Of a DNA stretch of 64,000 bases, positions 1 through 64,000 are shown piece by piece. Position 1 is the first letter of the stretch. Each line of letters opens with the position of its first letter. The position numbers and the translations under genes were made by a program. The notes under the pieces were generated by a model. It saw only the letters and a list, made by a program, of their open reading frames with translations. It searched no databases and was not told where the DNA came from. The stretch comes from Novipirellula galeiformis. Lineage in GTDB: Bacteria > Planctomycetota > Planctomycetia > Pirellulales > Pirellulaceae. The DNA lies in assembly GCF_007860095.1 (NCBI RefSeq), contig NZ_SJPT01000002.1, positions 310,001 through 374,000 of the forward strand. Direction: 5' to 3'.

Positions 1-673
1 ACGACCCGCGTACGATCAACGCAAACCGTTCGTCCGCTTCGAGGGTTCGCAGATCCGCGAGTTGTCGCAGTCGTTGTTCGCCGCGGCGTGCCACATAGAG
101 TAAGCCGACCAAGGCGAGCATCAGCGCGTGGCCGCCGATCAAGGCCCAAACGGCTTCGCGTCGCTCTCGCTCGGCCGCGATTCGTTTGCCAGCCAAATAG
201 TCCTGATTTGCTAATCGGATCGCCTCGAGTCTCGCTCGCAATTGAGTCGCCCGATCGCGCAGTCGAGTCTTGTCGCTGACACTCAACGAGGTTGCATTGG
301 AGGCGTGTGGACGAATCTCGCTGAGATAGATCTGACATTCCTTCAAGATCGGCTCGAGCGGATCGGCCAACGTGACACCGTCAAGCACCTCGAGCAACTG
401 CTCGCAGCGAGCGATCGCTTCGACGAGCTCGCGATGGTCTTGTTCGTCACCCCCGAGTGTCAGTGCTCGCAGCCGAGAAGCAGCCGTTCCGAGCGAAAAA
501 CGTAGACTCGAAAGTCGCCCGATTTGTTCTTCGGTGTTGACAATCTCGCGGTGCGAATTCGGCAAGTCGTCGAGCGCCCGAAACGCGATCAAACATGATA
601 TCAAAATCGTCAACACGGTCACGATCACGGCGATCGCAAAACCGTTTGTGCGTAGCCAACGGGTCAAAGGCAA
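1..673 (-). CDS. Membrane sensor protein, N-terminal part (runs off left edge)
   Basis: An open minus-strand frame runs from about 673 to the window edge. It has an N-terminal membrane helix (FAIAVIVTVLTILISCLI), a helical extracytoplasmic stretch of about 140 residues, a second membrane helix (HALMLALVGLLYVA) and then a basic linker leading into ERFALIVRGS, the usual opening of a PAS domain. This layout is that of a sensor histidine kinase or diguanylate cyclase with a CHASE3/four-helix sensing domain. The output domain lies outside the window, so the enzymatic class cannot be told. No ATG fits: a stop codon lies 12 codons upstream of the TTG at 671-673, which I take as the start, and a nearby alternative is possible. 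Confidence 0.7.
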   Translation of the reverse strand, partial: MPLTRWLRTNGFAIAVIVTVLTILISCLIAFRALDDLPNSHREIVNTEEQIGRLSSLRFSLGTAASRLRALTLGGDEQDHRELVEAIARCEQLLEVLDGVTLADPLEPILKECQIYLSEIRPHASNATSLSVSDKTRLRDRATQLRARLEAIRLANQDYLAGKRIAAERERREAVWALIGGHALMLALVGLLYVARRGEQRLRQLADLRTLEADERFALIVRGS

Positions 674-992
674 CTCTCGAATGGAAATGGGGGAAACGAG
701 GGAGACTTGCTACAGATCGATTCTCGGCCGAGGGGCTGAGATTCTATCACGGCGATTTAGACTTCGTCGATTCGATATTCAACAAGATTCCTCTTTCAGC
801 GAAGTGCGAGGCCGGTAGAGGCGAGACGCCCTTCCTCCCTTCCTTCCATTGCCGACACGGCACAGCGAAATTTTAAGTATTCCGCAGACAGGCACACCGT
901 TTGCGATGCATTTGAGAGCAATCCGATTTTTGTCGACGCTCACCCACCGGCGTCCCCCCCACGGCCGTCATTTATCAAGTTTGATTCATTTC
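674..992. other. Intergenic, divergent spacer
   Basis: This separates the leftward sensor gene from the rightward hypothetical gene. I see no RNA gene, terminator or convincing promoter in it. Confidence 0.5.
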
Positions 993-1400
993 ATGAACGA
1001 TCGGGAAGCATTCCAAGACGCACTTCATCATGCGAAATCGACGTGGGTTGGTTGCCAATGGTGGACGCAATTTGGCAGTGCAGGCTTGAATCTTGCGGGT
1101 TTACGTAGCCGCCAGGCCGCGTTGGCGGCAAAAGCGACGCGAGGTGAGGAGTCCCAATGCTGGTGCGAAGCGGCGATTTGGCTTATCCAAATCGAACGTG
1201 ATGCCGCACTTGCCGCCGAACTAGCTCAACAGGCCTTTCGTGCCGCGGAATTGGGCAACAACGAGACCGCCCGCCAATTGTTAAATGACGCCGTGGAATT
1301 AGAACGCAAGTACCGTGAGCCGACTGTCTATCCCCACGTTCAACAAATTTATCAACTAGCGAACCCCGTTCCTGAAAGTCTATCCTTAAGGGGCAATTGA
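993..1400 (+). CDS. Hypothetical protein with paired helices
   Basis: This 135-residue protein is not recognised. It is alpha-helical, with Trp and Ala/Glu-rich segments (AALAAELAQQAFRAAELGNNE) that could form TPR-like helix pairs, and it has no signal peptide or membrane segment. The frame is open further upstream to 849, but that extension is Arg/Pro/His-rich and lacks protein character, so I chose the ATG at 993 (MNDREAF). No clear ribosome binding site is seen. It stands alone between the sensor gene and mgtE. Confidence 0.6.
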   Translation: MNDREAFQDALHHAKSTWVGCQWWTQFGSAGLNLAGLRSRQAALAAKATRGEESQCWCEAAIWLIQIERDAALAAELAQQAFRAAELGNNETARQLLNDAVELERKYREPTVYPHVQQIYQLANPVPESLSLRGN

Positions 1401-1872
1401 TTTTCCATTGGCATGGAAAACTTCTTGCCAACGATCGCGGCGGCCGGTGGTTTCGGTATGCGTCAAAATCGGTCACACTTTTCCTAGAGATCGCTCTGGT
1501 TGCTCCCGTTCGAGCTGACGCCGCAATGCCGAAGACATTGGCATGCCAAAGGCATGGGGATGCCAAAGGCATGGGGATTCCCAAGTCACGGGCATTCGCG
1601 ACTTCGAGTGAAGTGGTTGGGCAATCTCGCCGAGATTTCTCAGTGGGGGCGGGTCGAGGTTTGGCAAACGGGGTCGGTTTTCCAGTGCAGACAGGGACGA
1701 AACGGAGACAGGGGCGAAACTTCGGGCCGGAGTCCCCGTGTTATTCGTGGCGTGGATATTTTGAGTCTCGGACGTCCCGTACCCAGTGACATGTCCGTCC
1801 CCCCGGGCTGCTCGAATTTGATTTCACCTTCATTTACATTCCATCCATTCACCATCCACGAAAGAGTCGTCG
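1401..1872. other. Intergenic region upstream of mgtE
   Basis: About 470 bp without a credible gene. Open frames here lack protein-like composition. It holds the 17-bp direct repeat listed separately. A magnesium riboswitch was looked for by eye and not recognised. Confidence 0.5.
1544..1577. repeat. 17-bp direct repeat, two copies
   Basis: TGCCAAAGGCATGGGGA occurs twice back to back (1544-1560, 1561-1577). Each copy contains the small palindrome TGCC...GGCA. Confidence 0.8.
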
Positions 1873-3264
1873 ATGCCTAGCTCTGATGCCCCTACTTCGA
1901 ACGTCGCAATTGCAGAGGATCGTCCCTGGGAAGAATTGCTTCGTTTGGCCCAAGAGGGCACCAGCGTTGAGCTCGAAGACTATGTGTCCCAGCTTTCGAC
2001 CGCGGATCAATGTTTGGCGTTGAGCCGGCTCGATGAAGCGGAAGAGACGCAGGTGCTCGAAGCCTTAAAGGCCGAGGACGCCGCCGAGCTGATCAGCCAC
2101 TTGCCGGAGGTGGAGGCAGCACGAATGTTGGGGCTGCTCGATACGTCGACCGCCGCTGCCATCGTCCAAGAAATGCCGAGCGACGAGCAAGCCGACGTGC
2201 TCGGTGACCTTAGCGACGCTCAAGCCGAAGCGATCTTGGATGAGTTGCCTCGCGAGGAGGCCGCAGCGGTTCGCGAACTATCGTCCTATGACGATGACGA
2301 AGCGGGCGGAATGATGGTTCGCGAGATGCTTCGTTTCAGCGACCAGATGTCGGTTCGCGACGTGATTCAAGACCTCAGCGATCACGGCGAAGACTACAGC
2401 GATTTTGATGTTCGCTATGCCTACGTGTGCGACTCCGACGATCGGCTTGTCGGCGTGCTGCCAATGCAGAATCTGTTATTTGTCAAACGCGCTGAACGCC
2501 TCGCCGACCTGATGATCGTCAATCCGATTTCAGTGCAAGCGAAGGCCTCGTTGGATGATTTAGTCGAGTTATTTGACGCTCACAACTACCTTGCCGTCCC
2601 GGTGGTCGATGAAGAGGGGAAGCTGCAGGGGATCGTTCATCGCGAGGCGGTCGATTACGAAGAAACTCGCGCCATCGAAAGCGATTACCTGAAAAGCCAA
2701 GGGATCGTTGGCGGCGAAGAACTGCGAACGATGCCGCTCTGGTTGCGAGCGAAGCGACGTTTGAGCTGGTTGAGTATCAATGTGTTTTTGAACATCGGTG
2801 CGGCCGCGGTGATCGCCTACTTTCAAGATACCTTGCAAGCCGTGATCGCGTTGGCCGTGTTCTTGCCGATCATTAGTGACATGAGTGGTTGCAGCGGGAA
2901 TCAAGCGGTCGCGGTGAGTATGCGAGAACTTTCCCTCGGTTTGGTCCGACCCACCGAAATGTTGCGTGTTTGGTGGCAGGAAGTTTCGGTTGGCTTGATC
3001 AATGGGGCGGCACTTGGCTTGCTTGTCGCGATTCTTGCCGTTCTCTTCAATGGCAATCCCTACCTTGGTATCGTGGTAGGGATCGCGCTGTTCACAAACA
3101 CCATCATCGCGGTGTCGATCGGCGGCGTGGTGCCCTTGCTGTTGAAGCGGTTTGGCTTTGATCCCGCCGTGGCGAGCGGCCCGCTGCTAACGACCGTCAC
3201 CGACATGTGCGGGTTCTTTCTCGTGCTGGGGCTCGCCACGATGATGCTTTCTAAACTCATTTGA
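1873..3264 (+). CDS. mgtE: Magnesium transporter MgtE
   Basis: 463 residues, the usual length. MgtE is a homodimeric inner-membrane Mg2+ channel gated by cytosolic Mg2+. The N-terminal superhelical domain (about 15-140, with repeated LPxEEAA-type segments) is followed by two CBS domains (about 145-270, including DYSDFDVRYAYV and HNYLAVPVVDEEGKLQG), a linker helix and five membrane helices (from about 295). The pore signature TTVTDMCGFF is present, with Asp444 in the position of the ion-binding aspartate of the last helix. The acidic N-terminal half is as expected for the Mg2+-sensing surface. Single gene; the next gene starts 59 bp downstream on the same strand. Confidence 0.95.
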   Translation: MPSSDAPTSNVAIAEDRPWEELLRLAQEGTSVELEDYVSQLSTADQCLALSRLDEAEETQVLEALKAEDAAELISHLPEVEAARMLGLLDTSTAAAIVQEMPSDEQADVLGDLSDAQAEAILDELPREEAAAVRELSSYDDDEAGGMMVREMLRFSDQMSVRDVIQDLSDHGEDYSDFDVRYAYVCDSDDRLVGVLPMQNLLFVKRAERLADLMIVNPISVQAKASLDDLVELFDAHNYLAVPVVDEEGKLQGIVHREAVDYEETRAIESDYLKSQGIVGGEELRTMPLWLRAKRRLSWLSINVFLNIGAAAVIAYFQDTLQAVIALAVFLPIISDMSGCSGNQAVAVSMRELSLGLVRPTEMLRVWWQEVSVGLINGAALGLLVAILAVLFNGNPYLGIVVGIALFTNTIIAVSIGGVVPLLLKRFGFDPAVASGPLLTTVTDMCGFFLVLGLATMMLSKLI

Positions 3265-3323
3265 TTCCGACCCGCGCAGCGTGTCTTCGCTGGCGCTCAT
3301 CGAAAACCTAAAGGACCGATCCG

Positions 3324-4883
3324 ATGGAACCGCTTGATCTGGCTGAGTTTGAATGGAAAATTGTGGTTCGTCCGTTGACCCTCGATGATTATGACGCCCT
3401 CGTTGCAATGGCGCGGCGCTGCTTTCCCGACATGGAACCATGGGGCCGAGACCAAATTGAAAGCCAGTTGTCGCTTTTTCCCGAAGGACAAATCTGTGTG
3501 GAAATCGACGGGAAATTGGCCGCCTCTTCATCAAGTTTGATTTTGGAGTACGACCCTGCACTGGAGTGGCATAATTGGAAAGCGATCGCCGACGGAGGGT
3601 ACATCCGCAATCATAAACCCAAAGGCGACACGCTGTATGGGATCGAGATCATGGTCGATCCCGAATTCCGCGGGATGAAGTTGTCGCGGCGACTCTACGA
3701 CGCGCGGAAAGAATTGTGCCGCCAAAAGAATCTGTCGCAAATCATTATCGGCGGCCGAATCCCCGGCTACCACAAACACGCCGACAAATTGACCGCACGC
3801 CAGTACATCGATTCGGTGGTCGAAAAAGAGAACTACGATCCCGTGTTGACGGCCCAGCTTTCCAATGGGTTCATCGTGCGTGGATTGACGCCCAACTATT
3901 TGCCTTCGGATACCGAATCGTGTGGCTTCGCGACCCACGCCATTTGGAGCAACATCGAGTACGTGCCGGGGGCCAAACGTCGCTTCCACCACGTCGTCGA
4001 ACCGATCCGAGTTTGTGTCGTTCAGTATCAATTGCGAGCGATCAGCGGATTTGACGAGTTTGCTCAGCAGTGCGAGTTCTTTCTCGATACCGCATCGGAT
4101 TACAAGTGCGACTTTGTGCTGTTCCCCGAATTGTTCACAACCCAATTGCTCTCGTGTGTCGCATCGAGCCGACCTGGACAAGCGGCTCGTCAATTGGCCG
4201 ACTTCACCCCTCAGTACCTCGATCTATTTACCGCGTTGTCCGTCAAGTACGACATCAACGTCATTGGTGGGTCCCAGTTCGTGATCGAAAATGGAACGCT
4301 CTACAACATCGCCTATCTGTTTCGGCGAGATGGTTCGATTGGCAAACAATACAAGATTCATATCACCCCTAGCGAACGAAAGTGGTGGGGCGTCAATCCT
4401 GGGAAATCGGTCGAGGTGTTTGAGACCGATTGCGGTCCGATCGCGATCCAGATCTGTTACGACATCGAATTCCCTGAGTTGACACGAATTGCGACTCAGA
4501 AAGGGGCCCAAATCATTTTTGTTCCCTACAACACCGACACGCGACATGGTTATTTGAGGGTGCGTTATTGTGCCCAAGCACGCTGTATCGAAAACCACCT
4601 CTACGTCGCTATCTCAGGCTGTACAGGAAACTTGCCGTTTGTCGAGAACTCGGACATCCATTACGCACAATCGGGGATCTTTACCCCCGCCGACGTGGAG
4701 TTCTCGCGTGATGGGATTGCGGCGGAATGCAATCCCAATGTCGAAACCGTGATCATTCACGACTTAGATTTCGAGCAACTTCGTCGCCACCGCGATGTCG
4801 GCTCCGTGCAAAATTGGCACGACCGTAAACGCGACCTCTACCGAGTCGTTTACCAAGAGGACGGCAGATCGCACGAGGTCTAA
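3324..4883 (+). CDS. GNAT acetyltransferase fused to carbon-nitrogen hydrolase
   Basis: 519 residues in two domains. Residues about 10-220 form a GNAT fold ([19 protein letters not shown] at the start; acetyl-CoA region [20 protein letters not shown]). Residues about 230-510 form a nitrilase-superfamily amidase with the Glu-Lys-Cys triad visible in [22 protein letters not shown] and [11 protein letters not shown]. The fusion is a known bifunctional family whose substrate is not established; an N-acylated small molecule is plausible because one half acylates and the other cleaves amides. No signal peptide, so cytoplasmic. The ATG at 3324 is preceded by AAAGGA. It is convergent with csrA. Confidence 0.92.
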
Positions 4884-4906
4884 GCTCGCCCTCGGGGCGA
4901 TTGTGA

Positions 4907-5143
4907 TTACAGCGACAAAGTAAGCGACTGCGAGTTCTCCGTCGACACTTCCGTTGCCAACGCGACCACTTGGACCGGCGCAGGATCGCTGTTGAGGAGG
5001 CCCAATTCACCACGGCGAATGGCAACTTCACGGGGGGCCGTGATTCCAATTTGCACCCGCCCACCGCTCAGACGGGTGATCGTCAGCGTTACGTCCGATC
5101 CGATTTGAACGGATTCACCTACCTTGCGACTGAGTACTAACAT
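4907..5143 (-). CDS. csrA: Carbon storage regulator CsrA
   Basis: 78 residues. The family opening MLVLSRKVGES and the beta-strand core (VTLTITRLSGGRVQIGITAP, REVAIRRGEL) are intact. CsrA is a dimeric RNA-binding protein that blocks or stabilises mRNAs at GGA motifs. The C-terminal tail (about 25 residues) is longer than the E. coli protein's, as in many planctomycetes. An AAGGAT ribosome binding site precedes the ATG by 8 bases. No flagellar or fliW neighbour is present. Confidence 0.95.
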   Translation of the reverse strand: MLVLSRKVGESVQIGSDVTLTITRLSGGRVQIGITAPREVAIRRGELGLLNSDPAPVQVVALATEVSTENSQSLTLSL

Positions 5144-5822
5144 GATTCGATCCTTGAATGGTTTTAGAGCAGAGTCTCATTTCAACTTGTTGGAATGGCC
5201 TGCGGAGCAACCGCCGGACCAACCCAGTCATGAAACTCGCAAAATTCTCTAATCTTGCCATTTTTTCTCACGCCGCTCTTGCCGCCTCTGCGCCTACGGC
5301 GGGACGTTTCGACTGCGAGGGAATCCACCTTTGCCCCCCTAAAAGAGCGTGAAATCAAGGCAGGCGGGCAAGATTGGCAGAAGGGGACTGCAAACGCCAA
5401 GGGGAACCAGATCGCCCGCGAACTAGGGTGCCACTTGCCCGTCGGATCCTCTTGCTAAATTTGGATCCGCAACCCCATCCCGTGTGTTTTCGCCGAACTC
5501 ATTGCCCCGGTCCGTTCCACCGCGACCAGGTTCTTTCCAATGTGATCGTGCCATGGAAAGAAAGTTTCCAAATGGGCGAGTTGCTTTCGGAGGGGAACTG
5601 CGCTCTAAGGGCGACGACCGCAATCGTGCGATGGACGGCTTATTGGGGGCACGACCGAGCGGACGGATTACGTTTTTTCATGCCCGCTTGGGATCGCGCG
5701 AACGCCACAGCAGGCCTGGTCGGGGATCGGTGACTTGACCCCCACGGTGTCGTGGAGCAACAAGATCGCAAAAGGTCGAAGTCACCCCTGACCTGGGGCT
5801 AGGCGGTCTCGTTTATTGTCTC
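5144..5822. other. Intergenic region, no recognised gene
   Basis: Several short open frames exist on both strands (for example around 5374-5733), but their composition is Arg/Pro-rich and inconsistent with the flanking genes. I see no RNA gene. Confidence 0.45.
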
Positions 5823-5918
5823 GTTCTCGAACTGAAGCACTCGTGCTCGTACTCAGGCGTTAGCCGGTACTCCTACTCGTACTCGTACTCGTACTCGTAC
5901 TCCTACTCGAAACCGCCG
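5823..5918. repeat. Repeat unit with (TACTCG)7 microsatellite
   Basis: A unique-looking lead of about 45 bp beginning GTTCTCGAACTGAAG is followed by seven TACTCG/TACTCC hexamers (5868-5909) and then GAAACCGCC. The same lead and trailer recur at 6445-6515 with only three hexamers, so copy number has changed since duplication. Confidence 0.85.
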
Positions 5919-5921
5919 CTG

Positions 5922-6352
5922 ATGTCCAAATCCGTTTTCGACCGCGATCGACTCGACGTCTATTGCTTCTCGATCGTTTACGTCGCTTCCTCGTTCAAAC
6001 TCGCCTCAGACTTTAGCGGGCCTCATCGACACGCACGTGACCAGTGGCTTCGCGCGGCGCAGTCGGTTCCATTGAACATCGCAGAGGGAAACAGAAAACG
6101 CAGATTCAATGATCGGAGTCGATGCTTGGACCTCGTACGGGGATCGGCGTTAGAATGTGCTGCGATTCAGGACGTCCTTGCCGCAAACCGACGGGGTAGA
6201 CACCGAAGATTGTGGTACTGTCGAGACAATGTTGAAGCGAACCGTCTCGATGTTGACTCGCTTGATCGCTCGTTCCGAATCAATCCGCGAGTCGTCAACG
6301 ACTTGCGATGCACTCGACGTGCGCGAGTACCGCGATGCTGAGTACGAGTACG
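5922..6352 (+). pseudogene. Four-helix-bundle (23S rRNA IVS-type) protein, frameshifted
   Basis: From the ATG at 5922 the frame matches the four-helix bundle family: LDVY opening, then QWLRAAQSVPLNIAEGN and RGSALECAAIQDVL. The match then jumps to another frame (DGVDTEDCGTVETMLKR, VSMLTRLIARSESIRESS) from about 6185, so a frameshift lies near 6176-6190. The tail DVREYRDAEYEYG is encoded by GAGTAC hexamers, the complement of the TACTCG run upstream. The gene is therefore flanked by opposed hexamer arrays. The family was first seen in intervening sequences of 23S rRNA genes, but its cellular role is not settled. A sequencing error is an alternative explanation of the frameshift. Confidence 0.8.
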
Positions 6353-6441
6353 GCAGGCCGCGAGAACCATGGCATGCACTGCAGGGCGGCTTGCACGGTT
6401 TCTGCAGTGGAGAGTCTTTCGTCCGTCCGCCGGCGATTTCA
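6266..6441. repeat. Segmental duplication, copy 1
   Basis: About 176 bp that includes the 3' end of the broken four-helix-bundle gene and its flank (from TCGCTCGTTCCGAATCAAT to the CCGGCGATTTCA region). It recurs nearly identically at 6516-6690. Confidence 0.9.
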
Positions 6442-6444
6442 GAC

Positions 6445-6515
6445 GTTCTCGAACTGAAGCACTCGTGCTCGTACTCAGGCGTTAGCCGGTACTCGTACTC
6501 GTACTCGAAACCGCC
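6445..6515. repeat. Second hexamer unit, (TACTCG)3
   Basis: Same lead (GTTCTCGAACTGAAG) and trailer (GAAACCGCC) as 5823-5918, with three perfect TACTCG hexamers at 6490-6507. It joins the two copies of the segmental duplication. Confidence 0.85.
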
Positions 6516-6690
6516 TCGCTCGTTCCGAATCAATCGCGAGTCGTCAGCGACTTGCGATGCACTCGACGTGCGCGAGTACCGCGATGCTGAGTACGACTAC
6601 GGCAGGCCGCGAGAACCATGGCATGCACTGCAGGGCGGCTTGCACGGTTTCTGAATTAGAGAGTCTTTCGTCCGTCCGCCGGTGGTTTCA
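6516..6690. repeat. Segmental duplication, copy 2
   Basis: Copy of 6266-6441 with a few substitutions and a one-base gap. It carries a second, orphan tail of the four-helix-bundle gene (EYRDAEYDYG) without the body of the gene. Confidence 0.9.
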
Positions 6691-6792
6691 ACCGTCGCCA
6701 TGATCGGCGTCATGATCTCAACATCGGGTGAGACCAAGACGCCGGTGAAAATCACGGCGATCGATGGCGATCGCCGTGCGCCCCCGGCTAGC

Positions 6793-9700
6793 TCAGTCGA
6801 GAAGCTGCAACGCATCGTGGATGTCCGCGATCACGGCGTCGATCTGCGATTCCTTTGTTTCACGAAGTTCGGGTAGCGCCCCTTCGCTTTGGGGTGCCAA
6901 TGCCTCGCCCTCTGCACCGGAATGGGACGGCGATTTCGTTTCCAACACAGGGATCGCCTGAGGTTCCCTAGGGGAATCCGATCCGAGGTTGATGTTGGAA
7001 AGAACGACCCCCGGCAACTCCTCTTGTGCACGGTTCGCGGCGTTTCGTGAGAGATAGTTGATGACCTGCAATGCATCGAGAGCACTGACTCGCCCATCCG
7101 CATTGACATCGTAATAGAGTCCGCCCGCGACGACACTTTCGCCATCGGCTTGGCGTGAAAGTTGGTTGACGACTCTCAAGGCATCGAGCGTGGTCGTCTC
7201 GCCGCTACCGTCGACATCGGTCGGCTCGACCAAGTTATTGATGCTAGCCCCGCTCAACGTATTCGCCCCTGCCGATGAACGAACAAAGATTGTTTGGTCC
7301 ACCGGCGAAGCTTCGAAGATCAGTGCGTACGAGGCGTCCGCCGTCAACGAAGCCCTCAGCAAGCCCGCCGCCTCGCTTGCGATTTGGTTCATGTCGCCGT
7401 CATACAACCTGACCCGTGTCGTGGCCGATGCCGTTTCCACAAAGCCGACTAACAACTCGGTATTCTCGGTCGCGGAGAACAACACGGCCGTCGATCGGCT
7501 GCTGGCCACAATCACGTTCGCGCGGTCCATTGGGTTGCGCACGATCGTGTCGCCTTGATCGGCGTCGTTGTCTAAGATCGTGCCGGTGAATGTGCTGCTC
7601 GATCCGAGCTTCGCACCGGTCGGTCGATCCAGAGAAACGGTCACCGTTTCAACCCCCTCGAAAATCGTATCGTCAATCAAATTGATCGTGACGCTGGCGG
7701 TCGTTTCGCCGGGGGCAATCGTGAACGCATTCGAAGCGATGGTGAAATCGCTACCCTGTATCGCGGATCCATACACTCGAAACGGCACCAACACCACGTC
7801 CTCACTCGGCTTGGACAACTTCACGCTCACGGTGATCGCCCCGTCCCCTTCGGAAACCGTCCGGGTGACTTCGGTCAAGTTGACGGTTGGCTTGGATGGC
7901 AGCGGGGAATCGGAATCGACGATCGTGATCGTGTGAGTGATGGAGTCGCCCAGTGTTGCGCCAGTCGGAGTCTGCAGGGTGATGCTTACCGTTTCGTCGG
8001 GGTCTACGGCTTTGTCGTCAATCACATTGACCACGATCGTCCCCGAGGTTCGACCGGCGGCGATCAACAACGGACTCGCGCTGATCGTAAAGTCGTGACC
8101 ATTGCGTGCGGTCCCCGTCGCGACAAAAGGAATCAACACATCGTGATCACTCGGGGATGTCAAAACGACAGCAACTGAGATTGTCCCGTCATCTTCGTTT
8201 ACCGATTGTGCCGTGGTTGAGAAACCGACCGATGGCTGATTTGGCAGTGGCGAATCGTTGTCAAAAATCGAAATGGTTTGAGTTGGATTCTCCCCGAGAT
8301 TCAATCCCTCAGGAGGCAAAATCGTCAACACGATGTTCTCGGTCGGTTCAATCTGATCGTCGTTGACAATCTCGATCGGCAATGCGGCTGTGCTCGATCC
8401 GCGTTCGAAGACCAACATCCGCTGGCTGAGCACATAATCGCTGCCATCGGTCGCGGTGCTGGTGACCGTGATCGGTACCTTGATCACTTCGGGTGCCAAA
8501 ATGCTCAGGGTTGCGGTGACCCAGACGAGAGGATTTGACTCGGACACCATCATTTGTGAGGTGCTGAAGCTAACTTTCGGATAGTCGCCTACGAGATCAT
8601 TGTCAACGATCGTGATCGTGGTCGATGTCACGTCCCCCAGTTCACCCAAATTGGGCGTGCCGAGGGTCACGATCATCGTTTCTTCCTCTTCGGCTAAGTT
8701 GTCTTCAAAAATATGGAGTTTAAAACTCCGCAAGACCTGGCCTGCCGCGAAGCCGACACGGTCCGTCAAACTGGCATAGTCTTTGAGCGTGGTGGCCGTC
8801 CCGGTGATCGTGAAAGGGACTTCGACAAAGGTCTCCGTCGGCTCCGACAAACTGACCGTCACGATCACGACTTTGTTGCCTTCTTCGACGCGGATCGCCG
8901 AGTTGACGATGTTGATTTTCGGGGGTGGTGCCTTGTCGTCATCACTGATCGTCAACGTCTTCGTGGGGATTTCTCCCAAGAGTGCTCCCGTCGGTGTGCC
9001 CAGGGTCACGATGACGGTTTCGTTGCCTTCGATGGCGGTGTCATCAATCACGTTGACAATGATGCTGGCCGAAATTTGTCCGGCGGCAAATGTGATCTGA
9101 TTCGGGGAAATCGTGAAATCGGTGTTCGGCGTAGCCGTCCCGCTAACCGTCAGCGGAACCGTGATTGGCGCGTCGCTGGCCGCCGAGAGAAAAACGTCCA
9201 AGGATACCGAACCGACGCTTTCCCCCACCGTCAATGCCGCGGTGCGGAAGCTGACCGTCGGCGGAGGTGTCTGGTCATTGTCGATGATCGTTAACACTTG
9301 ACGGTTGGGCGAACCGAGCTTTGCGTTGGTCGGTGGGTCAAGTCTGACGATCACCGTTTCGTTGTTCTCTAACTGAAAATCATCGGTCACCGCGATCTCT
9401 AGCGTGGCCGTGGTTTGCCCCGACGGGATCATGATCATATCTGGCGTGATCACAAAGTCGGTATCGCGCGTCGCACTCCCCGATACGGTATAGGGAATCG
9501 TGACATCGAATTCACTGGCCGAAGAAAGGGTCACCGTCATATTCACGGTGCCCGCGTTCTCTTGGACCGTTGGGGATTCTAAAGAGAGCACCGCAGTGGG
9601 AGTCCCATCGTCGTTGTCAACGATGTGCAGGGTGTGAACCACGTCGGCCCCCAGTCGAGCGCCGATCGGTGTCGAGAGGGTTACGACAATCGTCTCGGCC

Positions 9701-10482
9701 GACTCCGCGGCGAGGTCATCGATTAATGTGAACTCAATATCCGCGGACATGCTGCCCGCAGGTATCGTCAACGGGCTGCTCAAAACGGTGAAATCGGTCC
9801 CTTCCGTCGCGGTTCCGGACAACGTGAAGGGAACGATCACATCTTCGTTAGAAACTTGTGATAGCGACACGTTCACGCTCACCGTGCCTGCGTCTTCGAG
9901 CTGAGACTGCATCTCGGTTGTCATCGTGACCACCGTCTCGCTCGCATCGGAGACCCTCAGGATCACGTCGCCGTAATCGGTAATCGGAAGCGAATTGGCC
10001 TCGGCATCGACCACTAGCGTTCGATGATCCTGAGCCACTCCAGCCGAATTGATCGTCAAGCGGTAATCCCCAGCGACGAGCGGAACCATGACATCAAATG
10101 TGCCAAGACTGCGCGTCGGGGGAGCACTGATCGCGGTCTCGGCCGAACTAGAGACAATCGAATCACCCTGCTCGCGGTTGATCATCGCGTCAATGAATTC
10201 AGGGAACGCTTCGGACTGCAGAAATTCATCGATCACCAATGAATTGGCACTATTGGCGAAGTTCAATTGGTAACCACGGACCGCCTGCTCGGCCGACGTC
10301 AACGTCGCTTCGAATCGAACCGTCGATCCGCCGCTGGCGGTCACGATCGTGGTCCCGTTCTCTTCGGTCGCCCCGCCCAAAGCGGGCAATAAGTCGACGA
10401 CCGCGAGCAATCGTCGATCTTCAAGCAATTCGGCACTCAGCTGCCGACGTTGGACGTTTCTTCGCGTGATTCGACGACTCAT
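6793..10482 (-). CDS. Calx-beta repeat protein with dockerin domain
   Basis: 1229 residues from the ATG at 10482. The N-terminus MSRRITRRNVQRRQL followed by LLEDRRLLAV is the LEPR-XLL-type motif that marks exported planctomycete giant proteins. After a unique domain of about 180 residues come seven Calx-beta repeats of about 105-110 residues, each ending in a Ca2+-binding ...TI(V/L)DND. A variable domain follows, then a type I dockerin with two Ca2+ loops (DVDGSGETTTLDALRVVNQL and DVNADGRVSALDALQVINYL). It is probably a calcium-rigidified cell-surface or secreted adhesin-like protein, with the dockerin as docking or processing module. An ATG 17 codons upstream is possible but would put charged sequence before the motif. 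Confidence 0.9.
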   Translation of the reverse strand: MSRRITRRNVQRRQLSAELLEDRRLLAVVDLLPALGGATEENGTTIVTASGGSTVRFEATLTSAEQAVRGYQLNFANSANSLVIDEFLQSEAFPEFIDAMINREQGDSIVSSSAETAISAPPTRSLGTFDVMVPLVAGDYRLTINSAGVAQDHRTLVVDAEANSLPITDYGDVILRVSDASETVVTMTTEMQSQLEDAGTVSVNVSLSQVSNEDVIVPFTLSGTATEGTDFTVLSSPLTIPAGSMSADIEFTLIDDLAAESAETIVVTLSTPIGARLGADVVHTLHIVDNDDGTPTAVLSLESPTVQENAGTVNMTVTLSSASEFDVTIPYTVSGSATRDTDFVITPDMIMIPSGQTTATLEIAVTDDFQLENNETVIVRLDPPTNAKLGSPNRQVLTIIDNDQTPPPTVSFRTAALTVGESVGSVSLDVFLSAASDAPITVPLTVSGTATPNTDFTISPNQITFAAGQISASIIVNVIDDTAIEGNETVIVTLGTPTGALLGEIPTKTLTISDDDKAPPPKINIVNSAIRVEEGNKVVIVTVSLSEPTETFVEVPFTITGTATTLKDYASLTDRVGFAAGQVLRSFKLHIFEDNLAEEEETMIVTLGTPNLGELGDVTSTTITIVDNDLVGDYPKVSFSTSQMMVSESNPLVWVTATLSILAPEVIKVPITVTSTATDGSDYVLSQRMLVFERGSSTAALPIEIVNDDQIEPTENIVLTILPPEGLNLGENPTQTISIFDNDSPLPNQPSVGFSTTAQSVNEDDGTISVAVVLTSPSDHDVLIPFVATGTARNGHDFTISASPLLIAAGRTSGTIVVNVIDDKAVDPDETVSITLQTPTGATLGDSITHTITIVDSDSPLPSKPTVNLTEVTRTVSEGDGAITVSVKLSKPSEDVVLVPFRVYGSAIQGSDFTIASNAFTIAPGETTASVTINLIDDTIFEGVETVTVSLDRPTGAKLGSSSTFTGTILDNDADQGDTIVRNPMDRANVIVASSRSTAVLFSATENTELLVGFVETASATTRVRLYDGDMNQIASEAAGLLRASLTADASYALIFEASPVDQTIFVRSSAGANTLSGASINNLVEPTDVDGSGETTTLDALRVVNQLSRQADGESVVAGGLYYDVNADGRVSALDALQVINYLSRNAANRAQEELPGVVLSNINLGSDSPREPQAIPVLETKSPSHSGAEGEALAPQSEGALPELRETKESQIDAVIADIHDALQLLD

Positions 10483-11295
10483 GGCAGATAATCTCAGATC
10501 GATTTTTGAAACTCGGAAAGCAAAACAGGTCAACTGCGAAGAATAGGCAGAAAGACGAGAGGTGATTCTAATCCACCCGTTTAGCGTTCGCCAGCAGGAT
10601 CTGGGGTGAGCCCCGTTGATCGAGGTCGAGCGTCGCGTTCCTTTTGGGAGACCCTATTGGGTGATTGGCCACGTTTTACCGTCGCTTGACCCGCGCGTTG
10701 GCAATCACCGTCAAGGCAACCTAATCGAATTCACCGCCGCCGAGGTAGCGAATCGAAACACGACATCACGGTGGCTTCATACGCGTCCGTAGCTTCGCAC
10801 CCCCCTTTTTCGCCGAAAATCATCACCCGCAGCGTTATCGAGAGCCCGAGTCCTGCGTGATCATCCCTTGCGGACGCGCCAGCCGTAGAAAGCCAGCGGT
10901 AGAAACACGCGTGGGCTTAAGAAAATCGCCCAACGTGAAAACAAAGGCAGCGTCCCAGGTTGAGAAAAGCGGCCCCGAAACGACGCGTGGGGCTCTAGCT
11001 CGACATCTGTCAAGCGGTACTATCGAGAACGTGCGGGAGAGTAGCGATTGGCTGCTTCTCGATTTCCAAGGTCGATGGTTCAGGTCCGATGGTTCCAGGG
11101 GCCGATGGGAAACGGGCACGATCGGAATCACGCCAGTACGGTTGCCGTGGTTCGTCGTCGCCGCCGATCCCGATCTCGTGAGAAGCAGAACTCACCCACG
11201 GCCATCCCCCGCCGAGAAAGGCGGGGAATGGATGGTTGTTGCGCGGACGAACCCTGTATTGCAATGATCGTTGTCGATCGCAATGAGCATGCGCT
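10483..11295. other. Intergenic region, no recognised gene
   Basis: About 810 bp lying upstream of the Calx-beta gene and past the end of the next leftward gene. The open frames (for example 10857-11267) overlap each other on both strands and have biased Arg/Ser/Pro composition. I support none as a gene and see no RNA. Confidence 0.45.
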
Positions 11296-12039
11296 CTATC
11301 GCAATGAGATCGCGTCTTGCAGTGGCTTCAAGACGCTGCCGACCAAGTATTCGTCAATCAGATCGCGTCCCAGCGCGACAAGCCGATCGTACTCATGGAC
11401 GTACGTTTCGTCGGGACCGAGGCTATCGTAACGGCGAACGGTCAAATAAACGCTAATCGGTTCTTCGCTAAAATCACCGGTTCGCACTTGGTAGGCATTC
11501 GTACGCGATTCAAAGCTGATCCGGCACTGGGTGCGGCACTCTTCATCGAGCGAAAATTGGATCGCCGGTTCATGCGAAAGCACCTTGCCGTACGGCATGT
11601 TCATGAATCCTTGCAAACCAGGAGCCACCCCGACCACTTCCGAGAGAATGTCGTTGTGATTGCCGCGGTAGGCGAAATCAAATCCGAACATCACGCTCAG
11701 CGATTCGCAATCGAGCGGACTGGCCGACAACTCATACGGAATCAGCTCCAAAACGGTACGATGTAAATCGTCGATCGCTTCGTTGGAGTCCGGATTGACG
11801 ACACCCGAGTTGACTCGTTTCAGTTCGGTCGAAACCCAGCGATACGCCCCTGCTTCTTTTTCCTCTTCTAAGACAAATTCGTTTTTTTCACGCCCGTAGA
11901 AGTTCTGCATCTTCGGATAACGGCGGCGGACCTGCTCAAAAAAGTGGAGAATCGATTCCCGGCCTTTGGGCAGTTCCATCTCCGTCGTCAGAATCATGTT
12001 TAAGTAAAAGTCGTCGCTAAACGCAGCATATCCGTTCAT
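11296..12039 (-). CDS. Conserved hypothetical protein
   Basis: 247 residues with balanced, globular composition. There is no signal peptide or membrane helix. Mixed alpha/beta segments such as LILTTEMELPKGRESIL-like and SVMFGFDFAYRGNHNDI are seen, but I do not recognise a domain. An AAAGGTGA ribosome binding site sits just before the ATG at 12039, which supports the start. It is flanked on both sides by more than 750 bp of non-coding sequence, so it is a single-gene unit. Function unknown. Confidence 0.75.
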   Translation of the reverse strand: MNGYAAFSDDFYLNMILTTEMELPKGRESILHFFEQVRRRYPKMQNFYGREKNEFVLEEEKEAGAYRWVSTELKRVNSGVVNPDSNEAIDDLHRTVLELIPYELSASPLDCESLSVMFGFDFAYRGNHNDILSEVVGVAPGLQGFMNMPYGKVLSHEPAIQFSLDEECRTQCRISFESRTNAYQVRTGDFSEEPISVYLTVRRYDSLGPDETYVHEYDRLVALGRDLIDEYLVGSVLKPLQDAISLR

Positions 12040-12834
12040 TCGTCACCTTTCGTGTCGCGTAATGCTTTTCGGGGTGGCAGCCAGCACGGTGAATAGACTG
12101 GATACCACGTTAATGGGTTCACAACGGAACCACGACGACATGTCGGTTAAATCATTAAGATGATGCGCTCCTCCGCGTTGGGCGTTATGGCTCTACTCCA
12201 TTAGTTTACGCGTAAATCAGTAACGGTTGAACCTCTGGATGAGCCCTTTTCTTGGTTATCACAGGGCTTCGGTGCTAAACAAGCGGGCGAACCAGTGGAC
12301 CTCCGCCGTTCTCCGGCGACGGCTCTAAAAGTCTAAATGAATAGGCCAACCTTCCCCCTCTGCTGGCCCCCCACTGCTGGAACGTGCCGAAAGTGTGTCC
12401 ACTACTTCGGGGGGCAACCCCTCTTTTTCGCCTTACCAACGAGGTTGCCCGACGAGCGGCCTGCGGATTCCGTCCTTCGCTGAAAATCGTGTCCTTCGTT
12501 GAGAAATGGTTCGCTAAAAGAGGGATGGGAATGACAAACCGAGCGCGTCAGCGAGAGACCACGCGTCGGCTCGACATCGCTCGCATCCCCTTCGGGGTAT
12601 TTAACCGAAAGGCTCGAATCGTGCTTGCCTCGTTGCGAAATTACGTCGGTGGGCAAAGCGTCTCAAACCGATTCCAACGCGATACTGTACACTGGACCGT
12701 TGATGCTTGGCAGCCTGGGCTAGGCCACGAAGTCTAAAATTGGAATCTCGCCCCTTCTGCGGCATCGTGATCACGACTCCCGATGAAAATCACGCGCTGG
12801 TCCGTTGCCGAGCGTCCTGGTTCCCCCGTTCAGA
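12040..12834. other. Intergenic region, divergent spacer
   Basis: About 795 bp between the leftward hypothetical gene and the rightward sulfatase. The frame 12384-12737 is not supported by composition. Nothing recognised. Confidence 0.45.
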
Positions 12835-14283
12835 ATGGTCAAGATGTTCACTCACCCGATCACCGTTTTCGTTCTCGGCACGGCACTATGGTTGGTAAGC
12901 GTTGCCGCAGCCGCCGAGAATTCGAGTGCAGAGACGCCGGCGACGAAACAGCCGAACATCGTCTTCATCTTCGCCGATGACATGAGTTACAACACGATTG
13001 CCAGTCTAGGGAATTCGGAAATCGAGACGCCCAACCTCGACCGGTTGGCGCGGCGAGGGACGACGTTTACGCACGCCTACAACATGGGATCGTGGAGTGG
13101 TGCGGTGTGCGTGGCCAGCCGAACGATGCTGAATTCGGGACGTTACATTTGGAATGCGAACGCGATCTACAAAACGTCCGAACACGAACGGAACGCCGGT
13201 CGTTGGTGGAGCGAGTTGCTGAAGTCCGCGGGTTATCGAACCTACATGACCGGCAAATGGCACTGTACCGCCAGTGCGGAAAAGGCGTTTGACGTCGCTC
13301 GCGACATCCGCCCCGGCATGCCCAAAGATTCCGCAGCCGGATACAGCCGCCCCGCCGCTGATGGCACGGATCCCTGGTCACCGTCGGATCCGAAGCGAGG
13401 CGGCTATTGGCAAGGTGGCACTCATTGGAGTGAGGTGGTAGCTAACCATGCCGAAGACTTCCTGCGCGATGCCGCCGCTCAAGCCGATCCGTTCTTCATG
13501 TATTTGGCGTTCAACGCCCCGCACGATCCACGTCAATCGCCGCAATCGTACGTCGACCGTTATCCCAGCGAATCGATCGCAGTGCCAGCGAATTTCCTGC
13601 CCCTGTATCCGTACGCCGATGCGATCGGTTGTGGCAAAAGGTTGCGTGACGAGCGGCTCGCTCCATTCCCACGCAGCAAACACGCCGTCCAGGTGCATCG
13701 CGGCGAGTACTACGCATTGATCACCCACATGGACGAACAGATTGGCAGGATCTTGAAGGCGGTGGAGGCATCCGGCAAAGCTGATAACACTTGGATCTTC
13801 TTTACCGCCGATCATGGCTTGGCAGTGGGGCAGCATGGATTGTTCGGAAAACAAAATATGTACGACCATAGCCTCCGTGTGCCGTTCATCGCCGTGGGGC
13901 CTGGAGTGAAAGCGAACGCGAAAATTGAGCAACCGATTTACTTGCAAGACGTGATGCCAACGACGCTGGAGCTCGCCGCAACCGAGAAACCTGAATACGT
14001 TGAGTTCCATTCGTTGCTACCGATGCTCAATGGGGCGGACAGCGAGAATGCCGCAATTTACGGTTGCTACCTCGACCTGCAGCGGAGCATTCGCACCGAG
14101 AAGTATAAACTCATCGTCTATCCCAAAGCCAAGGTCGTGCGTCTATACGACGTGCAAGCGGATCCCGACGAGAAGCACGATTTAGCGGGCGACGCGTCAA
14201 TGCAAGCGACCGTCGACAGGTTGTTTGCCCAACTACAAGGGTTGCAAAAATCGATGAACGACGAGCTTGTCTTGGAACGCTAA
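12835..14283 (+). CDS. Secreted sulfatase, formylglycine type
   Basis: 482 residues from the ATG at 12835. A signal peptide (VFVLGTALWLVSVAAAAE) precedes the alkaline-phosphatase-fold sulfatase domain: metal ligands in NIVFIFADDMSYN, the formylglycine motif CVASRTMLNSGRY (Cys-X-Ala-X-Arg, with Ala for the commoner Pro), TGKWH, and the distal metal site FFTADHGLAVGQHGLFGKQNM. Enzymes of this group hydrolyse sulfate esters of polysaccharides in the periplasm or outside the cell, and planctomycetes carry many of them. An anaerobic-type maturase or FGE elsewhere in the genome must convert the cysteine. The substrate cannot be read from the sequence. A second ATG three codons downstream is an equal alternative start. 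Confidence 0.9.
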   Translation: MVKMFTHPITVFVLGTALWLVSVAAAAENSSAETPATKQPNIVFIFADDMSYNTIASLGNSEIETPNLDRLARRGTTFTHAYNMGSWSGAVCVASRTMLNSGRYIWNANAIYKTSEHERNAGRWWSELLKSAGYRTYMTGKWHCTASAEKAFDVARDIRPGMPKDSAAGYSRPAADGTDPWSPSDPKRGGYWQGGTHWSEVVANHAEDFLRDAAAQADPFFMYLAFNAPHDPRQSPQSYVDRYPSESIAVPANFLPLYPYADAIGCGKRLRDERLAPFPRSKHAVQVHRGEYYALITHMDEQIGRILKAVEASGKADNTWIFFTADHGLAVGQHGLFGKQNMYDHSLRVPFIAVGPGVKANAKIEQPIYLQDVMPTTLELAATEKPEYVEFHSLLPMLNGADSENAAIYGCYLDLQRSIRTEKYKLIVYPKAKVVRLYDVQADPDEKHDLAGDASMQATVDRLFAQLQGLQKSMNDELVLER

Positions 14284-14388
14284 AGCTCCCGTGTTTGAAG
14301 ACCTTTTTTCTGTTCCAGGGTTTTTCACTCCTCACTCGCGGTCCCTTCGCATCCTGCCAATATTGTTCGTGACAATCCGCACTGGAAT

Positions 14389-14841
14389 TCAGCTCGCGGC
14401 GTGTCCGGCGGCGGCTTCAAGCTTTCGCTTTAAACTCTCGAGCTCCTTGCGAGCGGCATCACAGCCTTGCTCGTTCATCAACCAACCGAACAAGAAGAAC
14501 ATCAGCTTGAGGACCCCCTTGCCGTTCACCGTTGATTCTTGAGTCACGCGGGTGCGGCCATTGCAATCTTCGAAGCGGTACTCGGCCTCGATGTCGAATA
14601 ACTTCCCCGTCAATCGGATCGCCGATAATGTCGGTGGTTCCCAACGCGTGACGACGCCTTGGAAGTCCATGCGGCGTCCCCGCTCCTCGGTGACACAGCG
14701 GAAGATCGTGCCGAGACCCTTTTGATCATCGATGACCGTGCTTTCGACGACGGTTCGGCTCCATTCGGCAACCTTGTCGTTGGTGTAATCGAAGACCTCG
14801 TCGATCGGCCGGTGGATCTCAATGCTGGCTAAACTGTGCAT
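14389..14841 (-). CDS. SRPBCC-family polyketide cyclase-like protein
   Basis: 150 residues from the ATG at 14841 (MHSLASIEIHRPIDEVFDYTND). The opening (IHRPIDEVFDYTND.KVAEW) and the strand pattern (GTIFRCVTEERGRR, YRFEDCNGRTRVTQEST) are those of the START/SRPBCC helix-grip fold, which binds hydrophobic ligands. A hydrophobic helix near the C-terminus (LKLMFFLFGWLM) may contact membrane. The frame extends 34 codons upstream, but that part is not conserved in character. Function beyond ligand binding is not predictable. Confidence 0.8.
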   Translation of the reverse strand: MHSLASIEIHRPIDEVFDYTNDKVAEWSRTVVESTVIDDQKGLGTIFRCVTEERGRRMDFQGVVTRWEPPTLSAIRLTGKLFDIEAEYRFEDCNGRTRVTQESTVNGKGVLKLMFFLFGWLMNEQGCDAARKELESLKRKLEAAAGHAAS

Positions 14842-15114
14842 GGGAACCTTTGCAGGAACGGCGGTTGAGCGTCCAACACAGCGGATTGCCGAGGTCGCCG
14901 TGAAGGGAGACAAGAGATATGGCACCGGAGTGGAGTCTACCAACGGGACGCTCGTTGAATAATGGGTAGAGGCGACCCGCGATGCTCAACTTAGCGGACC
15001 GCCCGCCCAAGCGTTAACATGAGGTAGTGCTGGAAACCTCCCCGTTCTTGGTACAGCGTTAGGTGAGTAGGATTGGGGGGCACTGATTTCGCAAACTCCG
15101 CTGAAAGGGCGATC

Positions 15115-15621
15115 ATGACATTTCCACGAACCTTTTCTCACATTGGCATTTCTGTGACGGACCTGGACCAGGCCGTCGACTTCTACACCAAAACGTTGGG
15201 GTGGTACGTCATCATGCCTGCCACCGAAGTGGTCTCCGATGACTCCGCGATTGGCGTGATGTGCAATGACGTCTTCGGCAAAGGCTGGGGGCGATTCAAG
15301 ATTGCTCACTTGGCCACCGGGGATCGAATCGGCGTCGAGTTGTTCGAGTTTGAAAACGCCGAAAAGCGAGAGAACAATTTTGAATACTGGAAAACCGGCG
15401 TGTTTCACTTCTGTGTCCAGGATCCGGACGTGGAGGGACTGGCAAAACGAATCGTTGAGAACGGAGGTAAACAACGCATGCCCGTTCGCGAGTACTATCC
15501 CGGAGAAAAGCCGTACCGGATGGTTTACTGTGAAGATCCCTTCGGAAACTTGATCGAGATCTATTCGCACAGCTATGAACTGACGTATTCCGCGGGCGCC
15601 TACCAAGCTGATGCCGAGTGA
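15115..15621 (+). CDS. VOC-family (glyoxalase/dioxygenase fold) protein
   Basis: 168 residues from the ATG at 15115. It carries the VOC pattern HIGISVTDLDQAVDFYTKTLGW at the start, a central HFCVQDPDVEGLAKRIVENGG and the C-terminal DPFGNLIEIYSH, giving candidate metal ligands His, His and Glu. This is a single-module lactoylglutathione lyase or extradiol dioxygenase relative; the substrate is not determined. The upstream extension of the frame (from 15073) is not needed. It is convergent with the HIRAN gene. Confidence 0.85.
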   Translation: MTFPRTFSHIGISVTDLDQAVDFYTKTLGWYVIMPATEVVSDDSAIGVMCNDVFGKGWGRFKIAHLATGDRIGVELFEFENAEKRENNFEYWKTGVFHFCVQDPDVEGLAKRIVENGGKQRMPVREYYPGEKPYRMVYCEDPFGNLIEIYSHSYELTYSAGAYQADAE

Positions 15622-15630
15622 AGCGTGGCT

Positions 15631-15653
15631 CCGTATTGCGGGATAGCATACGG
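15631..15653. terminator. Hairpin between convergent genes
   Basis: CCGTAT and ATACGG form a short stem with an 11-base loop, between the stops of the VOC and HIRAN genes. There is no long U tract, so a terminator role is only suggested. Confidence 0.3.
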
Positions 15654-15696
15654 AACACGGAAATAAAGGGCATCGACATTCAGGTGGATCTGGCGA

Positions 15697-16470
15697 TCAA
15701 GCGTTTGCCAGTTTAGGAATCGCCGAAAATTCGGGGCCAGAACAAGGCTTGAAATCAGCAGGCCAGCAACCATGGAGTCGACACAGAAGGCGTTGCTGGA
15801 ACGGTGCATTGGGATTGAGCCGTTGCACAAACAGATTGACTGAACCGCTGGGGCATTCCCGCAGTAATCGAGTCAGGTCATGGGCAAGATAACGAGGGGC
15901 ATAGCCAATCGGAGTTTTGCCTGCATCGATCGCCACTGCCATCGGGTCGACCGGATTGGAGGGCTCACAACGGAGGTGCAAGCGGTCCCCTGCATGCAGC
16001 TGAGCTACCACTGCATTTGCCTCGTCCGTCGCTAGGTGGAAACGCATCCCATGAACGAAGAAATAGTTAAGGTAACACCCCTGGTTGTCTGGAACTGGGC
16101 AGGGAAAGACTTCAATGGCGTCGGTTTTCTTGATTCCTTCACTGCGTTGCAGCAGCAGCAATGGTTCTGGAGGATCGGCGGGATCAAAACCATTCCAGCG
16201 CAAAAAGTCGGCGTACTCAGGACGCGACTTAGGAAGTAATCGGTTGACCAACATCGGGAATAATTCGGCGGAATGGTAGACGGCCTCCAAATCGGGCATC
16301 CCGTCAAAAGGGCGAAACCCCTCGGTGGATTTGGCACCCTGTGTGTAACAAAAACGATAGGATGTTTGGCCCGACCGCTCACGAAACGCGTCCAAACGCC
16401 CCACCGGTCCCCAATGAGGCATCGGTTTTTCCGTGTGCCAAGCGACGAATAGTGACTCAGTAGGGTTCAA
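15697..16470 (-). CDS. HIRAN-domain protein
   Basis: 257 residues if read from the TTG at 16468-16470, which overlaps the TGA of the upstream HipA-like gene (TTGA). The N-terminal half (PVGRL, YRFCYTQGAKSTEGFRPFDG, MVNRLLPKSRPEYADFLRWN) resembles the part that precedes HIRAN in bacterial proteins. The C-terminal half is HIRAN (LRCEPSNPVDPMAVAID, IGYAPRYLAHDL). HIRAN domains in HLTF/Rad5 proteins bind 3' single-stranded DNA ends. The frame is open 52 codons further upstream, but that extension overlaps the HipA-like gene by 160 bp and has poor composition. The coupling implies co-translation with the kinase. Confidence 0.78.
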   Translation of the reverse strand: MNPTESLFVAWHTEKPMPHWGPVGRLDAFRERSGQTSYRFCYTQGAKSTEGFRPFDGMPDLEAVYHSAELFPMLVNRLLPKSRPEYADFLRWNGFDPADPPEPLLLLQRSEGIKKTDAIEVFPCPVPDNQGCYLNYFFVHGMRFHLATDEANAVVAQLHAGDRLHLRCEPSNPVDPMAVAIDAGKTPIGYAPRYLAHDLTRLLRECPSGSVNLFVQRLNPNAPFQQRLLCRLHGCWPADFKPCSGPEFSAIPKLANA

Positions 16471-17405
16471 GGGTGCGATGATCCAGGATGAAGTAGACGA
16501 TCTTGATTGATCAATAATAGTTCCAGGGTAAATTCTTTTGCCAGCGGTGTCATCCTCGATGCAGGAACTCGATCGATGATTCGCTCGAAATCTTGCCTTG
16601 AGATCCTTTCTAAATGCTCTAGCCAATGCCCCGCGGCGATTGGTCGAATTGCTTGCCAGGCATGAAAGCAGGCCAAGCTTCGCAGGGTCTTACGGTCCGA
16701 AACGGATCCGTAAAACCCCGATGCGGCACGTCTCGCAAATGCAGACATCTCAACGCGCCGGTTCGCGGATCGTAGGCGACGAGCTCGTTTCTCGTCAGGT
16801 TCGTTCCGTGCTAAACCAGCCCCATGATCAAAGGTGGGCGCCAGCCAAGTTGTCTCATGCCGCAAAGCCCCCCAATTCTGGTGATGGCGGTCTTGATTGG
16901 CAATCAACGTATCGAGCAATACGTAGCCTACAAAGACATCCACCGCAGTGTGACATTTGTGAGTCGGTTGCCAACACGAATCCGACGGAGGAGGGGCCAA
17001 CTTCTCTACCACTTCAGCGACCGCGCCAACCGTATGCTCTCGGACACCATAATTTTGTTCTGTGTTCGCGGGATAGGTCGAGTCGGCCTCTAACATCAAT
17101 TGGTTTCCTAAGACCAGTGTCAGCGGCTTGGCGGCAAGGTTCACGCAGATCACCCCAGGCAAATCTTTCTGTGTTTCGTGAGCTAGCTGATAGCTCACAT
17201 GAGGTAGTCCAATCGCATCACAAATTTCGCCGGCGATCATCTCCGCCCAATCTTCCCCCGTACCGCGATTCTCAGCTTTGAACAAGGTTCGCTGCTCATT
17301 ATGCCTGAACCAAAACTTCGGTTTCGTGCCTAATTGCTCAAGGTCTTCCGACTGGTCGGCGCTGATGTGAACGATTGAAAATTCTCCTCGCTCAGGATCT
17401 TGCAT
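16467..17405 (-). CDS. HipA-like kinase domain protein
   Basis: 312 residues. Kinase features of the HipA/CtkA fold are seen: a lysine after the beta hairpin (RTLFKAENRG, Lys43), a helix with EMIAGEICDAIGLP, the catalytic loop ANQDRHHQNWG (Asp172, Asn177) and the metal-binding aspartate in APTFDHGAGLA (Asp193). HipA proteins are Ser/Thr kinases of toxin-antitoxin modules that phosphorylate translation or other core factors. There is no HipB-like DNA-binding antitoxin here; the coupled downstream partner is a HIRAN protein instead. It is the same strand as, and 180 bp after, the ASCH-TPR gene. Target and toxicity are unknown. Confidence 0.78.
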   Translation of the reverse strand: MQDPERGEFSIVHISADQSEDLEQLGTKPKFWFRHNEQRTLFKAENRGTGEDWAEMIAGEICDAIGLPHVSYQLAHETQKDLPGVICVNLAAKPLTLVLGNQLMLEADSTYPANTEQNYGVREHTVGAVAEVVEKLAPPPSDSCWQPTHKCHTAVDVFVGYVLLDTLIANQDRHHQNWGALRHETTWLAPTFDHGAGLARNEPDEKRARRLRSANRRVEMSAFARRAASGFYGSVSDRKTLRSLACFHAWQAIRPIAAGHWLEHLERISRQDFERIIDRVPASRMTPLAKEFTLELLLINQDRLLHPGSSHP

Positions 17406-17584
17406 GGATTTTTCTCAATCTGTTTTTTTGTCCCACAACATTTTTCCTTATTCTTACAGCACAGCTGATATCGTATTGCCGCTAGCCACTGGCTTCCTCA
17501 TATGGACTTGATCGATCTCGAACGTCTGTAGTTTTTTTGCTGGCGGAGGTGGAGGTGGAGGTGGAGTGTGCATCTTTTCTAACA

Positions 17585-18511
17585 TCAGCGACCGGCTTTG
17601 ATCGTTTGCAGCAATTGTTTCGCACTATTACTTTCGGGTTCTTGCCGCAGTGCTCGTTCGCAAGTCGCTTGCGCATCCTCTGGGTTTCCTAGTTGCCAAT
17701 GTGCCTCGGCAATTACCTCAAGCATGCTGCTGTTATCGTCTTCGAGTTGCAAGGAGCGACTTGCCGCCGCCAACGCCTCTGGCCACTTCCCGCACTTTTT
17801 GTAAGCGAATGCAAGCACGATCCAACCGAAAGCAAAATCCGGATCGATCTCCACCGCTCGTTGAGCTATTGGGCAAGCGGCTTCAGGAGTATCGTCGAGC
17901 TCGGCGCAGGCTTTGGCCACCAGGGCATCGGGATGGTTGGGGGCTAATTCCATCAAGCGATCGACGGCGACTTTGGTGGCTTCCATGTGATTTCGCGTAT
18001 GCAAACATTCGTCAAACAAGGCCAGGTAGTTGCCCACCGGATCGGGATCGCCGTTCATCACGTCAGCCAAAATCGCAGCCGTCGCGTCTTGCGTGACATT
18101 AAGCTCATACGTTTCTGCGGCGAGGATTTGGCGCTGCAGCGGCGTCGGCATTTTGAACAGATTCAATTTACCTTTCATTGCGATCGGCTGTTTTAGAAAA
18201 CGTCCGTTGGAAACGCGCCAGCAGTAGGGCCCCGAAGCGAACGGATCGGCCTCGTGTTGCCGTCCATACGAGGTGATATCCTCGATATCAACCAAGCCAA
18301 TGACCGCGCCATAGGTGAAATAGTCTTTGCTCAGTTCTCCAGGATTGAGTTCGCGGCGCAGTTCGTTCACATACTGCGGGCTGGTCGAGGCATGAATCGC
18401 GATCGTACCCCGGCGATCGGTAGTCCAGGTGCGATTTTCGATCGTTTTTAGGTTCGAGCAAATCGCCCAGGCAAAAGGTTGCCGCACCGAAAGTCCACGA
18501 AGCTCATTCAT
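17585..18511 (-). CDS. ASCH (PUA-like) domain fused to TPR repeats
   Basis: 308 residues. The N-terminus is an ASCH domain (SVRQPFAWAI, KTIENRTW, RGTIAIHAS, YGAVIGLVDI, YCWRV), a PUA-like fold that binds RNA or modified nucleotides. From about residue 160 the protein is TPR-like helix pairs (ALVAKACAELDDTPEAACPIAQRAVEIDPDFAFGW and two more), which suggests a protein partner. The ATG lies only 4 bp after the stop of the hsdS relic (TGA CATC ATG), so the gene was probably a member of the former restriction operon. The fusion is unusual; no function is assigned. Confidence 0.8.
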   Translation of the reverse strand: MNELRGLSVRQPFAWAICSNLKTIENRTWTTDRRGTIAIHASTSPQYVNELRRELNPGELSKDYFTYGAVIGLVDIEDITSYGRQHEADPFASGPYCWRVSNGRFLKQPIAMKGKLNLFKMPTPLQRQILAAETYELNVTQDATAAILADVMNGDPDPVGNYLALFDECLHTRNHMEATKVAVDRLMELAPNHPDALVAKACAELDDTPEAACPIAQRAVEIDPDFAFGWIVLAFAYKKCGKWPEALAAASRSLQLEDDNSSMLEVIAEAHWQLGNPEDAQATCERALRQEPESNSAKQLLQTIKAGR

Positions 18512-18515
18512 GATG

Positions 18516-18944
18516 TCACACCGGTTTGGGGTTCTTTTTACGTCTCGTTTTGGCTTCGTCCCCGTTGCGAGCGGCGCGGATGCGGGCGAGCAGTTCGGAT
18601 GCGGGCTCGTTACTTGGATCTTTCGGTACTAACTCGCTTGGCTTGATTCTTGGGCTGAGTGATCGAGGTATTGGCATTGCGAAAGATCGCCTGGATGCGG
18701 CCCGAGGCTTCGTTACCAAGATGGACTAGCATGGCGCGATAGAAGGCCAATTGATCGATGCCTTCTTGAGATTCCAGATCGCTCCAACGGTAACCCTTGG
18801 GAAGCTGAAATTCTTGATTCGTCTCCTTCATCATCTTCAAGAACAACAGATAGGTCAGCTCGGTGACGTATTCGTGATACCATCGTCCCTCAGGACGTGG
18901 CACAGATTCCAGAGTTTAGCAACAATGTCTTGAGTCGTGGTCAC
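18516..18944 (-). pseudogene. hsdM'-'hsdS deletion relic (type I restriction-modification)
   Basis: Reading leftward from the GTG at 18944, the N-terminus of a type I methyltransferase subunit is seen (VTTTQDIVAKLWNLCHVLRDDG). After a short deletion and frameshift near 18875 the match continues as YHEYVTELTYLLFLKMMKE and LVHLGNEASGRIQAIFRNANTSI. At about 18650 it switches frame to the universal tail of specificity subunits (SELVPKDPSNEPASELLARI...). The catalytic part of hsdM and nearly all of hsdS are deleted. The family differs from the intact hsdM at 44.2 kb, so this is an independent, dead system. Confidence 0.85.
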
Positions 18945-18990
18945 CTAAGCAAAATCCTTCTCGTGATTCCTGGGGGCATTCGGGGGCGAA

Positions 18991-20022
18991 TCAGTTCCCC
19001 GGCAATTTCGGTGTCTTACCGATATAACCTGTTGGGGTGAGTACTTCTTCGTTGAGCCATTGCGGCACTGGACCATCGTATCCCTCGAAGTCCAACATCG
19101 CACCCCGTCCACTGAATGCAAGTAGCACGTCACGCAAATCACGAGGGGAAAGTTCGATGTCGTTTAGCTTAACGGTCTGTGTTGAGGGATCGACGATGAT
19201 TTGGCAGCGAGGGTACATCGAATCGCTTTCCGGTCCTCCGTTGTCGTAGATCTGCAGAATCCTTTCAATAATTAACTTTTCCGTCGCGTCCGAAACTTCC
19301 GTATCGCCGGCAATAAAGCCACAGAGCATCACGTGATAGCTGATCCCCAGTTTGGACGTCTGAACGTCGTACCCCGAATCTGTAGGCTCGATTTCCTGGT
19401 ATTGAGAAAAGGCACTGAAAATCTGAATCATCTCTCGTGTTGTGTAGCCACGTTGCTTCCTAGCCCGGAACGCGATCTGCACGAGTTCTTCTGTTTTGCG
19501 TTTGATGTATTCAACTGTTGACTCTCCGGAGACACGAGTGTCTGCGTGATCAACATCCTTGGAAGGGATGAAATAGTATTTCTCGGCCCCATAGTCGTAT
19601 GCAATTCCAATACTTGCAGGTTGAGTCAGGCCCGTGAATCGTTGTTCGCCCTGCATCGCCGCCATCTGTTTTTTTACGGTCGATTCTTGCTCGGTAATTT
19701 GTCTGCGAAGTTCGACAATCTCCTGTTGTTGACGAAGCATGTTTTCACGCTGTTGCTTCATTTCGGTTTGCTGCTTTTGTAAACGTTCGGACAGTTCGGC
19801 AACTTCCTCGGCGCTTAGAAACTCGACTTCGTCGACTTTGACGACCTCGACCGGTTTGACCTCTTCGATCTTGGCTAGGTCGGCGCGAACGCGTTGGCTG
19901 ACTTCGATCGCCAGCATCATCACGAACAGAACGAGTACTACGAGTGCGCAGAACACCAAATCCGCAAATGTTTCGTGCGTATTGCCATGGCTCTCCGAAT
20001 AGCGATCATTCAACGATTTCAC
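18991..20022 (-). CDS. MotB/ExbD-like stator protein
   Basis: 343 residues from a GTG that overlaps the end of the MotA-like gene by 17 bp. One membrane helix (about 18-41, ETFADLVFCALVVLVLFVMM) carries Asp21 at the position of the proton-conducting aspartate of MotB, ZorB and ExbD. A coiled coil follows (about 65-120, Gln/Glu/Arg-rich), then an extracytoplasmic domain. That domain lacks the OmpA peptidoglycan-binding signature; its end (CQIIVDPSTQTVKLNDIELSP, DLRDVLLAF) is more like the ExbD/TolR domain. With the MotA-like partner it should form a proton-driven stator complex. It is intact although the restriction genes on both sides are broken. Confidence 0.8.
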   Translation of the reverse strand: MKSLNDRYSESHGNTHETFADLVFCALVVLVLFVMMLAIEVSQRVRADLAKIEEVKPVEVVKVDEVEFLSAEEVAELSERLQKQQTEMKQQRENMLRQQQEIVELRRQITEQESTVKKQMAAMQGEQRFTGLTQPASIGIAYDYGAEKYYFIPSKDVDHADTRVSGESTVEYIKRKTEELVQIAFRARKQRGYTTREMIQIFSAFSQYQEIEPTDSGYDVQTSKLGISYHVMLCGFIAGDTEVSDATEKLIIERILQIYDNGGPESDSMYPRCQIIVDPSTQTVKLNDIELSPRDLRDVLLAFSGRGAMLDFEGYDGPVPQWLNEEVLTPTGYIGKTPKLPGN

Positions 20023-21070
20023 CGGCTACGACCTCCTGTAGATTGTCTCTCGCGTTCTTGCGTAATCGCGGGGTGATACGGACTTCGGTGAGTGAAGCGA
20101 TGTAGGAAACAAAGTGGTCAACGTTGGATGCATACACATTGTTCAGCACTCGAAGTACGATGCTGCCCAAGATCGCTCCTACCAACGTTGTATAAAACGC
20201 GGTGCCAAGTCCCGCCATCGTTTCCCGCATGCCGGACATCAAATGGGATGCGTCTCCCGATTCGCCCAATGAATCAAGCGTTCCGCTGAGCCCATTGGTC
20301 ATCACGATCAAACCGACAATGGTTCCAATCAACCCGAGTGAGACGAGGACACCGGAAAGCGTATCGACGATCTTGGCTCGGGCCATCATTTTGCTGTACA
20401 GCAACGTCATCAAACTGTCTTGCGACACGTTAGGGTCATGTCTGGCAATTCGCACGAGGTCTTGGATGTGTTGATGAAAGACACCGGCCGGAGGAGCCTT
20501 GACGATCTCTCCGAATCCTCGGGGCGATTTCAGCTTTTTGACAAGGAATGCCGCACAGACAAATTCGCTGCGTAGGCCTTTCACCGCACGGAAGTTCAGC
20601 ACCACTCCGAAAATAAACAATGCAAAAATGACCACGCACAATCCGCTGGTGTCCGTCACAATGGCATTGAACAAGTGGCGTCCAGCTGCGAACACGAGCA
20701 GCAGCCCGATAACAACAGAGTAAATGATCCATTCACGCAGCGGATCGCGGTCGAGTTGCAAGTCACGAGCACGTCGAGCTTCGTCCGCAAGCTTTTGGGC
20801 CAAGGCTTCGTTAGCGCCTTCTCGTTTCCGCTGCGCCGCGGCTTCTCGCTTCTTCTGTTCAATCAGTTGCTTCTGGGCCTCGACAACCTTTTCCTTTTCG
20901 CCGGGAACAACCATGGGAGTTTGACAGTCGGGACAATGGTCGTAGTTACCCGCCTCCATGAGTGAGGAGGTCAATCGAACCCCGCAATGCAAACAGTCGT
21001 ATTTGACACTTGATCCGGCCACGTTAGACCGCACCTCGTATTTGGGATTGGGTTTTAAAGTTGTATCCAT
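20006..21070 (-). CDS. MotA/TolQ/ExbB-like proton channel with N-terminal zinc ribbon
   Basis: 354 residues. A zinc ribbon (C26-x2-C29 and C46-x2-C49) is followed by a highly charged Lys/Glu/Gln helix (about 57-108), two membrane helices (about 113-131 and 142-160), a cytoplasmic segment and the MotA/TolQ pair of helices (about 238-258, SGVLVSLGLIGTIVGLIVM; 287-309, LGTAFYTTLVGAILGSIVL). The stator fold is clear. The ribbon on the cytoplasmic end is unusual and could bind nucleic acid or a partner. AAAGGA precedes the ATG. The nearest functional analogy is ZorA of Zorya defence, but ZorA has a long C-terminal tail and no such ribbon. Confidence 0.82.
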   Translation of the reverse strand: MDTTLKPNPKYEVRSNVAGSSVKYDCLHCGVRLTSSLMEAGNYDHCPDCQTPMVVPGEKEKVVEAQKQLIEQKKREAAAQRKREGANEALAQKLADEARRARDLQLDRDPLREWIIYSVVIGLLLVFAAGRHLFNAIVTDTSGLCVVIFALFIFGVVLNFRAVKGLRSEFVCAAFLVKKLKSPRGFGEIVKAPPAGVFHQHIQDLVRIARHDPNVSQDSLMTLLYSKMMARAKIVDTLSGVLVSLGLIGTIVGLIVMTNGLSGTLDSLGESGDASHLMSGMRETMAGLGTAFYTTLVGAILGSIVLRVLNNVYASNVDHFVSYIASLTEVRITPRLRKNARDNLQEVVAGEIVE

Positions 21071-21119
21071 TTCATCCTTTCAATCGCTGGCCATGACGTA
21101 AACCAAAGCTTCTAAAACA

Positions 21120-21539
21120 TCACGCGACCACATCCCAAATCTCCTCGGCGATCTGATGCAATAGCTCATCGAGTTCACCGTTGAATATGCTGTTTAATCG
21201 TTGATAGCCGCCCTGCGCTCCGAACTGGCCGCTGTCAACGGTTTGGTGATCGACAACGACTTCTCGCTCGAGTTGTTTGCCAATCCGCTTGAGCCATTTT
21301 CGTTGGGGATCGGTCCAGGTACGACTGGCCACGATCTTAGAGATCGCCTGTTTGACTCGTTGCTCGTAAGGAAGCTGCAGCTCGCCCAATTGGCGGATTT
21401 TCATCATCGCGGTGTTCGGATTGTCCAGCGAATACCGCTCTGCACGTGCGCCCAATTCGCCCAACAGGGGCTCGATCTTGCTCACGAAATCGAAGTTGGG
21501 GGAACGGAGCGGTATCCCGACTTTGTCGCTGTCGTTCAA
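21120..21539 (-). pseudogene. hsdR relic, internally deleted
   Basis: The first about 50 residues match the N-terminus of EcoEI-type restriction subunits (NFDFVSKIEPLLGELGARAERYSLDNPNTAMMKIRQLGE, the DUF4145-like start). The rest is the extreme C-terminus (LPYEQRVKQAISKIVASRTW, RKWLKRIGKQL, VVDHQTVDSGQFGAQGGYQRLNSIF, GELDELL). Nuclease and helicase domains, roughly 700-800 residues in the family, are missing without breaking the frame. The remaining frame starts with a TTG after a T-rich run. A fused mini-protein could still be made, but it cannot be a restriction enzyme. Confidence 0.85.
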
Positions 21540-21875
21540 AAAATACTATCTTTCGCATTTTAAAGTTGCGTTCTTATTCCTAACTCCCCGCATGAGCAAA
21601 GGTAATCGATTTTGTTTGGGGCGCTGTCTAACGTGTCGAGTTATGATTTCCTGGAGAAACGGCAATGATGCAACTTCAAGTTTTTGCATCGCGAGGAAGT
21701 CTAGATTCAAAGGCACTGGATTGAAAAAAACTCGAAAAGTGCGATCACCGAAGGGGAAGGGCAAGTGGCGGCGGGTTGCCGATTCCCCCGAGCCAACCGA
21801 GTTTAGCGGCAAACCCCCTCTGGTGCTACGGCATGACCTACTCCTTGTTGAAAAACGATTCGCCTGTGTCGGTCG
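21540..21875. other. Intergenic region upstream of the decayed operon
   Basis: This would hold the promoter of the leftward operon. It has an AT-rich stretch near 21540-21620 but no hexamers I would assign. No gene seen. Confidence 0.4.
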
Positions 21876-22181
21876 ATGCAAATTAAAGATTCGGATGCGG
21901 TGGCCAACGGCATTAAGGCTTGGGGATGGACAATTCGTACGCTTCGAGAGCGTGGCGCCTTGATCACGGCACCCGGCTTAGCAGACGCCATCAAGGTTCC
22001 TGATGATGTTCGAGTAGGGGGCGTTTACGCTGGTGCCGATTCGGACCAGGCTACTGAGGATGCATTCCAGGTTTTTAAGGATAAAGATATTGATGCAGAA
22101 TGCGTTCCCATCGATTCGATCCAAGAGTATGACGAACCGGCATCGGCATTCGCCCGAGATGAAACGCGAATTGAGGACTGA
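21876..22181 (+). CDS. Small hypothetical protein
   Basis: 101 residues starting MQIKDSDAVANGIKAWGW. Composition is protein-like and acidic (pI low), with alternating strands and helices (VRVGGVYAGADSDQ, FQVFKDKDIDAECVPIDSI). No family recognised and no clear ribosome binding site. It stands alone on the plus strand at the outer edge of the decayed restriction operon. It could be spurious. Confidence 0.4.
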   Translation: MQIKDSDAVANGIKAWGWTIRTLRERGALITAPGLADAIKVPDDVRVGGVYAGADSDQATEDAFQVFKDKDIDAECVPIDSIQEYDEPASAFARDETRIED

Positions 22182-22403
22182 GGGATGAAGCTTAGGCTTC
22201 GAATCTTGGATGGAGTTTTTTTTCCGTAGTCCGACAGGTTGGGATTTTCTGAAAAAAACGGCAATCACGTAACTATTAGGTAATTGATCAAAAAGCTCGA
22301 ATTTCGAATCGTTGAAGTGGTGAGCCGCTGGATGTGCTGCCAACGGGGTTGGCGGTCCACGATGCGCGAGCTTGGGGGCCATGCAGTATCGTGAGCGGTA
22401 AAC

Positions 22404-22949
22404 TTAGAGGGATCGCGATCGTGAGGTTCCGATGCCGACGATCATGCCGCTGATGGCGCCAAACAGATGGCCGTCCCAGGATACGACGGAGTTCCAACGC
22501 GGTAGGACTCCGCTCACAAGAGTGACACCGAAAAGAACGCCAACGAGCAAGGCGATGGCGAGCGAGGTGAACTGCTTTTCGCGAATGCCGACGGTGATCA
22601 AGTAGGCGATCAAGCCAAACACCAATCCGCTTGCCCCGACGTGATAGGCGCTACGTCCAAAGAGCCACAACAAGGCTCCATTTCCGATGATGATTGCGAC
22701 GATCGTTGGCCAGGCCCGGTGTCGCGAAGCAACGGTTAGTCCCATCAATATTGCCAACGGGACGCTGTTGGCAATCAAGTGAGTAAAACCGGTATGCAAA
22801 AACGGCATCAAGCCGATCCCAGCTAAACCACGCAGCGTTCGTGGTAAAAGCCCGAACTGGTTCAAGTCCAAAGGAACGATGGAATCGACAATGCGGACCA
22901 GCCACATCACCATCAGCAGAACCAGAATCGGATAGGCTTGCTTTTTCAA
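22404..22949 (-). CDS. Rhomboid-family intramembrane serine protease
   Basis: 181 residues with six predicted membrane helices. The catalytic serine lies in HVGASGLVFGL (GxSG), the histidine in WDGHLFGAISGM, and the HTGFTHLIANSVPL segment carries the His-x4-Asn of the family. Rhomboids cleave membrane helices within the bilayer; the substrate is unknown. The frame starts with a TTG (MKKQAYPI); no in-frame ATG gives a better start. Confidence 0.9.
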   Translation of the reverse strand: MKKQAYPILVLLMVMWLVRIVDSIVPLDLNQFGLLPRTLRGLAGIGLMPFLHTGFTHLIANSVPLAILMGLTVASRHRAWPTIVAIIIGNGALLWLFGRSAYHVGASGLVFGLIAYLITVGIREKQFTSLAIALLVGVLFGVTLVSGVLPRWNSVVSWDGHLFGAISGMIVGIGTSRSRSL

Positions 22950-23373
22950 AACGTCGTTCCAATCGAGAACGGAAAGTTATGGTGAATGCGCTGCGTCCCC
23001 AACCTTTCCCGCTCCAACGCAAGCTGCACTACTCTTTAGCGTTTGTCGCCGTCCAGGATCGTTTCCACGCAAGACGACCTTCCTTGGGCAATGTCGCGTT
23101 CGACTTGCGATGCAAATGGCAGTTTCGATCCCAGACCCTGCGATGGACGCCTTGAGAGCGATCGCAGTGCAACCGTGGTTTCAGTTAGTCCTTGCTGATA
23201 CCACCGTTGGACGATCTTATCCCACGGTTGGGCGCGCCGCCGACATGCGTCGCGGGTGCCGTGCAAACTTAGCGGGCGGACGCCTCTCACCTATTAGCTG
23301 GGGAGGCTGACCTGCGAATGTCGGCCACTCGGAAACGGAGTGTATTGCCGCGACATCGCGAAGAGAAAAACAG
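22950..23373. other. Intergenic region, no recognised gene
   Basis: Short frames on both strands (23036-23290, 22841-23155) lack convincing composition. It lies between tRNA-His and the rhomboid gene, both leftward. Confidence 0.4.
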
Positions 23374-23448
23374 GGTGAGTGAGGGGACTCGAACCCCCGA
23401 CATTTGGAATCACAATCCAACGCTCTAACCAACTGAGCTACACCCACC
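23374..23448 (-). tRNA. tRNA-His (GTG anticodon)
   Basis: Minus-strand cloverleaf: acceptor GTGGGTG pairs with CACTCAC, D arm GCTCAGTTGGTTAGAGC, anticodon stem TTGGA/TCCAA around loop TTGTGAT (anticodon GTG), T arm GGGGGTTCGAGTCCCC. The extra 5' G (position -1, at 23448) that marks tRNA-His is encoded and faces C73 at 23374. CCA is not encoded. Confidence 0.96.
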
Positions 23449-24047
23449 GTCTGTGTTGCTGGGAATTTACTTTCCTATCGGCTGAGCGTCAACGGCTGTT
23501 GGGATCTCAGATTCATGTTTCTTTCAATTGATTCAAAAACGGACGTTTGGTGCGGTTTAGGAGATTTGTGATAGCCGGGGCTGCGGGGGCAACCCGAGCC
23601 AGATTGGGGCAAGAGCGAGGAGTTCCTATTGAGACCACCGCGCCACGGCCAGGTTCACGCGGTAGAACAGGAGTCGCTAGAAACAGGACGCGGTCGAACA
23701 AGCGGTCGAACAAGGCGTGGGCAATCGAAGCGTGTAATCGAAGCGGGGGCAATGGCGAGAATCGGCTGACGCGTCCGCTGATGCCCCCGAGTCCCATCGC
23801 CTCACTCCCCCTGTCAGTCTGCCATTCTGGATTGTTCCGAACGCACCCCAGCGGCCTGAAATAATTTAAGTTGTTTCTGGTGCACGACTTGCAATAAAAA
23901 AAATGTCGTCGGCACGCCGCTTGCACTCAGCCAGTGGCAAGTCGTGGCTCCCTGCCATTTGTGCATCCATTCGTTTTGACGCATGGCTAGGGTTTGCCTA
24001 AATAACAACTCAAATTTTTGTCCTGATAGACGAAAGGTGTCACGGAG
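23449..24047. other. Region upstream of groES
   Basis: About 600 bp. An imperfect inverted repeat (CTTGCACT...AGTGGCAAG, about 23920-23941) lies about 110 bp before groES. It does not match the CIRCE operator (TTAGCACTC-N9-GAGTGCTAA). The groES ATG is preceded by GAAAGGTG. No gene supported. Confidence 0.4.
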
Positions 24048-24365
24048 ATGGCGACTGCCACCAAGAAGAACTCGAAGATTCGCTTGCAACCTCTCGGCGA
24101 ACGTATCGTGATTCAACGTGAAGAGAGCGAGCAAATGACCGCTGGCGGTATCGTGCTGCCCGATTCCGCTCAAGAAAAACCAGCTCGCGGCACCGTCGTG
24201 GCTGTCGGTAACGGCAAATTGCTCGACGATGGGTCCCGCGCCGCTTGCCAATTGAAGCCTAACGAGAAGGTCCTTTTCAGCAGCTACGCTGGCGAGAACA
24301 TTGAAGTCGATGGCGTTGAATACTTGCTGATGCGTGAAGATGACGTGTTGGCAGTGATCGAGTAG
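24048..24365 (+). CDS. groES: Co-chaperonin GroES
   Basis: 105 residues. It has the GroES barrel (LQPLGERIVIQREESEQMTAGGIVLPDSAQEKPARGTVVAVG), with the mobile loop around MTAGGIVLPD, and the conserved end YLLMREDDVLAVI. It caps the GroEL ring during ATP-dependent folding in the cytoplasm. About ten residues longer at the N-terminus than E. coli GroES. groEL follows after 146 bp on the same strand. Confidence 0.97.
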   Translation: MATATKKNSKIRLQPLGERIVIQREESEQMTAGGIVLPDSAQEKPARGTVVAVGNGKLLDDGSRAACQLKPNEKVLFSSYAGENIEVDGVEYLLMREDDVLAVIE

Positions 24366-24472
24366 TCAGCCACGTTGATGGCAGTCGAGGTGTGATTCGA
24401 TCCACCTCCGCTTCCGTCTCGGTTGCCCACTCGGCGCGACGTGCTCGTTGTTTGACGCAGCGAGCACCCTAA

Positions 24473-26131
<1,659 letters not shown>

Positions 26132-26165
26132 GTCATCCGATCGTAAGATCAACGCTTTCTAATAG

Positions 26166-26202
26166 AACGGCCGACGGAGCAATCCGCCGGCCGTTTTTTT
26201 TT
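26166..26202 (+). terminator. Rho-independent terminator after groEL
   Basis: A 13-bp stem (AACGGCCGACGGA with TCCGCCGGCCGTT, one G-U pair) and a GCAA tetraloop, followed by a run of nine T. It ends the groES-groEL transcript about 35 bp after the stop. Confidence 0.95.
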
Positions 26203-26471
26203 CGCCAAATCACGGTGAAGCCATTGCCGTGATCGGGAGGCCGCCTTCGTGGGTAACGATCGAGCGACACAGGGGGGATCGCGGCGTGTTGGATCCAGCG
26301 TCGCGGCGCAACGCTTGGGGGGGGACCGCCACGCGAACCCACCGCGGTGAGACGAGCGCGGGGGTTGCAAAACTCGCTTGACCCCAGGCTTCTAACTATA
26401 CTAAAGCATGAAACAGGTCGCGAAGCTTTCGCGTCCCCCCTTCCGACGCCCTATCTATCGCGGAGGATTTT

Positions 26472-27017
26472 ATGGAGCCAGGTCCTATCGAGAGCTCATC
26501 TGCGGGACGCTCGAATCTTGAGCGTTTCTTTGCAGGTTTGAGCGAGTGTATCTTCCTGTCCAAGCTCGGCGTCGCTGACGTTCAGCTGGTGGACTATCTC
26601 AGCGAGATGTTGCTTCGATTCGTGCGGGTCGAATCCCTCCAACGGATTCGACATCCCAACGGACAACCCGCAACGGAGGTCTTCCAAATGGTGGTCGAAG
26701 CCGATCGACGCGTGGGAATCGCTCGTCGTGAGGTGCACCGGCATATCGGTGACTTCACCTTGTTCTGGTCTGGAATGTACCCCGAAAGCTTACGTAAGAT
26801 CAAAGCCGAGAAATCCCCCGATGGATTTATTGACTACTGTCGACAAGGCAAGCGAGCCTACGCAATCGCCGCCGAGATCGAAGGCGGCGAGGACCGCCCG
26901 TCATGCGATTTGCTGTTTCGATTGAGCGAGCAGTTTGAATTGTGTGCCTACGGACTGCGAGAAATCCGTCGCGAGATCGAGGAAGGTGAACAGGGTGATT
27001 TACCACTGATCACGTGA
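26472..27017 (+). CDS. Conserved hypothetical protein, helical
   Basis: 181 residues, almost wholly alpha-helical, soluble, and rich in charged residues (VRVESLQRIRH, AIAAEIEGGEDRP, LREIRREIEEGEQG). A perfect GGAGG ribosome binding site lies 5 bases before the ATG, so the start is firm. No known domain is recognised. It is a single gene between groEL and lnt. Confidence 0.75.
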   Translation: MEPGPIESSSAGRSNLERFFAGLSECIFLSKLGVADVQLVDYLSEMLLRFVRVESLQRIRHPNGQPATEVFQMVVEADRRVGIARREVHRHIGDFTLFWSGMYPESLRKIKAEKSPDGFIDYCRQGKRAYAIAAEIEGGEDRPSCDLLFRLSEQFELCAYGLREIRREIEEGEQGDLPLIT

Positions 27018-27172
27018 TCCCGTCGCGGCGGCGTTGCAGGGCATGAACCGGTTGCCCGTTCGCTTTTATGGCGACGGTCGACACGATAGCCGGAGGAGCG
27101 GGGCGGCTGCCCCACGGCAGGGGTGTTGTTGTCTATACTCAAGTGTGAGAAATCACCTTTGGGATAGGCACC

Positions 27173-28837
27173 TTGATCGACAACCCTCCGACATCACCGC
27201 ACGGTTCGGCTTGCGCCGAGAGACGTTCAGCAGCCAGCAATGCCATGATGGGGGCGCTCGCATGCGTCCTGATTGCGATCGTGATCGGGGTTCCATGGGT
27301 GTACCCGGATTTCTTTTTTCTGGGTGCGTTCGGCTGGGTGGCGTTGGTTGTTTTCGCCTCCCGTGCTCGGCGCTGGGTTGCGACCTTCGCGTCGTTGATG
27401 ATCGGGATGATCTCACTCGGGATCGCGTTCTATTGGGCGCCCAAGTCGATTTACGACACGACCCACCTCTCTGCAACGACGTCATTCCTTGTCTTCCTCG
27501 CGTTGCTTGCCTGGGAATCGATCGCTTTCGCGTTGCTCGGATTTACGGCGAGCTTGTTGTCGCGTCCGTGTGATTCGAGAGGCTGTGTTCCAGGCCAGAG
27601 CATTGTTCCAGACCAGAGTTGTACTTCATCGCGTTCAACTTGGTTATGGTTGCTGGTCCCCGTGTGGGTCGTGATTGAGTTCTTCCATCCTCAGATTTTC
27701 GGCTGGTCAATCGCACACACTGCGCTATCGTTCCGGCCAATCATCCAAGTCGCAGAATTAGCGGGTACCTCGGGGATTGCGTTCTTGGTGATGCTGGGGG
27801 TCGTGTCGATCGCACAACTGTGGATGCATCATCATACACGTCGCGATTGGATCGAGTTTCTGATCGCCACCACGATGATTGCAATCGCTTGCCTCTGGGG
27901 GCACTGGAGCGTGACCGATTGGCAGCAGCGAAGCGGATCAGCCGATTCGATGCGAATTGCCGCAGTGCAGGTCGACCCTAGCAAGATGGGCAGCGTCGAA
28001 GAGATGCAGTCGCGGTCAACGTCCGCGGCCGGGCCAATCGACTTGTACATTTGGCCCGAGTCTTCCTTGGGACACTATCACATCTCACTCGAAGATTTTC
28101 GGGACGAGTTTAAAACGGTCGTGAAGTCAGAGGCCCCGAATCCCGCTCTCGATCCCTACCCCGGCGTGCCAACGGAATTACTGGCCGGGGGTAAAACGTA
28201 TGACGAGGGCGGCCGAGACGTCGGCCCTTATCGGAACACCGCATTTTTGATTGATTCGAGCAAGTCGATTCGTTCGCGCTACGTTAAACGCAGCCTGTTG
28301 CCGATTGGCGAGTACGTTCCGGGGGAGAAGTGGTTTCCGTTTTTGCGTGACTGGGCCGCGCTCGATTCCACCCTGCTTCGCGGATCCAACGACGCCCCGC
28401 TGACGTTGCGAGGCGATCAGAAGGTGGGCGTGTTAGTTTGTTACGAGGACATGGTTGCCGAGAATTCGGCCGCCACCACTCGAGCGGGAGCGGAGTGTTT
28501 GGTCGCTTTGATCAATGGATCTCGCTTTACGGACACGACAACCCTCAAGCAACATATGTGGTTGGCACAGCTGCGTGCGGTCGAGAACCGTCGAGCCTTG
28601 GTGCGATGTGCGGCCACCGGAATCTCCTGCATCATCCAGCCCGACGGCTCGATCACAGAGCGATTGCCTCCGCAAACCAACGGAGTGATCGTCGCGTCGA
28701 TTCCGCTGGTCCACGAAATCACCGTCTATACACAGTACGGAGAATGGTTCGCCCATTTGATGACGATCATCGTCTTAGTCGGGTTAATCTCGTTCCGACG
28801 GCGACGCAGTGGTGCATCGGCTGCGCCGCCTCAGTGA
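27173..28837 (+). CDS. lnt: Apolipoprotein N-acyltransferase
   Basis: 554 residues. An N-terminal membrane region of about six helices (IAIVIGVPWVYPDFFFLGAFGWVALVVF onward) precedes a periplasmic nitrilase-fold domain with the Glu-Lys-Cys triad: Glu296 in YIWPESSLG, Lys372 in YVKRSLLPIGEYVPGE and Cys423 in VLVCYEDM. A last membrane helix (WFAHLMTIIVLVGLI) closes it. Lnt adds the third acyl chain to bacterial lipoproteins. The TTG start at 27173 has GGGATAGG upstream; an ATG at about 27245 is the alternative. Confidence 0.92.
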   Translation: MIDNPPTSPHGSACAERRSAASNAMMGALACVLIAIVIGVPWVYPDFFFLGAFGWVALVVFASRARRWVATFASLMIGMISLGIAFYWAPKSIYDTTHLSATTSFLVFLALLAWESIAFALLGFTASLLSRPCDSRGCVPGQSIVPDQSCTSSRSTWLWLLVPVWVVIEFFHPQIFGWSIAHTALSFRPIIQVAELAGTSGIAFLVMLGVVSIAQLWMHHHTRRDWIEFLIATTMIAIACLWGHWSVTDWQQRSGSADSMRIAAVQVDPSKMGSVEEMQSRSTSAAGPIDLYIWPESSLGHYHISLEDFRDEFKTVVKSEAPNPALDPYPGVPTELLAGGKTYDEGGRDVGPYRNTAFLIDSSKSIRSRYVKRSLLPIGEYVPGEKWFPFLRDWAALDSTLLRGSNDAPLTLRGDQKVGVLVCYEDMVAENSAATTRAGAECLVALINGSRFTDTTTLKQHMWLAQLRAVENRRALVRCAATGISCIIQPDGSITERLPPQTNGVIVASIPLVHEITVYTQYGEWFAHLMTIIVLVGLISFRRRRSGASAAPPQ

Positions 28838-28913
28838 TGAACGCGCCCGCGTGCCCCATGGTCACGCGAAAGAAAATGCGGGGCATGAAATCCCGCCTTC
28901 ATCCCAATGCATT

Positions 28914-29942
28914 TTAGCGGATCGTGGGCAATCGGCTTGGCCGACGGTCTTCGCTTGTTGGATGATTTTGTTTGCCCAGACTCAATGTAGCGGAATCGCT
29001 CCCTTGCGAGTCTGCCGGAATGGCATCGGTCACCTCGACACGTTTGGGCAACGTTGATGTGTGGTTGCCCTGTGCGATCCGCACCGGATGTCGGTTTGCT
29101 CGCTGTGCTTGGGGCGGCCCCAGTTCGGTCACTGCAATCCGCGGCTCCGACGCCAATGTCGGTACCGGGTCTCGGAGGCTTGATGGTGTTTGCTTCTGAA
29201 GGGGCAGTGTTTGATTCATCGCGGAGTCCGCCGGAATCTCCACGGCCGCCGCAGGTGAGGTAGGAGGCTGCGGAATATTTTGCATCGGTCGCGACAAACT
29301 TGGGGCGGGGTAGCCGCCGCCGTGGGGGCTCTGGTGTGACAACGTGGGGTTCACATCACACGTGGCGTCGCAATGGAGTGGCGTCGCGAGCTGGGGGACG
29401 ATGGGACGTTGAACCGGAGGAAGATCACAAGGGGTGGGCATTGCAAAGGGCACGCCAGGAGCTTTGATCGCCAGACCGGTTTCGCAGACGTCCGTGAACA
29501 TGCCTAGCCGGAAACGTGTCCCCAGCGACGGTCCCTTGGGGCGGCATTGCTGGGAAGCGTTGGCTCGCAGTGTCAAACCGGTTTCGCAGACCTGGCCACA
29601 AGCTCCGATTCCGCCCGTTTGGCAATCGCTGCACTGGCCTGCGGTGGCGTGACTGCAGGGGGCGCCACAATCTCCGTAGCAGTAGGGGCGCGGGGGCAGG
29701 TCGGCGAGCGGACGGAATCCTGAACATTTGCAGGCATGGTACCCGTCTCCCCAACCTGCACCGACCATCCGGCCAAACTGTTGTAACGGGTTCGGGACAT
29801 CGGCTTCCGCTGTGCCGGCTCCCCCCAAGACGCAAACCGCGAACATGGCCGCAAAAATCGTCACCGAAGAGGCGTGAACGCTTCGTGTTGGCAAAGCGGT
29901 CACGAAAGTCACCGCTCGATTATCGGGATTCATTGTTTTCAT
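28914..29942 (-). CDS. Secreted cysteine-rich, proline-rich protein
   Basis: 342 residues. A signal peptide (SSVTIFAAMFAVCVLGGAGTAEA) is followed by a Cys-rich part (about 55-190) with recurring Cys pairs (ACKCSG, CYGDCGAPCSHATAGQCSDC) and an internal repeat of VCETGL, and by a Pro/Gln/Ser-rich, probably disordered C-terminal half. It is likely exported and disulfide-stabilised or metal-binding. No family recognised. It is convergent with lnt (about 75 bp apart). Confidence 0.7.
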   Translation of the reverse strand: MKTMNPDNRAVTFVTALPTRSVHASSVTIFAAMFAVCVLGGAGTAEADVPNPLQQFGRMVGAGWGDGYHACKCSGFRPLADLPPRPYCYGDCGAPCSHATAGQCSDCQTGGIGACGQVCETGLTLRANASQQCRPKGPSLGTRFRLGMFTDVCETGLAIKAPGVPFAMPTPCDLPPVQRPIVPQLATPLHCDATCDVNPTLSHQSPHGGGYPAPSLSRPMQNIPQPPTSPAAAVEIPADSAMNQTLPLQKQTPSSLRDPVPTLASEPRIAVTELGPPQAQRANRHPVRIAQGNHTSTLPKRVEVTDAIPADSQGSDSATLSLGKQNHPTSEDRRPSRLPTIR

Positions 29943-30425
29943 GAGTTTCAGGGATGTTGCAAAGGGTTTGACCGGTCAGAACAGAGGGATCCGAGCCGTC
30001 TAAATCCTTCTCGACTCCAGATCTTTGCTAGCGGATTTGCGGGCTTCCCAACGTGGACTGTCGATCCGCCTAGGCGGGGCAGCGCATGAGGAACGAGGGG
30101 ATCGCCACAGCTATTTTCAGATTGATTGCACAATCGCGAACGACCGCTGCTGTTGGGTTAATCGGGTCATTCGTAATGAACGTGTGCTGCCGAACCGTCC
30201 GGGGGCCTTGATTCCCGACATTGAGGGAGAGTCTTAACGATCGCGCGGACCTTGCGGGGGCCGTTACGCAGCCCGCCGGTTTAGGGGTGGGCTAACGGCC
30301 TGATGAAGGTGGTCGAGTGGTTTTTCGTGCTAGAGTGAAAATGAGATTCCCGAGGGGGTTACGTATGCCTCACACGCAGGTTCGCTCCCTTCCGAACGGT
30401 ATCCTTCCTTAATACCCCCCAGAAA
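29943..30425. other. Divergent intergenic region
   Basis: About 480 bp between a leftward and a rightward gene, so it should contain both promoters. None is assignable by eye and no RNA gene is seen. Confidence 0.4.
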
Positions 30426-30899
30426 ATGATGTCAAAACGCAATAAAATCCTCGTTGACCCTACTGTGCAATGGTCCATCGCCGCCCGCGTGCTGTCGCAT
30501 TGGACGATCTTCCTGCTTTGTTTGGTGCTGATTAATGTCTCGGTGCGATTCTTTACCGTGGTGGTCGATCAACCGCTGGGGGCAGCATTGCGAGCGGCCG
30601 TTTTTGCCCAAGGCCCGGTGGTGTTGGTAATGTTGTTGCTGCTCCCCGTTTTTTTGCGAGACACGTTGGTGATGAGTAACCGTTTTGCGGGCCCGATGTA
30701 TCGGTTGCGAACGGGATTGGCAGCGATGGCCAGTGGTGCGGCGATTTCGCCGATTAAGTTTCGCACGGATGACTTCTGGATGGCGGCCGCAGACGATTTC
30801 AATATCGTTTTGGAGCAGTTCAACACATTGAAGGCGGAAAAGACGCAACTACAAGCCGAGTTGAACCAGCTTCGCGAGGAGTTGGCGCTGGTCGATTAG
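30426..30899 (+). CDS. Two-helix membrane protein with HAMP-like segment
   Basis: 157 residues. Two membrane helices (about 25-46 and 62-82) flank a short loop. After the second comes SNRFAGPMYRLRTGLAAMASG, the start of a HAMP-type linker (conserved Pro after the membrane), and a C-terminal coiled coil (FNTLKAEKTQLQAELNQLREEL). It resembles the input half of a chemoreceptor or sensor without an output domain, and so probably acts through a partner. Function not known. Confidence 0.72.
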   Translation: MMSKRNKILVDPTVQWSIAARVLSHWTIFLLCLVLINVSVRFFTVVVDQPLGAALRAAVFAQGPVVLVMLLLLPVFLRDTLVMSNRFAGPMYRLRTGLAAMASGAAISPIKFRTDDFWMAAADDFNIVLEQFNTLKAEKTQLQAELNQLREELALVD

Positions 30900-31259
30900 A
30901 CGATGGAGTTCGGCGTCGTTTGCGTGGGCCTGATTATTGCGGGCCCAATCCACTGCGAGCCCGATCCACTGCGAGCCCGATTCACTGCGGGCTCAAGTGT
31001 CGCGGGCTCAAGCTTCGCAGTGCGGATTGCCCACGATGCCGTACTTTGCCACCGAGTCGCGGTTTCTCCGAACCGAAACGATGGTGATCGTATGAAATGG
31101 GGGACATCCGGCTGTTAGGATGCATTGAGGGTCCAGCGGATCCCGCAATTCTGCATATTTCTTCGGCTGCAGGCGGAGTCTGTCTTCGCGGGGCGAGCGA
31201 ATCACGTCATAATGGCCGCGGGTGAAGAGCTTTTCTTCACTTTTGATGTGCCTCAGATC
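30900..31259. other. Intergenic region with short direct repeats
   Basis: Contains degenerate 16-17-bp direct repeats (CGAGCCCGATCCACTG type) at about 30943-31016. No gene or RNA recognised. The frame upstream of 31260 is open but not protein-like. Confidence 0.5.
30943..31016. repeat. Degenerate 16-17-bp tandem repeat
   Basis: About four copies of (CCCGATCCACTGCGAG)-like units, each ending in a GCGGGC or GCGAGC step. Confidence 0.65.
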
Positions 31260-33023
31260 ATGGATTTGCGACAGATGTTTTTTCAGCAACGAGTTTGGAT
31301 TGCGGTCCTTGCTATTCTCGTCAGCTCCAATTTTACGGTGAGTTTTTGCGACCAACCCGTCGCGGTGTCCGATGACATTAGCCAGCAAGACCAAGCCAGC
31401 GCGGGGGGAGGCAAGCCAAAGTCGGAAACCAAAAAAGCAGCCAGTGATGCGGGGCAAGCGGATTTTGATGATGCAGTGATCAAACGGATTGAAGCCGAAT
31501 CTCCGGAACAACTCGCTGCGGTTTCAACCCTGTTGGAATCGGCGCTCACCAAAGGGCTGAATGAAGAGAACGAATCGTTCGCTGAAAAGATGTTAGCGAG
31601 CGTTTTGGTTCAACGCAGTCAACAAGTCGTTGCACTCATGCAACGAGTGCGTGGCCGACGGATGTTGCAACTTCGCGACGAGGCACTCGAGTTCCTCCGC
31701 AAAGCGACCCAAAGCGACCCGACGTTGGTCGAAGCGTATTTGATGATCGCTCAGTTGAATATCTTGCCCGAGGGCAATCGCGACGAGATGACAACGGCAA
31801 CATCCAAAGCGATCGAATTGCTCGTGGACGAACCGATCCAACAAAGTCGCGCCTATGTGCTGCGTGCGGTCGCCCAAGAGGATGCCGAAAAGAAGATGGC
31901 CGATTTGGATTCCGCAATCCAAGCCGATCCTAGCAATATCGAAGCGTTGCAGGCGCGTGCTGGTTTGCGGATGCAAAGTGACGATGTCGACGGTGCAATG
32001 GCCGATTTGAAGTTGATCCTGGCTGAAGATCCCGGCAACCAAGTCGTCGCCCAGGCGGCCGTGCAACAATTGCTCGATGCCGAACGCGTCGACGATGCCG
32101 TCGAACTGATCACCAAGACGCTCGCTGCCAAGCCGAGCGAAGGGATGTATCGGATGCGAGCCATTTTGTATCGCTTGCAAGGCAAAGAAGACGAAGCCTT
32201 GGCCGATTTGAACAAAGCGTTGGCGATGCAACCCAAAGACCCGATCTCGCTTTTGCAACGGTCGGAGATCGCACTTTCACGAGGCGATATTCAAGCGGCG
32301 AAACGTGATTTGAAGACTGCGATGGGAATCGCACCTCAGGTCGCCGATGCGGAACAAGCGATCGTCGTTCGTTGTTTGATCGCAGTGGAAGAAGGCCGGA
32401 TGGCGGATGCCATCAATGATATGAAAACGTTGGTTGATCGCGACCCGACCAGCATCGTCCGCCAACTGCAATTGGCGAACCTGTATCTACGCGATGAACG
32501 TCCGCGTCAGGCCATCGAGATCCTTTCGGCCGTTTTGGATCGAGATCCCAAAAACGCTTCGGTCCTGCGATCGCGTGCCGACGCACTGTTAAGTGTCGGC
32601 GAACATGCCGATGCCGTCGCGGATTACGAACGAGCCGCCAAGGTTACCCAAGACGATAGTGTGGAATTGCCCGGTATCCTCAATAACTTGGCTTGGGTGC
32701 TGGCAACGTCTCCCAATGACACCTTGCGCGACGGCAATCGGGCGGTCGAGCATGGCAAACGTGCAGCCGAATTGACCCAGTTCAAGGAAGCTCACATTCT
32801 CAGCACCCTCGCGGCGGGGTACGCCGAGATCGGTGATTTTGAAAAGGCAATCGAGTGGAGCAGAAAGGCGGTCGAGTTAGGCGAATCCGACGAGAACGAG
32901 CAAATCGAACAACTCAAGGAAGAACTCGAAAGTTATCGCCAGAACAAGCCTTGGCGCGAGAAACAGGAACTCGAAGAGAACAAGGTTCCGATTCTGTCGC
33001 CCGAAGACTTGATCGACACCTGA
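31260..33023 (+). CDS. Exported TPR-repeat protein
   Basis: 587 residues from the ATG at 31260. A signal peptide (VWIAVLAILVSSNFTVSFC) and a short Ser/Gly/Lys linker precede at least ten TPR-like helix pairs, the clearest being DLDSAIQADPSNIEALQARAG, DLNKALAMQPKDPISLLQRS and LSAVLDRDPKNASVLRSRADALL. TPR proteins scaffold protein complexes. The export signal points to the periplasm. An extension of the frame to 31125 is not convincing. It is a single gene. Confidence 0.85.
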   Translation: MDLRQMFFQQRVWIAVLAILVSSNFTVSFCDQPVAVSDDISQQDQASAGGGKPKSETKKAASDAGQADFDDAVIKRIEAESPEQLAAVSTLLESALTKGLNEENESFAEKMLASVLVQRSQQVVALMQRVRGRRMLQLRDEALEFLRKATQSDPTLVEAYLMIAQLNILPEGNRDEMTTATSKAIELLVDEPIQQSRAYVLRAVAQEDAEKKMADLDSAIQADPSNIEALQARAGLRMQSDDVDGAMADLKLILAEDPGNQVVAQAAVQQLLDAERVDDAVELITKTLAAKPSEGMYRMRAILYRLQGKEDEALADLNKALAMQPKDPISLLQRSEIALSRGDIQAAKRDLKTAMGIAPQVADAEQAIVVRCLIAVEEGRMADAINDMKTLVDRDPTSIVRQLQLANLYLRDERPRQAIEILSAVLDRDPKNASVLRSRADALLSVGEHADAVADYERAAKVTQDDSVELPGILNNLAWVLATSPNDTLRDGNRAVEHGKRAAELTQFKEAHILSTLAAGYAEIGDFEKAIEWSRKAVELGESDENEQIEQLKEELESYRQNKPWREKQELEENKVPILSPEDLIDT

Positions 33024-33672
33024 GCCTCTCGGTTGTGAAAGAGCCATTGTTGCCGTCTGCTCAATGGCATCTACTTTGGCCCCATGAGGGTGGTTTTTAC
33101 GCAAGTTCCGACGGGCCGGTGAGAAGCCGCTGGATTGCTTGCCACGGATCTTGCGACGCCAATGTCGATGGCATGGGACGTTGGCCCTCGGTTTCCTACA
33201 CATCTCACGACGAATGCTCTTCGATCCTATCCCGATAGGGATTGAGGAGATTAGCCGTAGGTAAGCGAAACGCCACCTACGGAAAGTGAGAGAGCGAAAT
33301 CGCTTTCGACCCTGAAGGGGGCGTAGCCCAGTTGTCTGTGCCCCCTTTAGGGTCAATTCTGAGGTTGTTTTAGGTTTTCCGGTGGTGTTCGCTACGCTCA
33401 AACCACCGGCTAATTTCTAAAATCCCTCTCGGGATTGGGGTAAAAAAGATGTGTTAGATAAAGAGGGCTTACGCCCTTGGGCCGATCGGGATGACGGCGA
33501 ATCATCCCCGTCCAGTGCTTCGGTTTTAGAACGATTTTCTTGCCGCCGGTCCGCTCCTCACGTTTTCATCGGGCGTCGAGGTTGTGACCCCGCCTCGTCA
33601 AAAACTCTGGGAGCGTCTATTCTACGGCTATCGGAATTTGGTTCCTTCTCCATCTAACACTTAACATCTGAT
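33024..33672. other. Intergenic region with a dispersed repeat
   Basis: Most of it is the dispersed element listed next. No gene supported upstream of carA. Confidence 0.5.
33223..33445. repeat. Dispersed repeat, family 2, copy 1
   Basis: It opens ATCCCGATAGGGATTGAGGAG, contains TAGCCGTAGGTAAGCGAAACG and CGACCCTGAAGGGG, then CCGGTGGT...CTCAAACCACCGG, and closes AAATCCCTCTCGGGATTGGGG. It has several internal inverted repeats, and the two ends share GGGATTG. A related copy lies at 43351-43565. Confidence 0.75.
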
Positions 33673-34797
33673 ATGCCGAAAACCGCGAAACTTGCACTCG
33701 AAGATGGCACCGTTTACGAAGGATACGCGATTGGTGCGGAGGGGGAGGTGACGGGAGAAGCCGTCTTCAATACCGCGATGACGGGTTACCAAGAAATTTT
33801 GACCGACCCCAGTTATCGGGGGCAGATTGTCACGATGACGTACCCCGAGATTGGAAATTACGGGATCAACGCGATCGACGTCGAGCACGAAGCTCCGTCC
33901 TTGTCGGGCTTCATTGTTCGCGCCGATAGCCGCATCTTCAGCAACTATCGAGCTGATGGCGACCTACAATCGTACCTACAGAAACACAACATCATCGGAC
34001 TTTCGGGAATCGATACGCGGGCACTCGTGCGGCGAATCCGCACCGCCGGAGCGATGCGAGCGGTATTGTCGACCACCGACCTGAGCGACGAAAGCCTGGT
34101 CAACAAGGCGAAAGAATCGCTCAGCATGGTCGGACGCGACTTGGTGCGCGAAGTGATGCCAACCAAGGCGATCGCTTGGAATCAAAAGCTTGACGATTGG
34201 ACCGAAGCCGAAGTCGGACGTCACAGCCGAACCAACAGTGCCGCTCATGTGGTTTGCATGGACTTTGGCATGAAGTGGAACATTCCTCGCCACTTCGCCT
34301 CGCGCGGCAACCAAGTCACGATCGTGCCCGGTGATATGTCGGCCGAGGAGATCATGAAGCAAAATCCGGATGGAGTTTTCTTGTCCAACGGCCCCGGCGA
34401 CCCTGAACCGTTGGAGTATGCTCAGAACACGATTCGCGAACTGCTCGGACAGGTTCCTGTGTTTGGCATCTGCTTAGGGCACCAACTTTTATCGCTGGCG
34501 TGTGGCGCGAAGACCTTCAAATTGAAGTTCGGGCATCGCGGAGTCAACCAACCCGTCTTCGATATCGAAACCGGCAAGGTCGAAATCACGACTCAGAACC
34601 ACGGCTTTGCGGTCGACGAAAAATCGCTGCCGGATTGCTTGGAAGTCACACACCGAAACTTGAACGACGACACGGTCGCCGGTGTACGCCATCGCGAACA
34701 CGTCGCGTTCGGAGTGCAGTATCACCCCGAAGCGGCCTCCGGACCTCACGACAGCCACTATTTGTTCGAGCGATTTGCCCAAAAGATCGCCAAGTAG
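33673..34797 (+). CDS. carA: Carbamoyl-phosphate synthase small subunit
   Basis: 374 residues. The N-terminal CPSase_sm domain (KLALEDGTVYEGYAIGAEGEVTGEAVFNTAMTGYQEILTDPSY) is joined to a class I glutamine amidotransferase with the nucleophile Cys267 in GICLGHQ and the His-Glu of VQYHPEA. It hydrolyses glutamine and passes ammonia to the large subunit for arginine and pyrimidine synthesis. carB is not adjacent, as is common in planctomycetes. Confidence 0.97.
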   Translation: MPKTAKLALEDGTVYEGYAIGAEGEVTGEAVFNTAMTGYQEILTDPSYRGQIVTMTYPEIGNYGINAIDVEHEAPSLSGFIVRADSRIFSNYRADGDLQSYLQKHNIIGLSGIDTRALVRRIRTAGAMRAVLSTTDLSDESLVNKAKESLSMVGRDLVREVMPTKAIAWNQKLDDWTEAEVGRHSRTNSAAHVVCMDFGMKWNIPRHFASRGNQVTIVPGDMSAEEIMKQNPDGVFLSNGPGDPEPLEYAQNTIRELLGQVPVFGICLGHQLLSLACGAKTFKLKFGHRGVNQPVFDIETGKVEITTQNHGFAVDEKSLPDCLEVTHRNLNDDTVAGVRHREHVAFGVQYHPEAASGPHDSHYLFERFAQKIAK

Positions 34798-35573
34798 TCG
34801 AAGCCCCGTCCCTCCCTTCCGCTAGAGCATCTTTAATTTCGATCTAGCCGGTGTGTCGTCCGACGACGGACCGCGTTGTTGCGAACGCAGCAACGGTTGG
34901 AATCCGACGTCGTTTGTCAAATTGCTCTCGATGACGATACCTCGTACCTCGTGATCGAAACGATCGCGTGGCTTCGCCTCCTTTTGATTCTTAATCGTAA
35001 TCTTACTCTTAATCCTAATCTTCTCCGGTTGGTTACGGTCCAACGGGGCTCACGCAGACGTGATTAAGATTAAGCGTTTCTCGTTTAAGCACTCGAGCTG
35101 GACTGAGAATGCGCATGAAATCATTCACCGCGAACAGAAAAGCCGCATTTCGGCTGTCCGGTTCGATGTCTTCATCGTCGTTCTTCTCCGGGGTTATCTC
35201 GCTTGTTCTTCGAGGAGCTGACGACATCGGATCGGCGTAACAACTCTACGTTGATGATTGAATCGTTGCCGTTCGCGGCAGCGTCGACCACGTTTTCAAA
35301 CAGCCGTTCCGAACGAGGCCCCTGCTGACTGCGAAACTGGCCTGGCCGAAAACGAGATCACTCAGATACCCGAGCGTGGGAAGGGGCGAGCCTAGGACGC
35401 GAGATTTGGGGCGCGAGATTAGGGGCACAGCACTTGGTCGGGGCCGTGCCAACGCCCCATTCGAACGGGAGCCCAAACGGAGACTCGGTCGAGGCGAAGG
35501 TTGATCTCGACGAAGGACCGCGTTCTTGCGAACGCAGCTACGACTGGAATCCGACGTCAATTCTCAGATTGCA
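34798..35573. other. Intergenic region with hairpin-repeat copies
   Basis: Holds two diverged copies of the dispersed hairpin family (34830-34930 and 35505-35575), and between them a degenerate hexamer tract (TTAATC/CTAATC type, about 34990-35025). No gene supported. Confidence 0.5.
34830..34930. repeat. Dispersed hairpin repeat, family 1, diverged copy
   Basis: Shares ACGGACCGCGTTGTTGCGAACGCAGC, GGAATCCGACGTC and TTGTCAAATTGCTCT with the family core. Confidence 0.7.
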
Positions 35574-35575
35574 CT
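35505..35575. repeat. Dispersed hairpin repeat, family 1, partial copy
   Basis: Contains GGACCGCGTTCTTGCGAACG, CAGCTACGACTGGAATCC and GACGTCAATT. It abuts the 3' end of the DUF1501 gene. Confidence 0.7.
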
Positions 35576-37040
35576 AGGCCAACAGATCTTTGACGACGTG
35601 GGCAGGGTCGACGCCGGTGAGCCGGAAATCGAGCCCTTGAAATCGCACGGAAAGTCGCTGGTGGTCGAGTCCCAACAAGTGCAGCAACGTCGCGTGCAAA
35701 TCGTGAACATGGACCGGATTTTCGATCGGCCCGAAACCAAATTCATCGGTTTCACCATAGACGAGCCCTGGCTTGAATCCGCCCCCGGCAAACCACATCG
35801 TGAACGCGTCGATGTGATGGTTGCGGCCGGTGTTCTCGCGGACTTCGCCCATCGGAGTGCGGCCAAATTCGCCTCCCCAAATCACGATCGTGTCCTCCAG
35901 TAAACCGCGACGCTTCAAATCCATCACCAGCGCGGCGGAGGCTTGGTCGACCTCTTTACAGATCTCCGGCAGATGTTGTTGCAGATTCTCCGTCGGGCCG
36001 CCGTGATGGTCCCAATTGGTATGGTACAGCTGGATGAACCGGACTCCGCGTTCGACCAACCGCCGTGCGAGCAAACAATTCCGCGCATAACTCGATTCGT
36101 TGGGATCCTTGATTCCGTACATTGCGAGCGTCTCGGCGCTTTCCCCGGCGGTGTCCATCAACTCTGGCGCCGAACTCTGCATCCGGTACGCCAGTTCGTA
36201 GGCGTTGATCCGCGTGGCAATCTCGGGGTCGGAGGTTTCGACCAATTGTTTTAGATTCAATTCACGCACCGCATCGACCAACGCTCGTTGTTGGGTTTGG
36301 TTAAACGCTCCCGGCGTGGAAAGGTTCAAAATCGGATCGCCTTGGCTGCGCAGTGGCACTCCTTGGTAGGTCGTCGGCAACACGCCGCTGCCCCACAGCA
36401 CCGCGCCGCCGCGTGGACCGCGGGGGCCGCTTTGCAGCACCAAGAATCCGGGCAGGTCATCACACTCGCTACCGAGCCCGTACGTCACCCAGGATCCCAT
36501 CGCCGGTCGACCGAATTGGCCACTTCCGGTGTTCATGAACAATTTGGCCGGAGCGTGGTTGAACAGCTCCGTTTTGCACGTTTTTACAATCGTTAACTCG
36601 TCGACAATCTGTGCCGTATGGGGCAACAGGTCGCTGACCCATGCGTCACTCTCTCCATACCGTTTGAACGTCCGCGTTGGCCCCAGCAAATTGCTGCGGT
36701 GGCTGCTGTCCATGAACGCAAATCGCTTGCCCTCGACAAAACTTGGCGGAATCGGTTGTCCGTTCCACTGGGTCAATTTTGGTTTGTACTCAAACGTTTC
36801 AAACTGGGTGGGGCCTCCCGCCATGAACAGGAAGATCACGTTTTTCGCTTTCGCGGGAAAGTGCGCGGCCTTGGGCTGCATCGGATTGGAGGTCGCCGTC
36901 GCCGCGGTAGGCGCCGCCAACCCGCGGTCGGCCATTAACGAAGCCAACGCCATCGACCCGACGCCCATGGTGCAGCGGCTAAAGAAATGACGACGCGTTG
37001 CCTCGTGCAGCCGAGGCGAGTTCATGCGTTTGGGAACCAT
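35574..37040 (-). CDS. DUF1501 sulfatase-fold protein
   Basis: 488 residues. An N-terminal twin-Arg-like export signal (ATRRHFFSRCTMGVGSMALASL) precedes the DUF1501 domain: KAKNVIFLFMAGGPTQFETF, GGEFGRTPMGE, GRNHHIDAFTMWFAGGG, and the C-terminal HDLHATLLHLLGLDH. The family shares the alkaline-phosphatase fold and is always found beside DUF1549/DUF1553 cytochromes in planctomycetes; its activity is not established. It lies 10 bp after the DUF1549 gene on the same strand, so it is the second gene of that operon. Confidence 0.93.
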   Translation of the reverse strand: MVPKRMNSPRLHEATRRHFFSRCTMGVGSMALASLMADRGLAAPTAATATSNPMQPKAAHFPAKAKNVIFLFMAGGPTQFETFEYKPKLTQWNGQPIPPSFVEGKRFAFMDSSHRSNLLGPTRTFKRYGESDAWVSDLLPHTAQIVDELTIVKTCKTELFNHAPAKLFMNTGSGQFGRPAMGSWVTYGLGSECDDLPGFLVLQSGPRGPRGGAVLWGSGVLPTTYQGVPLRSQGDPILNLSTPGAFNQTQQRALVDAVRELNLKQLVETSDPEIATRINAYELAYRMQSSAPELMDTAGESAETLAMYGIKDPNESSYARNCLLARRLVERGVRFIQLYHTNWDHHGGPTENLQQHLPEICKEVDQASAALVMDLKRRGLLEDTIVIWGGEFGRTPMGEVRENTGRNHHIDAFTMWFAGGGFKPGLVYGETDEFGFGPIENPVHVHDLHATLLHLLGLDHQRLSVRFQGLDFRLTGVDPAHVVKDLLA

Positions 37041-37050
37041 CGGACACTCT

Positions 37051-39426
37051 CTAGGGGCGGGTGATCGTTTCGTCGAGATTCAACAGCGCTCGGGCCGCGG
37101 TCGAGGAATCGAGTTGATTTAGGATCGCAAGCTCGTCTGCGGTCGGCGTTCGCGACGTACAGCGGCGAAACGCAGTTTCCATGCCATCGCGAACAATGAT
37201 CTGTTCCAAGGCAGCGGCGAATTCAACGTGGGCGGGGTCGTTTAGCAGCGTCAGCGCCTGTAGCGGCGTGTTGCTACGCAGCCGCCGCGTGCAACTGCTG
37301 AATCCTTCGGGGGCGTCAAACACGTTCAACGACGGGGGTGGGGTGGCGCGAAAATGGAACGTGTAAAGCCCACGCCGATAACGGTCGCTCCCCTTGCTGG
37401 TCGACCAAGAACGCTGCACCTGGCCTTGCCCCATCACGCCCTCGGGAATCGGCGGAAACACCGGCGGTCCCCCGACTTCCGCAGACAATCGTCCGCTGGC
37501 CGCGAGCGACACATCGCGAATAATCTCCGCGTCAAGCCTCAGCCGGCGCTGTCGTCCGAGCAGGTAATTCTCGGGGTCTTTCTGCTGCAATTCGGGAACG
37601 ACGTTCGAAGTCTGCTGGTAGGTGTGAGACGTCACGATCAAACGATGCATTTCTTTCAAACTCCAACCCCGCTGGACAAATTCAATCGCCAGCCAATCCA
37701 ACAATTCGGGGTGCGAGGGCAACGAGCCTTGCAGTCCAAAGTCGTTTTCAACTTCGGTCAAGCCGCGACCAAAATAGTGCTGCCAGACGCGGTTGATGAT
37801 CACGCGAGCCGTGAGCGGATTCTGAGGGCTGGTGATCCAGTGTGCCAAGTCCAATCGGTTGGGTCTTTGTGAAATGCTCGTCAAGGGATGCAGCACCGAA
37901 GGCGTTCCAGGCGTCACCTCGGCGGCGGGACGCGTGAAATCTCCCTTGATCAACAAGTGGGTGGCGCGAGGAGTTGGCCGCTCCTGCATCACCAGCGTCG
38001 TGGGCACCCGTTTGAACGCTGCGGCGGCCGCGTTGTACTCGGATGTCAATCGTTTGAATTGCTCGTCCAGCGGGGCATCAGTTTCTCTCGTTCGTGATGC
38101 GGCAAAGAGGATGCGTCGCTGCTCCAAGCTTCGCTTATCCGGTTTCGTATCGAGCGTCTTGCGCACGTTCGTATCGAGGTCCTTTTTCGATGCCTCGGTC
38201 AACTCCGCCTCCCATACTGCGGCTGCGTCAGCATGCTCGTGTAAGAAACTCGACAACTTCTCACTGGCGGCATCGCGTTGTGCGGTCAGGGCGGCGACGT
38301 CCGAATCGCCGTAAACCTTCATCGTCGGTTCATTTTGGTCATTGAAGAAGGCAAACATGCGATAGTATTCGACCTGCGTGATGGGGTCGAATTTATGGTC
38401 GTGGCACTGTGCACATCCAATCGTCAAACCGAGCCAAACGGTGCCAGTGGTCGCCACACGGTCGAACACGCTGTCCATACGAAATTGTTCTTTGTCGATT
38501 CCGCCTTCCTGATTGATTTGTGTGTTGCGATGAAACCCCGTCGCCACTTTCTGACTTTCGCTTGCCTCGGGCAAAAGGTCGCCGGCCAATTGTTCGATCG
38601 TGAAGGTGTCAAAGCGCATGTCGTTGTTCAACGCGTCGACGACCCAATCACGGTACTTCCAGATTGATCGAGGTGCATCGATCGAGTAACCATTGCTGTC
38701 GGCATAGCGAGCCTGATCGAGCCACCACAGTCCCCATCGTTCGCCGTAGTGCGGGCTTGAGAGTAGTCGCTCGACAAGGTCGTGATACGCTGCCGCCGCA
38801 TCCTCTGACGCGGCGGTTTGGAACGCATCCATTTCCTGGGGCGTGGGTGGCAAACCAATCAAATCCAGAAAGAGACGCCGAATCAAAGTTTGGTCGTCGG
38901 CGCGTGGCGAAGGTCGCAATCCTTCGCTGGACAACCGGCTCTGGATGAATCGATCGATCGGATGTGACGCTCCCTCGACCTCCGGAGGAGAGATTCGTTG
39001 CGGAGGTACAAACGCCCAGTGCACGTCGTACTTCGCTCCTTGCTCGATCCACCGCCGGAGCGTTTCTTTCTGGGCCGACGTGAGCTGTTTTCCCGAATCC
39101 TTCGGCGGCATGATTTCACCCTCGTCGTCCGAGAGCACACGGCGGAGTAGTTCACTCTGATCGGGTTGTCCCGGCACGATCGCAACACTGGTACCACCTT
39201 CGCCGGTGGCACCAGCAAAGGTGTCCAGCCGCACATCGGCTTCACGCGCCGCTTCGTCGAAACCATGACACGCGTAGCAATTCTCCGACAAGATCGGTCG
39301 CACGTCGCGATTGAAAACGATCGCATCGCTCGTTTCAGCCGCACTGTGTAGCGGCGCAGCGACCAAGACACAGGCGACGGCGATCAACATCGTTGGGAAG
39401 GGAGCTTGACGTTGATGGTCGATCAT
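37051..39426 (-). CDS. Planctomycete cytochrome c / DUF1549 / DUF1553 protein
   Basis: 791 residues from the ATG at 39426. After the signal peptide ([17 protein letters not shown]) comes the planctomycete cytochrome c domain with heme motif CYACH ([18 protein letters not shown]) and distal [10 protein letters not shown], then DUF1549 ([51 protein letters not shown]), and DUF1553 ([20 protein letters not shown] and the end [13 protein letters not shown]). Periplasmic, presumably redox-active. It is paired with DUF1501 downstream; the biological role of the pair is unknown. Confidence 0.93.
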
Positions 39427-39855
39427 TCGTGCCTCGATGCAGGGGCTAGCTGGAGAGTCATCCAAAGAGACGGATGGGACGCACTGTATTGTAGACCAAT
39501 TTGGCTTGACCGATGCCGATTGGCGGCGTCAAAGACCTGACGGGGGGTGTGTCTCGAAACGAGCGTTTTGTCCCTGCTAAGCTGGTAGGCAGGAGTCTTT
39601 CGGTAGATTAGCCGCTTGGGCGTTAGCCACAGTTCAAGCGGTTCAACCGGTGCTAACGCCCTAGCGGCTAATGGGATTTTCCCCGATCATTCCTGCCTCC
39701 CTGCTGTAGAGCGATTTTATAATTGACGTGGGATCCGATTCGTAGCTGTATTCGCAACAACGCTGTCCACCGCAAGGGCGACATGAGCTACATCAAAATG
39801 AACGACGCTCGAAGTGACCGTCCACAATCACAGTTCGAGATCGATGTGAGTTGTC
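39427..39855. other. Intergenic region with inverted repeat
   Basis: Holds the 21-bp inverted repeat at 39607-39672 and, at about 39712-39780, a diverged reverse-orientation copy of the family 1 hairpin repeat (GACGTGGGATCCGATTCGTAGCTG). No gene. Confidence 0.5.
39607..39672. repeat. Inverted repeat, about 21-bp arms
   Basis: ATTAGCCGCTTGGGCGTTAGC and GCTAACGCCCTAGCGGCTAAT face each other around a 24-base centre that itself contains GCGGTTCAACCGGT. Outer GGCAGGAGT and the CCTGCC at about 39690 extend the symmetry. It may be a MITE-like element or a bidirectional terminator; there is no T run. Confidence 0.8.
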
Positions 39856-40548
39856 TCAACGCGAGTGGGGATCCGGTGAAAAGAGGCGAGGATTGCGCTC
39901 GATGAATCGTTGGATTCCGCGTTTGATGATCGAGTCGTTTTCACGCTTCATGTAGAGATAGCCAGCGATGGAGACGACCATTGCGCCCCCTGCGTCGACG
40001 ATCAAGTCGATCATCGTGTCGGTTAGTCCCGAAGGATCGCCGAGCATCGGCTTTTGCATGTTCATCCCCAAGCATTGGTCCATCGCGAATTCAAACAATT
40101 CCCATAGTGTGCCAATGGAAAGTGCAAAGCAGAACGCAAAGAACGCGACGAACCCCGGCCGCATGTGTAGATTGACGCGAGGGGTTTCATTGAGCACATA
40201 CACCAGCAAGAGACCGAGGACACCCAACAGTACGCCGGAGGTGGTATGCAGCGCGATGTCCCACCACCAGAACCGACTGTAGTACTCACGTGTTTCGCCA
40301 AGGAATAACGAAGCGAAAATAAACGCAACCGTCAACACCTCGAATTCAGGTGGAATCTCTACTTGAACCCGGCTAGCGAACAGCGTTGGTAAAAACGTCA
40401 ACAACAGAATTCCGGTCGCGATCGCGGCGTTCATCCAAAGCGCGTCCAGCAATTCCCATGCAATGCCAAGTGCGATCGCCAGTCGCAGAGACACGACCAA
40501 ACATCGGTAGATGAAATCGAACCAGCTCGTTTCGCTGTGGTTCTTCAT
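39856..40548 (-). CDS. YjdF-like (DUF2238) membrane protein
   Basis: 230 residues from the ATG at 40548. Six membrane helices. The family core WWWDIALHTTSGVLLGVLGLLLVY and GTLWELFEFAMDQCLGMNMQ with TDTMIDLIVDAGGA is present, that is, conserved His, Glu and Asp within the membrane. The family is of unknown function (E. coli YjdF). A second start seven codons upstream is possible. Divergent from catalase by 230 bp. Confidence 0.85.
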   Translation of the reverse strand: MKNHSETSWFDFIYRCLVVSLRLAIALGIAWELLDALWMNAAIATGILLLTFLPTLFASRVQVEIPPEFEVLTVAFIFASLFLGETREYYSRFWWWDIALHTTSGVLLGVLGLLLVYVLNETPRVNLHMRPGFVAFFAFCFALSIGTLWELFEFAMDQCLGMNMQKPMLGDPSGLTDTMIDLIVDAGGAMVVSIAGYLYMKRENDSIIKRGIQRFIERNPRLFSPDPHSR

Positions 40549-40781
40549 GGGCGTGACGGGGTTTCGCAATGGCGGACTACGGACGAACGCTGGCAGGACA
40601 CAACAACCTTACGAAATGACTTCGCCCGACGGGACTTGTGGTTGGTGCGCAATTTGCTGTTGCAACCTTGGACACAACGACGGGCGCAACAACGGACGCA
40701 ACGATTCGCGTCAACCGTTGAACATGATAAATTGGACGAGTTAGGCCGATCGCCGCGCTCGAAAGACAAAGGACTCTCCGT

Positions 40782-42236
40782 ATGAACAAGAACGACTCCA
40801 AACCGACAACTACCGATGCCGGTTGCCCCGTTTCCAGTGACGAGCACTCGCTGACCGTGGGGCCTGATGGCCCCATTTTACTGCATGACCATTACCTCAT
40901 CGAGCAGATGGCCAACTTCAATCGTGAACGTATCCCCGAGCGTCAGCCACACGCGAAAGGTTCTGGAGCGTTTGGATATTTCGAGGTCACCCACGATGTC
41001 AGTGCGTTCACCAAGGCGGCCGTTTTCCAGCCGGGGACGAAGACCGATACGTTGATCCGGTTCTCCACCGTGGCGGGCGAGCGTGGCAGTCCGGATACAT
41101 GGCGGGATCCCCGCGGCTTCTCGGTGAAATTCTATACCAGCGAGGGCAACTACGACATGGTTGGGAATAACACGCCCGTGTTCTTCCTTCGTGATCCTAT
41201 GAAGTTCCAGCACTTCATCCGGTCGCAAAAACGCCGTGCGGACAACGGGCTCCGCGACCACGACATGCAATGGGACTTTTGGTCCCTGTCGCCCGAATCC
41301 GCCCACCAGGTGGCATGGTTGATGGGGGATCGCGGGATTCCAAAGACGTGGCGGAACATGAACGGCTACTCCAGCCATACCTATATGTGGGTCAACGCTG
41401 CGGGCGAACGATTTTGGGTGAAGTATCACTTCAAAACCGATCAAGGCATCGACTTTCTTACCCAGGAAGAGGCCGACCGATTAGCCGGGGCTGACGGTGA
41501 TTACCACCGCCGCGACCTGTTCGACGCGATCAAACGAGGTGACAATCCGAGTTGGTCGTTGAAAATGCAGATCATGCCCTTCGAGGAAGCGAAGACGTAC
41601 CGGTTTAATCCGTTCGACTTGACCAAAGTATGGCCGCATGCAGATTACCCACTGCACGATGTCGGCAAGCTAACGCTGAACCGCAACCCAACCGATTTCC
41701 ACACCGAAATCGAACAGGCGGCGTTCGAGCCCAATAACCTCGTGCCGGGGATTGGCATCAGTCCCGACAAGATGTTGCTCGGTCGCATGTTTGCCTACGC
41801 CGACGCCCACCGTCATCGACTGGGAGTGAATTATAAACAGATTCCCGTCAACGCTCCGCAGTGTCCGGTGTTCAGCTACAGCAAGGATGGGCAAGGTCGA
41901 ACGCAAAACGTTTCGGACCCCGTTTACGCACCGAACTCCAAGGGCGGACCAGCGGCCGATGGCCAGCGATATCCTGAGTCAGCGACTTGGTCGGCCGACG
42001 GCGAGTTCACCCGGGCCGCCTATACGCTACGTGAGGATGATGACGACTTTGGTCAAGCCGGCACGTTGGTGCGCGACGTCATGGACGATCCACAACGCGA
42101 GCGACTTGTGTCCAATGTCGTCGGACATCTCAAGGACGGTGTGTCTGAGCCTGTGCTGCAGCGCGCATTCGAGTACTGGAGCAACATTGACAAAAACATC
42201 GGTGACCGAATTCGTAAAGGCATCAGCGGTGGTTAG
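40782..42236 (+). CDS. katA: Catalase (heme, clade 3 type)
   Basis: 484 residues, small-subunit size. The catalytic His57 ([15 protein letters not shown]), the following Asn in [14 protein letters not shown], and the heme-ligand Tyr339 in [14 protein letters not shown] are all present. It dismutates hydrogen peroxide. No signal peptide, so cytoplasmic. No recognisable OxyR or PerR site was seen in the short divergent spacer. Confidence 0.97.
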
Positions 42237-42290
42237 AGTTCGCTTTCGCTGGACTGGACGCCCGTGCTGATTTCCGCGACGGACAAAGCT

Positions 42291-43042
42291 TCCGTTCTGT
42301 TTTTGCTGTAGCTGCCGTCGCCAGACGGTGGACCACGCTCCGGCGAACGCAGCTACGGGATAAATTCCACGTCAGAACGCGAGCCAGGGGACACAGCACG
42401 TTGTCGGCCACTTTGCCAACTCCACATTTGAACAGCAACTGAAGAGGAGACTCGGCCGAGGCGAATGTTGATCTCGACATCCGCGCGGTCAGCAAGGGCG
42501 ATCGCCGCCGGTGGGCTCGAGCATTTCCGTTTTTGCTGTAGCTGCCGTCGCCAGACGGTGGACCACGCTCTGGCGAACGCAGCTACAACCGAGCCAGGGG
42601 ACACAGCACATTGTTGTGCCACTTTGCCAACTCCACATTTGAACAGCGACTGAAAAGGAGACTCGGACGAGGCAGAGGTTGATCTCGACGACCGCGCGGT
42701 CAGCACGGGCGATCGCCGCCGGTGGTCTCGAGCATTTCCGTTTTTGCTGTAACTGCCGTCGCCAGGCGGTGGACCACGCTCTGGAGAACGCAGCTATAAC
42801 CAAGCCAGGGGACACAGCACATTGTTGGGCCCGTGGCAACTCCACATTTGAACAGCGACTGAAAAGGAGACTCGGACAAGGCAGAGGTTGATCTCGACAA
42901 CCGCGCGGTCAGCAAGGGTGATCGCCGCCGTTGGGCTCGAGCATTTCAGTTTTTGCTGTAGCTGCCGTCGCCAGACGGTGGACCACGCTCTGGCGAACGC
43001 AGCTACGGTATGAATCCCACGTCAGTTGTCAAAATGCTCTAG
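42291..43042. repeat. Tandem array A: four units of family 1 hairpin repeat
   Basis: Units begin at about 42300, 42530, 42741 and 42950 (periods 230, 211, 209). Each carries the hairpin GTAGCTGCCGTCGCCAGA...TCTGGCGAACGCAGCTAC, then GAGCCAGGGGACACAGCACATTG, CAACTCCACATTTGAACAGC and GATCTCGAC.ACCGCGCGGTCAGCA. The last unit stops after CACGTCAGTTGTCAAAATGCTCTA, which is the end of the solitary form. No gene is supported within; short frames here are repeat-encoded. Confidence 0.92.
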
Positions 43043-43280
43043 AAACGAAAAGAACGCTCGTGGTTTCGCGAAACTCAGTACCCAGGTTACACGCTCATCG
43101 CGTTGGGTGTCGGCGGACGTATCACCGCATGCGGGCCGGCGGATCTCCCCGCAGGACCAAATCCGGGACGAATCGACAGACTCGAGCCCGTTCCGGTCGC
43201 TAGTTTACGCCGCTCCTACTAGCACGACATGCAGGCCGCGGCCCTGGTCACACAACTCAGCAGCCATCAGGTTTGTATGC

Positions 43281-43340
43281 ACTGTCTCCGACGTCACTGT
43301 CTCCGACGTCACTGTCTCCGACGTCACTGTCTCCGACGTC
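43281..43340. repeat. 15-bp tandem repeat, four perfect copies
   Basis: ACTGTCTCCGACGTC repeated exactly four times, preceded and followed by unrelated sequence. A multiple of three, but not inside a supported gene. Confidence 0.92.
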
Positions 43341-43350
43341 GCCGTTGGTG

Positions 43351-43565
43351 TCCCACAAGTATCCCGCAGGGATTGCGGACAATAGCCGCAGGTAAGCGCA
43401 GCGCCACCTGCGGTCATCAGTCCAAGCGAATCTCGTCGACCCCGAAGGGTGTCGTAGAATCCGGGGTGATGGATCTGCGAGCACCTGCGGGGGCGGTGTT
43501 TTCCGTTCGACCTATTTCCGGCGGTTTTCGCTGCGCTCGACCGCCGGCTAATGTCTGATCACGCC
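43351..43565. repeat. Dispersed repeat, family 2, copy 2
   Basis: Matches 33223-33445 in order: AGGGATTGCGGACAATAGCCG, CAGGTAAGCGCAGCGCCACCTG, CGACCCCGAAGGGT, TCCGGCGGTTTTCGCTGCGCTC and CCGCCGGCTAATGTCTGA. Paired changes preserve the CACCTGCGG/CCGCAGGT stem. Confidence 0.75.
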
Positions 43566-43725
43566 TCCGCGTAAATGCATTGCGCATTCCCACCTCGCTT
43601 AATCGGATCGTTTTTACCGCGGCATGGCTGGCTTCCTCGATAAAGCAGTGAGGAAAAGTCATCGCAGCCGGCCTTTCCCCGTAAAACTGCAATCGTCATT
43701 TTTTCTTCACCGCGAGGGCGTTCGC

Positions 43726-44061
43726 TTAACTGTTCGACGCGTCAATTGCATTGACGATTCGTGCGAGCGTTTTCGAATCACATCTCGCCAGGGCAAGAAA
43801 CACATCAGGCTGCTCTAACACTCGATTCGTGATCGAATTCGGAATCCGCTTTGCCAGCAGCATTAGCTCGTCTTCGTCGGCCTCCAGCACATCGGCCAGC
43901 CGGTGGATCAACGCGGCAGACGGGTATTCGCCAAAGTCCATCTTCCCGCATTCGACTTTGCTCAAATACGAGAAGCCAACATCGACCAACGGTGCTAGAT
44001 CACGCAGCGAATGACCTTTCGCTTGGCGCAGCTCGCGGATTCGTTTTCCAAATGTGTTCAT
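43726..44061 (-). CDS. Xre-family transcriptional regulator
   Basis: 111 residues. A helix-turn-helix of the lambda-Cro type fills residues 4-66 (GKRIRELRQAKGHSLRDLAPLVDVGFSYLSKVECGKM, ALIHRLADVLEADEDELMLLA). A short helical tail follows. It is divergent from hsdM with 122 bp between them. Its position is that of a controller of the restriction operon, whose promoter must lie in that spacer. Regulation of hsdM is inferred only from position. Confidence 0.88.
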   Translation of the reverse strand: MNTFGKRIRELRQAKGHSLRDLAPLVDVGFSYLSKVECGKMDFGEYPSAALIHRLADVLEADEDELMLLAKRIPNSITNRVLEQPDVFLALARCDSKTLARIVNAIDASNS

Positions 44062-44183
44062 GATTCCTGCCAGCTTGTTAGCTGCCCCCCCAGATTATAC
44101 GATCTGTAGCAGTGATTAGGCAACGCCCGCTGTACGATCTCATGGCATCCGCCGCGACGACTTAGATCCATTAAAGATTTCAC

Positions 44184-45875
44184 ATGACTGCATCGGACGC
44201 ACAAAAATTCCTGAAAGACCTCGACAAGAAACTTTGGACGGCAGCGGACAAGTTGCGGGCCAATCTCGATGCGGCGGTTTATAAACACGCGGTGCTGGGA
44301 CTGATTTTCTTAAAGTACGTCTCCGACTCGTTTGAGCTACGGCAGCAGGAGATCGAATCACAGCTCCGCGATCCCGAGCACGACTACTACCTCGATCCGG
44401 CCGACCATGACGATGCCGAATACGAGTCAATGCTCGCGGACGAACTCGAAGTTCGCGACTACTACCTGGAAGAAAACGTGTTCTGGGTTCCGGCTCTGGC
44501 TCGTTGGAAAACCATTCAACAGAGTGCTCCGCTCGCTGCCGGAACCGAAATCACTGTCAAGAACGGGGCGAGCAAGCAGTACAAGATCACTTCGATCGGC
44601 AAGTTGATCGACGATGCGTTAGGTGAAATCGAAAAGGAAAACCCGAAACTCAAGAGCGTTCTGAACAAGAACTACACCCAGCTTCAGCTTCCTCAGCCAA
44701 GCTTGATCGGCCTGATCAATCTGATCGCTGAAATCCCGTTCCAGCACGAAGACCTCGACGCCAAGGACATCCTTGGCCACGTCTACGAATACTTCCTCGG
44801 CCAGTTTGCTCTCGCCGAAGGGAAAAAGGGCGGTCAGTACTACACGCCCAAGTCGATCGTCAACCTGGTCGTGGAAATGCTCGAACCGTTCAAGGGGCGA
44901 GTCTATGACCCGGCCATGGGCAGCGGCGGCTTCTTTGTTTCCAGCGAAAAGTTCATTGAAGAGCACGGAGGCAAGATCGGTGACGTGTCGGTCTATGGAC
45001 AGGAATCAAATCCGACCACGTGGCGACTGGCCGCGATGAACATGGCGATTCGCGGGATCGATTTTAATTTTGGCAAGGAACCTGCCAACACGTTTACTCA
45101 CGACCTGCATCCGGACCTGCGAGCGGATTACGTGATGGCCAACCCGCCATTCAACATGAAAGAATGGTGGGACGGAAAACTCGAAGGCGATCCGCGTTGG
45201 GAACACGGCGACCCACCCCAGGGCAACGCCAACTTTGGCTGGCTGCAGCACATGCTGTATCACCTTGCCCCCAAAGGCTCGATGGCGCTGTTGTTGGCCA
45301 ATGGCTCGATGAGTAGTAACACCAAGGGAGAAGGCGAGATTCGCGAAACGATTGTCAAAGCGGACCTCGTCGAATGCATGGTCGCCTTGCCCGGCCAGCT
45401 CTTTACCAATACACAAATCCCGGCCTGCATCTGGTTCCTGACCAAAACGAAGCAGAAGCGAGGCCGAGGGAAAAACGCCTACCGCGACCGAGTCGGCGAA
45501 GTGCTGTTCATCGACGCCCGCAAGCTGGGCTACATGGTAGACCGAGTCCTACGGGCTTTCACCGACGAAGACACCGAAAGGATTGTCAGCACCTTTCATA
45601 CGTGGAAGCGTGATAGAGACAACTACCAAGATGTGGCCGGCTTCTGCAAAAGCGCAACCTTGGATGAGATCGCCGAACATGGCCACGTGCTGACGCCGGG
45701 TCGCTACGTCGGAGCCGAAGAGGTGGAAGACGACGGCATCCCCTTCGCGGACAAGATGGGCAAGCTTACCGCTGAACTTGCTGATCAATTCGCGGAGTCT
45801 GTCAAACTCCAAAAGGCGATTCGTAAAAACATGAAGGCTCTCGGCTTCGAGCTTCCTGCCGGGGGACAGAAATGA
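44184..45875 (+). CDS. hsdM: Type I restriction-modification methyltransferase subunit HsdM
   Basis: 563 residues. N-terminal HsdM_N helices (LWTAADKLRANLDAAVYKHAVLGLIFLKYVSDSF) and the N6-adenine methylase core with motif I DPAMGSGGFF (about 242) and motif IV NPPF (Asn320) are present, with QYYTPKSIVNLVVEML between. It methylates adenine within the bipartite target set by HsdS. The C-terminus is ADKMGKLTAELADQF...KLQKAIRKNMKALGFELP. It overlaps rhuM by ATGA. First gene of the operon hsdM-rhuM-hsdS-TIGR04141-hsdR. Confidence 0.96.
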   Translation: MTASDAQKFLKDLDKKLWTAADKLRANLDAAVYKHAVLGLIFLKYVSDSFELRQQEIESQLRDPEHDYYLDPADHDDAEYESMLADELEVRDYYLEENVFWVPALARWKTIQQSAPLAAGTEITVKNGASKQYKITSIGKLIDDALGEIEKENPKLKSVLNKNYTQLQLPQPSLIGLINLIAEIPFQHEDLDAKDILGHVYEYFLGQFALAEGKKGGQYYTPKSIVNLVVEMLEPFKGRVYDPAMGSGGFFVSSEKFIEEHGGKIGDVSVYGQESNPTTWRLAAMNMAIRGIDFNFGKEPANTFTHDLHPDLRADYVMANPPFNMKEWWDGKLEGDPRWEHGDPPQGNANFGWLQHMLYHLAPKGSMALLLANGSMSSNTKGEGEIRETIVKADLVECMVALPGQLFTNTQIPACIWFLTKTKQKRGRGKNAYRDRVGEVLFIDARKLGYMVDRVLRAFTDEDTERIVSTFHTWKRDRDNYQDVAGFCKSATLDEIAEHGHVLTPGRYVGAEEVEDDGIPFADKMGKLTAELADQFAESVKLQKAIRKNMKALGFELPAGGQK

Positions 45876-46936
45876 CCGAAAACCTGCCGTCCCCAGCAGA
45901 GGGGCAATTCCTTTTCTACGATACCGAAGACGGGAAAACCCGGGTTCAAGTTCTGCTGGACGGTATGACATGCTGGATGCCTCAGAGCCACATTGCCGTG
46001 CTCTTTGAGACTACCCCGCAGAATGTCACCCAGCACATTAAGAACATCTATGCCGAGGGAGAGCTGGACGAATCCGCAACTTGTAAGAATTACTTACAAG
46101 TTCAAAAAGAGGGAAATCGCGAGGTAAAACGCAATCTGCTGATCTTCAACCTGGAGGTTGTTATTGCTATCGGATACCGCGTCCGAAGCTCACGAGGTAC
46201 GCAATTTCGCCGCTGGGCCACCTCCACGCTCAATGAGTTCCTCGTCAAAGGGTTCGTGCTTGACGACCAGCGTTTGAAAGCTGCCAAATCAACCTTCGGC
46301 AAAGACTACTTTGACGAACTCCTCGAACGCATTCGCGACATTCGCGCGTCCGAGCGACGGTTCTATCAAAAGATCACCGACATCTACGCGACTGCGTCTG
46401 ACTACAACAAGGACGCCGAAGTCTCGCGGGAGTTTTTTGCGACGGTTCAGAACAAACTGGAATGGGCCATCACCGGAATGACCGCAGCAGAGCTCATTAA
46501 GGATCGTGCCGATGCAACTCAGCCCAACATGGGTTTGCAAACGTGGAAGAACTCACCTTCGGGAAAAATCCGTAAAACGGATATTACCGTCGCAAAAAAC
46601 TACCTATTCCAAGAAGAACTGAGTGACCTGAATCGTATCGTCACGATGTACCTCGACTACGCAGAAGACCAAGCCAAGCGTCAGCAACCGATGACGATGG
46701 CACAGTGGGCATCCAAGCTGGATGCCTTCCTTGCTTTTAACGATCGCTCCGTATTAAAGAACGCAGGAAAAGTCGAAAAGAAGGTCGCGGATGCATTGGC
46801 AATCGAGCAGTACGAGCAATACAAGACCGAGCAACGACGAATCGAAGCAACGGAACCGACCAGCGACTTCGATCGCTTCGTTGACGATATCGGCAAGTTA
46901 AATCCTCCAGAGGGCGAGGAGGGCAGCGATGCTTAG
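45872..46936 (+). CDS. rhuM: RhuM-family protein
   Basis: 354 residues. Family features: FLFYDTEDGKTRVQVLLDGMTCWMPQSHIAVLFE, TPQNVTQHIKNIY, NLEVVIAIGYRVRSSRGTQFRRWAT, LNEFLVKGFVLDD and FYQKITDIYATASDYN. RhuM proteins were named from a Salmonella pathogenicity island. They have a helix-turn-helix-like start, recur between type I restriction genes, and have no settled biochemical role. It overlaps hsdM by 4 bp, and a relic of an hsdM tail follows 8 bp after its stop, which shows that it was inserted into the operon. Confidence 0.92.
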   Translation: MTENLPSPAEGQFLFYDTEDGKTRVQVLLDGMTCWMPQSHIAVLFETTPQNVTQHIKNIYAEGELDESATCKNYLQVQKEGNREVKRNLLIFNLEVVIAIGYRVRSSRGTQFRRWATSTLNEFLVKGFVLDDQRLKAAKSTFGKDYFDELLERIRDIRASERRFYQKITDIYATASDYNKDAEVSREFFATVQNKLEWAITGMTAAELIKDRADATQPNMGLQTWKNSPSGKIRKTDITVAKNYLFQEELSDLNRIVTMYLDYAEDQAKRQQPMTMAQWASKLDAFLAFNDRSVLKNAGKVEKKVADALAIEQYEQYKTEQRRIEATEPTSDFDRFVDDIGKLNPPEGEEGSDA

Positions 46937-46944
46937 CCGAAAAG

Positions 46945-47061
46945 ATGGAGGGCTTGACCCGCGAGTTAGCCACTCAATTTCACGAGTCCGAAAAACTGCA
47001 GTCAGCGATCCGCGACAACATGCAAAAGCTGGGCTTTGCCTTGCCGAAGGTGGTGGAATGA
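46945..47061 (+). pseudogene. Orphan hsdM 3' tail after rhuM
   Basis: A 38-residue frame, MEGLTRELATQFHESEKLQSAIRDNMQKLGFALPKVVE in two parts (MEGLTRELATQFHESEKL, QSAIRDNMQKLGFALP), lines up with the last residues of HsdM (MGKLTAELADQF, LQKAIRKNMKALGFELP). The frame is open a little further upstream across the rhuM stop (LAEK). It is the end of a second, diverged hsdM allele, left between rhuM and hsdS. Confidence 0.85.
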
Positions 47062-47115
47062 GTCGCATATTGCGAAGCCAAGCTACTGACGCTTCAGATC
47101 GTTCGGAGAAAGCAG

Positions 47116-48489
47116 ATGTCTAATCCGACGGTCGGCGAAAGTCCGGATCATTGGGAGTTTACAACTCTTGGCGAAGTCTGCGATCGCGGAGGCGGGAGTA
47201 TTCAGACCGGACCTTTTGGAAGTCAATTGCACGCATCGGACTATGTCGATGAGGGCATTCCATCCATCATGCCGGTCAACATCGGCGACAACCGCTTGAT
47301 CGAAACGGACATCAAGCGGATCACCGAGGAAGACGCGGAACGCCTTAGTAAACACCTTGTTGTGCCCGGTGACATAATCTACAGCCGCCGTGGAGATGTC
47401 GAACGCCGTGCACTTGTTCGCGAAGAACAACGTGGCTGGTTCTGTGGAACGGGCTGCATCAAAGTCCGACTTGGCGAAGGTGTAGTCGATCCCGCGTTCG
47501 CGTCGTTCTATCTAGACCACCCGAACGTGCGTCAATGGATTGTGCAGCACGCGGTTGGCGCAACGATGCCAAATTTGAATACCAGCATCATGAAGGCGAT
47601 CCCGTTTGTACTGCCGCCTCCAGAAGAACAGCGAGCTATCGCGTCGATCCTTGGATCATTGGACGACAAGATCGAGTTGAACCGTCGGATGAATGCGACG
47701 CTGGAGTCTCTTGCGCGGGCGATCTTCAAGAGTTGGTTCGTCGATTTCGACCCGGTCAAAATCAACGCGGGCCAGATGCCTGCGGATGGACACGACCCAA
47801 CGATTCTCAACCTTTTCCCCTCCACCTTCCAAGACTCAGGCATTCCTGAAGGTTGGGTATCCACCACATTGGGAGACGAAGTCGACTTTCAAACAGGAAA
47901 CGCGTTCAAAAGCAAATCGTTTACAAACGAACCACCCGGAACACGATTGGCAAGAGGAATGAACGTCAAAGAGGGTGTCTTCTTTTGGGGTAACCAAACG
48001 CGTTATTGGCCCGAAGTGACCGACGACATCGAACCCTATTTGCTTCGTGCTGGCGATGTGTTGATCGGCATGGATGGTTCAAAGGTAGGCAAAAACTGGG
48101 TTCGGGTTCGTGAAGTCGACCTCCCGTGTTTGCTGGTGCAGCGAGTCGCCCGATTGCGAGCCGCCGATTCAGTTGGTGAGAACTTCCTGTGGATACTCTG
48201 CGGTAGTGAGACGTTTCGCCGATACGTCGACTCGGTGAAGACAGGTACTTCGATTCCACACATTAGCGGCGGACAGATCAAGAGTCTCTCCTTTGTGCGA
48301 CCGCCCAAGGGAGATGATCGTGTTTTCCATGAGTTCGAGAACATCGTGAGTGCTTTCGCAAATCAACACGACAAGAATGCAAGTGAGTCAGTGTCGCTAA
48401 GTCTGCTTCGCGACACCCTCCTTCCCCGCCTTCTCTCCGGCGAACGCCCCGTTCCAGATTCTCTCCTACCGATTGAGCAGGTGGTCTAA
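47116..48489 (+). CDS. hsdS: Type I restriction specificity subunit HsdS
   Basis: 457 residues with two target-recognition domains (WEFTTLGEVCDRGGGSIQTGPFGSQLHASDY; WVSTTLGDEVDFQTGNAFKSKSF), each followed by a conserved helix (LPPPEEQRAIASILGSLDDKIELNRRMNATLE; FENIVSAFANQHDKNASESVSL). The two half-sites fix the bipartite DNA target; the sequence cannot be predicted by eye. A GGAGAAAG-like site precedes the ATG. The stop overlaps the next start by one base (TAATG). Confidence 0.95.
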   Translation: MSNPTVGESPDHWEFTTLGEVCDRGGGSIQTGPFGSQLHASDYVDEGIPSIMPVNIGDNRLIETDIKRITEEDAERLSKHLVVPGDIIYSRRGDVERRALVREEQRGWFCGTGCIKVRLGEGVVDPAFASFYLDHPNVRQWIVQHAVGATMPNLNTSIMKAIPFVLPPPEEQRAIASILGSLDDKIELNRRMNATLESLARAIFKSWFVDFDPVKINAGQMPADGHDPTILNLFPSTFQDSGIPEGWVSTTLGDEVDFQTGNAFKSKSFTNEPPGTRLARGMNVKEGVFFWGNQTRYWPEVTDDIEPYLLRAGDVLIGMDGSKVGKNWVRVREVDLPCLLVQRVARLRAADSVGENFLWILCGSETFRRYVDSVKTGTSIPHISGGQIKSLSFVRPPKGDDRVFHEFENIVSAFANQHDKNASESVSLSLLRDTLLPRLLSGERPVPDSLLPIEQVV

Positions 48490-50084
48490 TGGCGACGAAA
48501 GGTATTCCAACGGCAAAGCTGAATGTGCTCTTGCTCAAGGCGAAATGCAAATCGTTCAAAGATGCGTTACGCGACGGTCACACTTTGGCGGAAACGAAAC
48601 TTAAGAGCACCATTGGAGTTGCTTCCACGCTATACACGAAAACGCCGCATCAGAACCCACCAAGTTGGGCGAAGTTCCTTAGGCCAATAGCTAAAGGCGA
48701 ACTAAGGCTGGGCAATGCTTCGAGTTCTGCGATTCTCTTTGTTAAATCTGCTGGGCGAATCTTTGCGTTTTGTTTCGGCCAAGGAAGAAGTGAGTTGAAA
48801 AACGATATTGCAGAGCCTGCATTTGGTTTGAAAGTGGCATTGAACACCGTCGATGCCGCCAAGCTTCGCAGTGCAGACGCTCGGACGTTAGAACACGGGG
48901 TCACGACTCGACGTCTTCAAACAAGTCGAAACGCCGACCAAACTGCTTTCGGTTTTGACGTATCTCGCGAACTGTTGCGTCAGATTGCTGGACAGCCAGA
49001 TGACCCTACGATCGGCACGAAGGTTGTTGGGACTGACGCACTGACGCTTCACGCCCGCATCACGGCGGGTGGGCTTGGGAAAAAATGCGAGCAGCTATTA
49101 AAGGCCTATCAGTCGAAGAAATACAAAGACCAATTTGAATGGGTAGATCATCTCACTGCAGTCAACGACCGGGGGATTCGAGAAAAACTCGATGAAAAGT
49201 TGGTAAAAGAATTTACCAATGGCGATCGCGAGAACATGCATCTCGCTGCAACTTCGATTGTTGATTGGGAAGCGGTGGAGAGCTTCAAGTTGGGCGGGGC
49301 AGGCAGGACTGAGTTTGTCGATCTTGACCTTGAAACGTATGTTTCGCAAATCAAGAAGCTTGATGAAATCTCACTTCAACGGCTAAAGAACTACCAAGTA
49401 AAAGCCAAGTTTGCGGGCGGCACCTCCCATCAACGTCAGTCAAATATTTACTCGTCACTTGTGTGGGAGACCAGGCATGCGGGCAAAATGTATGCGTTGG
49501 TCGATGGAAGCTGGTACGCCATTGACAGCAACTACGCAGAAACCGTCGCCAAATTCATCCAAGCGATACCGATACCCGACCCAGATCATCTTCCTAATAC
49601 GACTCTCGGGGAGGTTGAAGGTGACTACAACGAGCGCGCGGCAGAAGAAAGTGACGAATTATTTATGCTCGATAAGCTCTTGGTAAGACCTGAAGGTGCA
49701 TCAACCTCCATTGAGTTTTGCGATTTATTTTCAAAAGCAAAGCAACTGATCCATGTAAAGCGGAAGACACGTTCAGCGACATTGAGCCACTTGTTCGCTC
49801 AGGGGGTTGTGTCAGCAGAGCTTTTTCTTCAGGACCCTGAGGTGCGAAATCAAGTCAAGGATCACATCCGGGATCACGCACCCAATGGTGGATTTTTGGG
49901 GCACATTCCTAACGGGCGGCCAAACGCAGGTGACTACGAAGTCGTATACGGCATCGCAGCAAAGCCCAACAATAAATGGCCTCTTTCGTTGCCGTTTTTT
50001 AGCCAAGTCAACCTGATGACCGCCTGCAAGCGTTTGGACGCACTTGGCTTTCGATATTCCTTGGTCCTGATTGAAGCGAGTTGA
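48489..50084 (+). CDS. TIGR04141 (DUF6119) family protein
   Basis: 531 residues. Recognised by IPTAKLNVLLLKAKC at the start, FVKSAGRIFAFCFGQGRSEL, DAAKLRSADARTLEHGVTTRRLQTSRNA and the C-terminal half ending FFSQVNLMTACKRLDALGFRYSL. TIGR04141 proteins are sporadic and often lie inside restriction or other defence loci; the activity is unknown. It sits between hsdS (one-base overlap) and hsdR (no gap) and so is translated with them. The sequence looks somewhat richer in A+T than hsdM and hsdR, compatible with separate acquisition. Confidence 0.88.
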   Translation: MATKGIPTAKLNVLLLKAKCKSFKDALRDGHTLAETKLKSTIGVASTLYTKTPHQNPPSWAKFLRPIAKGELRLGNASSSAILFVKSAGRIFAFCFGQGRSELKNDIAEPAFGLKVALNTVDAAKLRSADARTLEHGVTTRRLQTSRNADQTAFGFDVSRELLRQIAGQPDDPTIGTKVVGTDALTLHARITAGGLGKKCEQLLKAYQSKKYKDQFEWVDHLTAVNDRGIREKLDEKLVKEFTNGDRENMHLAATSIVDWEAVESFKLGGAGRTEFVDLDLETYVSQIKKLDEISLQRLKNYQVKAKFAGGTSHQRQSNIYSSLVWETRHAGKMYALVDGSWYAIDSNYAETVAKFIQAIPIPDPDHLPNTTLGEVEGDYNERAAEESDELFMLDKLLVRPEGASTSIEFCDLFSKAKQLIHVKRKTRSATLSHLFAQGVVSAELFLQDPEVRNQVKDHIRDHAPNGGFLGHIPNGRPNAGDYEVVYGIAAKPNNKWPLSLPFFSQVNLMTACKRLDALGFRYSLVLIEAS

Positions 50085-50091
50085 ATTCGCA

Positions 50092-53000
50092 GTGATTACC
50101 GAAGACCAACTTGAACAACTTTCCCTCGACTGGTTCCGCGAGGCGGGCTGGGACTACACCAACGGCGTGGACATCTCGCCCGACGGAGACGATCCAGAGC
50201 GGGATGACTACCGAGTTGTCGTCTTGAAAGATCGCTTGGCCGAGGCGGTGGCTCGACTGAATCCTGACCTTCCGCGATCGGCCGTCGATGATGTCGTTCA
50301 CGTCGTCGCGAACCCCGATCATCCCAGCTTGGAACAAAACAACCGAGCACTGCACAGGCTCTACACGAACGGCGTCAAAGTCGAATACAGCACCAGTGAC
50401 TCCGACGAGGGCGATGGCAAGGAAACGATCTTCGCTCAGATCATCGACTTCCAAAACCCGGACAACAACGACTTGCTGGTCGTCAACCAGTTCAACGTCG
50501 CGGGAACCAAACAGGCTCGCAGGCCCGATGTCGTGGTCTTTGTCAATGGGTTGCCGCTGGCGGTCGTCGAGCTGAAGAACCCGGCGGATGAATCGGCCGA
50601 TGTGTGGAAGGCTTACTCGCAACTGCAAACTTACAAAGACGAAATCTCCGATCTGCTGGCCTACAACGTGGCTCTCGTCATCAGCGATGGGATCACGGCG
50701 CGAGTCGGTTCGCTGACGGCCAACCAAGAACGGTTCATGCCATGGAACACGATCAAGAACGAAGACCATCGGCCGCTGCTGGAATACCAGTTGGAGAAAG
50801 TCGTTCGCGGCTTCTTCGATCCTGAGCTCTTTCTGGATTACATGCGGTCCTTCGTCCTGTTTGAAGACGATGGCGACTCGCTGATCAAAAAGATCGCCGG
50901 TTACCATCAGTTCCACGGTGTCCGCGAAGCGGTTCGCGCAACGGTGGTCGCGTCTGCGGATCCAGATGATGATCAGGTTCGAGAAAAGTTGGGTGCCTAT
51001 CAAGTAGGAAGTCGTAACCAGGTGCCAACCGCGGCTAACGCCGAGCGGCTAATGAATGAACTGCAACCCGGCTCGCGAAAGGCGGGCGTGTTCTGGCACA
51101 CGCAGGGCAGCGGCAAAAGCATTTCCATGTGCTGCTACGCGGGCAAGCTGCTGCAGCAACCAGCGATGAAGAACCCAACGCTGGTCGTGGTCACCGACCG
51201 CAACGAGCTGGATGGCCAACTGTACCAACAGTTCTGCATGGCCAAGGACCTTTTAAAACAAACGCCGGAACAAGCCAACAACCGCGAAGAACTCCGCGAG
51301 ATGCTGGCCTCTCGTGAATCCGGCGGCGTTATCTTTACAACGGTGCAAAAGTTCTCGCTGCTTGACAACGAGAACGACCACCCGGCGCTCTGTGATCGCA
51401 GCAACGTCGTGGTGATCTCCGATGAAGCTCATCGTAGCCAGTACGGAACGAAGGCTCGACTGAAGCAGATTAAGGATAAAGAAACAGGCGAAGTGGTCGA
51501 TGCGAAGTACGTGTTTGGCTTCGCCAAACACATGCGAGACGCACTGCCCAATGCGTCCTTCATTGGCTTCACCGGCACGCCAATCGACAAGGAAGACAAA
51601 GACACTCGTGGGGTGTTCGGCGATTACGTCAGCATCTACGACATTCAGGACGCGGTCGACGACGGAGCTACGGTTCCGATCTACTACGAGAGTCGATTGG
51701 TCAAAATCGACATCAACCGGGCTCAAATCGACGAACTGAACAAAGACGTCGATGAGGTCATCGAAGACGAAGAGGATGTGGCCTCGCGAGAACGAGTGAA
51801 AAGTCGATGGACTCAGTTGCGTGAGCTGGTGGGGGCCGGCCCGCGACTTGCTGAGGTTGCCGCCGATGTCGTGGAACATTTCGAGAAACGCAATGCGTCG
51901 GTCGAAGGTAAGGCGATGTTCGTTGGAATGAGCCGCCAGATCTGCGTCAGTCTCTTTGATGAAATCATCAAGCTTCGTCCCCAGTGGGCCGGTACAAAGA
52001 TCACCAACGACAAGGGCAAAGCGGTCGGTTACAACCACGACGACGGCGCGATCCGAATCATCATGACCGGATCAGCCACGGACAAAGCTGAACTCCAGCA
52101 GCACGTCTACACCAAACGGGAAAAGAAGCGACTTGAAAAACGGTTTAAAGATCCGAATGACCCTCTGAAGATTGTGATTGTCCGCGACATGTGGCTCACC
52201 GGCTTCGATGCTCCTTGCTGCCACACGATGTACGTTGACAAACCAATGTCGGGTCACAACCTGATGCAAGCGATCGCTCGCGTGAATCGCGTCTTCAAGG
52301 ACAAACCGGGCGGTGTGGTCGTGGACTATATCGGCATCGGTTCCGAGCTCAAAGCGGCGTTGAAAACTTACACGGATGCCAAGGGCAAAGGTCAACCTAC
52401 GCTCAGAGCCGAGGAAGCGCTGAGTGTACTCCAGGAGAAAATGGATGCGGTTCGCGGATTGTTCCACGGGTTCGATTACTCGGACTATTGCGACAACGCC
52501 CTCCAACTGTTGCCGCCAGCCGCAAACCACATTCTTGGATTAGAAGAGCAGAACGGGAAGACAGGCAAACAGAGATTTTTGGACATCATGGCGTCGGTCA
52601 GCAAGTCGTACTCGCTGTGTAGCACGCTCGATGAAGCCGCCCAATACCACCGAGAAATCGCCTTTCTGTCTGCAGTTCGAGCGGCAATCGTCAAGAACAC
52701 GACTGTCGATCAGAAGCTGGTTCAGGATCAGAAGAACTCGGCGATGAAGCAGATTCTCGACAACGCCGTTGTCTCGGAGGGGGTGGTTGATGTTTTTTCA
52801 CTCGCCAACCTGGACAAACCCAACATTGGCCTGCTTTCGGACGAGTTTCTCGAAGACGTCCACAACATGCCGCTAAAGAACTTAGCAGTCGAACTATTGG
52901 AAAAGCTACTGCGGGATGAAATTCGGGGGCGTTCTTCTCGCAACGTGGTTCAGGAGAAAGCGTACACCGATCGACTGATCGCCACGCTTCGCAAGTACCA

Positions 53001-53385
53001 CAACCGCAGCATCGAAACGGCGCAAGTGATCGAAGAATTGATCACGATGGCAAAGGACTTCAAAGATCGACTCAAACGCGATGAAGTCCTTGGCTTAAAC
53101 GGAGACGAGATTGCGTTCTATGACGCTTTATCGAATAACGAGAGCGCTGTGCGTGAATTGGGCGATGCCACTCTCAAGAAGATTGCAGTTGAAATCACCG
53201 AGAAACTACGTGCCAGTACGTCAGTTGATTGGCAAGTGCGCGAGAGCGTCCGAGCCAAGTTGCGAAACCTCGTCCGTCGACTTCTGCGGAAATACAAATA
53301 CCCACCTGATCAGGCGATCGAAGCAATCGAACTGGTCATGAAGCAAGCGGAAGCACTCGCGGTGGATTGGACGAACGAGCAATAG
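50092..53385 (+). CDS. hsdR: Type I restriction endonuclease subunit HsdR
   Basis: About 1097 residues from the GTG at 50092 (family opening [19 protein letters not shown]); a TTG at 50071, overlapping the previous gene, is the alternative. The nuclease has [20 protein letters not shown] (Asp and Glu-x-Lys). SF2 translocase motifs follow: Walker A HTQGSGKS (about 340), DEAHRS (about 444), [17 protein letters not shown]-like [20 protein letters not shown]. The C-terminal HsdM-contact region is present to the end. All motifs are intact, so with HsdM and HsdS it should cut unmodified DNA. Confidence 0.95.
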
Positions 53386-53403
53386 TGCATTCTCATCTTT
53401 GAT

Positions 53404-53460
53404 GTAGCTACCGTCGCCAGACGGTGGACCACGTTCTGGCGAACGTAGCTACTTTTTTTT
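53404..53460 (+). terminator. Family 1 hairpin repeat acting as hsdR terminator
   Basis: GTAGCTACCGTCGCCAGA pairs with TCTGGCGAACGTAGCTAC (16 of 18) and is followed at once by eight T, starting 18 bp after the hsdR stop. It is a solitary copy of the repeat that makes up array A; the stem differs from array A by the paired change TAC/GTA for TGC/GCA. Confidence 0.75.
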
Positions 53461-53593
53461 GCCGGGGACACGCTAAAATTGTTCTAGCGTGTCTTTACTC
53501 TGCAGCGTTGCGAAGGACGTGAAGAGCCGTGAAAGCAACGCGGCGCAAGTGGTAAGTTTCCTACCCACAAGATGGAATTTGAATGACAAGACT

Positions 53594-53913
53594 TCACTCG
53601 GCAATAATGACGCCGCCATATTCGGTGACTGCCCAAGGAGGCGTTCGGCAGCCGCCGTGCCTGGAACTTGCGGTTTCTGATTGCAACCTCAAGCCATCAA
53701 ACTCAGCGTTCGCCAGTTGAAATGGGTGTTTTCGCCAGATCGGATGGTGTTTCGCCTGACATACTGATTCAGCCGTTTGGTTGAGACACCGTACAGCTTT
53801 GCAAGCTCGGTGTCGTTAAAGACCCGCTCGGCTCGTATTCCGAAAATCAAGGACTCGATGCCAAGCAGTTCGTGGTTGTTCCAAAATTGGGATGAGTTGA
53901 GTTGCGATCCCAT
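53594..53913 (-). pseudogene. ORF6N-domain (phage antirepressor-like) gene, frameshifted
   Basis: The first part is in frame (LIFGIRAERVFNDTELAKLYGVSTKRLNQYVRRN), a clear ORF6N start. The match then moves to another frame (PFQLANAEFDGLRLQS, then SSRHGGCRTPPWAVTEYGGVI), like the family's FQLT..EFDGLRSQ..TSS.GGRR..PYAFTE.G. It stops at 53594, before the C-terminal half. ORF6N proteins are phage or island DNA-binding proteins related in use to KilA-N and RhuM. Confidence 0.8.
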
Positions 53914-53954
53914 GATTGTGGACTAAGCAAGGTCGTATCCGACCCTGACGGGTC

Positions 53955-54037
53955 GTCGCTGATCGCTCGGAACGTCACATTAAGTCGGGAGGGATTTTCC
54001 GCAACTAAAACGCAAAGATCGCGGAGCGATCAGCGAC
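53955..54037. repeat. Inverted repeat with 14-bp perfect arms
   Basis: GTCGCTGATCGCTC (53955-53968) and GAGCGATCAGCGAC (54024-54037) around 55 bp. It may be a MITE-like element or a folded 5' leader of the PARG-like gene. Confidence 0.8.
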
Positions 54038-54143
54038 ATTGATGCTAAACTTTCGTGCTTGGAGCTTCTTTCAAGAAGCAGCTTTCGATGCGAATGGCCG
54101 GCGAGTCAATTCGGATTTATCTCGTCGATGACGAGGAGAGGTG

Positions 54144-55028
54144 ATGAGTCGTTTGCGTTTGAACCCCTGTGTCGATTCGGATGATTTGGCTCGCCAGCAT
54201 CGACGTGTGCTTGGGATACGTTCCGAACTTGCCGAGTCGCTGGGATGCTCGGCGCTCCAAGCGATCGAGAGGGGCCAATACCTGACCGATCATGGGTGGG
54301 TCGATTGGTCGGCGGAAATCAAGGCAGCCGAAGCGGCCAAAATCTCCATTCCGCCTGATGCTCTTCTGCCGAACATTGCACGGCGATCACAGGGTGACGC
54401 GAATGTCGAGACGCGGGTGAGCGTCGCCAACGAAACGACGCTGGCCGCCGCTCACGCGCTGGTCGCCGATGGGCATCGTCCGTTGGCGCTCAACTTTGCC
54501 AATGGCGTTGAGCCTGGCGGTGGATTTTTGCGGGGCGCGACCGCACAAGAGGAAACGCTTTGCCGATCCAGTGCGTTGTACGCCACGCTGGTGGGCGATC
54601 CGATGTACAACTTCCACCACGCCAACGATCCGGCCGCTTCGAGCGACTGGGCGATCCTCTCGCCGGACGTGCCGGTATTCCGTGACGATGCAGGCATGGA
54701 ATGCGAAAAACCGTGGCCGCTTAGCTTTCTGACGTGTGCGGCACCGTACGCGCCGGCGATCGGGCGTACGGATTCAGAGAAGATGCTTCGCGGTCGGATT
54801 CATCGTGTGCTTGCGATCGCCCGAGCCTATCAATACGAATCGCTAGTCTTGGGGGCTTGGGGATGTGGCGTGTTCGCCAACGACCCGCTGCAAACGGCAA
54901 CGGATTTTCGCGAAGCACTCGAGCGGGAATTCGCTGGAGCGTTCGAACGTGTGGTGTTCGCGATCACAGATTGGTCGGACCAGCGAAGGTATCTGCGCCC
55001 GTTCTGCGAAGTCTTTTCAGATGCGTAA
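54144..55028 (+). CDS. TIGR02452-family microbial PARG (ADP-ribose glycohydrolase-like)
   Basis: 294 residues from the ATG at 54144, preceded by GAGGAGAGG. The macrodomain-related fold shows the PARG signature GGGFLRGATAQEE (GGG 125-127, catalytic Glu-Glu 136-137), preceded by NFANGVEPG and followed by LCRSSALYATL and VLGAWGCGVFANDP. Such enzymes remove poly- or mono-ADP-ribose. The gene lies just outside the restriction operon, and no ADP-ribosyltransferase partner is visible in the window. Its use in defence or anti-toxin action is only a suggestion from context. Confidence 0.92.
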   Translation: MSRLRLNPCVDSDDLARQHRRVLGIRSELAESLGCSALQAIERGQYLTDHGWVDWSAEIKAAEAAKISIPPDALLPNIARRSQGDANVETRVSVANETTLAAAHALVADGHRPLALNFANGVEPGGGFLRGATAQEETLCRSSALYATLVGDPMYNFHHANDPAASSDWAILSPDVPVFRDDAGMECEKPWPLSFLTCAAPYAPAIGRTDSEKMLRGRIHRVLAIARAYQYESLVLGAWGCGVFANDPLQTATDFREALEREFAGAFERVVFAITDWSDQRRYLRPFCEVFSDA

Positions 55029-55180
55029 GGTGCTGAGTAAGGCAACGGCTTGCGGGGGTTTGGATCGGCAGGAATGACGCTGCCGCTTGAGGCCTGTGAT
55101 GGGGGGCTCGTAGCTGTCGTGGGGTAATGGCGAAGCCTTGCGGCAGTCCTGTGGTTAGCGGCGGGAACCGGACGCTGACG

Positions 55181-56135
55181 TGATGCGGAGTGATCAAATC
55201 AATATGCCGCTGAATACTCTGCTCCAGCCAAGCAACAGGGAGCTTTAGCACACTCCACTACGTTTGAGCATTTTTAGTTTTGGTGTGGGTGGTGTCGCCC
55301 GAGGGTGGCCCGCGTTCTTGCGAACGCAGGTACAGTTTGAATGTCATGTCATTTTTGGAAATGCGATAACGCGATGCCGACGGATGAAATGAATATGCCG
55401 CTGAATATTCGTTCCCAGTCGAGCAACAGGGAGCTTTAGCAAGCTCCACTACGTTTGAGCATTTTTAGTTTTGATGTAGGTGGTGTCGCGCGAGGGTGGC
55501 CCGCGTTCTTGCGAACGCAGGTAGAGTTTGAATGTCATGTCATTTTTGGAAATGCGATAACGCGATGCCGACGGATGAAATGAATATGCCGATGAATATT
55601 CGTTCCCAGTCGAGAATCAGGGAGCTTTAGCAAGCTCCACTACGTTTGAGCATTTTTAGTTTTGGTGTGGGTGGTGTCGCCCGATGGGGGACCGCGTTCT
55701 TGCGAACGCAGCTACGTTTTGAATGCCATGTCATTTTTGGAAATGCTCTAACGCGATGCCGGCGGATGAAATGAATATGCCGCTGAATACTCTGCTCCAG
55801 TCGAGCAACAGGGAGCTTTAGCAAGCTCCACTACGTTTGAGCATTGTTAGTTTTGATGTAGGTGGTGTCGCTTGACGGTGGGCCGCGTTCTTGCGAACGC
55901 GGGTACAGTTTGAATGCCATGTCATTTTTGGAAATGCTCTAACGTGATGCCGACGGATGAAATGAATATGCCGATGAATACTCTGCTCCAGTCGAGCAAC
56001 AGGGAGCTTTAGCAAGCTCCACTACGTTTGAGTATTTCATATTTTGGTGTGGGTGGTGTCGGGCGACGGTGGACCGCGTTCTTGCGAACGCAGCTACGTT
56101 TTGAATGCCACGTCATTTTTGAATATGCTCTGTCG
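55181..56135. repeat. Tandem array B: nearly five units of exactly 191 bp
   Basis: TTTGAGCATTTTTAGTTTTG-type starts fall at 55263, 55454, 55645, 55836 and 56027, always 191 bp apart; a partial unit precedes. Each unit has the diverged family 1 core (GCGTTCTTGCGAACGCAG, TTTGAATGCCATGTCATTTTT, AAATGC), then GCCGACGGATGAAATGAATATGCCG and GGGAGCTTTAGCAAGCTCCACTAC (itself a hairpin). The last unit merges into sequence upstream of the beta-lactamase gene. Reverse-strand frames of 63-65 codons here are repeat artefacts. Confidence 0.94.
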
Positions 56136-56243
56136 TCGGTCTCAGCATCACTTTGTCCGATTTCTTTGCTTGGCTGCTGTTCTTGTGGTCATAATGCGCA
56201 GACTGATCAAGGGCACACAAATTGGGTTTGCGGGAGATGTTTG

Positions 56244-58079
56244 ATGGTAACGACAAGCATTGTGTTGGCGAAACGCCGTCGCAGCGGGCTGCAGGCAATT
56301 TGCTTAACCGCGATCTGTGCTGCGCTGGTTTGCGGAATCCCAGGGACTGCCGCAGAGACGACCGGTTCAGAAACGACGGCTCACGAGGATGCTCCGCAGT
56401 TAACGATCGAGCAAAAACGAGCGGAACGTCGCGAGTTCCTGGAGCAAACACTGATTACGGCCAAACCGAGCAGTTGGATATTTAAGCTCGATGCCCCGCC
56501 CCGGATCGTGTGGCGAGATTTGCAGACGATCCAGCGATTGGGCGGCCCCACGGAGATCCATGTCCGCTGGTTCGATGCCGAGCTAAATGAGTTTCCCCGC
56601 CCCCAGCGATCGGGACGTTGGATTGCTTGGATCGAAGGGATCGCACCGAACGGAACTCCGCTGCGGCGGGCGTTCACCTTCTATGCGATGCCCGATCCGT
56701 TGCCCCAATTAGACTTGCCCGATCTGACGGTCGCGTTGCCGTATTTCCCTGGCCCCCGAGCGCCCGCCGTCCTTAGGGAGCACCAGCAGGAATTGGTCCA
56801 GCTTGCCAAACAGACGCTTGCCACGTCGATCATGGACAGCGAAGCAGGTGCCATTTTGGTTGCCGGATTGGCCGAGCGTGAACCGCTGGGGCGACCGGCC
56901 CGCTTTGTCGAATCCTTGGCGGTGCTCAGTGACGACTATCATCTGAGCCTAAAGCTCAAGCTGCAAAATCGGCGGCCTCGTCCCATCCAACCTCCGCGTC
57001 TTCGCGAGACACCGGCGACGTCATTGCACGCAGGACCTTTAGCCGAAGCCGGCATGCGGCCCGATGCCAAAACCAGGATTGACGAAATTTGCCAGGCATG
57101 GGCGGAGGATACCGGCGAGCCGTTCGTGACGCTGGTCGCACGCAATGGCGTGATCGTGACTCATCAAGCCTACGGCAGCGATTCAAATGGCGATCCGATT
57201 TCGCTGGACTACCGATGCTGGGTCGCTTCGATTACCAAGACGGTGACCGCCCTGCTCTTCAGCTTGTTCCTCGATCAAGGCTTGATCGACATGGATGATC
57301 CGCTCTCGGAGGTGTTTGTGGACTATCCCAAAGACGATCGACACGTCCCGACGTTTCGCCAATGTTTCAATCACACCAGCGGCTTGTCAGGGCATAGTGA
57401 GCACGGCGGCATGCGTGATCCTCACCTGGAAAATCGCGTGCTCAATGCGATCGATGTGAATCAGCCGAACGTTCGATATCGTTATTGTGGTTTAGGCTAT
57501 GAGCTTGCCGCGAAAGCGATGGAACTCGTCGCCGGCAAGAGTGCGGTGCGGGTTTATCAGGACCATCTGTTCACTCCGCTCGGCTTTGACGATGTTCCGA
57601 TCGGTAACGCCAGTTCCGATGGGGAGTTTACGGCCCTGGAACTCGCTGTCTTGGGGCAATGGATTGCCAATCGGGGCAGCTATGGTGAGCTGCAATTCAT
57701 CGCACCGGCGACGTTCGACCGTCTGCTGCCGCAACCCCTGATTGTCGCGGACCATGGCTATGTCATGGATGAAGGCATCGGGCTGCATTGGGTTCGACAT
57801 AAAAAAACGGGAGCGGCCGCCGGCGCAGCACCCGAAGACGAATTGTTGTTTAGCCCCCGTACACTCGGGCATGGCGCGTTCTCAGGGTGCATCTTCGTGA
57901 TTGATCCAGAACAGCAATTGGTGATCACGCAAGTTCGCAAGCAAAGTGGTGCGCGGCACGCTGCGTGGTCGGCTCGCTTTTTCCAGACGATCGCTGAACA
58001 AATTGAAACCACGCCAACGGCGGTGGACCGACGCTCGTCGGGAGACGAGATATCGCCGAGCGGCGTTCACGCCGAATAA
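56244..58079 (+). CDS. Exported serine beta-lactamase-fold hydrolase
   Basis: 611 residues from the ATG at 56244 (GGGAGAT upstream). A signal peptide (AICLTAICAALVCGIPGTAA) and a unique domain of about 250 residues precede a class C beta-lactamase-like domain: nucleophile motif SITK (Ser329), Tyr of YRYCGLGYEL, and LGHGAFSGC in the place of the KTG/HxG box. Relatives are D-amino-acid peptidases, esterases or true beta-lactamases; this one cannot be assigned. The frame runs on upstream into array B, but that stretch is repeat sequence. Confidence 0.88.
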   Translation: MVTTSIVLAKRRRSGLQAICLTAICAALVCGIPGTAAETTGSETTAHEDAPQLTIEQKRAERREFLEQTLITAKPSSWIFKLDAPPRIVWRDLQTIQRLGGPTEIHVRWFDAELNEFPRPQRSGRWIAWIEGIAPNGTPLRRAFTFYAMPDPLPQLDLPDLTVALPYFPGPRAPAVLREHQQELVQLAKQTLATSIMDSEAGAILVAGLAEREPLGRPARFVESLAVLSDDYHLSLKLKLQNRRPRPIQPPRLRETPATSLHAGPLAEAGMRPDAKTRIDEICQAWAEDTGEPFVTLVARNGVIVTHQAYGSDSNGDPISLDYRCWVASITKTVTALLFSLFLDQGLIDMDDPLSEVFVDYPKDDRHVPTFRQCFNHTSGLSGHSEHGGMRDPHLENRVLNAIDVNQPNVRYRYCGLGYELAAKAMELVAGKSAVRVYQDHLFTPLGFDDVPIGNASSDGEFTALELAVLGQWIANRGSYGELQFIAPATFDRLLPQPLIVADHGYVMDEGIGLHWVRHKKTGAAAGAAPEDELLFSPRTLGHGAFSGCIFVIDPEQQLVITQVRKQSGARHAAWSARFFQTIAEQIETTPTAVDRRSSGDEISPSGVHAE

Positions 58080-58142
58080 GCCTATGCCGGAAATTGGGAT
58101 CAGCCCCGACAAGATGTGATATCTACTTAGGTGGATGCCAGA

Positions 58143-58304
58143 TCAGGCGTACCTCTGACGAGGAGTTTCCCGGCATTTCTCCAAAATCATGTCGATCTCG
58201 TCGAACCAAAGGTCCAACCCAGTGCTCTCAAGTTCCTGTCGATAATGCTCGATCACGGTTTGCATCTGGTTTGGCTCGTTTTCGCTCGTATTACTCCTCA
58301 TCAT
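58143..58304 (-). CDS. Possible 53-residue acidic protein
   Basis: The frame starts MMRSNTSENEPNQMQ and continues HYRQELESTGLDLWFDEID to a TGA. It is acidic, helical and protein-like, and lies immediately downstream of the hsdR fragment on the same strand. It is not recognised, and chance cannot be excluded at this length. Confidence 0.3.
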   Translation of the reverse strand: MMRSNTSENEPNQMQTVIEHYRQELESTGLDLWFDEIDMILEKCRETPRQRYA

Positions 58305-58331
58305 GTTGGTTCGTAATGTCTTGGAAATGGT

Positions 58332-58631
58332 TCAGTCGTTCCGTATGCCGGCGGCATTGGTCAACGCCGCTTCCCATTTCTGCGGAGCGGCTTCTTTCAA
58401 CCCGCGATAAAACTCGAAGGCCTCCTGCAAATTCGACAGCACACCGCGGCAGTCGATGATGTAGCCGAAGTCCTTGCCTTCACACAAACGATTCACGCAG
58501 GCAATCGCTTGCAGCAACGTGTGATCCTTCAACGGCCGAGTCAGATATCGAATGCGAACTCGCGAACCTTCTGCGCAGCCATGTTCCGCTGATCCGCGGT
58601 CGAGCGGTTTGAATACCACGTCCTGTTTCAA
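58332..58631 (-). pseudogene. hsdR fragment (helicase motif VI region)
   Basis: The frame contains PLKDHTLLQAIACVNRLCEGKDFGYIIDCRGVLSNLQEAFEFY, matching the [28 protein letters not shown] segment of HsdR translocases. The motif VI arginine that follows QAIA in functional enzymes is Cys here (QAIACVNR). Nothing else of the gene remains. It is not derived from the intact hsdR at 50-53 kb, whose segment reads [18 protein letters not shown]. Confidence 0.85.
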
Positions 58632-59008
58632 GCTGCTTTAATGTCGCTTGTACGTACCCGGCGGCGAGAATTCTTCGTCGGCTTTAGCCGCGGGCAAAGT
58701 CGCGTACCGTATCCGCCCGCGAATCACGCCAATCCACGAGAATGACGGTGCGATGATGCGCGGTCGGGGCTAGTGTTCTAATTTTGATGTGGTTTGTGTC
58801 GCCAGACGAAGGTCCGCGTTCTTGCGAACGCAGCGACGACTGGGATCTCTCGCTGAATGACCCGGGTTGCGGAAGCCTCGATGGGAATGATCGGGGGCAA
58901 TGTGCTGATCATGCGTAAGTGATATAGTTGACCCTTCTGAAGTTTTCAACTATCCGCCGAGGGCGAATCGTCCCTACCGGCAGACACGAAACGGAAGTTC
59001 AACGGCAA
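58632..59008. other. Intergenic region with a family 1 repeat copy
   Basis: Between the hsdR fragment and the metal ATPase. A solitary family 1 repeat lies at about 58772-58850 (TTTTGATGTGGTTTGTGTCG, CCAGACGAAGGTCCGCGTTC, TTGCGAACGCAGCGACGAC). No gene seen. Confidence 0.55.
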
Positions 59009-61462
59009 ATGCGAGACAAGGTCCGGTTCGATATTCAATTACTCCTTCCCGGACTCCCCGACGAGCATGATGCGTGCGCTGACCGATTGAGCGAATTGAT
59101 CGTTGCCAATCAAGGAATCGAAAAGGCTCATGTTCGCGATGGTGAGTTTTGCATCCACTTTGATACGAGCAAAATCTCTTTCGACAAAGTCCGCTCACTG
59201 GTGACCACGGCAGGTGCGGAACTGGGATCACGTTATGGTCACCTGCTGCTAAAGTCCTCACCGATGTACGCGCGTCACGCGCGAACGATTCGCGGACGCA
59301 TGGCAGCGATCCGGGGTGTTGTCGACGTGGGTGTCGCGGTTGACGGAATCATTCGGATTGAATTTGACAAACGCATAGCCGATGAGTCGGCCGTACTGTT
59401 CGCAATCTCCGGCTTGGGAATCGCTGTCGAGCGGCTACCAGCCAAGCATGTGCCCGCGGCGGTGGAGGAAGAACCGAAATCGGTCCAGGCCGAGGCGGAG
59501 AAACATGATCACAAGCATGGTGGAGTCTTCGGGGCCAATACGGAATTGATCTTTGCCATTCTCTGTGGCGTTCTTTTGCTGGTCGGTTGGATCCTCAGCA
59601 TCACGACGGATTTGTCGCCTGGTGTCTTGCTTCCCATCTATTTAGCGTCTTATTTCTTTGGCGGCTACTATACCGTCATCGAGTCGATTCAAAAGTTGCG
59701 CATCAAACAACTGGAAATTGATTTCCTGATGCTGTTCGCCGCGGTCGGAGCGGCGGTACTCGGAAACTGGGCCGAAGGCGCCCTGTTGCTGTTTCTGTTC
59801 AGTCTCAGCCATTCGCTCGAACACTACGCGATGGGGCGTGCGCGGCGAGCGATCGAAGCCCTTTCTGAATTGGTACCCGAGACCGCCATCGTTCGGCGCA
59901 ATGGAACCACGCAAAGTGTCCACGTTGACGATTTGATTGTGGGTGACGTTGTGATCGTCAAACCGAACGAACGAATTGCGGTGGATGGTTTTGTCATCAA
60001 AGGGGAGAGCAGCGTTGACCAGTCTCCCATTACCGGTGAGAGCGTTCCGGTCGATAAACGTGCGGTCGATGACGTCGATGCGGCGGTAGAAGCGATACGC
60101 AAACTTCCCGCGGAACATCGAGTTTTTGCGGGCACGATCAATCAAAGTGGTGCCCTTGAGGTGCAAGTCACTCGCCCGGCAACCGAGTCGATGCTGGCGC
60201 GAGTCGTCACGATGGTCCACGAAGCGGAAACGCAACAGTCCAAGACGCAACGGTTTGCAGAAAACTTTGAACGAGTCTTCGTGCCGATCGTGCTGGCCAG
60301 CGTTGTCGCACTGCTGTTTGCTTGGGTTGTCGTGAACGAACCGTTTTCCGCGTCGTTCTATCGCGCCATGGCGGTGTTGGTGGCGGCCAGCCCCTGTGCG
60401 CTGGCCATCTCGACACCGAGCGCCGTGCTCAGTGGTGTCGCCAGAGCCGCTCGGGGCGGAGTCCTGATCAAAGGCGGGGCACCGCTAGAAGACCTGGGCC
60501 GTGTCGTTGCAATCGCGTTCGACAAGACAGGAACGCTAACGCAGGGCCGTCCACGGCTGACCGACATCGTGCCGACCGAGAATTCGACCCGAGCGGAGCT
60601 GTTGGAAACGGCCATCGCAGCGGAAAGTCTCAGCGATCATCCGCTGGCCGCCGCGATTGTTCGCGACGGGAAAGAGGCATTGGGATTGGCATCGGGGCAA
60701 GACCTACCTCATGCTGAAAATCTACAGAGCATCACCGGTCGTGGACTTTCCGCCGACATCGATGGTCAAAAAGTCTACATCGGCAAACGCCATTTGTTTA
60801 CCGAAGTTGCCGGTGCACCCCTTCCTTCTTCGATTGTCGAAGCAACCGACCGCCTTGAACACACGGGCCGCACCACGATGATCGTGCGGCTGGGTGATCA
60901 GTACCTTGGTGTGCTCGGCGTGATGGACACGCCCCGCGAATCGGCCAAGACAACGGTGACGCAATTGCGCGAGCTCGGCATCGATCGGATGATCATGCTC
61001 TCGGGCGACAATCAGATCGTCGCCAACGCCGTTGCTCAGGAAGTGGGGATTGACGAAGCCTGGGGCGATTTGATGCCGGTCGATAAAGTCGATTCGATCA
61101 AGCGTCTTCGTGGCGAAGGCGACGTGGCTATGATTGGCGACGGCGTCAACGATGCACCGGCAATGGCTCACGCCACCGTCGGTGTCGCCATGGGAGCAGC
61201 CGGTTCCGACGTGGCATTGGAAACCGCCGACGTCGCCTTGATGGCCGACAGCCTGAGCAATCTTCCCTTCGCGATCGGACTTAGCCGCGCGACCAATCGA
61301 ATCATCAAGCAAAACTTGTGGATCAGTCTCGGCATGGTCGCGATGCTTGTTCCCGCGACGCTCTTGGGGCTTTCCATCGGTCCGGCCGTTGTGCTTCACG
61401 AAGGTTCCACGATCGTCGTGGTACTTAACGCGCTCCGTCTGCTGGCGTTCAAGAAGCCATGA
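59009..61462 (+). CDS. P1B-type heavy-metal ATPase (SPC class, probable Co/Zn/Fe exporter)
   Basis: 817 residues from the ATG at 59009 (GGAAG about 12 bases before); the frame is open from a TTG at 58928. Two N-terminal ferredoxin-like domains without the CxxC motif and a short His-rich patch (EKHDHKHGG) precede eight membrane helices. P-type motifs: ITGES, phosphorylated Asp in FDKTGTLT (about 505), SDHPLAAAI and IGDGVNDAPAMA. The metal helix has SPCALAIS rather than CPC, and the last helix HEGSTIVVVLNALRLL, the combination typical of P1B-4 transporters. It exports a divalent metal at the cost of ATP. No regulator is adjacent. Confidence 0.93.
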   Translation: MRDKVRFDIQLLLPGLPDEHDACADRLSELIVANQGIEKAHVRDGEFCIHFDTSKISFDKVRSLVTTAGAELGSRYGHLLLKSSPMYARHARTIRGRMAAIRGVVDVGVAVDGIIRIEFDKRIADESAVLFAISGLGIAVERLPAKHVPAAVEEEPKSVQAEAEKHDHKHGGVFGANTELIFAILCGVLLLVGWILSITTDLSPGVLLPIYLASYFFGGYYTVIESIQKLRIKQLEIDFLMLFAAVGAAVLGNWAEGALLLFLFSLSHSLEHYAMGRARRAIEALSELVPETAIVRRNGTTQSVHVDDLIVGDVVIVKPNERIAVDGFVIKGESSVDQSPITGESVPVDKRAVDDVDAAVEAIRKLPAEHRVFAGTINQSGALEVQVTRPATESMLARVVTMVHEAETQQSKTQRFAENFERVFVPIVLASVVALLFAWVVVNEPFSASFYRAMAVLVAASPCALAISTPSAVLSGVARAARGGVLIKGGAPLEDLGRVVAIAFDKTGTLTQGRPRLTDIVPTENSTRAELLETAIAAESLSDHPLAAAIVRDGKEALGLASGQDLPHAENLQSITGRGLSADIDGQKVYIGKRHLFTEVAGAPLPSSIVEATDRLEHTGRTTMIVRLGDQYLGVLGVMDTPRESAKTTVTQLRELGIDRMIMLSGDNQIVANAVAQEVGIDEAWGDLMPVDKVDSIKRLRGEGDVAMIGDGVNDAPAMAHATVGVAMGAAGSDVALETADVALMADSLSNLPFAIGLSRATNRIIKQNLWISLGMVAMLVPATLLGLSIGPAVVLHEGSTIVVVLNALRLLAFKKP

Positions 61463-61851
61463 TCGTAATCAATCGGAATGCACCGCCTTGAACGGCTGCA
61501 CGTGAACCTCGATGGCCGATGGCGGCATTGGCGTGGTTCCTTGGCAACTAAACTCCCCAAGAGGGCCTGGTTGCTCGAACGGAGGTCGACACGAATGTCG
61601 CATTGGGATCGATTGGTTTATCCCGTCTCGTATGCACGTTGGTCTGGATTTATGGGCATCCTTGTGCCCACGGTTCGAACCGTCGGCGTGTTGGATTTGC
61701 ACCAGGGTGCACCCTCGTTTTCATTGATTCAAGAACAAGCTCGCCCGTCGCGTAATGACGACATCTAGAGAGCTAGCGAGCCTCGGGGGGCGAAACGGAA
61801 CAAGGTGAAGTGTGCTATCGAGCACATCGGTAAACTAAGCATAGGGGCAAA
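61463..61851. other. Intergenic region between convergent genes
   Basis: About 390 bp. Overlapping plus-strand frames (61478-61768) are Arg/Trp-rich and unsupported. Nothing recognised. Confidence 0.45.
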
Positions 61852-62073
61852 CTACCCCGTACGTTGTCGGAGTTGGTAACTGGCGTCGACCCAACAACGC
61901 GGTAGGGCTTCCCCGGAGGGGAACGTCAGATCCGACTTGTCGAACGCCTCCCTGTCTTGCTCCTCCTCGCCCGCTTGGCGATGCCCCGCAACGCTCGTTT
62001 CATGCGGGCTAGCCAGTTTACTGAGCTCATCGACGCGGATCAGATTTCCGGATCGCTTGTCTTTCATAAACAT
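61852..62073 (-). CDS. Small conserved acidic protein
   Basis: 73 residues from the ATG at 62073, which has AGGAG about 8 bases upstream. The sequence starts MFMKDKRSGNLIRVDELSKL and ends FPSGEALPRCWVDASYQL; the ELSKL..P and FPSGE.LP.CW blocks look like conserved motifs, and I have a general impression of similar small planctomycete proteins. Function unknown. The frame is open 121 codons further upstream, but that part is Arg/Ser-rich and overlaps nothing protein-like. Confidence 0.7.
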   Translation of the reverse strand: MFMKDKRSGNLIRVDELSKLASPHETSVAGHRQAGEEEQDREAFDKSDLTFPSGEALPRCWVDASYQLRQRTG

Positions 62074-62531
62074 TTGATTGGCTCCTAAAGGCGTATTGGC
62101 TATAAACCGAGGTGCGATTCTTGCGGCGATGGAGAGCGCCGATGAACGATTCGCATGATTGTGTGGTACTGCGTCGGCGAAGCCACCGATGCAACTTGCA
62201 TTCCGAACTCTCGCCCCTAGAGAGGCTCTCTCAACGGGACCACTTTCGGGAATCAGCAAGACATCCCTCAAACAAGTTCCAAGCTTGCCGTGTGGGGTGT
62301 TGCTGGGTGTTTCGATGTTGGGGCCACAGAAACGTCCCCCGGCTCCGATCCGACGTCGCGAATGGCGATGGATAGCAGTGAGCATGATTTGCTTCCGGCT
62401 CGATCGTGACGCAGACAACGAAGTGAAGAAAGGCAAACGAGGGCGTTTCGAGTTGTGGGGTTTTGGAAAAGCGGGAATTCCAGCGATTGAAAAGACGCCA
62501 CTTTGTAGTCGTCCTCCAATGCGACGCAGTG
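62074..62531. other. Intergenic region, no recognised gene
   Basis: About 460 bp between two leftward genes. Several overlapping frames on both strands, none supported. Confidence 0.4.
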
Positions 62532-63557
62532 CTATTGGATGTGCACCAGCGACTTGCCGAGATTCTCGCCTGAGAACAAACCGATGAACGCCTTCGGTGT
62601 CTCTTCCAATCCCTCACGCACGGATTCCTCCCACACCACGTTGCCCGATTTGATCAAGGCCGACATGTCTTTTAGAAACTCATCTTGATCGGACATGTGA
62701 TCGCGAACGATGAAGCCTTGCATCCGTATTCGTTTGGTAATGATTTTGAATAGGTTGCGTGGAGCGACCGGAGGCTTCGTGGCGTTGTAGGTAGAGATCA
62801 TTCCACATTCGACACAGCAGCCGAAATCGTTCATCTGTTCCAGTGCCGCTTCGAGATGCTCGCCACCGACGTTGTCGAAGTAGACGTCTATGCCTTCGGG
62901 AGCAAGCTCGCCCAATGCTTTGGTGAGGTCGTTGGTTTCTTTGTAGTTGATGACTTCGTCGACTTTGGCTTGTTCACGCAACCAGTCGATTTTTTCGGAT
63001 TTGCCCGCGCTGCCGATCACGCGGCAATCATTGGCTTTGGCGATTTGACAGACAATTGATCCGACCGCCCCGGACGCTGCCGAGACGAACACCGTGCTGC
63101 CCGGTTTCAGCTTGGCGATTCGCTTCAATCCCACCCAGGCCGTCATGCCGGTCATGCCCAGTACGCCCAAATAGGCCTGGGGCGACGCCAATTGTGGGTC
63201 GACTTTTACGACCCCCGCTCCGCTGGATTTCCAGTAGTCTCGCCAACCGAGGTTGCCGAGCACGTAATCGCCCTCGGCAAACCGATCGTGGCGCGAGGCA
63301 ACGACCTGGCCCACGCAGCCCCCTTCGAGCGGTTCCCCCAATTCAAACGGGGCAACGTAACTGTCGCCCTCTTTCATCCTACCTCGCATGTAGGGATCGA
63401 CCGAGATCCATTCATTTTTCACCATAAACTCGCCATCGCCGGGCGGCGACAACTCGCGGGTCACCAGCTCAAAATTGGCTTCCGTCGGAACCTCGTCGGG
63501 ACGCGAAGTGAGTTGGATGGTTCGAGCCGTGTATTGCTTCTGTACTTTCGTGGACAT
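62532..63557 (-). CDS. CurA-like NADP-dependent oxidoreductase (MDR, zinc-free)
   Basis: 341 residues. N-terminal oxidoreductase domain (ISVDPYMRGRM) and a Rossmann domain with VFVSAASGAVGSIVCQIAK (AxxGxxG) and YFDNVGGEHLEAAL. It belongs to the prostaglandin/curcumin reductase family (YncB/CurA), which reduces the double bond of alpha,beta-unsaturated carbonyls with NADPH; there are no zinc ligands. Cytoplasmic. It is upstream of nothing on the same strand within 450 bp, and 119 bp after the aldehyde dehydrogenase gene, so the two may be co-transcribed in carbonyl detoxification. Confidence 0.92.
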   Translation of the reverse strand: MSTKVQKQYTARTIQLTSRPDEVPTEANFELVTRELSPPGDGEFMVKNEWISVDPYMRGRMKEGDSYVAPFELGEPLEGGCVGQVVASRHDRFAEGDYVLGNLGWRDYWKSSGAGVVKVDPQLASPQAYLGVLGMTGMTAWVGLKRIAKLKPGSTVFVSAASGAVGSIVCQIAKANDCRVIGSAGKSEKIDWLREQAKVDEVINYKETNDLTKALGELAPEGIDVYFDNVGGEHLEAALEQMNDFGCCVECGMISTYNATKPPVAPRNLFKIITKRIRMQGFIVRDHMSDQDEFLKDMSALIKSGNVVWEESVREGLEETPKAFIGLFSGENLGKSLVHIQ

Positions 63558-63676
63558 TGCTTGCAGCCTTTTGAGTGTTGAGTTAGAGATCGGTTTGCTT
63601 CGTTGACCGAGGCGAGTGAATGCCGCGGAGGCATTGAACGCCCTGGTTCGAGAGTATGCATCTTCACGGAGCCCGC

Positions 63677-64000
63677 CTAACGTTTCCCCAAATGGATCAG
63701 CTTTTTGTTGACAAACTCGAGGATGCCTAGGTGAGAGAGTTCGCGGCCATAGCCAGAGTTTTTGATCCCACCAAAAGGCAATTCGGCTTGAGAGCGGGTG
63801 GGTTGGTTGACAAACATCATGCCCGTTTCGATTTGCTCGGCGACTCGACGTCCTCGTTGGACATCATTGGTGTAGACGCTGCCGCCGAGTCCATAGGAAG
63901 AGTGGTTCGCCAGTTCAATCGCTGCGGCTTCGTCCTTGACGATGTAGACGCTCGCCACGGGCCCGAACAATTCCTGATCGAACGATGGCATGTCCGGCGT
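63677..64000 (-). CDS. Aldehyde dehydrogenase, C-terminal part (runs off right edge)
   Basis: 107 residues of a longer protein: MPSFDQELFGPVASVYIV, ANHSSYGLGGSVYTNDVQRG, the ATG-proximal ending GMMFVNQPTRSQAELPFGGIKNSGYGRELSHLG. The E(E/L)FGPV and PFGGIK.SG.GRE motifs are those of NAD(P)-dependent aldehyde dehydrogenases, closest in type to succinate-semialdehyde dehydrogenase. The catalytic Cys lies beyond the window, as does the start. Confidence 0.93.
   Translation of the reverse strand, partial: TPDMPSFDQELFGPVASVYIVKDEAAAIELANHSSYGLGGSVYTNDVQRGRRVAEQIETGMMFVNQPTRSQAELPFGGIKNSGYGRELSHLGILEFVNKKLIHLGKR

Follow-up and report, generated by a model that had tools for sequence, protein, structure and literature searches.

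A two-gene motor pair in the scar of a type I restriction-modification operon of Novipirellula galeiformis: proposed as one of four stacked modules and as a possible PMF-motor accessory module

Between and after the relics of a type I restriction-modification (R-M) operon of Novipirellula galeiformis lie five uninterrupted genes, all leftward, at positions 15697-21539 of the window, the 64,000-nucleotide stretch of contig NZ_SJPT01000002.1 (positions 310,001 to 374,000) that we analysed (Table 1). With moderate confidence in the explanation as a whole, we propose that four modules which occur independently of one another have been stacked here, in a variable part of the chromosome by tRNA-His, and that the locus is not a machine built as an operon. 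The modules would be what is left of a type I R-M operon, a two-gene PMF-motor module within the hsdR-hsdM accessory slot, a lone ASCH-TPR gene, and a hipIN kinase/HIRAN pair of toxin-antitoxin type. The motor pair (hereafter MotAB) is probably an accessory motor of sporadic occurrence that serves in stress or defence and resembles Zorya in its working without being a Zorya, and it may represent a new PMF-motor accessory module.

All five open reading frames of the original prediction are present where it placed them, and its count of four accessory genes besides the pair is corrected to three (ASCH-TPR, HipA-like and HIRAN). It had also described short spacing or overlaps, which is true of the MotA- and MotB-like reading frames, overlapping by 17 nt, but not of the ASCH-TPR and HipA-like genes, which are separated by 179 bp, so that spacing within the locus is not uniformly short. 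Similarity to genomes G013 and G077 picks up again at 23360, by the tRNA gene. A promoter/terminator scan returned no greater number of sites than were found in shuffles.

Table 1. Features of the locus and its right-hand border, in window positions.
Feature	Position	Strand	Description	Evidence
hsdR relic	21120..21539	-	N-terminal and C-terminal ends joined, one frame	EcoEI_R_C E=2.2e-17; tblastn with intact HsdR
MotA/TolQ/ExbB-type channel subunit	20006..21070	-	354 aa	MotA_ExbB E=3.2e-8, hydropathy, CxxC, fold matches
MotB/ExbD-type partner	18991..20022	-	343 aa	alignments, AlphaFold2 model, fold search, ExbD profile match
hsdM-hsdS relic	18516..18944	-	frameshifted HsdM N-end fused to HsdS C-end	PADLOC MTase_I 2.4e-27, Specificity_I 3e-8; tblastn
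ASCH-TPR protein	17585..18511	-	308 aa	TPR_14 E=1.3e-10; ASCH E=0.005, under cut-off
HipI-type short HipA-like kinase	16467..17405	-	312 aa	PADLOC PDC-M03A E=1.7e-102; HipA_C E=4e-6, under cut-off
HipN-type HIRAN protein	15697..16470	-		HIRAN E=1.7e-8; PADLOC PDC-M03B E=1.5e-77
tRNA-His	23373..23447	-	right edge of variable region holding locus	ARAGORN

Comparison with intact homologues by tblastn, together with the EcoEI_R_C domain and the PADLOC MTase_I and Specificity_I models, bore out the prediction that hsdR is cut down to its two ends and that hsdM and hsdS survive as a fused relic. The HsdR relic matches the N end of one homologue at aa 9-70 and of another at aa 15-55; the C-end match starts at aa 1063 or 1053, both ends lying in a single frame. 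Because just the two ends of proteins of 1,145 and 1,141 aa are matched, about 1,000 codons are missing. In the second relic, HsdM is represented by aa 4-24 and, after a frameshift, by residues up to aa 108 of 477, and HsdS (494 aa) by aa 452-485, whose frame is not that of the second HsdM stretch. With hsdR, hsdM and hsdS all incomplete and terminal fragments alone present, an intact type I R-M system is rejected. The divergence of the relic segments from other HsdM and HsdR proteins is about equal to that among those others. The hsd remnants thus show no measurable decay, their use as a clock gave no clear signal, and R-M death may be recent. Fifteen orthologue comparisons gave pS values of 0.72-0.88, with synonymous sites saturated in 14. 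With relics that have not measurably decayed and synonymous sites that are saturated in nearly every comparison, the proposal that selection keeps the accessory genes after R-M death is not supported.

Operons of this family have a slot for accessory genes between hsdR and hsdM: genes or gene pieces occupy it in five of nine fetched related operons. MotAB was found there in none of the nine hsd loci. Of the original idea that the pair once rode in the restriction operon, the use of the slot by accessory genes therefore stands, while recurrence of MotAB with the ASCH-TPR gene between hsdR and hsdM does not. A precedent is EcoprrI/PrrC, described as a type I R-M operon with an embedded accessory gene (PMC3874165). 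As far as that description goes, the two cases are alike in carrying accessory genes within an hsd operon and differ in that the R-M genes of the window are largely deleted and its accessory is a membrane motor pair, a kind of gene now added to those seen in type I R-M accessory slots.

Co-occurrence was assessed in 29 fetched regions (4 MotAB, 6 ASCH-TPR, 9 hsd and 10 hipIN), across which homologues of each module were found only with their own partners. ASCH-TPR was absent from all four other MotAB regions (22-59 kb each) and MotAB from all six ASCH-TPR loci, with L057 and L058 counting as weak controls because their chosen ORFs gave no ASCH match at 1e-5. In the window itself the Pfam ASCH domain scores 18 bits against a cut-off of 21.2 (E=0.005). 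Given this lack of co-occurrence in the regions fetched, we reject a MotAB plus ASCH-TPR module, the unit that the original prediction had drawn from this locus.

The MotA-like protein carries a MotA_ExbB domain (33.8 bits, Pfam cut-off 22.9), a zinc-ribbon-like N-terminus with CxxC motifs at 26 and 46, and a short C-terminus: its last hydrophobic stretch ends at 314 of 354, 40 residues from the end, and its final predicted helix spans 274-352. Its model resembles PomA, ExbB, TolQ and MotA chains (best E=1.9e-3), and Thr290, Thr294 and Thr295 are invariant in all nine rows of an alignment that leaves out L024, whose chosen MotA-type frame misaligned. The MotB-like protein has no Pfam match over cut-off (best E=0.018) and is identified by where its gene lies, by the Asp21 in its TM helix and through its homologues. 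Asp21 is invariant in 10 of 10 alignment rows. The protein runs from the TM helix through a long helix at 71-128 and a folded region to an ExbD-like C-terminal subdomain, and its AlphaFold2 model has a mean pLDDT of 81. The whole-chain model has no PDB match at E<=0.001, although the long helix could have interfered with this search. The alignment behind this model leaves out L021, the distant partner from G164, which looks vWA-like by a sequence motif. In all five occurrences of the pair, the two genes overlap by 4-17 nt.

ZorAB of Zorya likewise consists, in the accounts consulted, of a channel subunit from the MotA/ExbB superfamily and, after it, a one-TM partner whose TM Asp is conserved, and it too occurs close to defence genes (PMC11890865, PMC8565338). 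A long C-terminal cytoplasmic tail of ZorA is described as important for defence (PMC11890865). The channel subunit of the window lacks such a tail and bears a zinc-ribbon-like N-terminus instead, its partner has no detected OmpA-like domain of the peptidoglycan-binding kind that marks ZorB (no Pfam match at E<=1) and ends in an ExbD-like periplasmic part, and there is no zor partner gene at the locus, PADLOC finding neither zorC/D/E nor zorF/G in the eight reading frames of 15697-21539. Similarity of the MotA-like protein to PADLOC ZorA models is weak (E=3.3e-8), it scores 20.8 against a cut-off of 100 bits for NCBIfam ZorA_2, and no ZorA chain appears among the best 50 fold matches of its model. 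The MotB profile aligned with the MotB-related PDB chain 8vvn_B over residues 17-60 only (E=1). Membership in Zorya is thus rejected, as neither of the two defining domains was detected, nor any zor partner among the reading frames scanned; what remains of the proposed link is the MotA/ExbB superfamily and the TM Asp.

Taken together, these comparisons leave little room for the fuller reading, in which MotAB and the ASCH-TPR gene form a Zorya-like accessory module of the R-M operon that selection has preserved since the restriction genes died. Physical order, tight spacing and the weak ZorA similarity speak for it, but the two sets of genes keep apart in the 4 + 6 regions, MotAB is missing from the slot in nine loci, the hsd relics are not measurably decayed and the pair lacks features that define Zorya, and we consider this reading improbable. 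More improbable still is that what is left of hsdR and hsdM/S encodes working mini-proteins, such as an HsdR C-terminal docking part, that cooperate with the accessory genes. The HsdR remnant is a single open 139-aa frame uniting N and C ends, with a protein-like pattern of divergence; however, ends join in frame with a one-in-three chance, the HsdM part carries a frameshift, and the only short HsdR-type frames among the nine hsd loci are one of 274 aa (L059) and an extra one of 385 aa (L062).

Close MotAB homologues occur in 5 of 241 family genomes, one genus each. At one site the pair is present or absent as a unit: the congeners G072 and G103 differ by a 2.77-kb stretch that includes the pair, present in G072 and missing from G103, between flanks 93% and 89% identical and with no repeats at the edges, a difference that could be a loss. 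In G036 and G162 the flanks are not collinear with the congeners searched. Three of the five occurrences (the window, G066 and G162) lie among defence-type genes, a raw count to which no significance is attached. Neighbours in G066 are an RtcR CARF-type activator, an OLD-like ATPase and type I R-M with AbiEii, the R-M operon being of another lineage and about 8 kb from the pair; those in G162 are a CARF-type RtcR, an OLD-like ATPase and PDC-S40. The pair stands on the divergent side of the CARF-type RtcR, directly in G162 and across two genes in G066. The genes scanned in G072 and G036 include no clear defence neighbour, with weak PDC-S48 matches in G072 (8e-4 and 1e-6). Scans of genome contigs recovered none of the named relatives with a single protein and three with an alignment; no viral contig matched MotB or the MotA alignment, no plasmid matched MotA or MotB, and no phage matched MotA.

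A rival to be weighed seriously, to which we give somewhat more than one chance in three, is that the pair would be an ordinary envelope motor acquired by chance, either a force transducer of Tol/Exb type or an energiser of transport, and its place in a dead operon would reflect a region tolerant of insertions and not defence. Like ExbBD and TolQR, it combines a MotA_ExbB-domain channel subunit with a TM-Asp partner whose periplasmic end looks ExbD-like: the MotB-like profile scores 27.6 against ExbD, the best of 150 column shuffles reaching 18.6, at an hhalign probability of 40% (14% with 5 close rows). For the MotA model, Foldseek gives ExbB and TolQ chains a probability near 1. Two distant homologue pairs from one genus have a neighbour gene in common (cluster c22), on different sides of the pair; the one c22 gene scanned has an NPCBM domain. 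Occurrence of a Tol/Exb-type pair outside defence loci, named at the outset as evidence against a defence module, is thus seen in part, in the ExbD-like end and in the two of five occurrences with no clear defence neighbour. The pair differs from ExbBD and TolQR in its partner, which at 343 aa has room for a long helix and one more domain, in its sporadic distribution, and in that TonB and TolA are not among the locus genes. Against an ordinary motor, presence in so few genomes would be odd for a housekeeping function, three of five occurrences lie among defence-type genes, and the genome holds 10 other ExbD-family genes (the MotB-like protein has no Pfam match to PF02472 and is not among the genome's 10 ExbD matches at E<=10). 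TolQ-like/TPH-vWA pairs are, as described, also PMF motors, with an unusual periplasmic domain on the TM-Asp partner (PMC12204202). The vWA-like look of L021 is a further resemblance, whereas the folded periplasmic region in the window has no confident PDB match.

For the accessory motor that we favour, the channel subunit would most likely form a pentamer with two Asp21 helices at its centre, turned by a flow of protons or perhaps sodium. The long periplasmic part of the dimer, with its long helix, unusual domain and ExbD-like end, could act as an anchor or a sensor on the envelope side, and the five zinc-ribbon/helical N-termini, if cytoplasmic, could form the ring that moves as output. A bolder version, which we regard as speculative and less likely than not, makes MotAB the core of a new planctomycete stator-powered defence or stress module apart from Zorya. 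In it, a proton motor with a zinc-ribbon ring in the cytoplasm and a periplasmic sensor that ends like ExbD would have travelled from one defence island to another, in G066 and G162 to a place on the divergent side of CARF-type RtcR. Should the pair turn out to protect against phage, defence would have taken up rotary PMF motors on more than one occasion, each time with other parts in the cytoplasm and periplasm, and one could then ask which of the two, envelope sensing or motor output, is indispensable.

The number of sigma54-like sites upstream of the pair is close to expectation: 10 stretches contained one two-mismatch and three three-mismatch sites, where the background rate predicts ~0.7 and ~2.2. 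Three of the four (one two-mismatch, two three-mismatch) lie 5' of MotA in G162 and a three-mismatch site lies 5' of the helicase in G066; the other eight stretches, including those of the window, G072 and G036, have none.

The downstream pair is, by its PADLOC PDC-M03 matches, of a known kind, hipIN of toxin-antitoxin type. HipA_C falls below its Pfam cut-off (27.1 against 30.5 bits) and HIRAN exceeds its own (34.6 against 24.7). The 312-aa HipI lies within the 279-321 aa given for the four short families (PMC8262856). Fourteen other genomes have HipI, and in all 10 loci fetched from them the kinase is found with its HIRAN partner. The HipN frame as listed starts at 16626, whereas homologue alignments start at residue 53-58 (9 of 10) or 30 (1 of 10), making TTG 16470 the likelier start, from which HipI and HipN would overlap by 4 nt. 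In the published descriptions of hipIN modules a short HipA-like kinase is likewise followed by a HIRAN protein, and, with nothing notable that differs, the pair of the window appears to be an ordinary member (PMC8262856, PMC11706625).

The arrangement at this locus is real and unusual, and the original prediction's description of it is confirmed with minor corrections. In leftward order, the locus begins with an HsdR remnant; the MotA-like/MotB-like pair and a relic of HsdM and HsdS come next, and finally the genes for ASCH-TPR, for the HipA-like kinase and for the HIRAN protein. As proposed, hsdR is cut to its two ends, which are joined in one frame with ~1,000 internal codons gone, and hsdM and hsdS form a fused relic in which the first 108 residues of HsdM, with a frameshift near residue 24, are followed by the HsdS C-terminal end, read in a frame that differs from that of the HsdM stretch. 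Further open genes do accompany the motor pair, but they number three, not four. In the titles and abstracts searched, with few subscription journals covered, no description of MotA/MotB-type genes in hsd operons was recognised.

Coordinates of the relics, their setting and related features (window positions unless a contig or fetched locus is named)
Feature	Position	Strand	Remark
Window	C2:310001-374000	forward	7.4-Mb genome
HsdR relic	21120-21539	leftward	
HsdM/HsdS relic	18516-18944	leftward	
101-aa ORF	21876-22181	+	between HsdR relic and rhomboid gene
First block aligned to congener G013	10037-14278		
Second block aligned to G013	from 23360		similarity restarts at tRNA-His (23373-23447, leftward)
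Second type I R-M operon, open frames	44184-53385	+	~22 kb from dead operon; HsdM (N6_Mtase), RhuM-family protein, HsdS, DUF6119 protein, HsdR
249-aa frame (L002)	C2:111243-111527		41% match to MotA-like N-terminal part
RtcR_PspF2/OLD-like ATPase block	L018:13610-17716 and L020:1559-6876		
Further OLD-like ATPase and partner	L173:6895-9800		after G066 type I R-M operon; related to L018/L020 pairs

In the 29 regions fetched, homologues of each module in the window occur only beside their own partners (MotA with MotB, 4/4; the kinase HipI with the HIRAN protein HipN, 10/10; HsdR with HsdM, 9/9), which argues, from gene neighbourhoods, that the stack in the window is a local assembly. HipI is present in 15 of 199 genomes and ASCH-TPR in 9. 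The suggestion that the stator pair and ASCH-TPR form one module finds no support: in six ASCH-TPR loci, drawn from five of the eight other genomes, the gene was re-found in four without the other modules and never with MotAB, and MotA pairs with MotB only. One relative, G037, carries ASCH-TPR twice (L053 and L054) with neighbours in common (clusters c25-c29), as if a block had been duplicated. The kinase/HIRAN pair fits the description of hipIN, namely short kinases of 279-321 aa with a putative antitoxin bearing a HIRAN domain, for which abortive infection is proposed (PMC8262856); HipA/HIRAN genes with predicted phage defence functions are also reported beside diDNase genes (PMC11706625). 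No mention of PDC-M03 together with PADLOC was found in the literature searched.

Of 199 genomes, 13 have a match to the HsdR relic; one is the window's own, and hsd loci were fetched from nine of the other 12. All nine place hsdM after hsdR, and hsdS was identified after hsdM in eight; the hsdM frame of one locus, L060, has 171 aa only. Genes or gene pieces occupy the hsdR-hsdM slot in five loci (a TPR protein; a PDDEXK-like protein; an unknown plus DUF429; Fic pieces; an unknown), and the slot is empty in four. MotAB is absent from all nine, and the recurrence in this slot that had been put forward as a check was not observed. On the chromosome, a second congener, G077, aligns to the same two blocks as G013, but on two contigs rather than one. 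The anchors lie 9.1 kb apart in the window versus ~24 kb in G013, where the interval is mostly long frames, and the window's glyoxalase and rhomboid genes have their counterparts on other contigs in both congeners. These differences argue that the locus belongs to a variable region.

Selection had been invoked to explain why the accessory genes outlived the restriction genes. Residues 5-92 of relic HsdM are 60-74% identical to nine homologues, which are 59-100% identical among themselves; corresponding values are 50-56% and 49-98% for the C-end of the HsdR relic, and 36-70% and 40-98% for its short N-end. Since relic divergence is similar to that between homologues, no clear decay is visible, and the open accessory genes therefore need no selective explanation. 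A third-position excess relative to orthologues is found in all five open genes, which points to selection along the orthologue lineages but is uninformative on the time since the operon broke.

The motor pair itself is rare. Close homologues occur in 5 of 241 family genomes including the window's, every one in another genus (MotA 52-70% and MotB 50-54% identical to the window proteins), and each time the two genes overlap. A phylum sample of 392 genomes gave five matches, the window's genome and four distant ones. G103, a congener of the carrier G072, matches it on both flanks, but the 2.77-kb G072 stretch that holds the pair corresponds there to 331 bp. No repeats were seen at the edges of this difference, so gain and loss cannot be distinguished; another G072 congener, G006, has no match to MotA.

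The MotA-like protein, which ends at residue 354, carries CxxC motifs at 26 and 46 and is hydrophobic over 110-166, 233-265 and 287-314; a CxxC-rich N-terminus also occurs in an ExbD-family protein (L149) of the same genome. Its model (mean pLDDT 78) matches PomA, ExbB, TolQ and MotA chains, the best at E=1.9e-3 and probability 1.00, although the TM-scores are low. The best 50 fold matches include no ZorA chain, and the pair is not Zorya (features compared from PMC11890865 and PMC8565338). Other systems used for comparison are TolQ-like/vWA motor pairs (PMC12204202) and PrrC (PMC3874165). In the MotB-like protein, the single TM helix carries Asp21, which is invariant across 10 aligned rows; a long helix spans 71-128, and a predicted folded region covers 137-331 (pLDDT mostly >85). 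A PDB search with the model gave no match at E<=0.001. Over its last ~100 residues the protein aligns, at the expected place, to a profile built from the ten ExbD proteins of the genome; the score is 27.6, whereas 150 column shuffles reach 18.6 at most, and the hhalign probability is only 40% (23.2 versus 18.7, and only 14%, with five close MotB-like rows). This PMF-motor pair would work like other 5:2 motors.

The motor pair may serve defence. In the carrier G066 its neighbours include a regulator of the RtcR_PspF2 CARF-AAA-HTH type (E=4.8e-160), an OLD-like AAA_15 ATPase, and DEAD/MrfA-type and UvrD helicases. A type I R-M operon that includes AbiEii lies ~8 kb away; compared with L061, a locus of the window's operon family, its HsdM is only 31% and its HsdR only 29% identical. 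A second carrier, G162, has on the divergent side the same kind of RtcR (50% identity) together with an ATPase resembling that of G066 (37%), and its neighbourhood also holds PDC-S40. The neighbours scanned in G072 and G036 include no clear defence gene, with weak PDC-S48 matches in G072. The scan covered part of the neighbours, outer flanks being compared with selected proteins only, and these observations carry no background rate. In two genera, the divergent side of MotAB carries the regulator, the ATPase and a following gene, possibly a separate defence unit; the RtcR gene faces a helicase-unknown-MotA-MotB string in G066 and adjoins MotA in G162. RtcR is described in literature abstracts as a CARF-controlled activator. 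A sixth, distant MotA/MotB-type pair, in G164 (L021), is clustered with a GAP1-N2 protein, a kinase-TPR protein and a Ppx/GppA-like protein.
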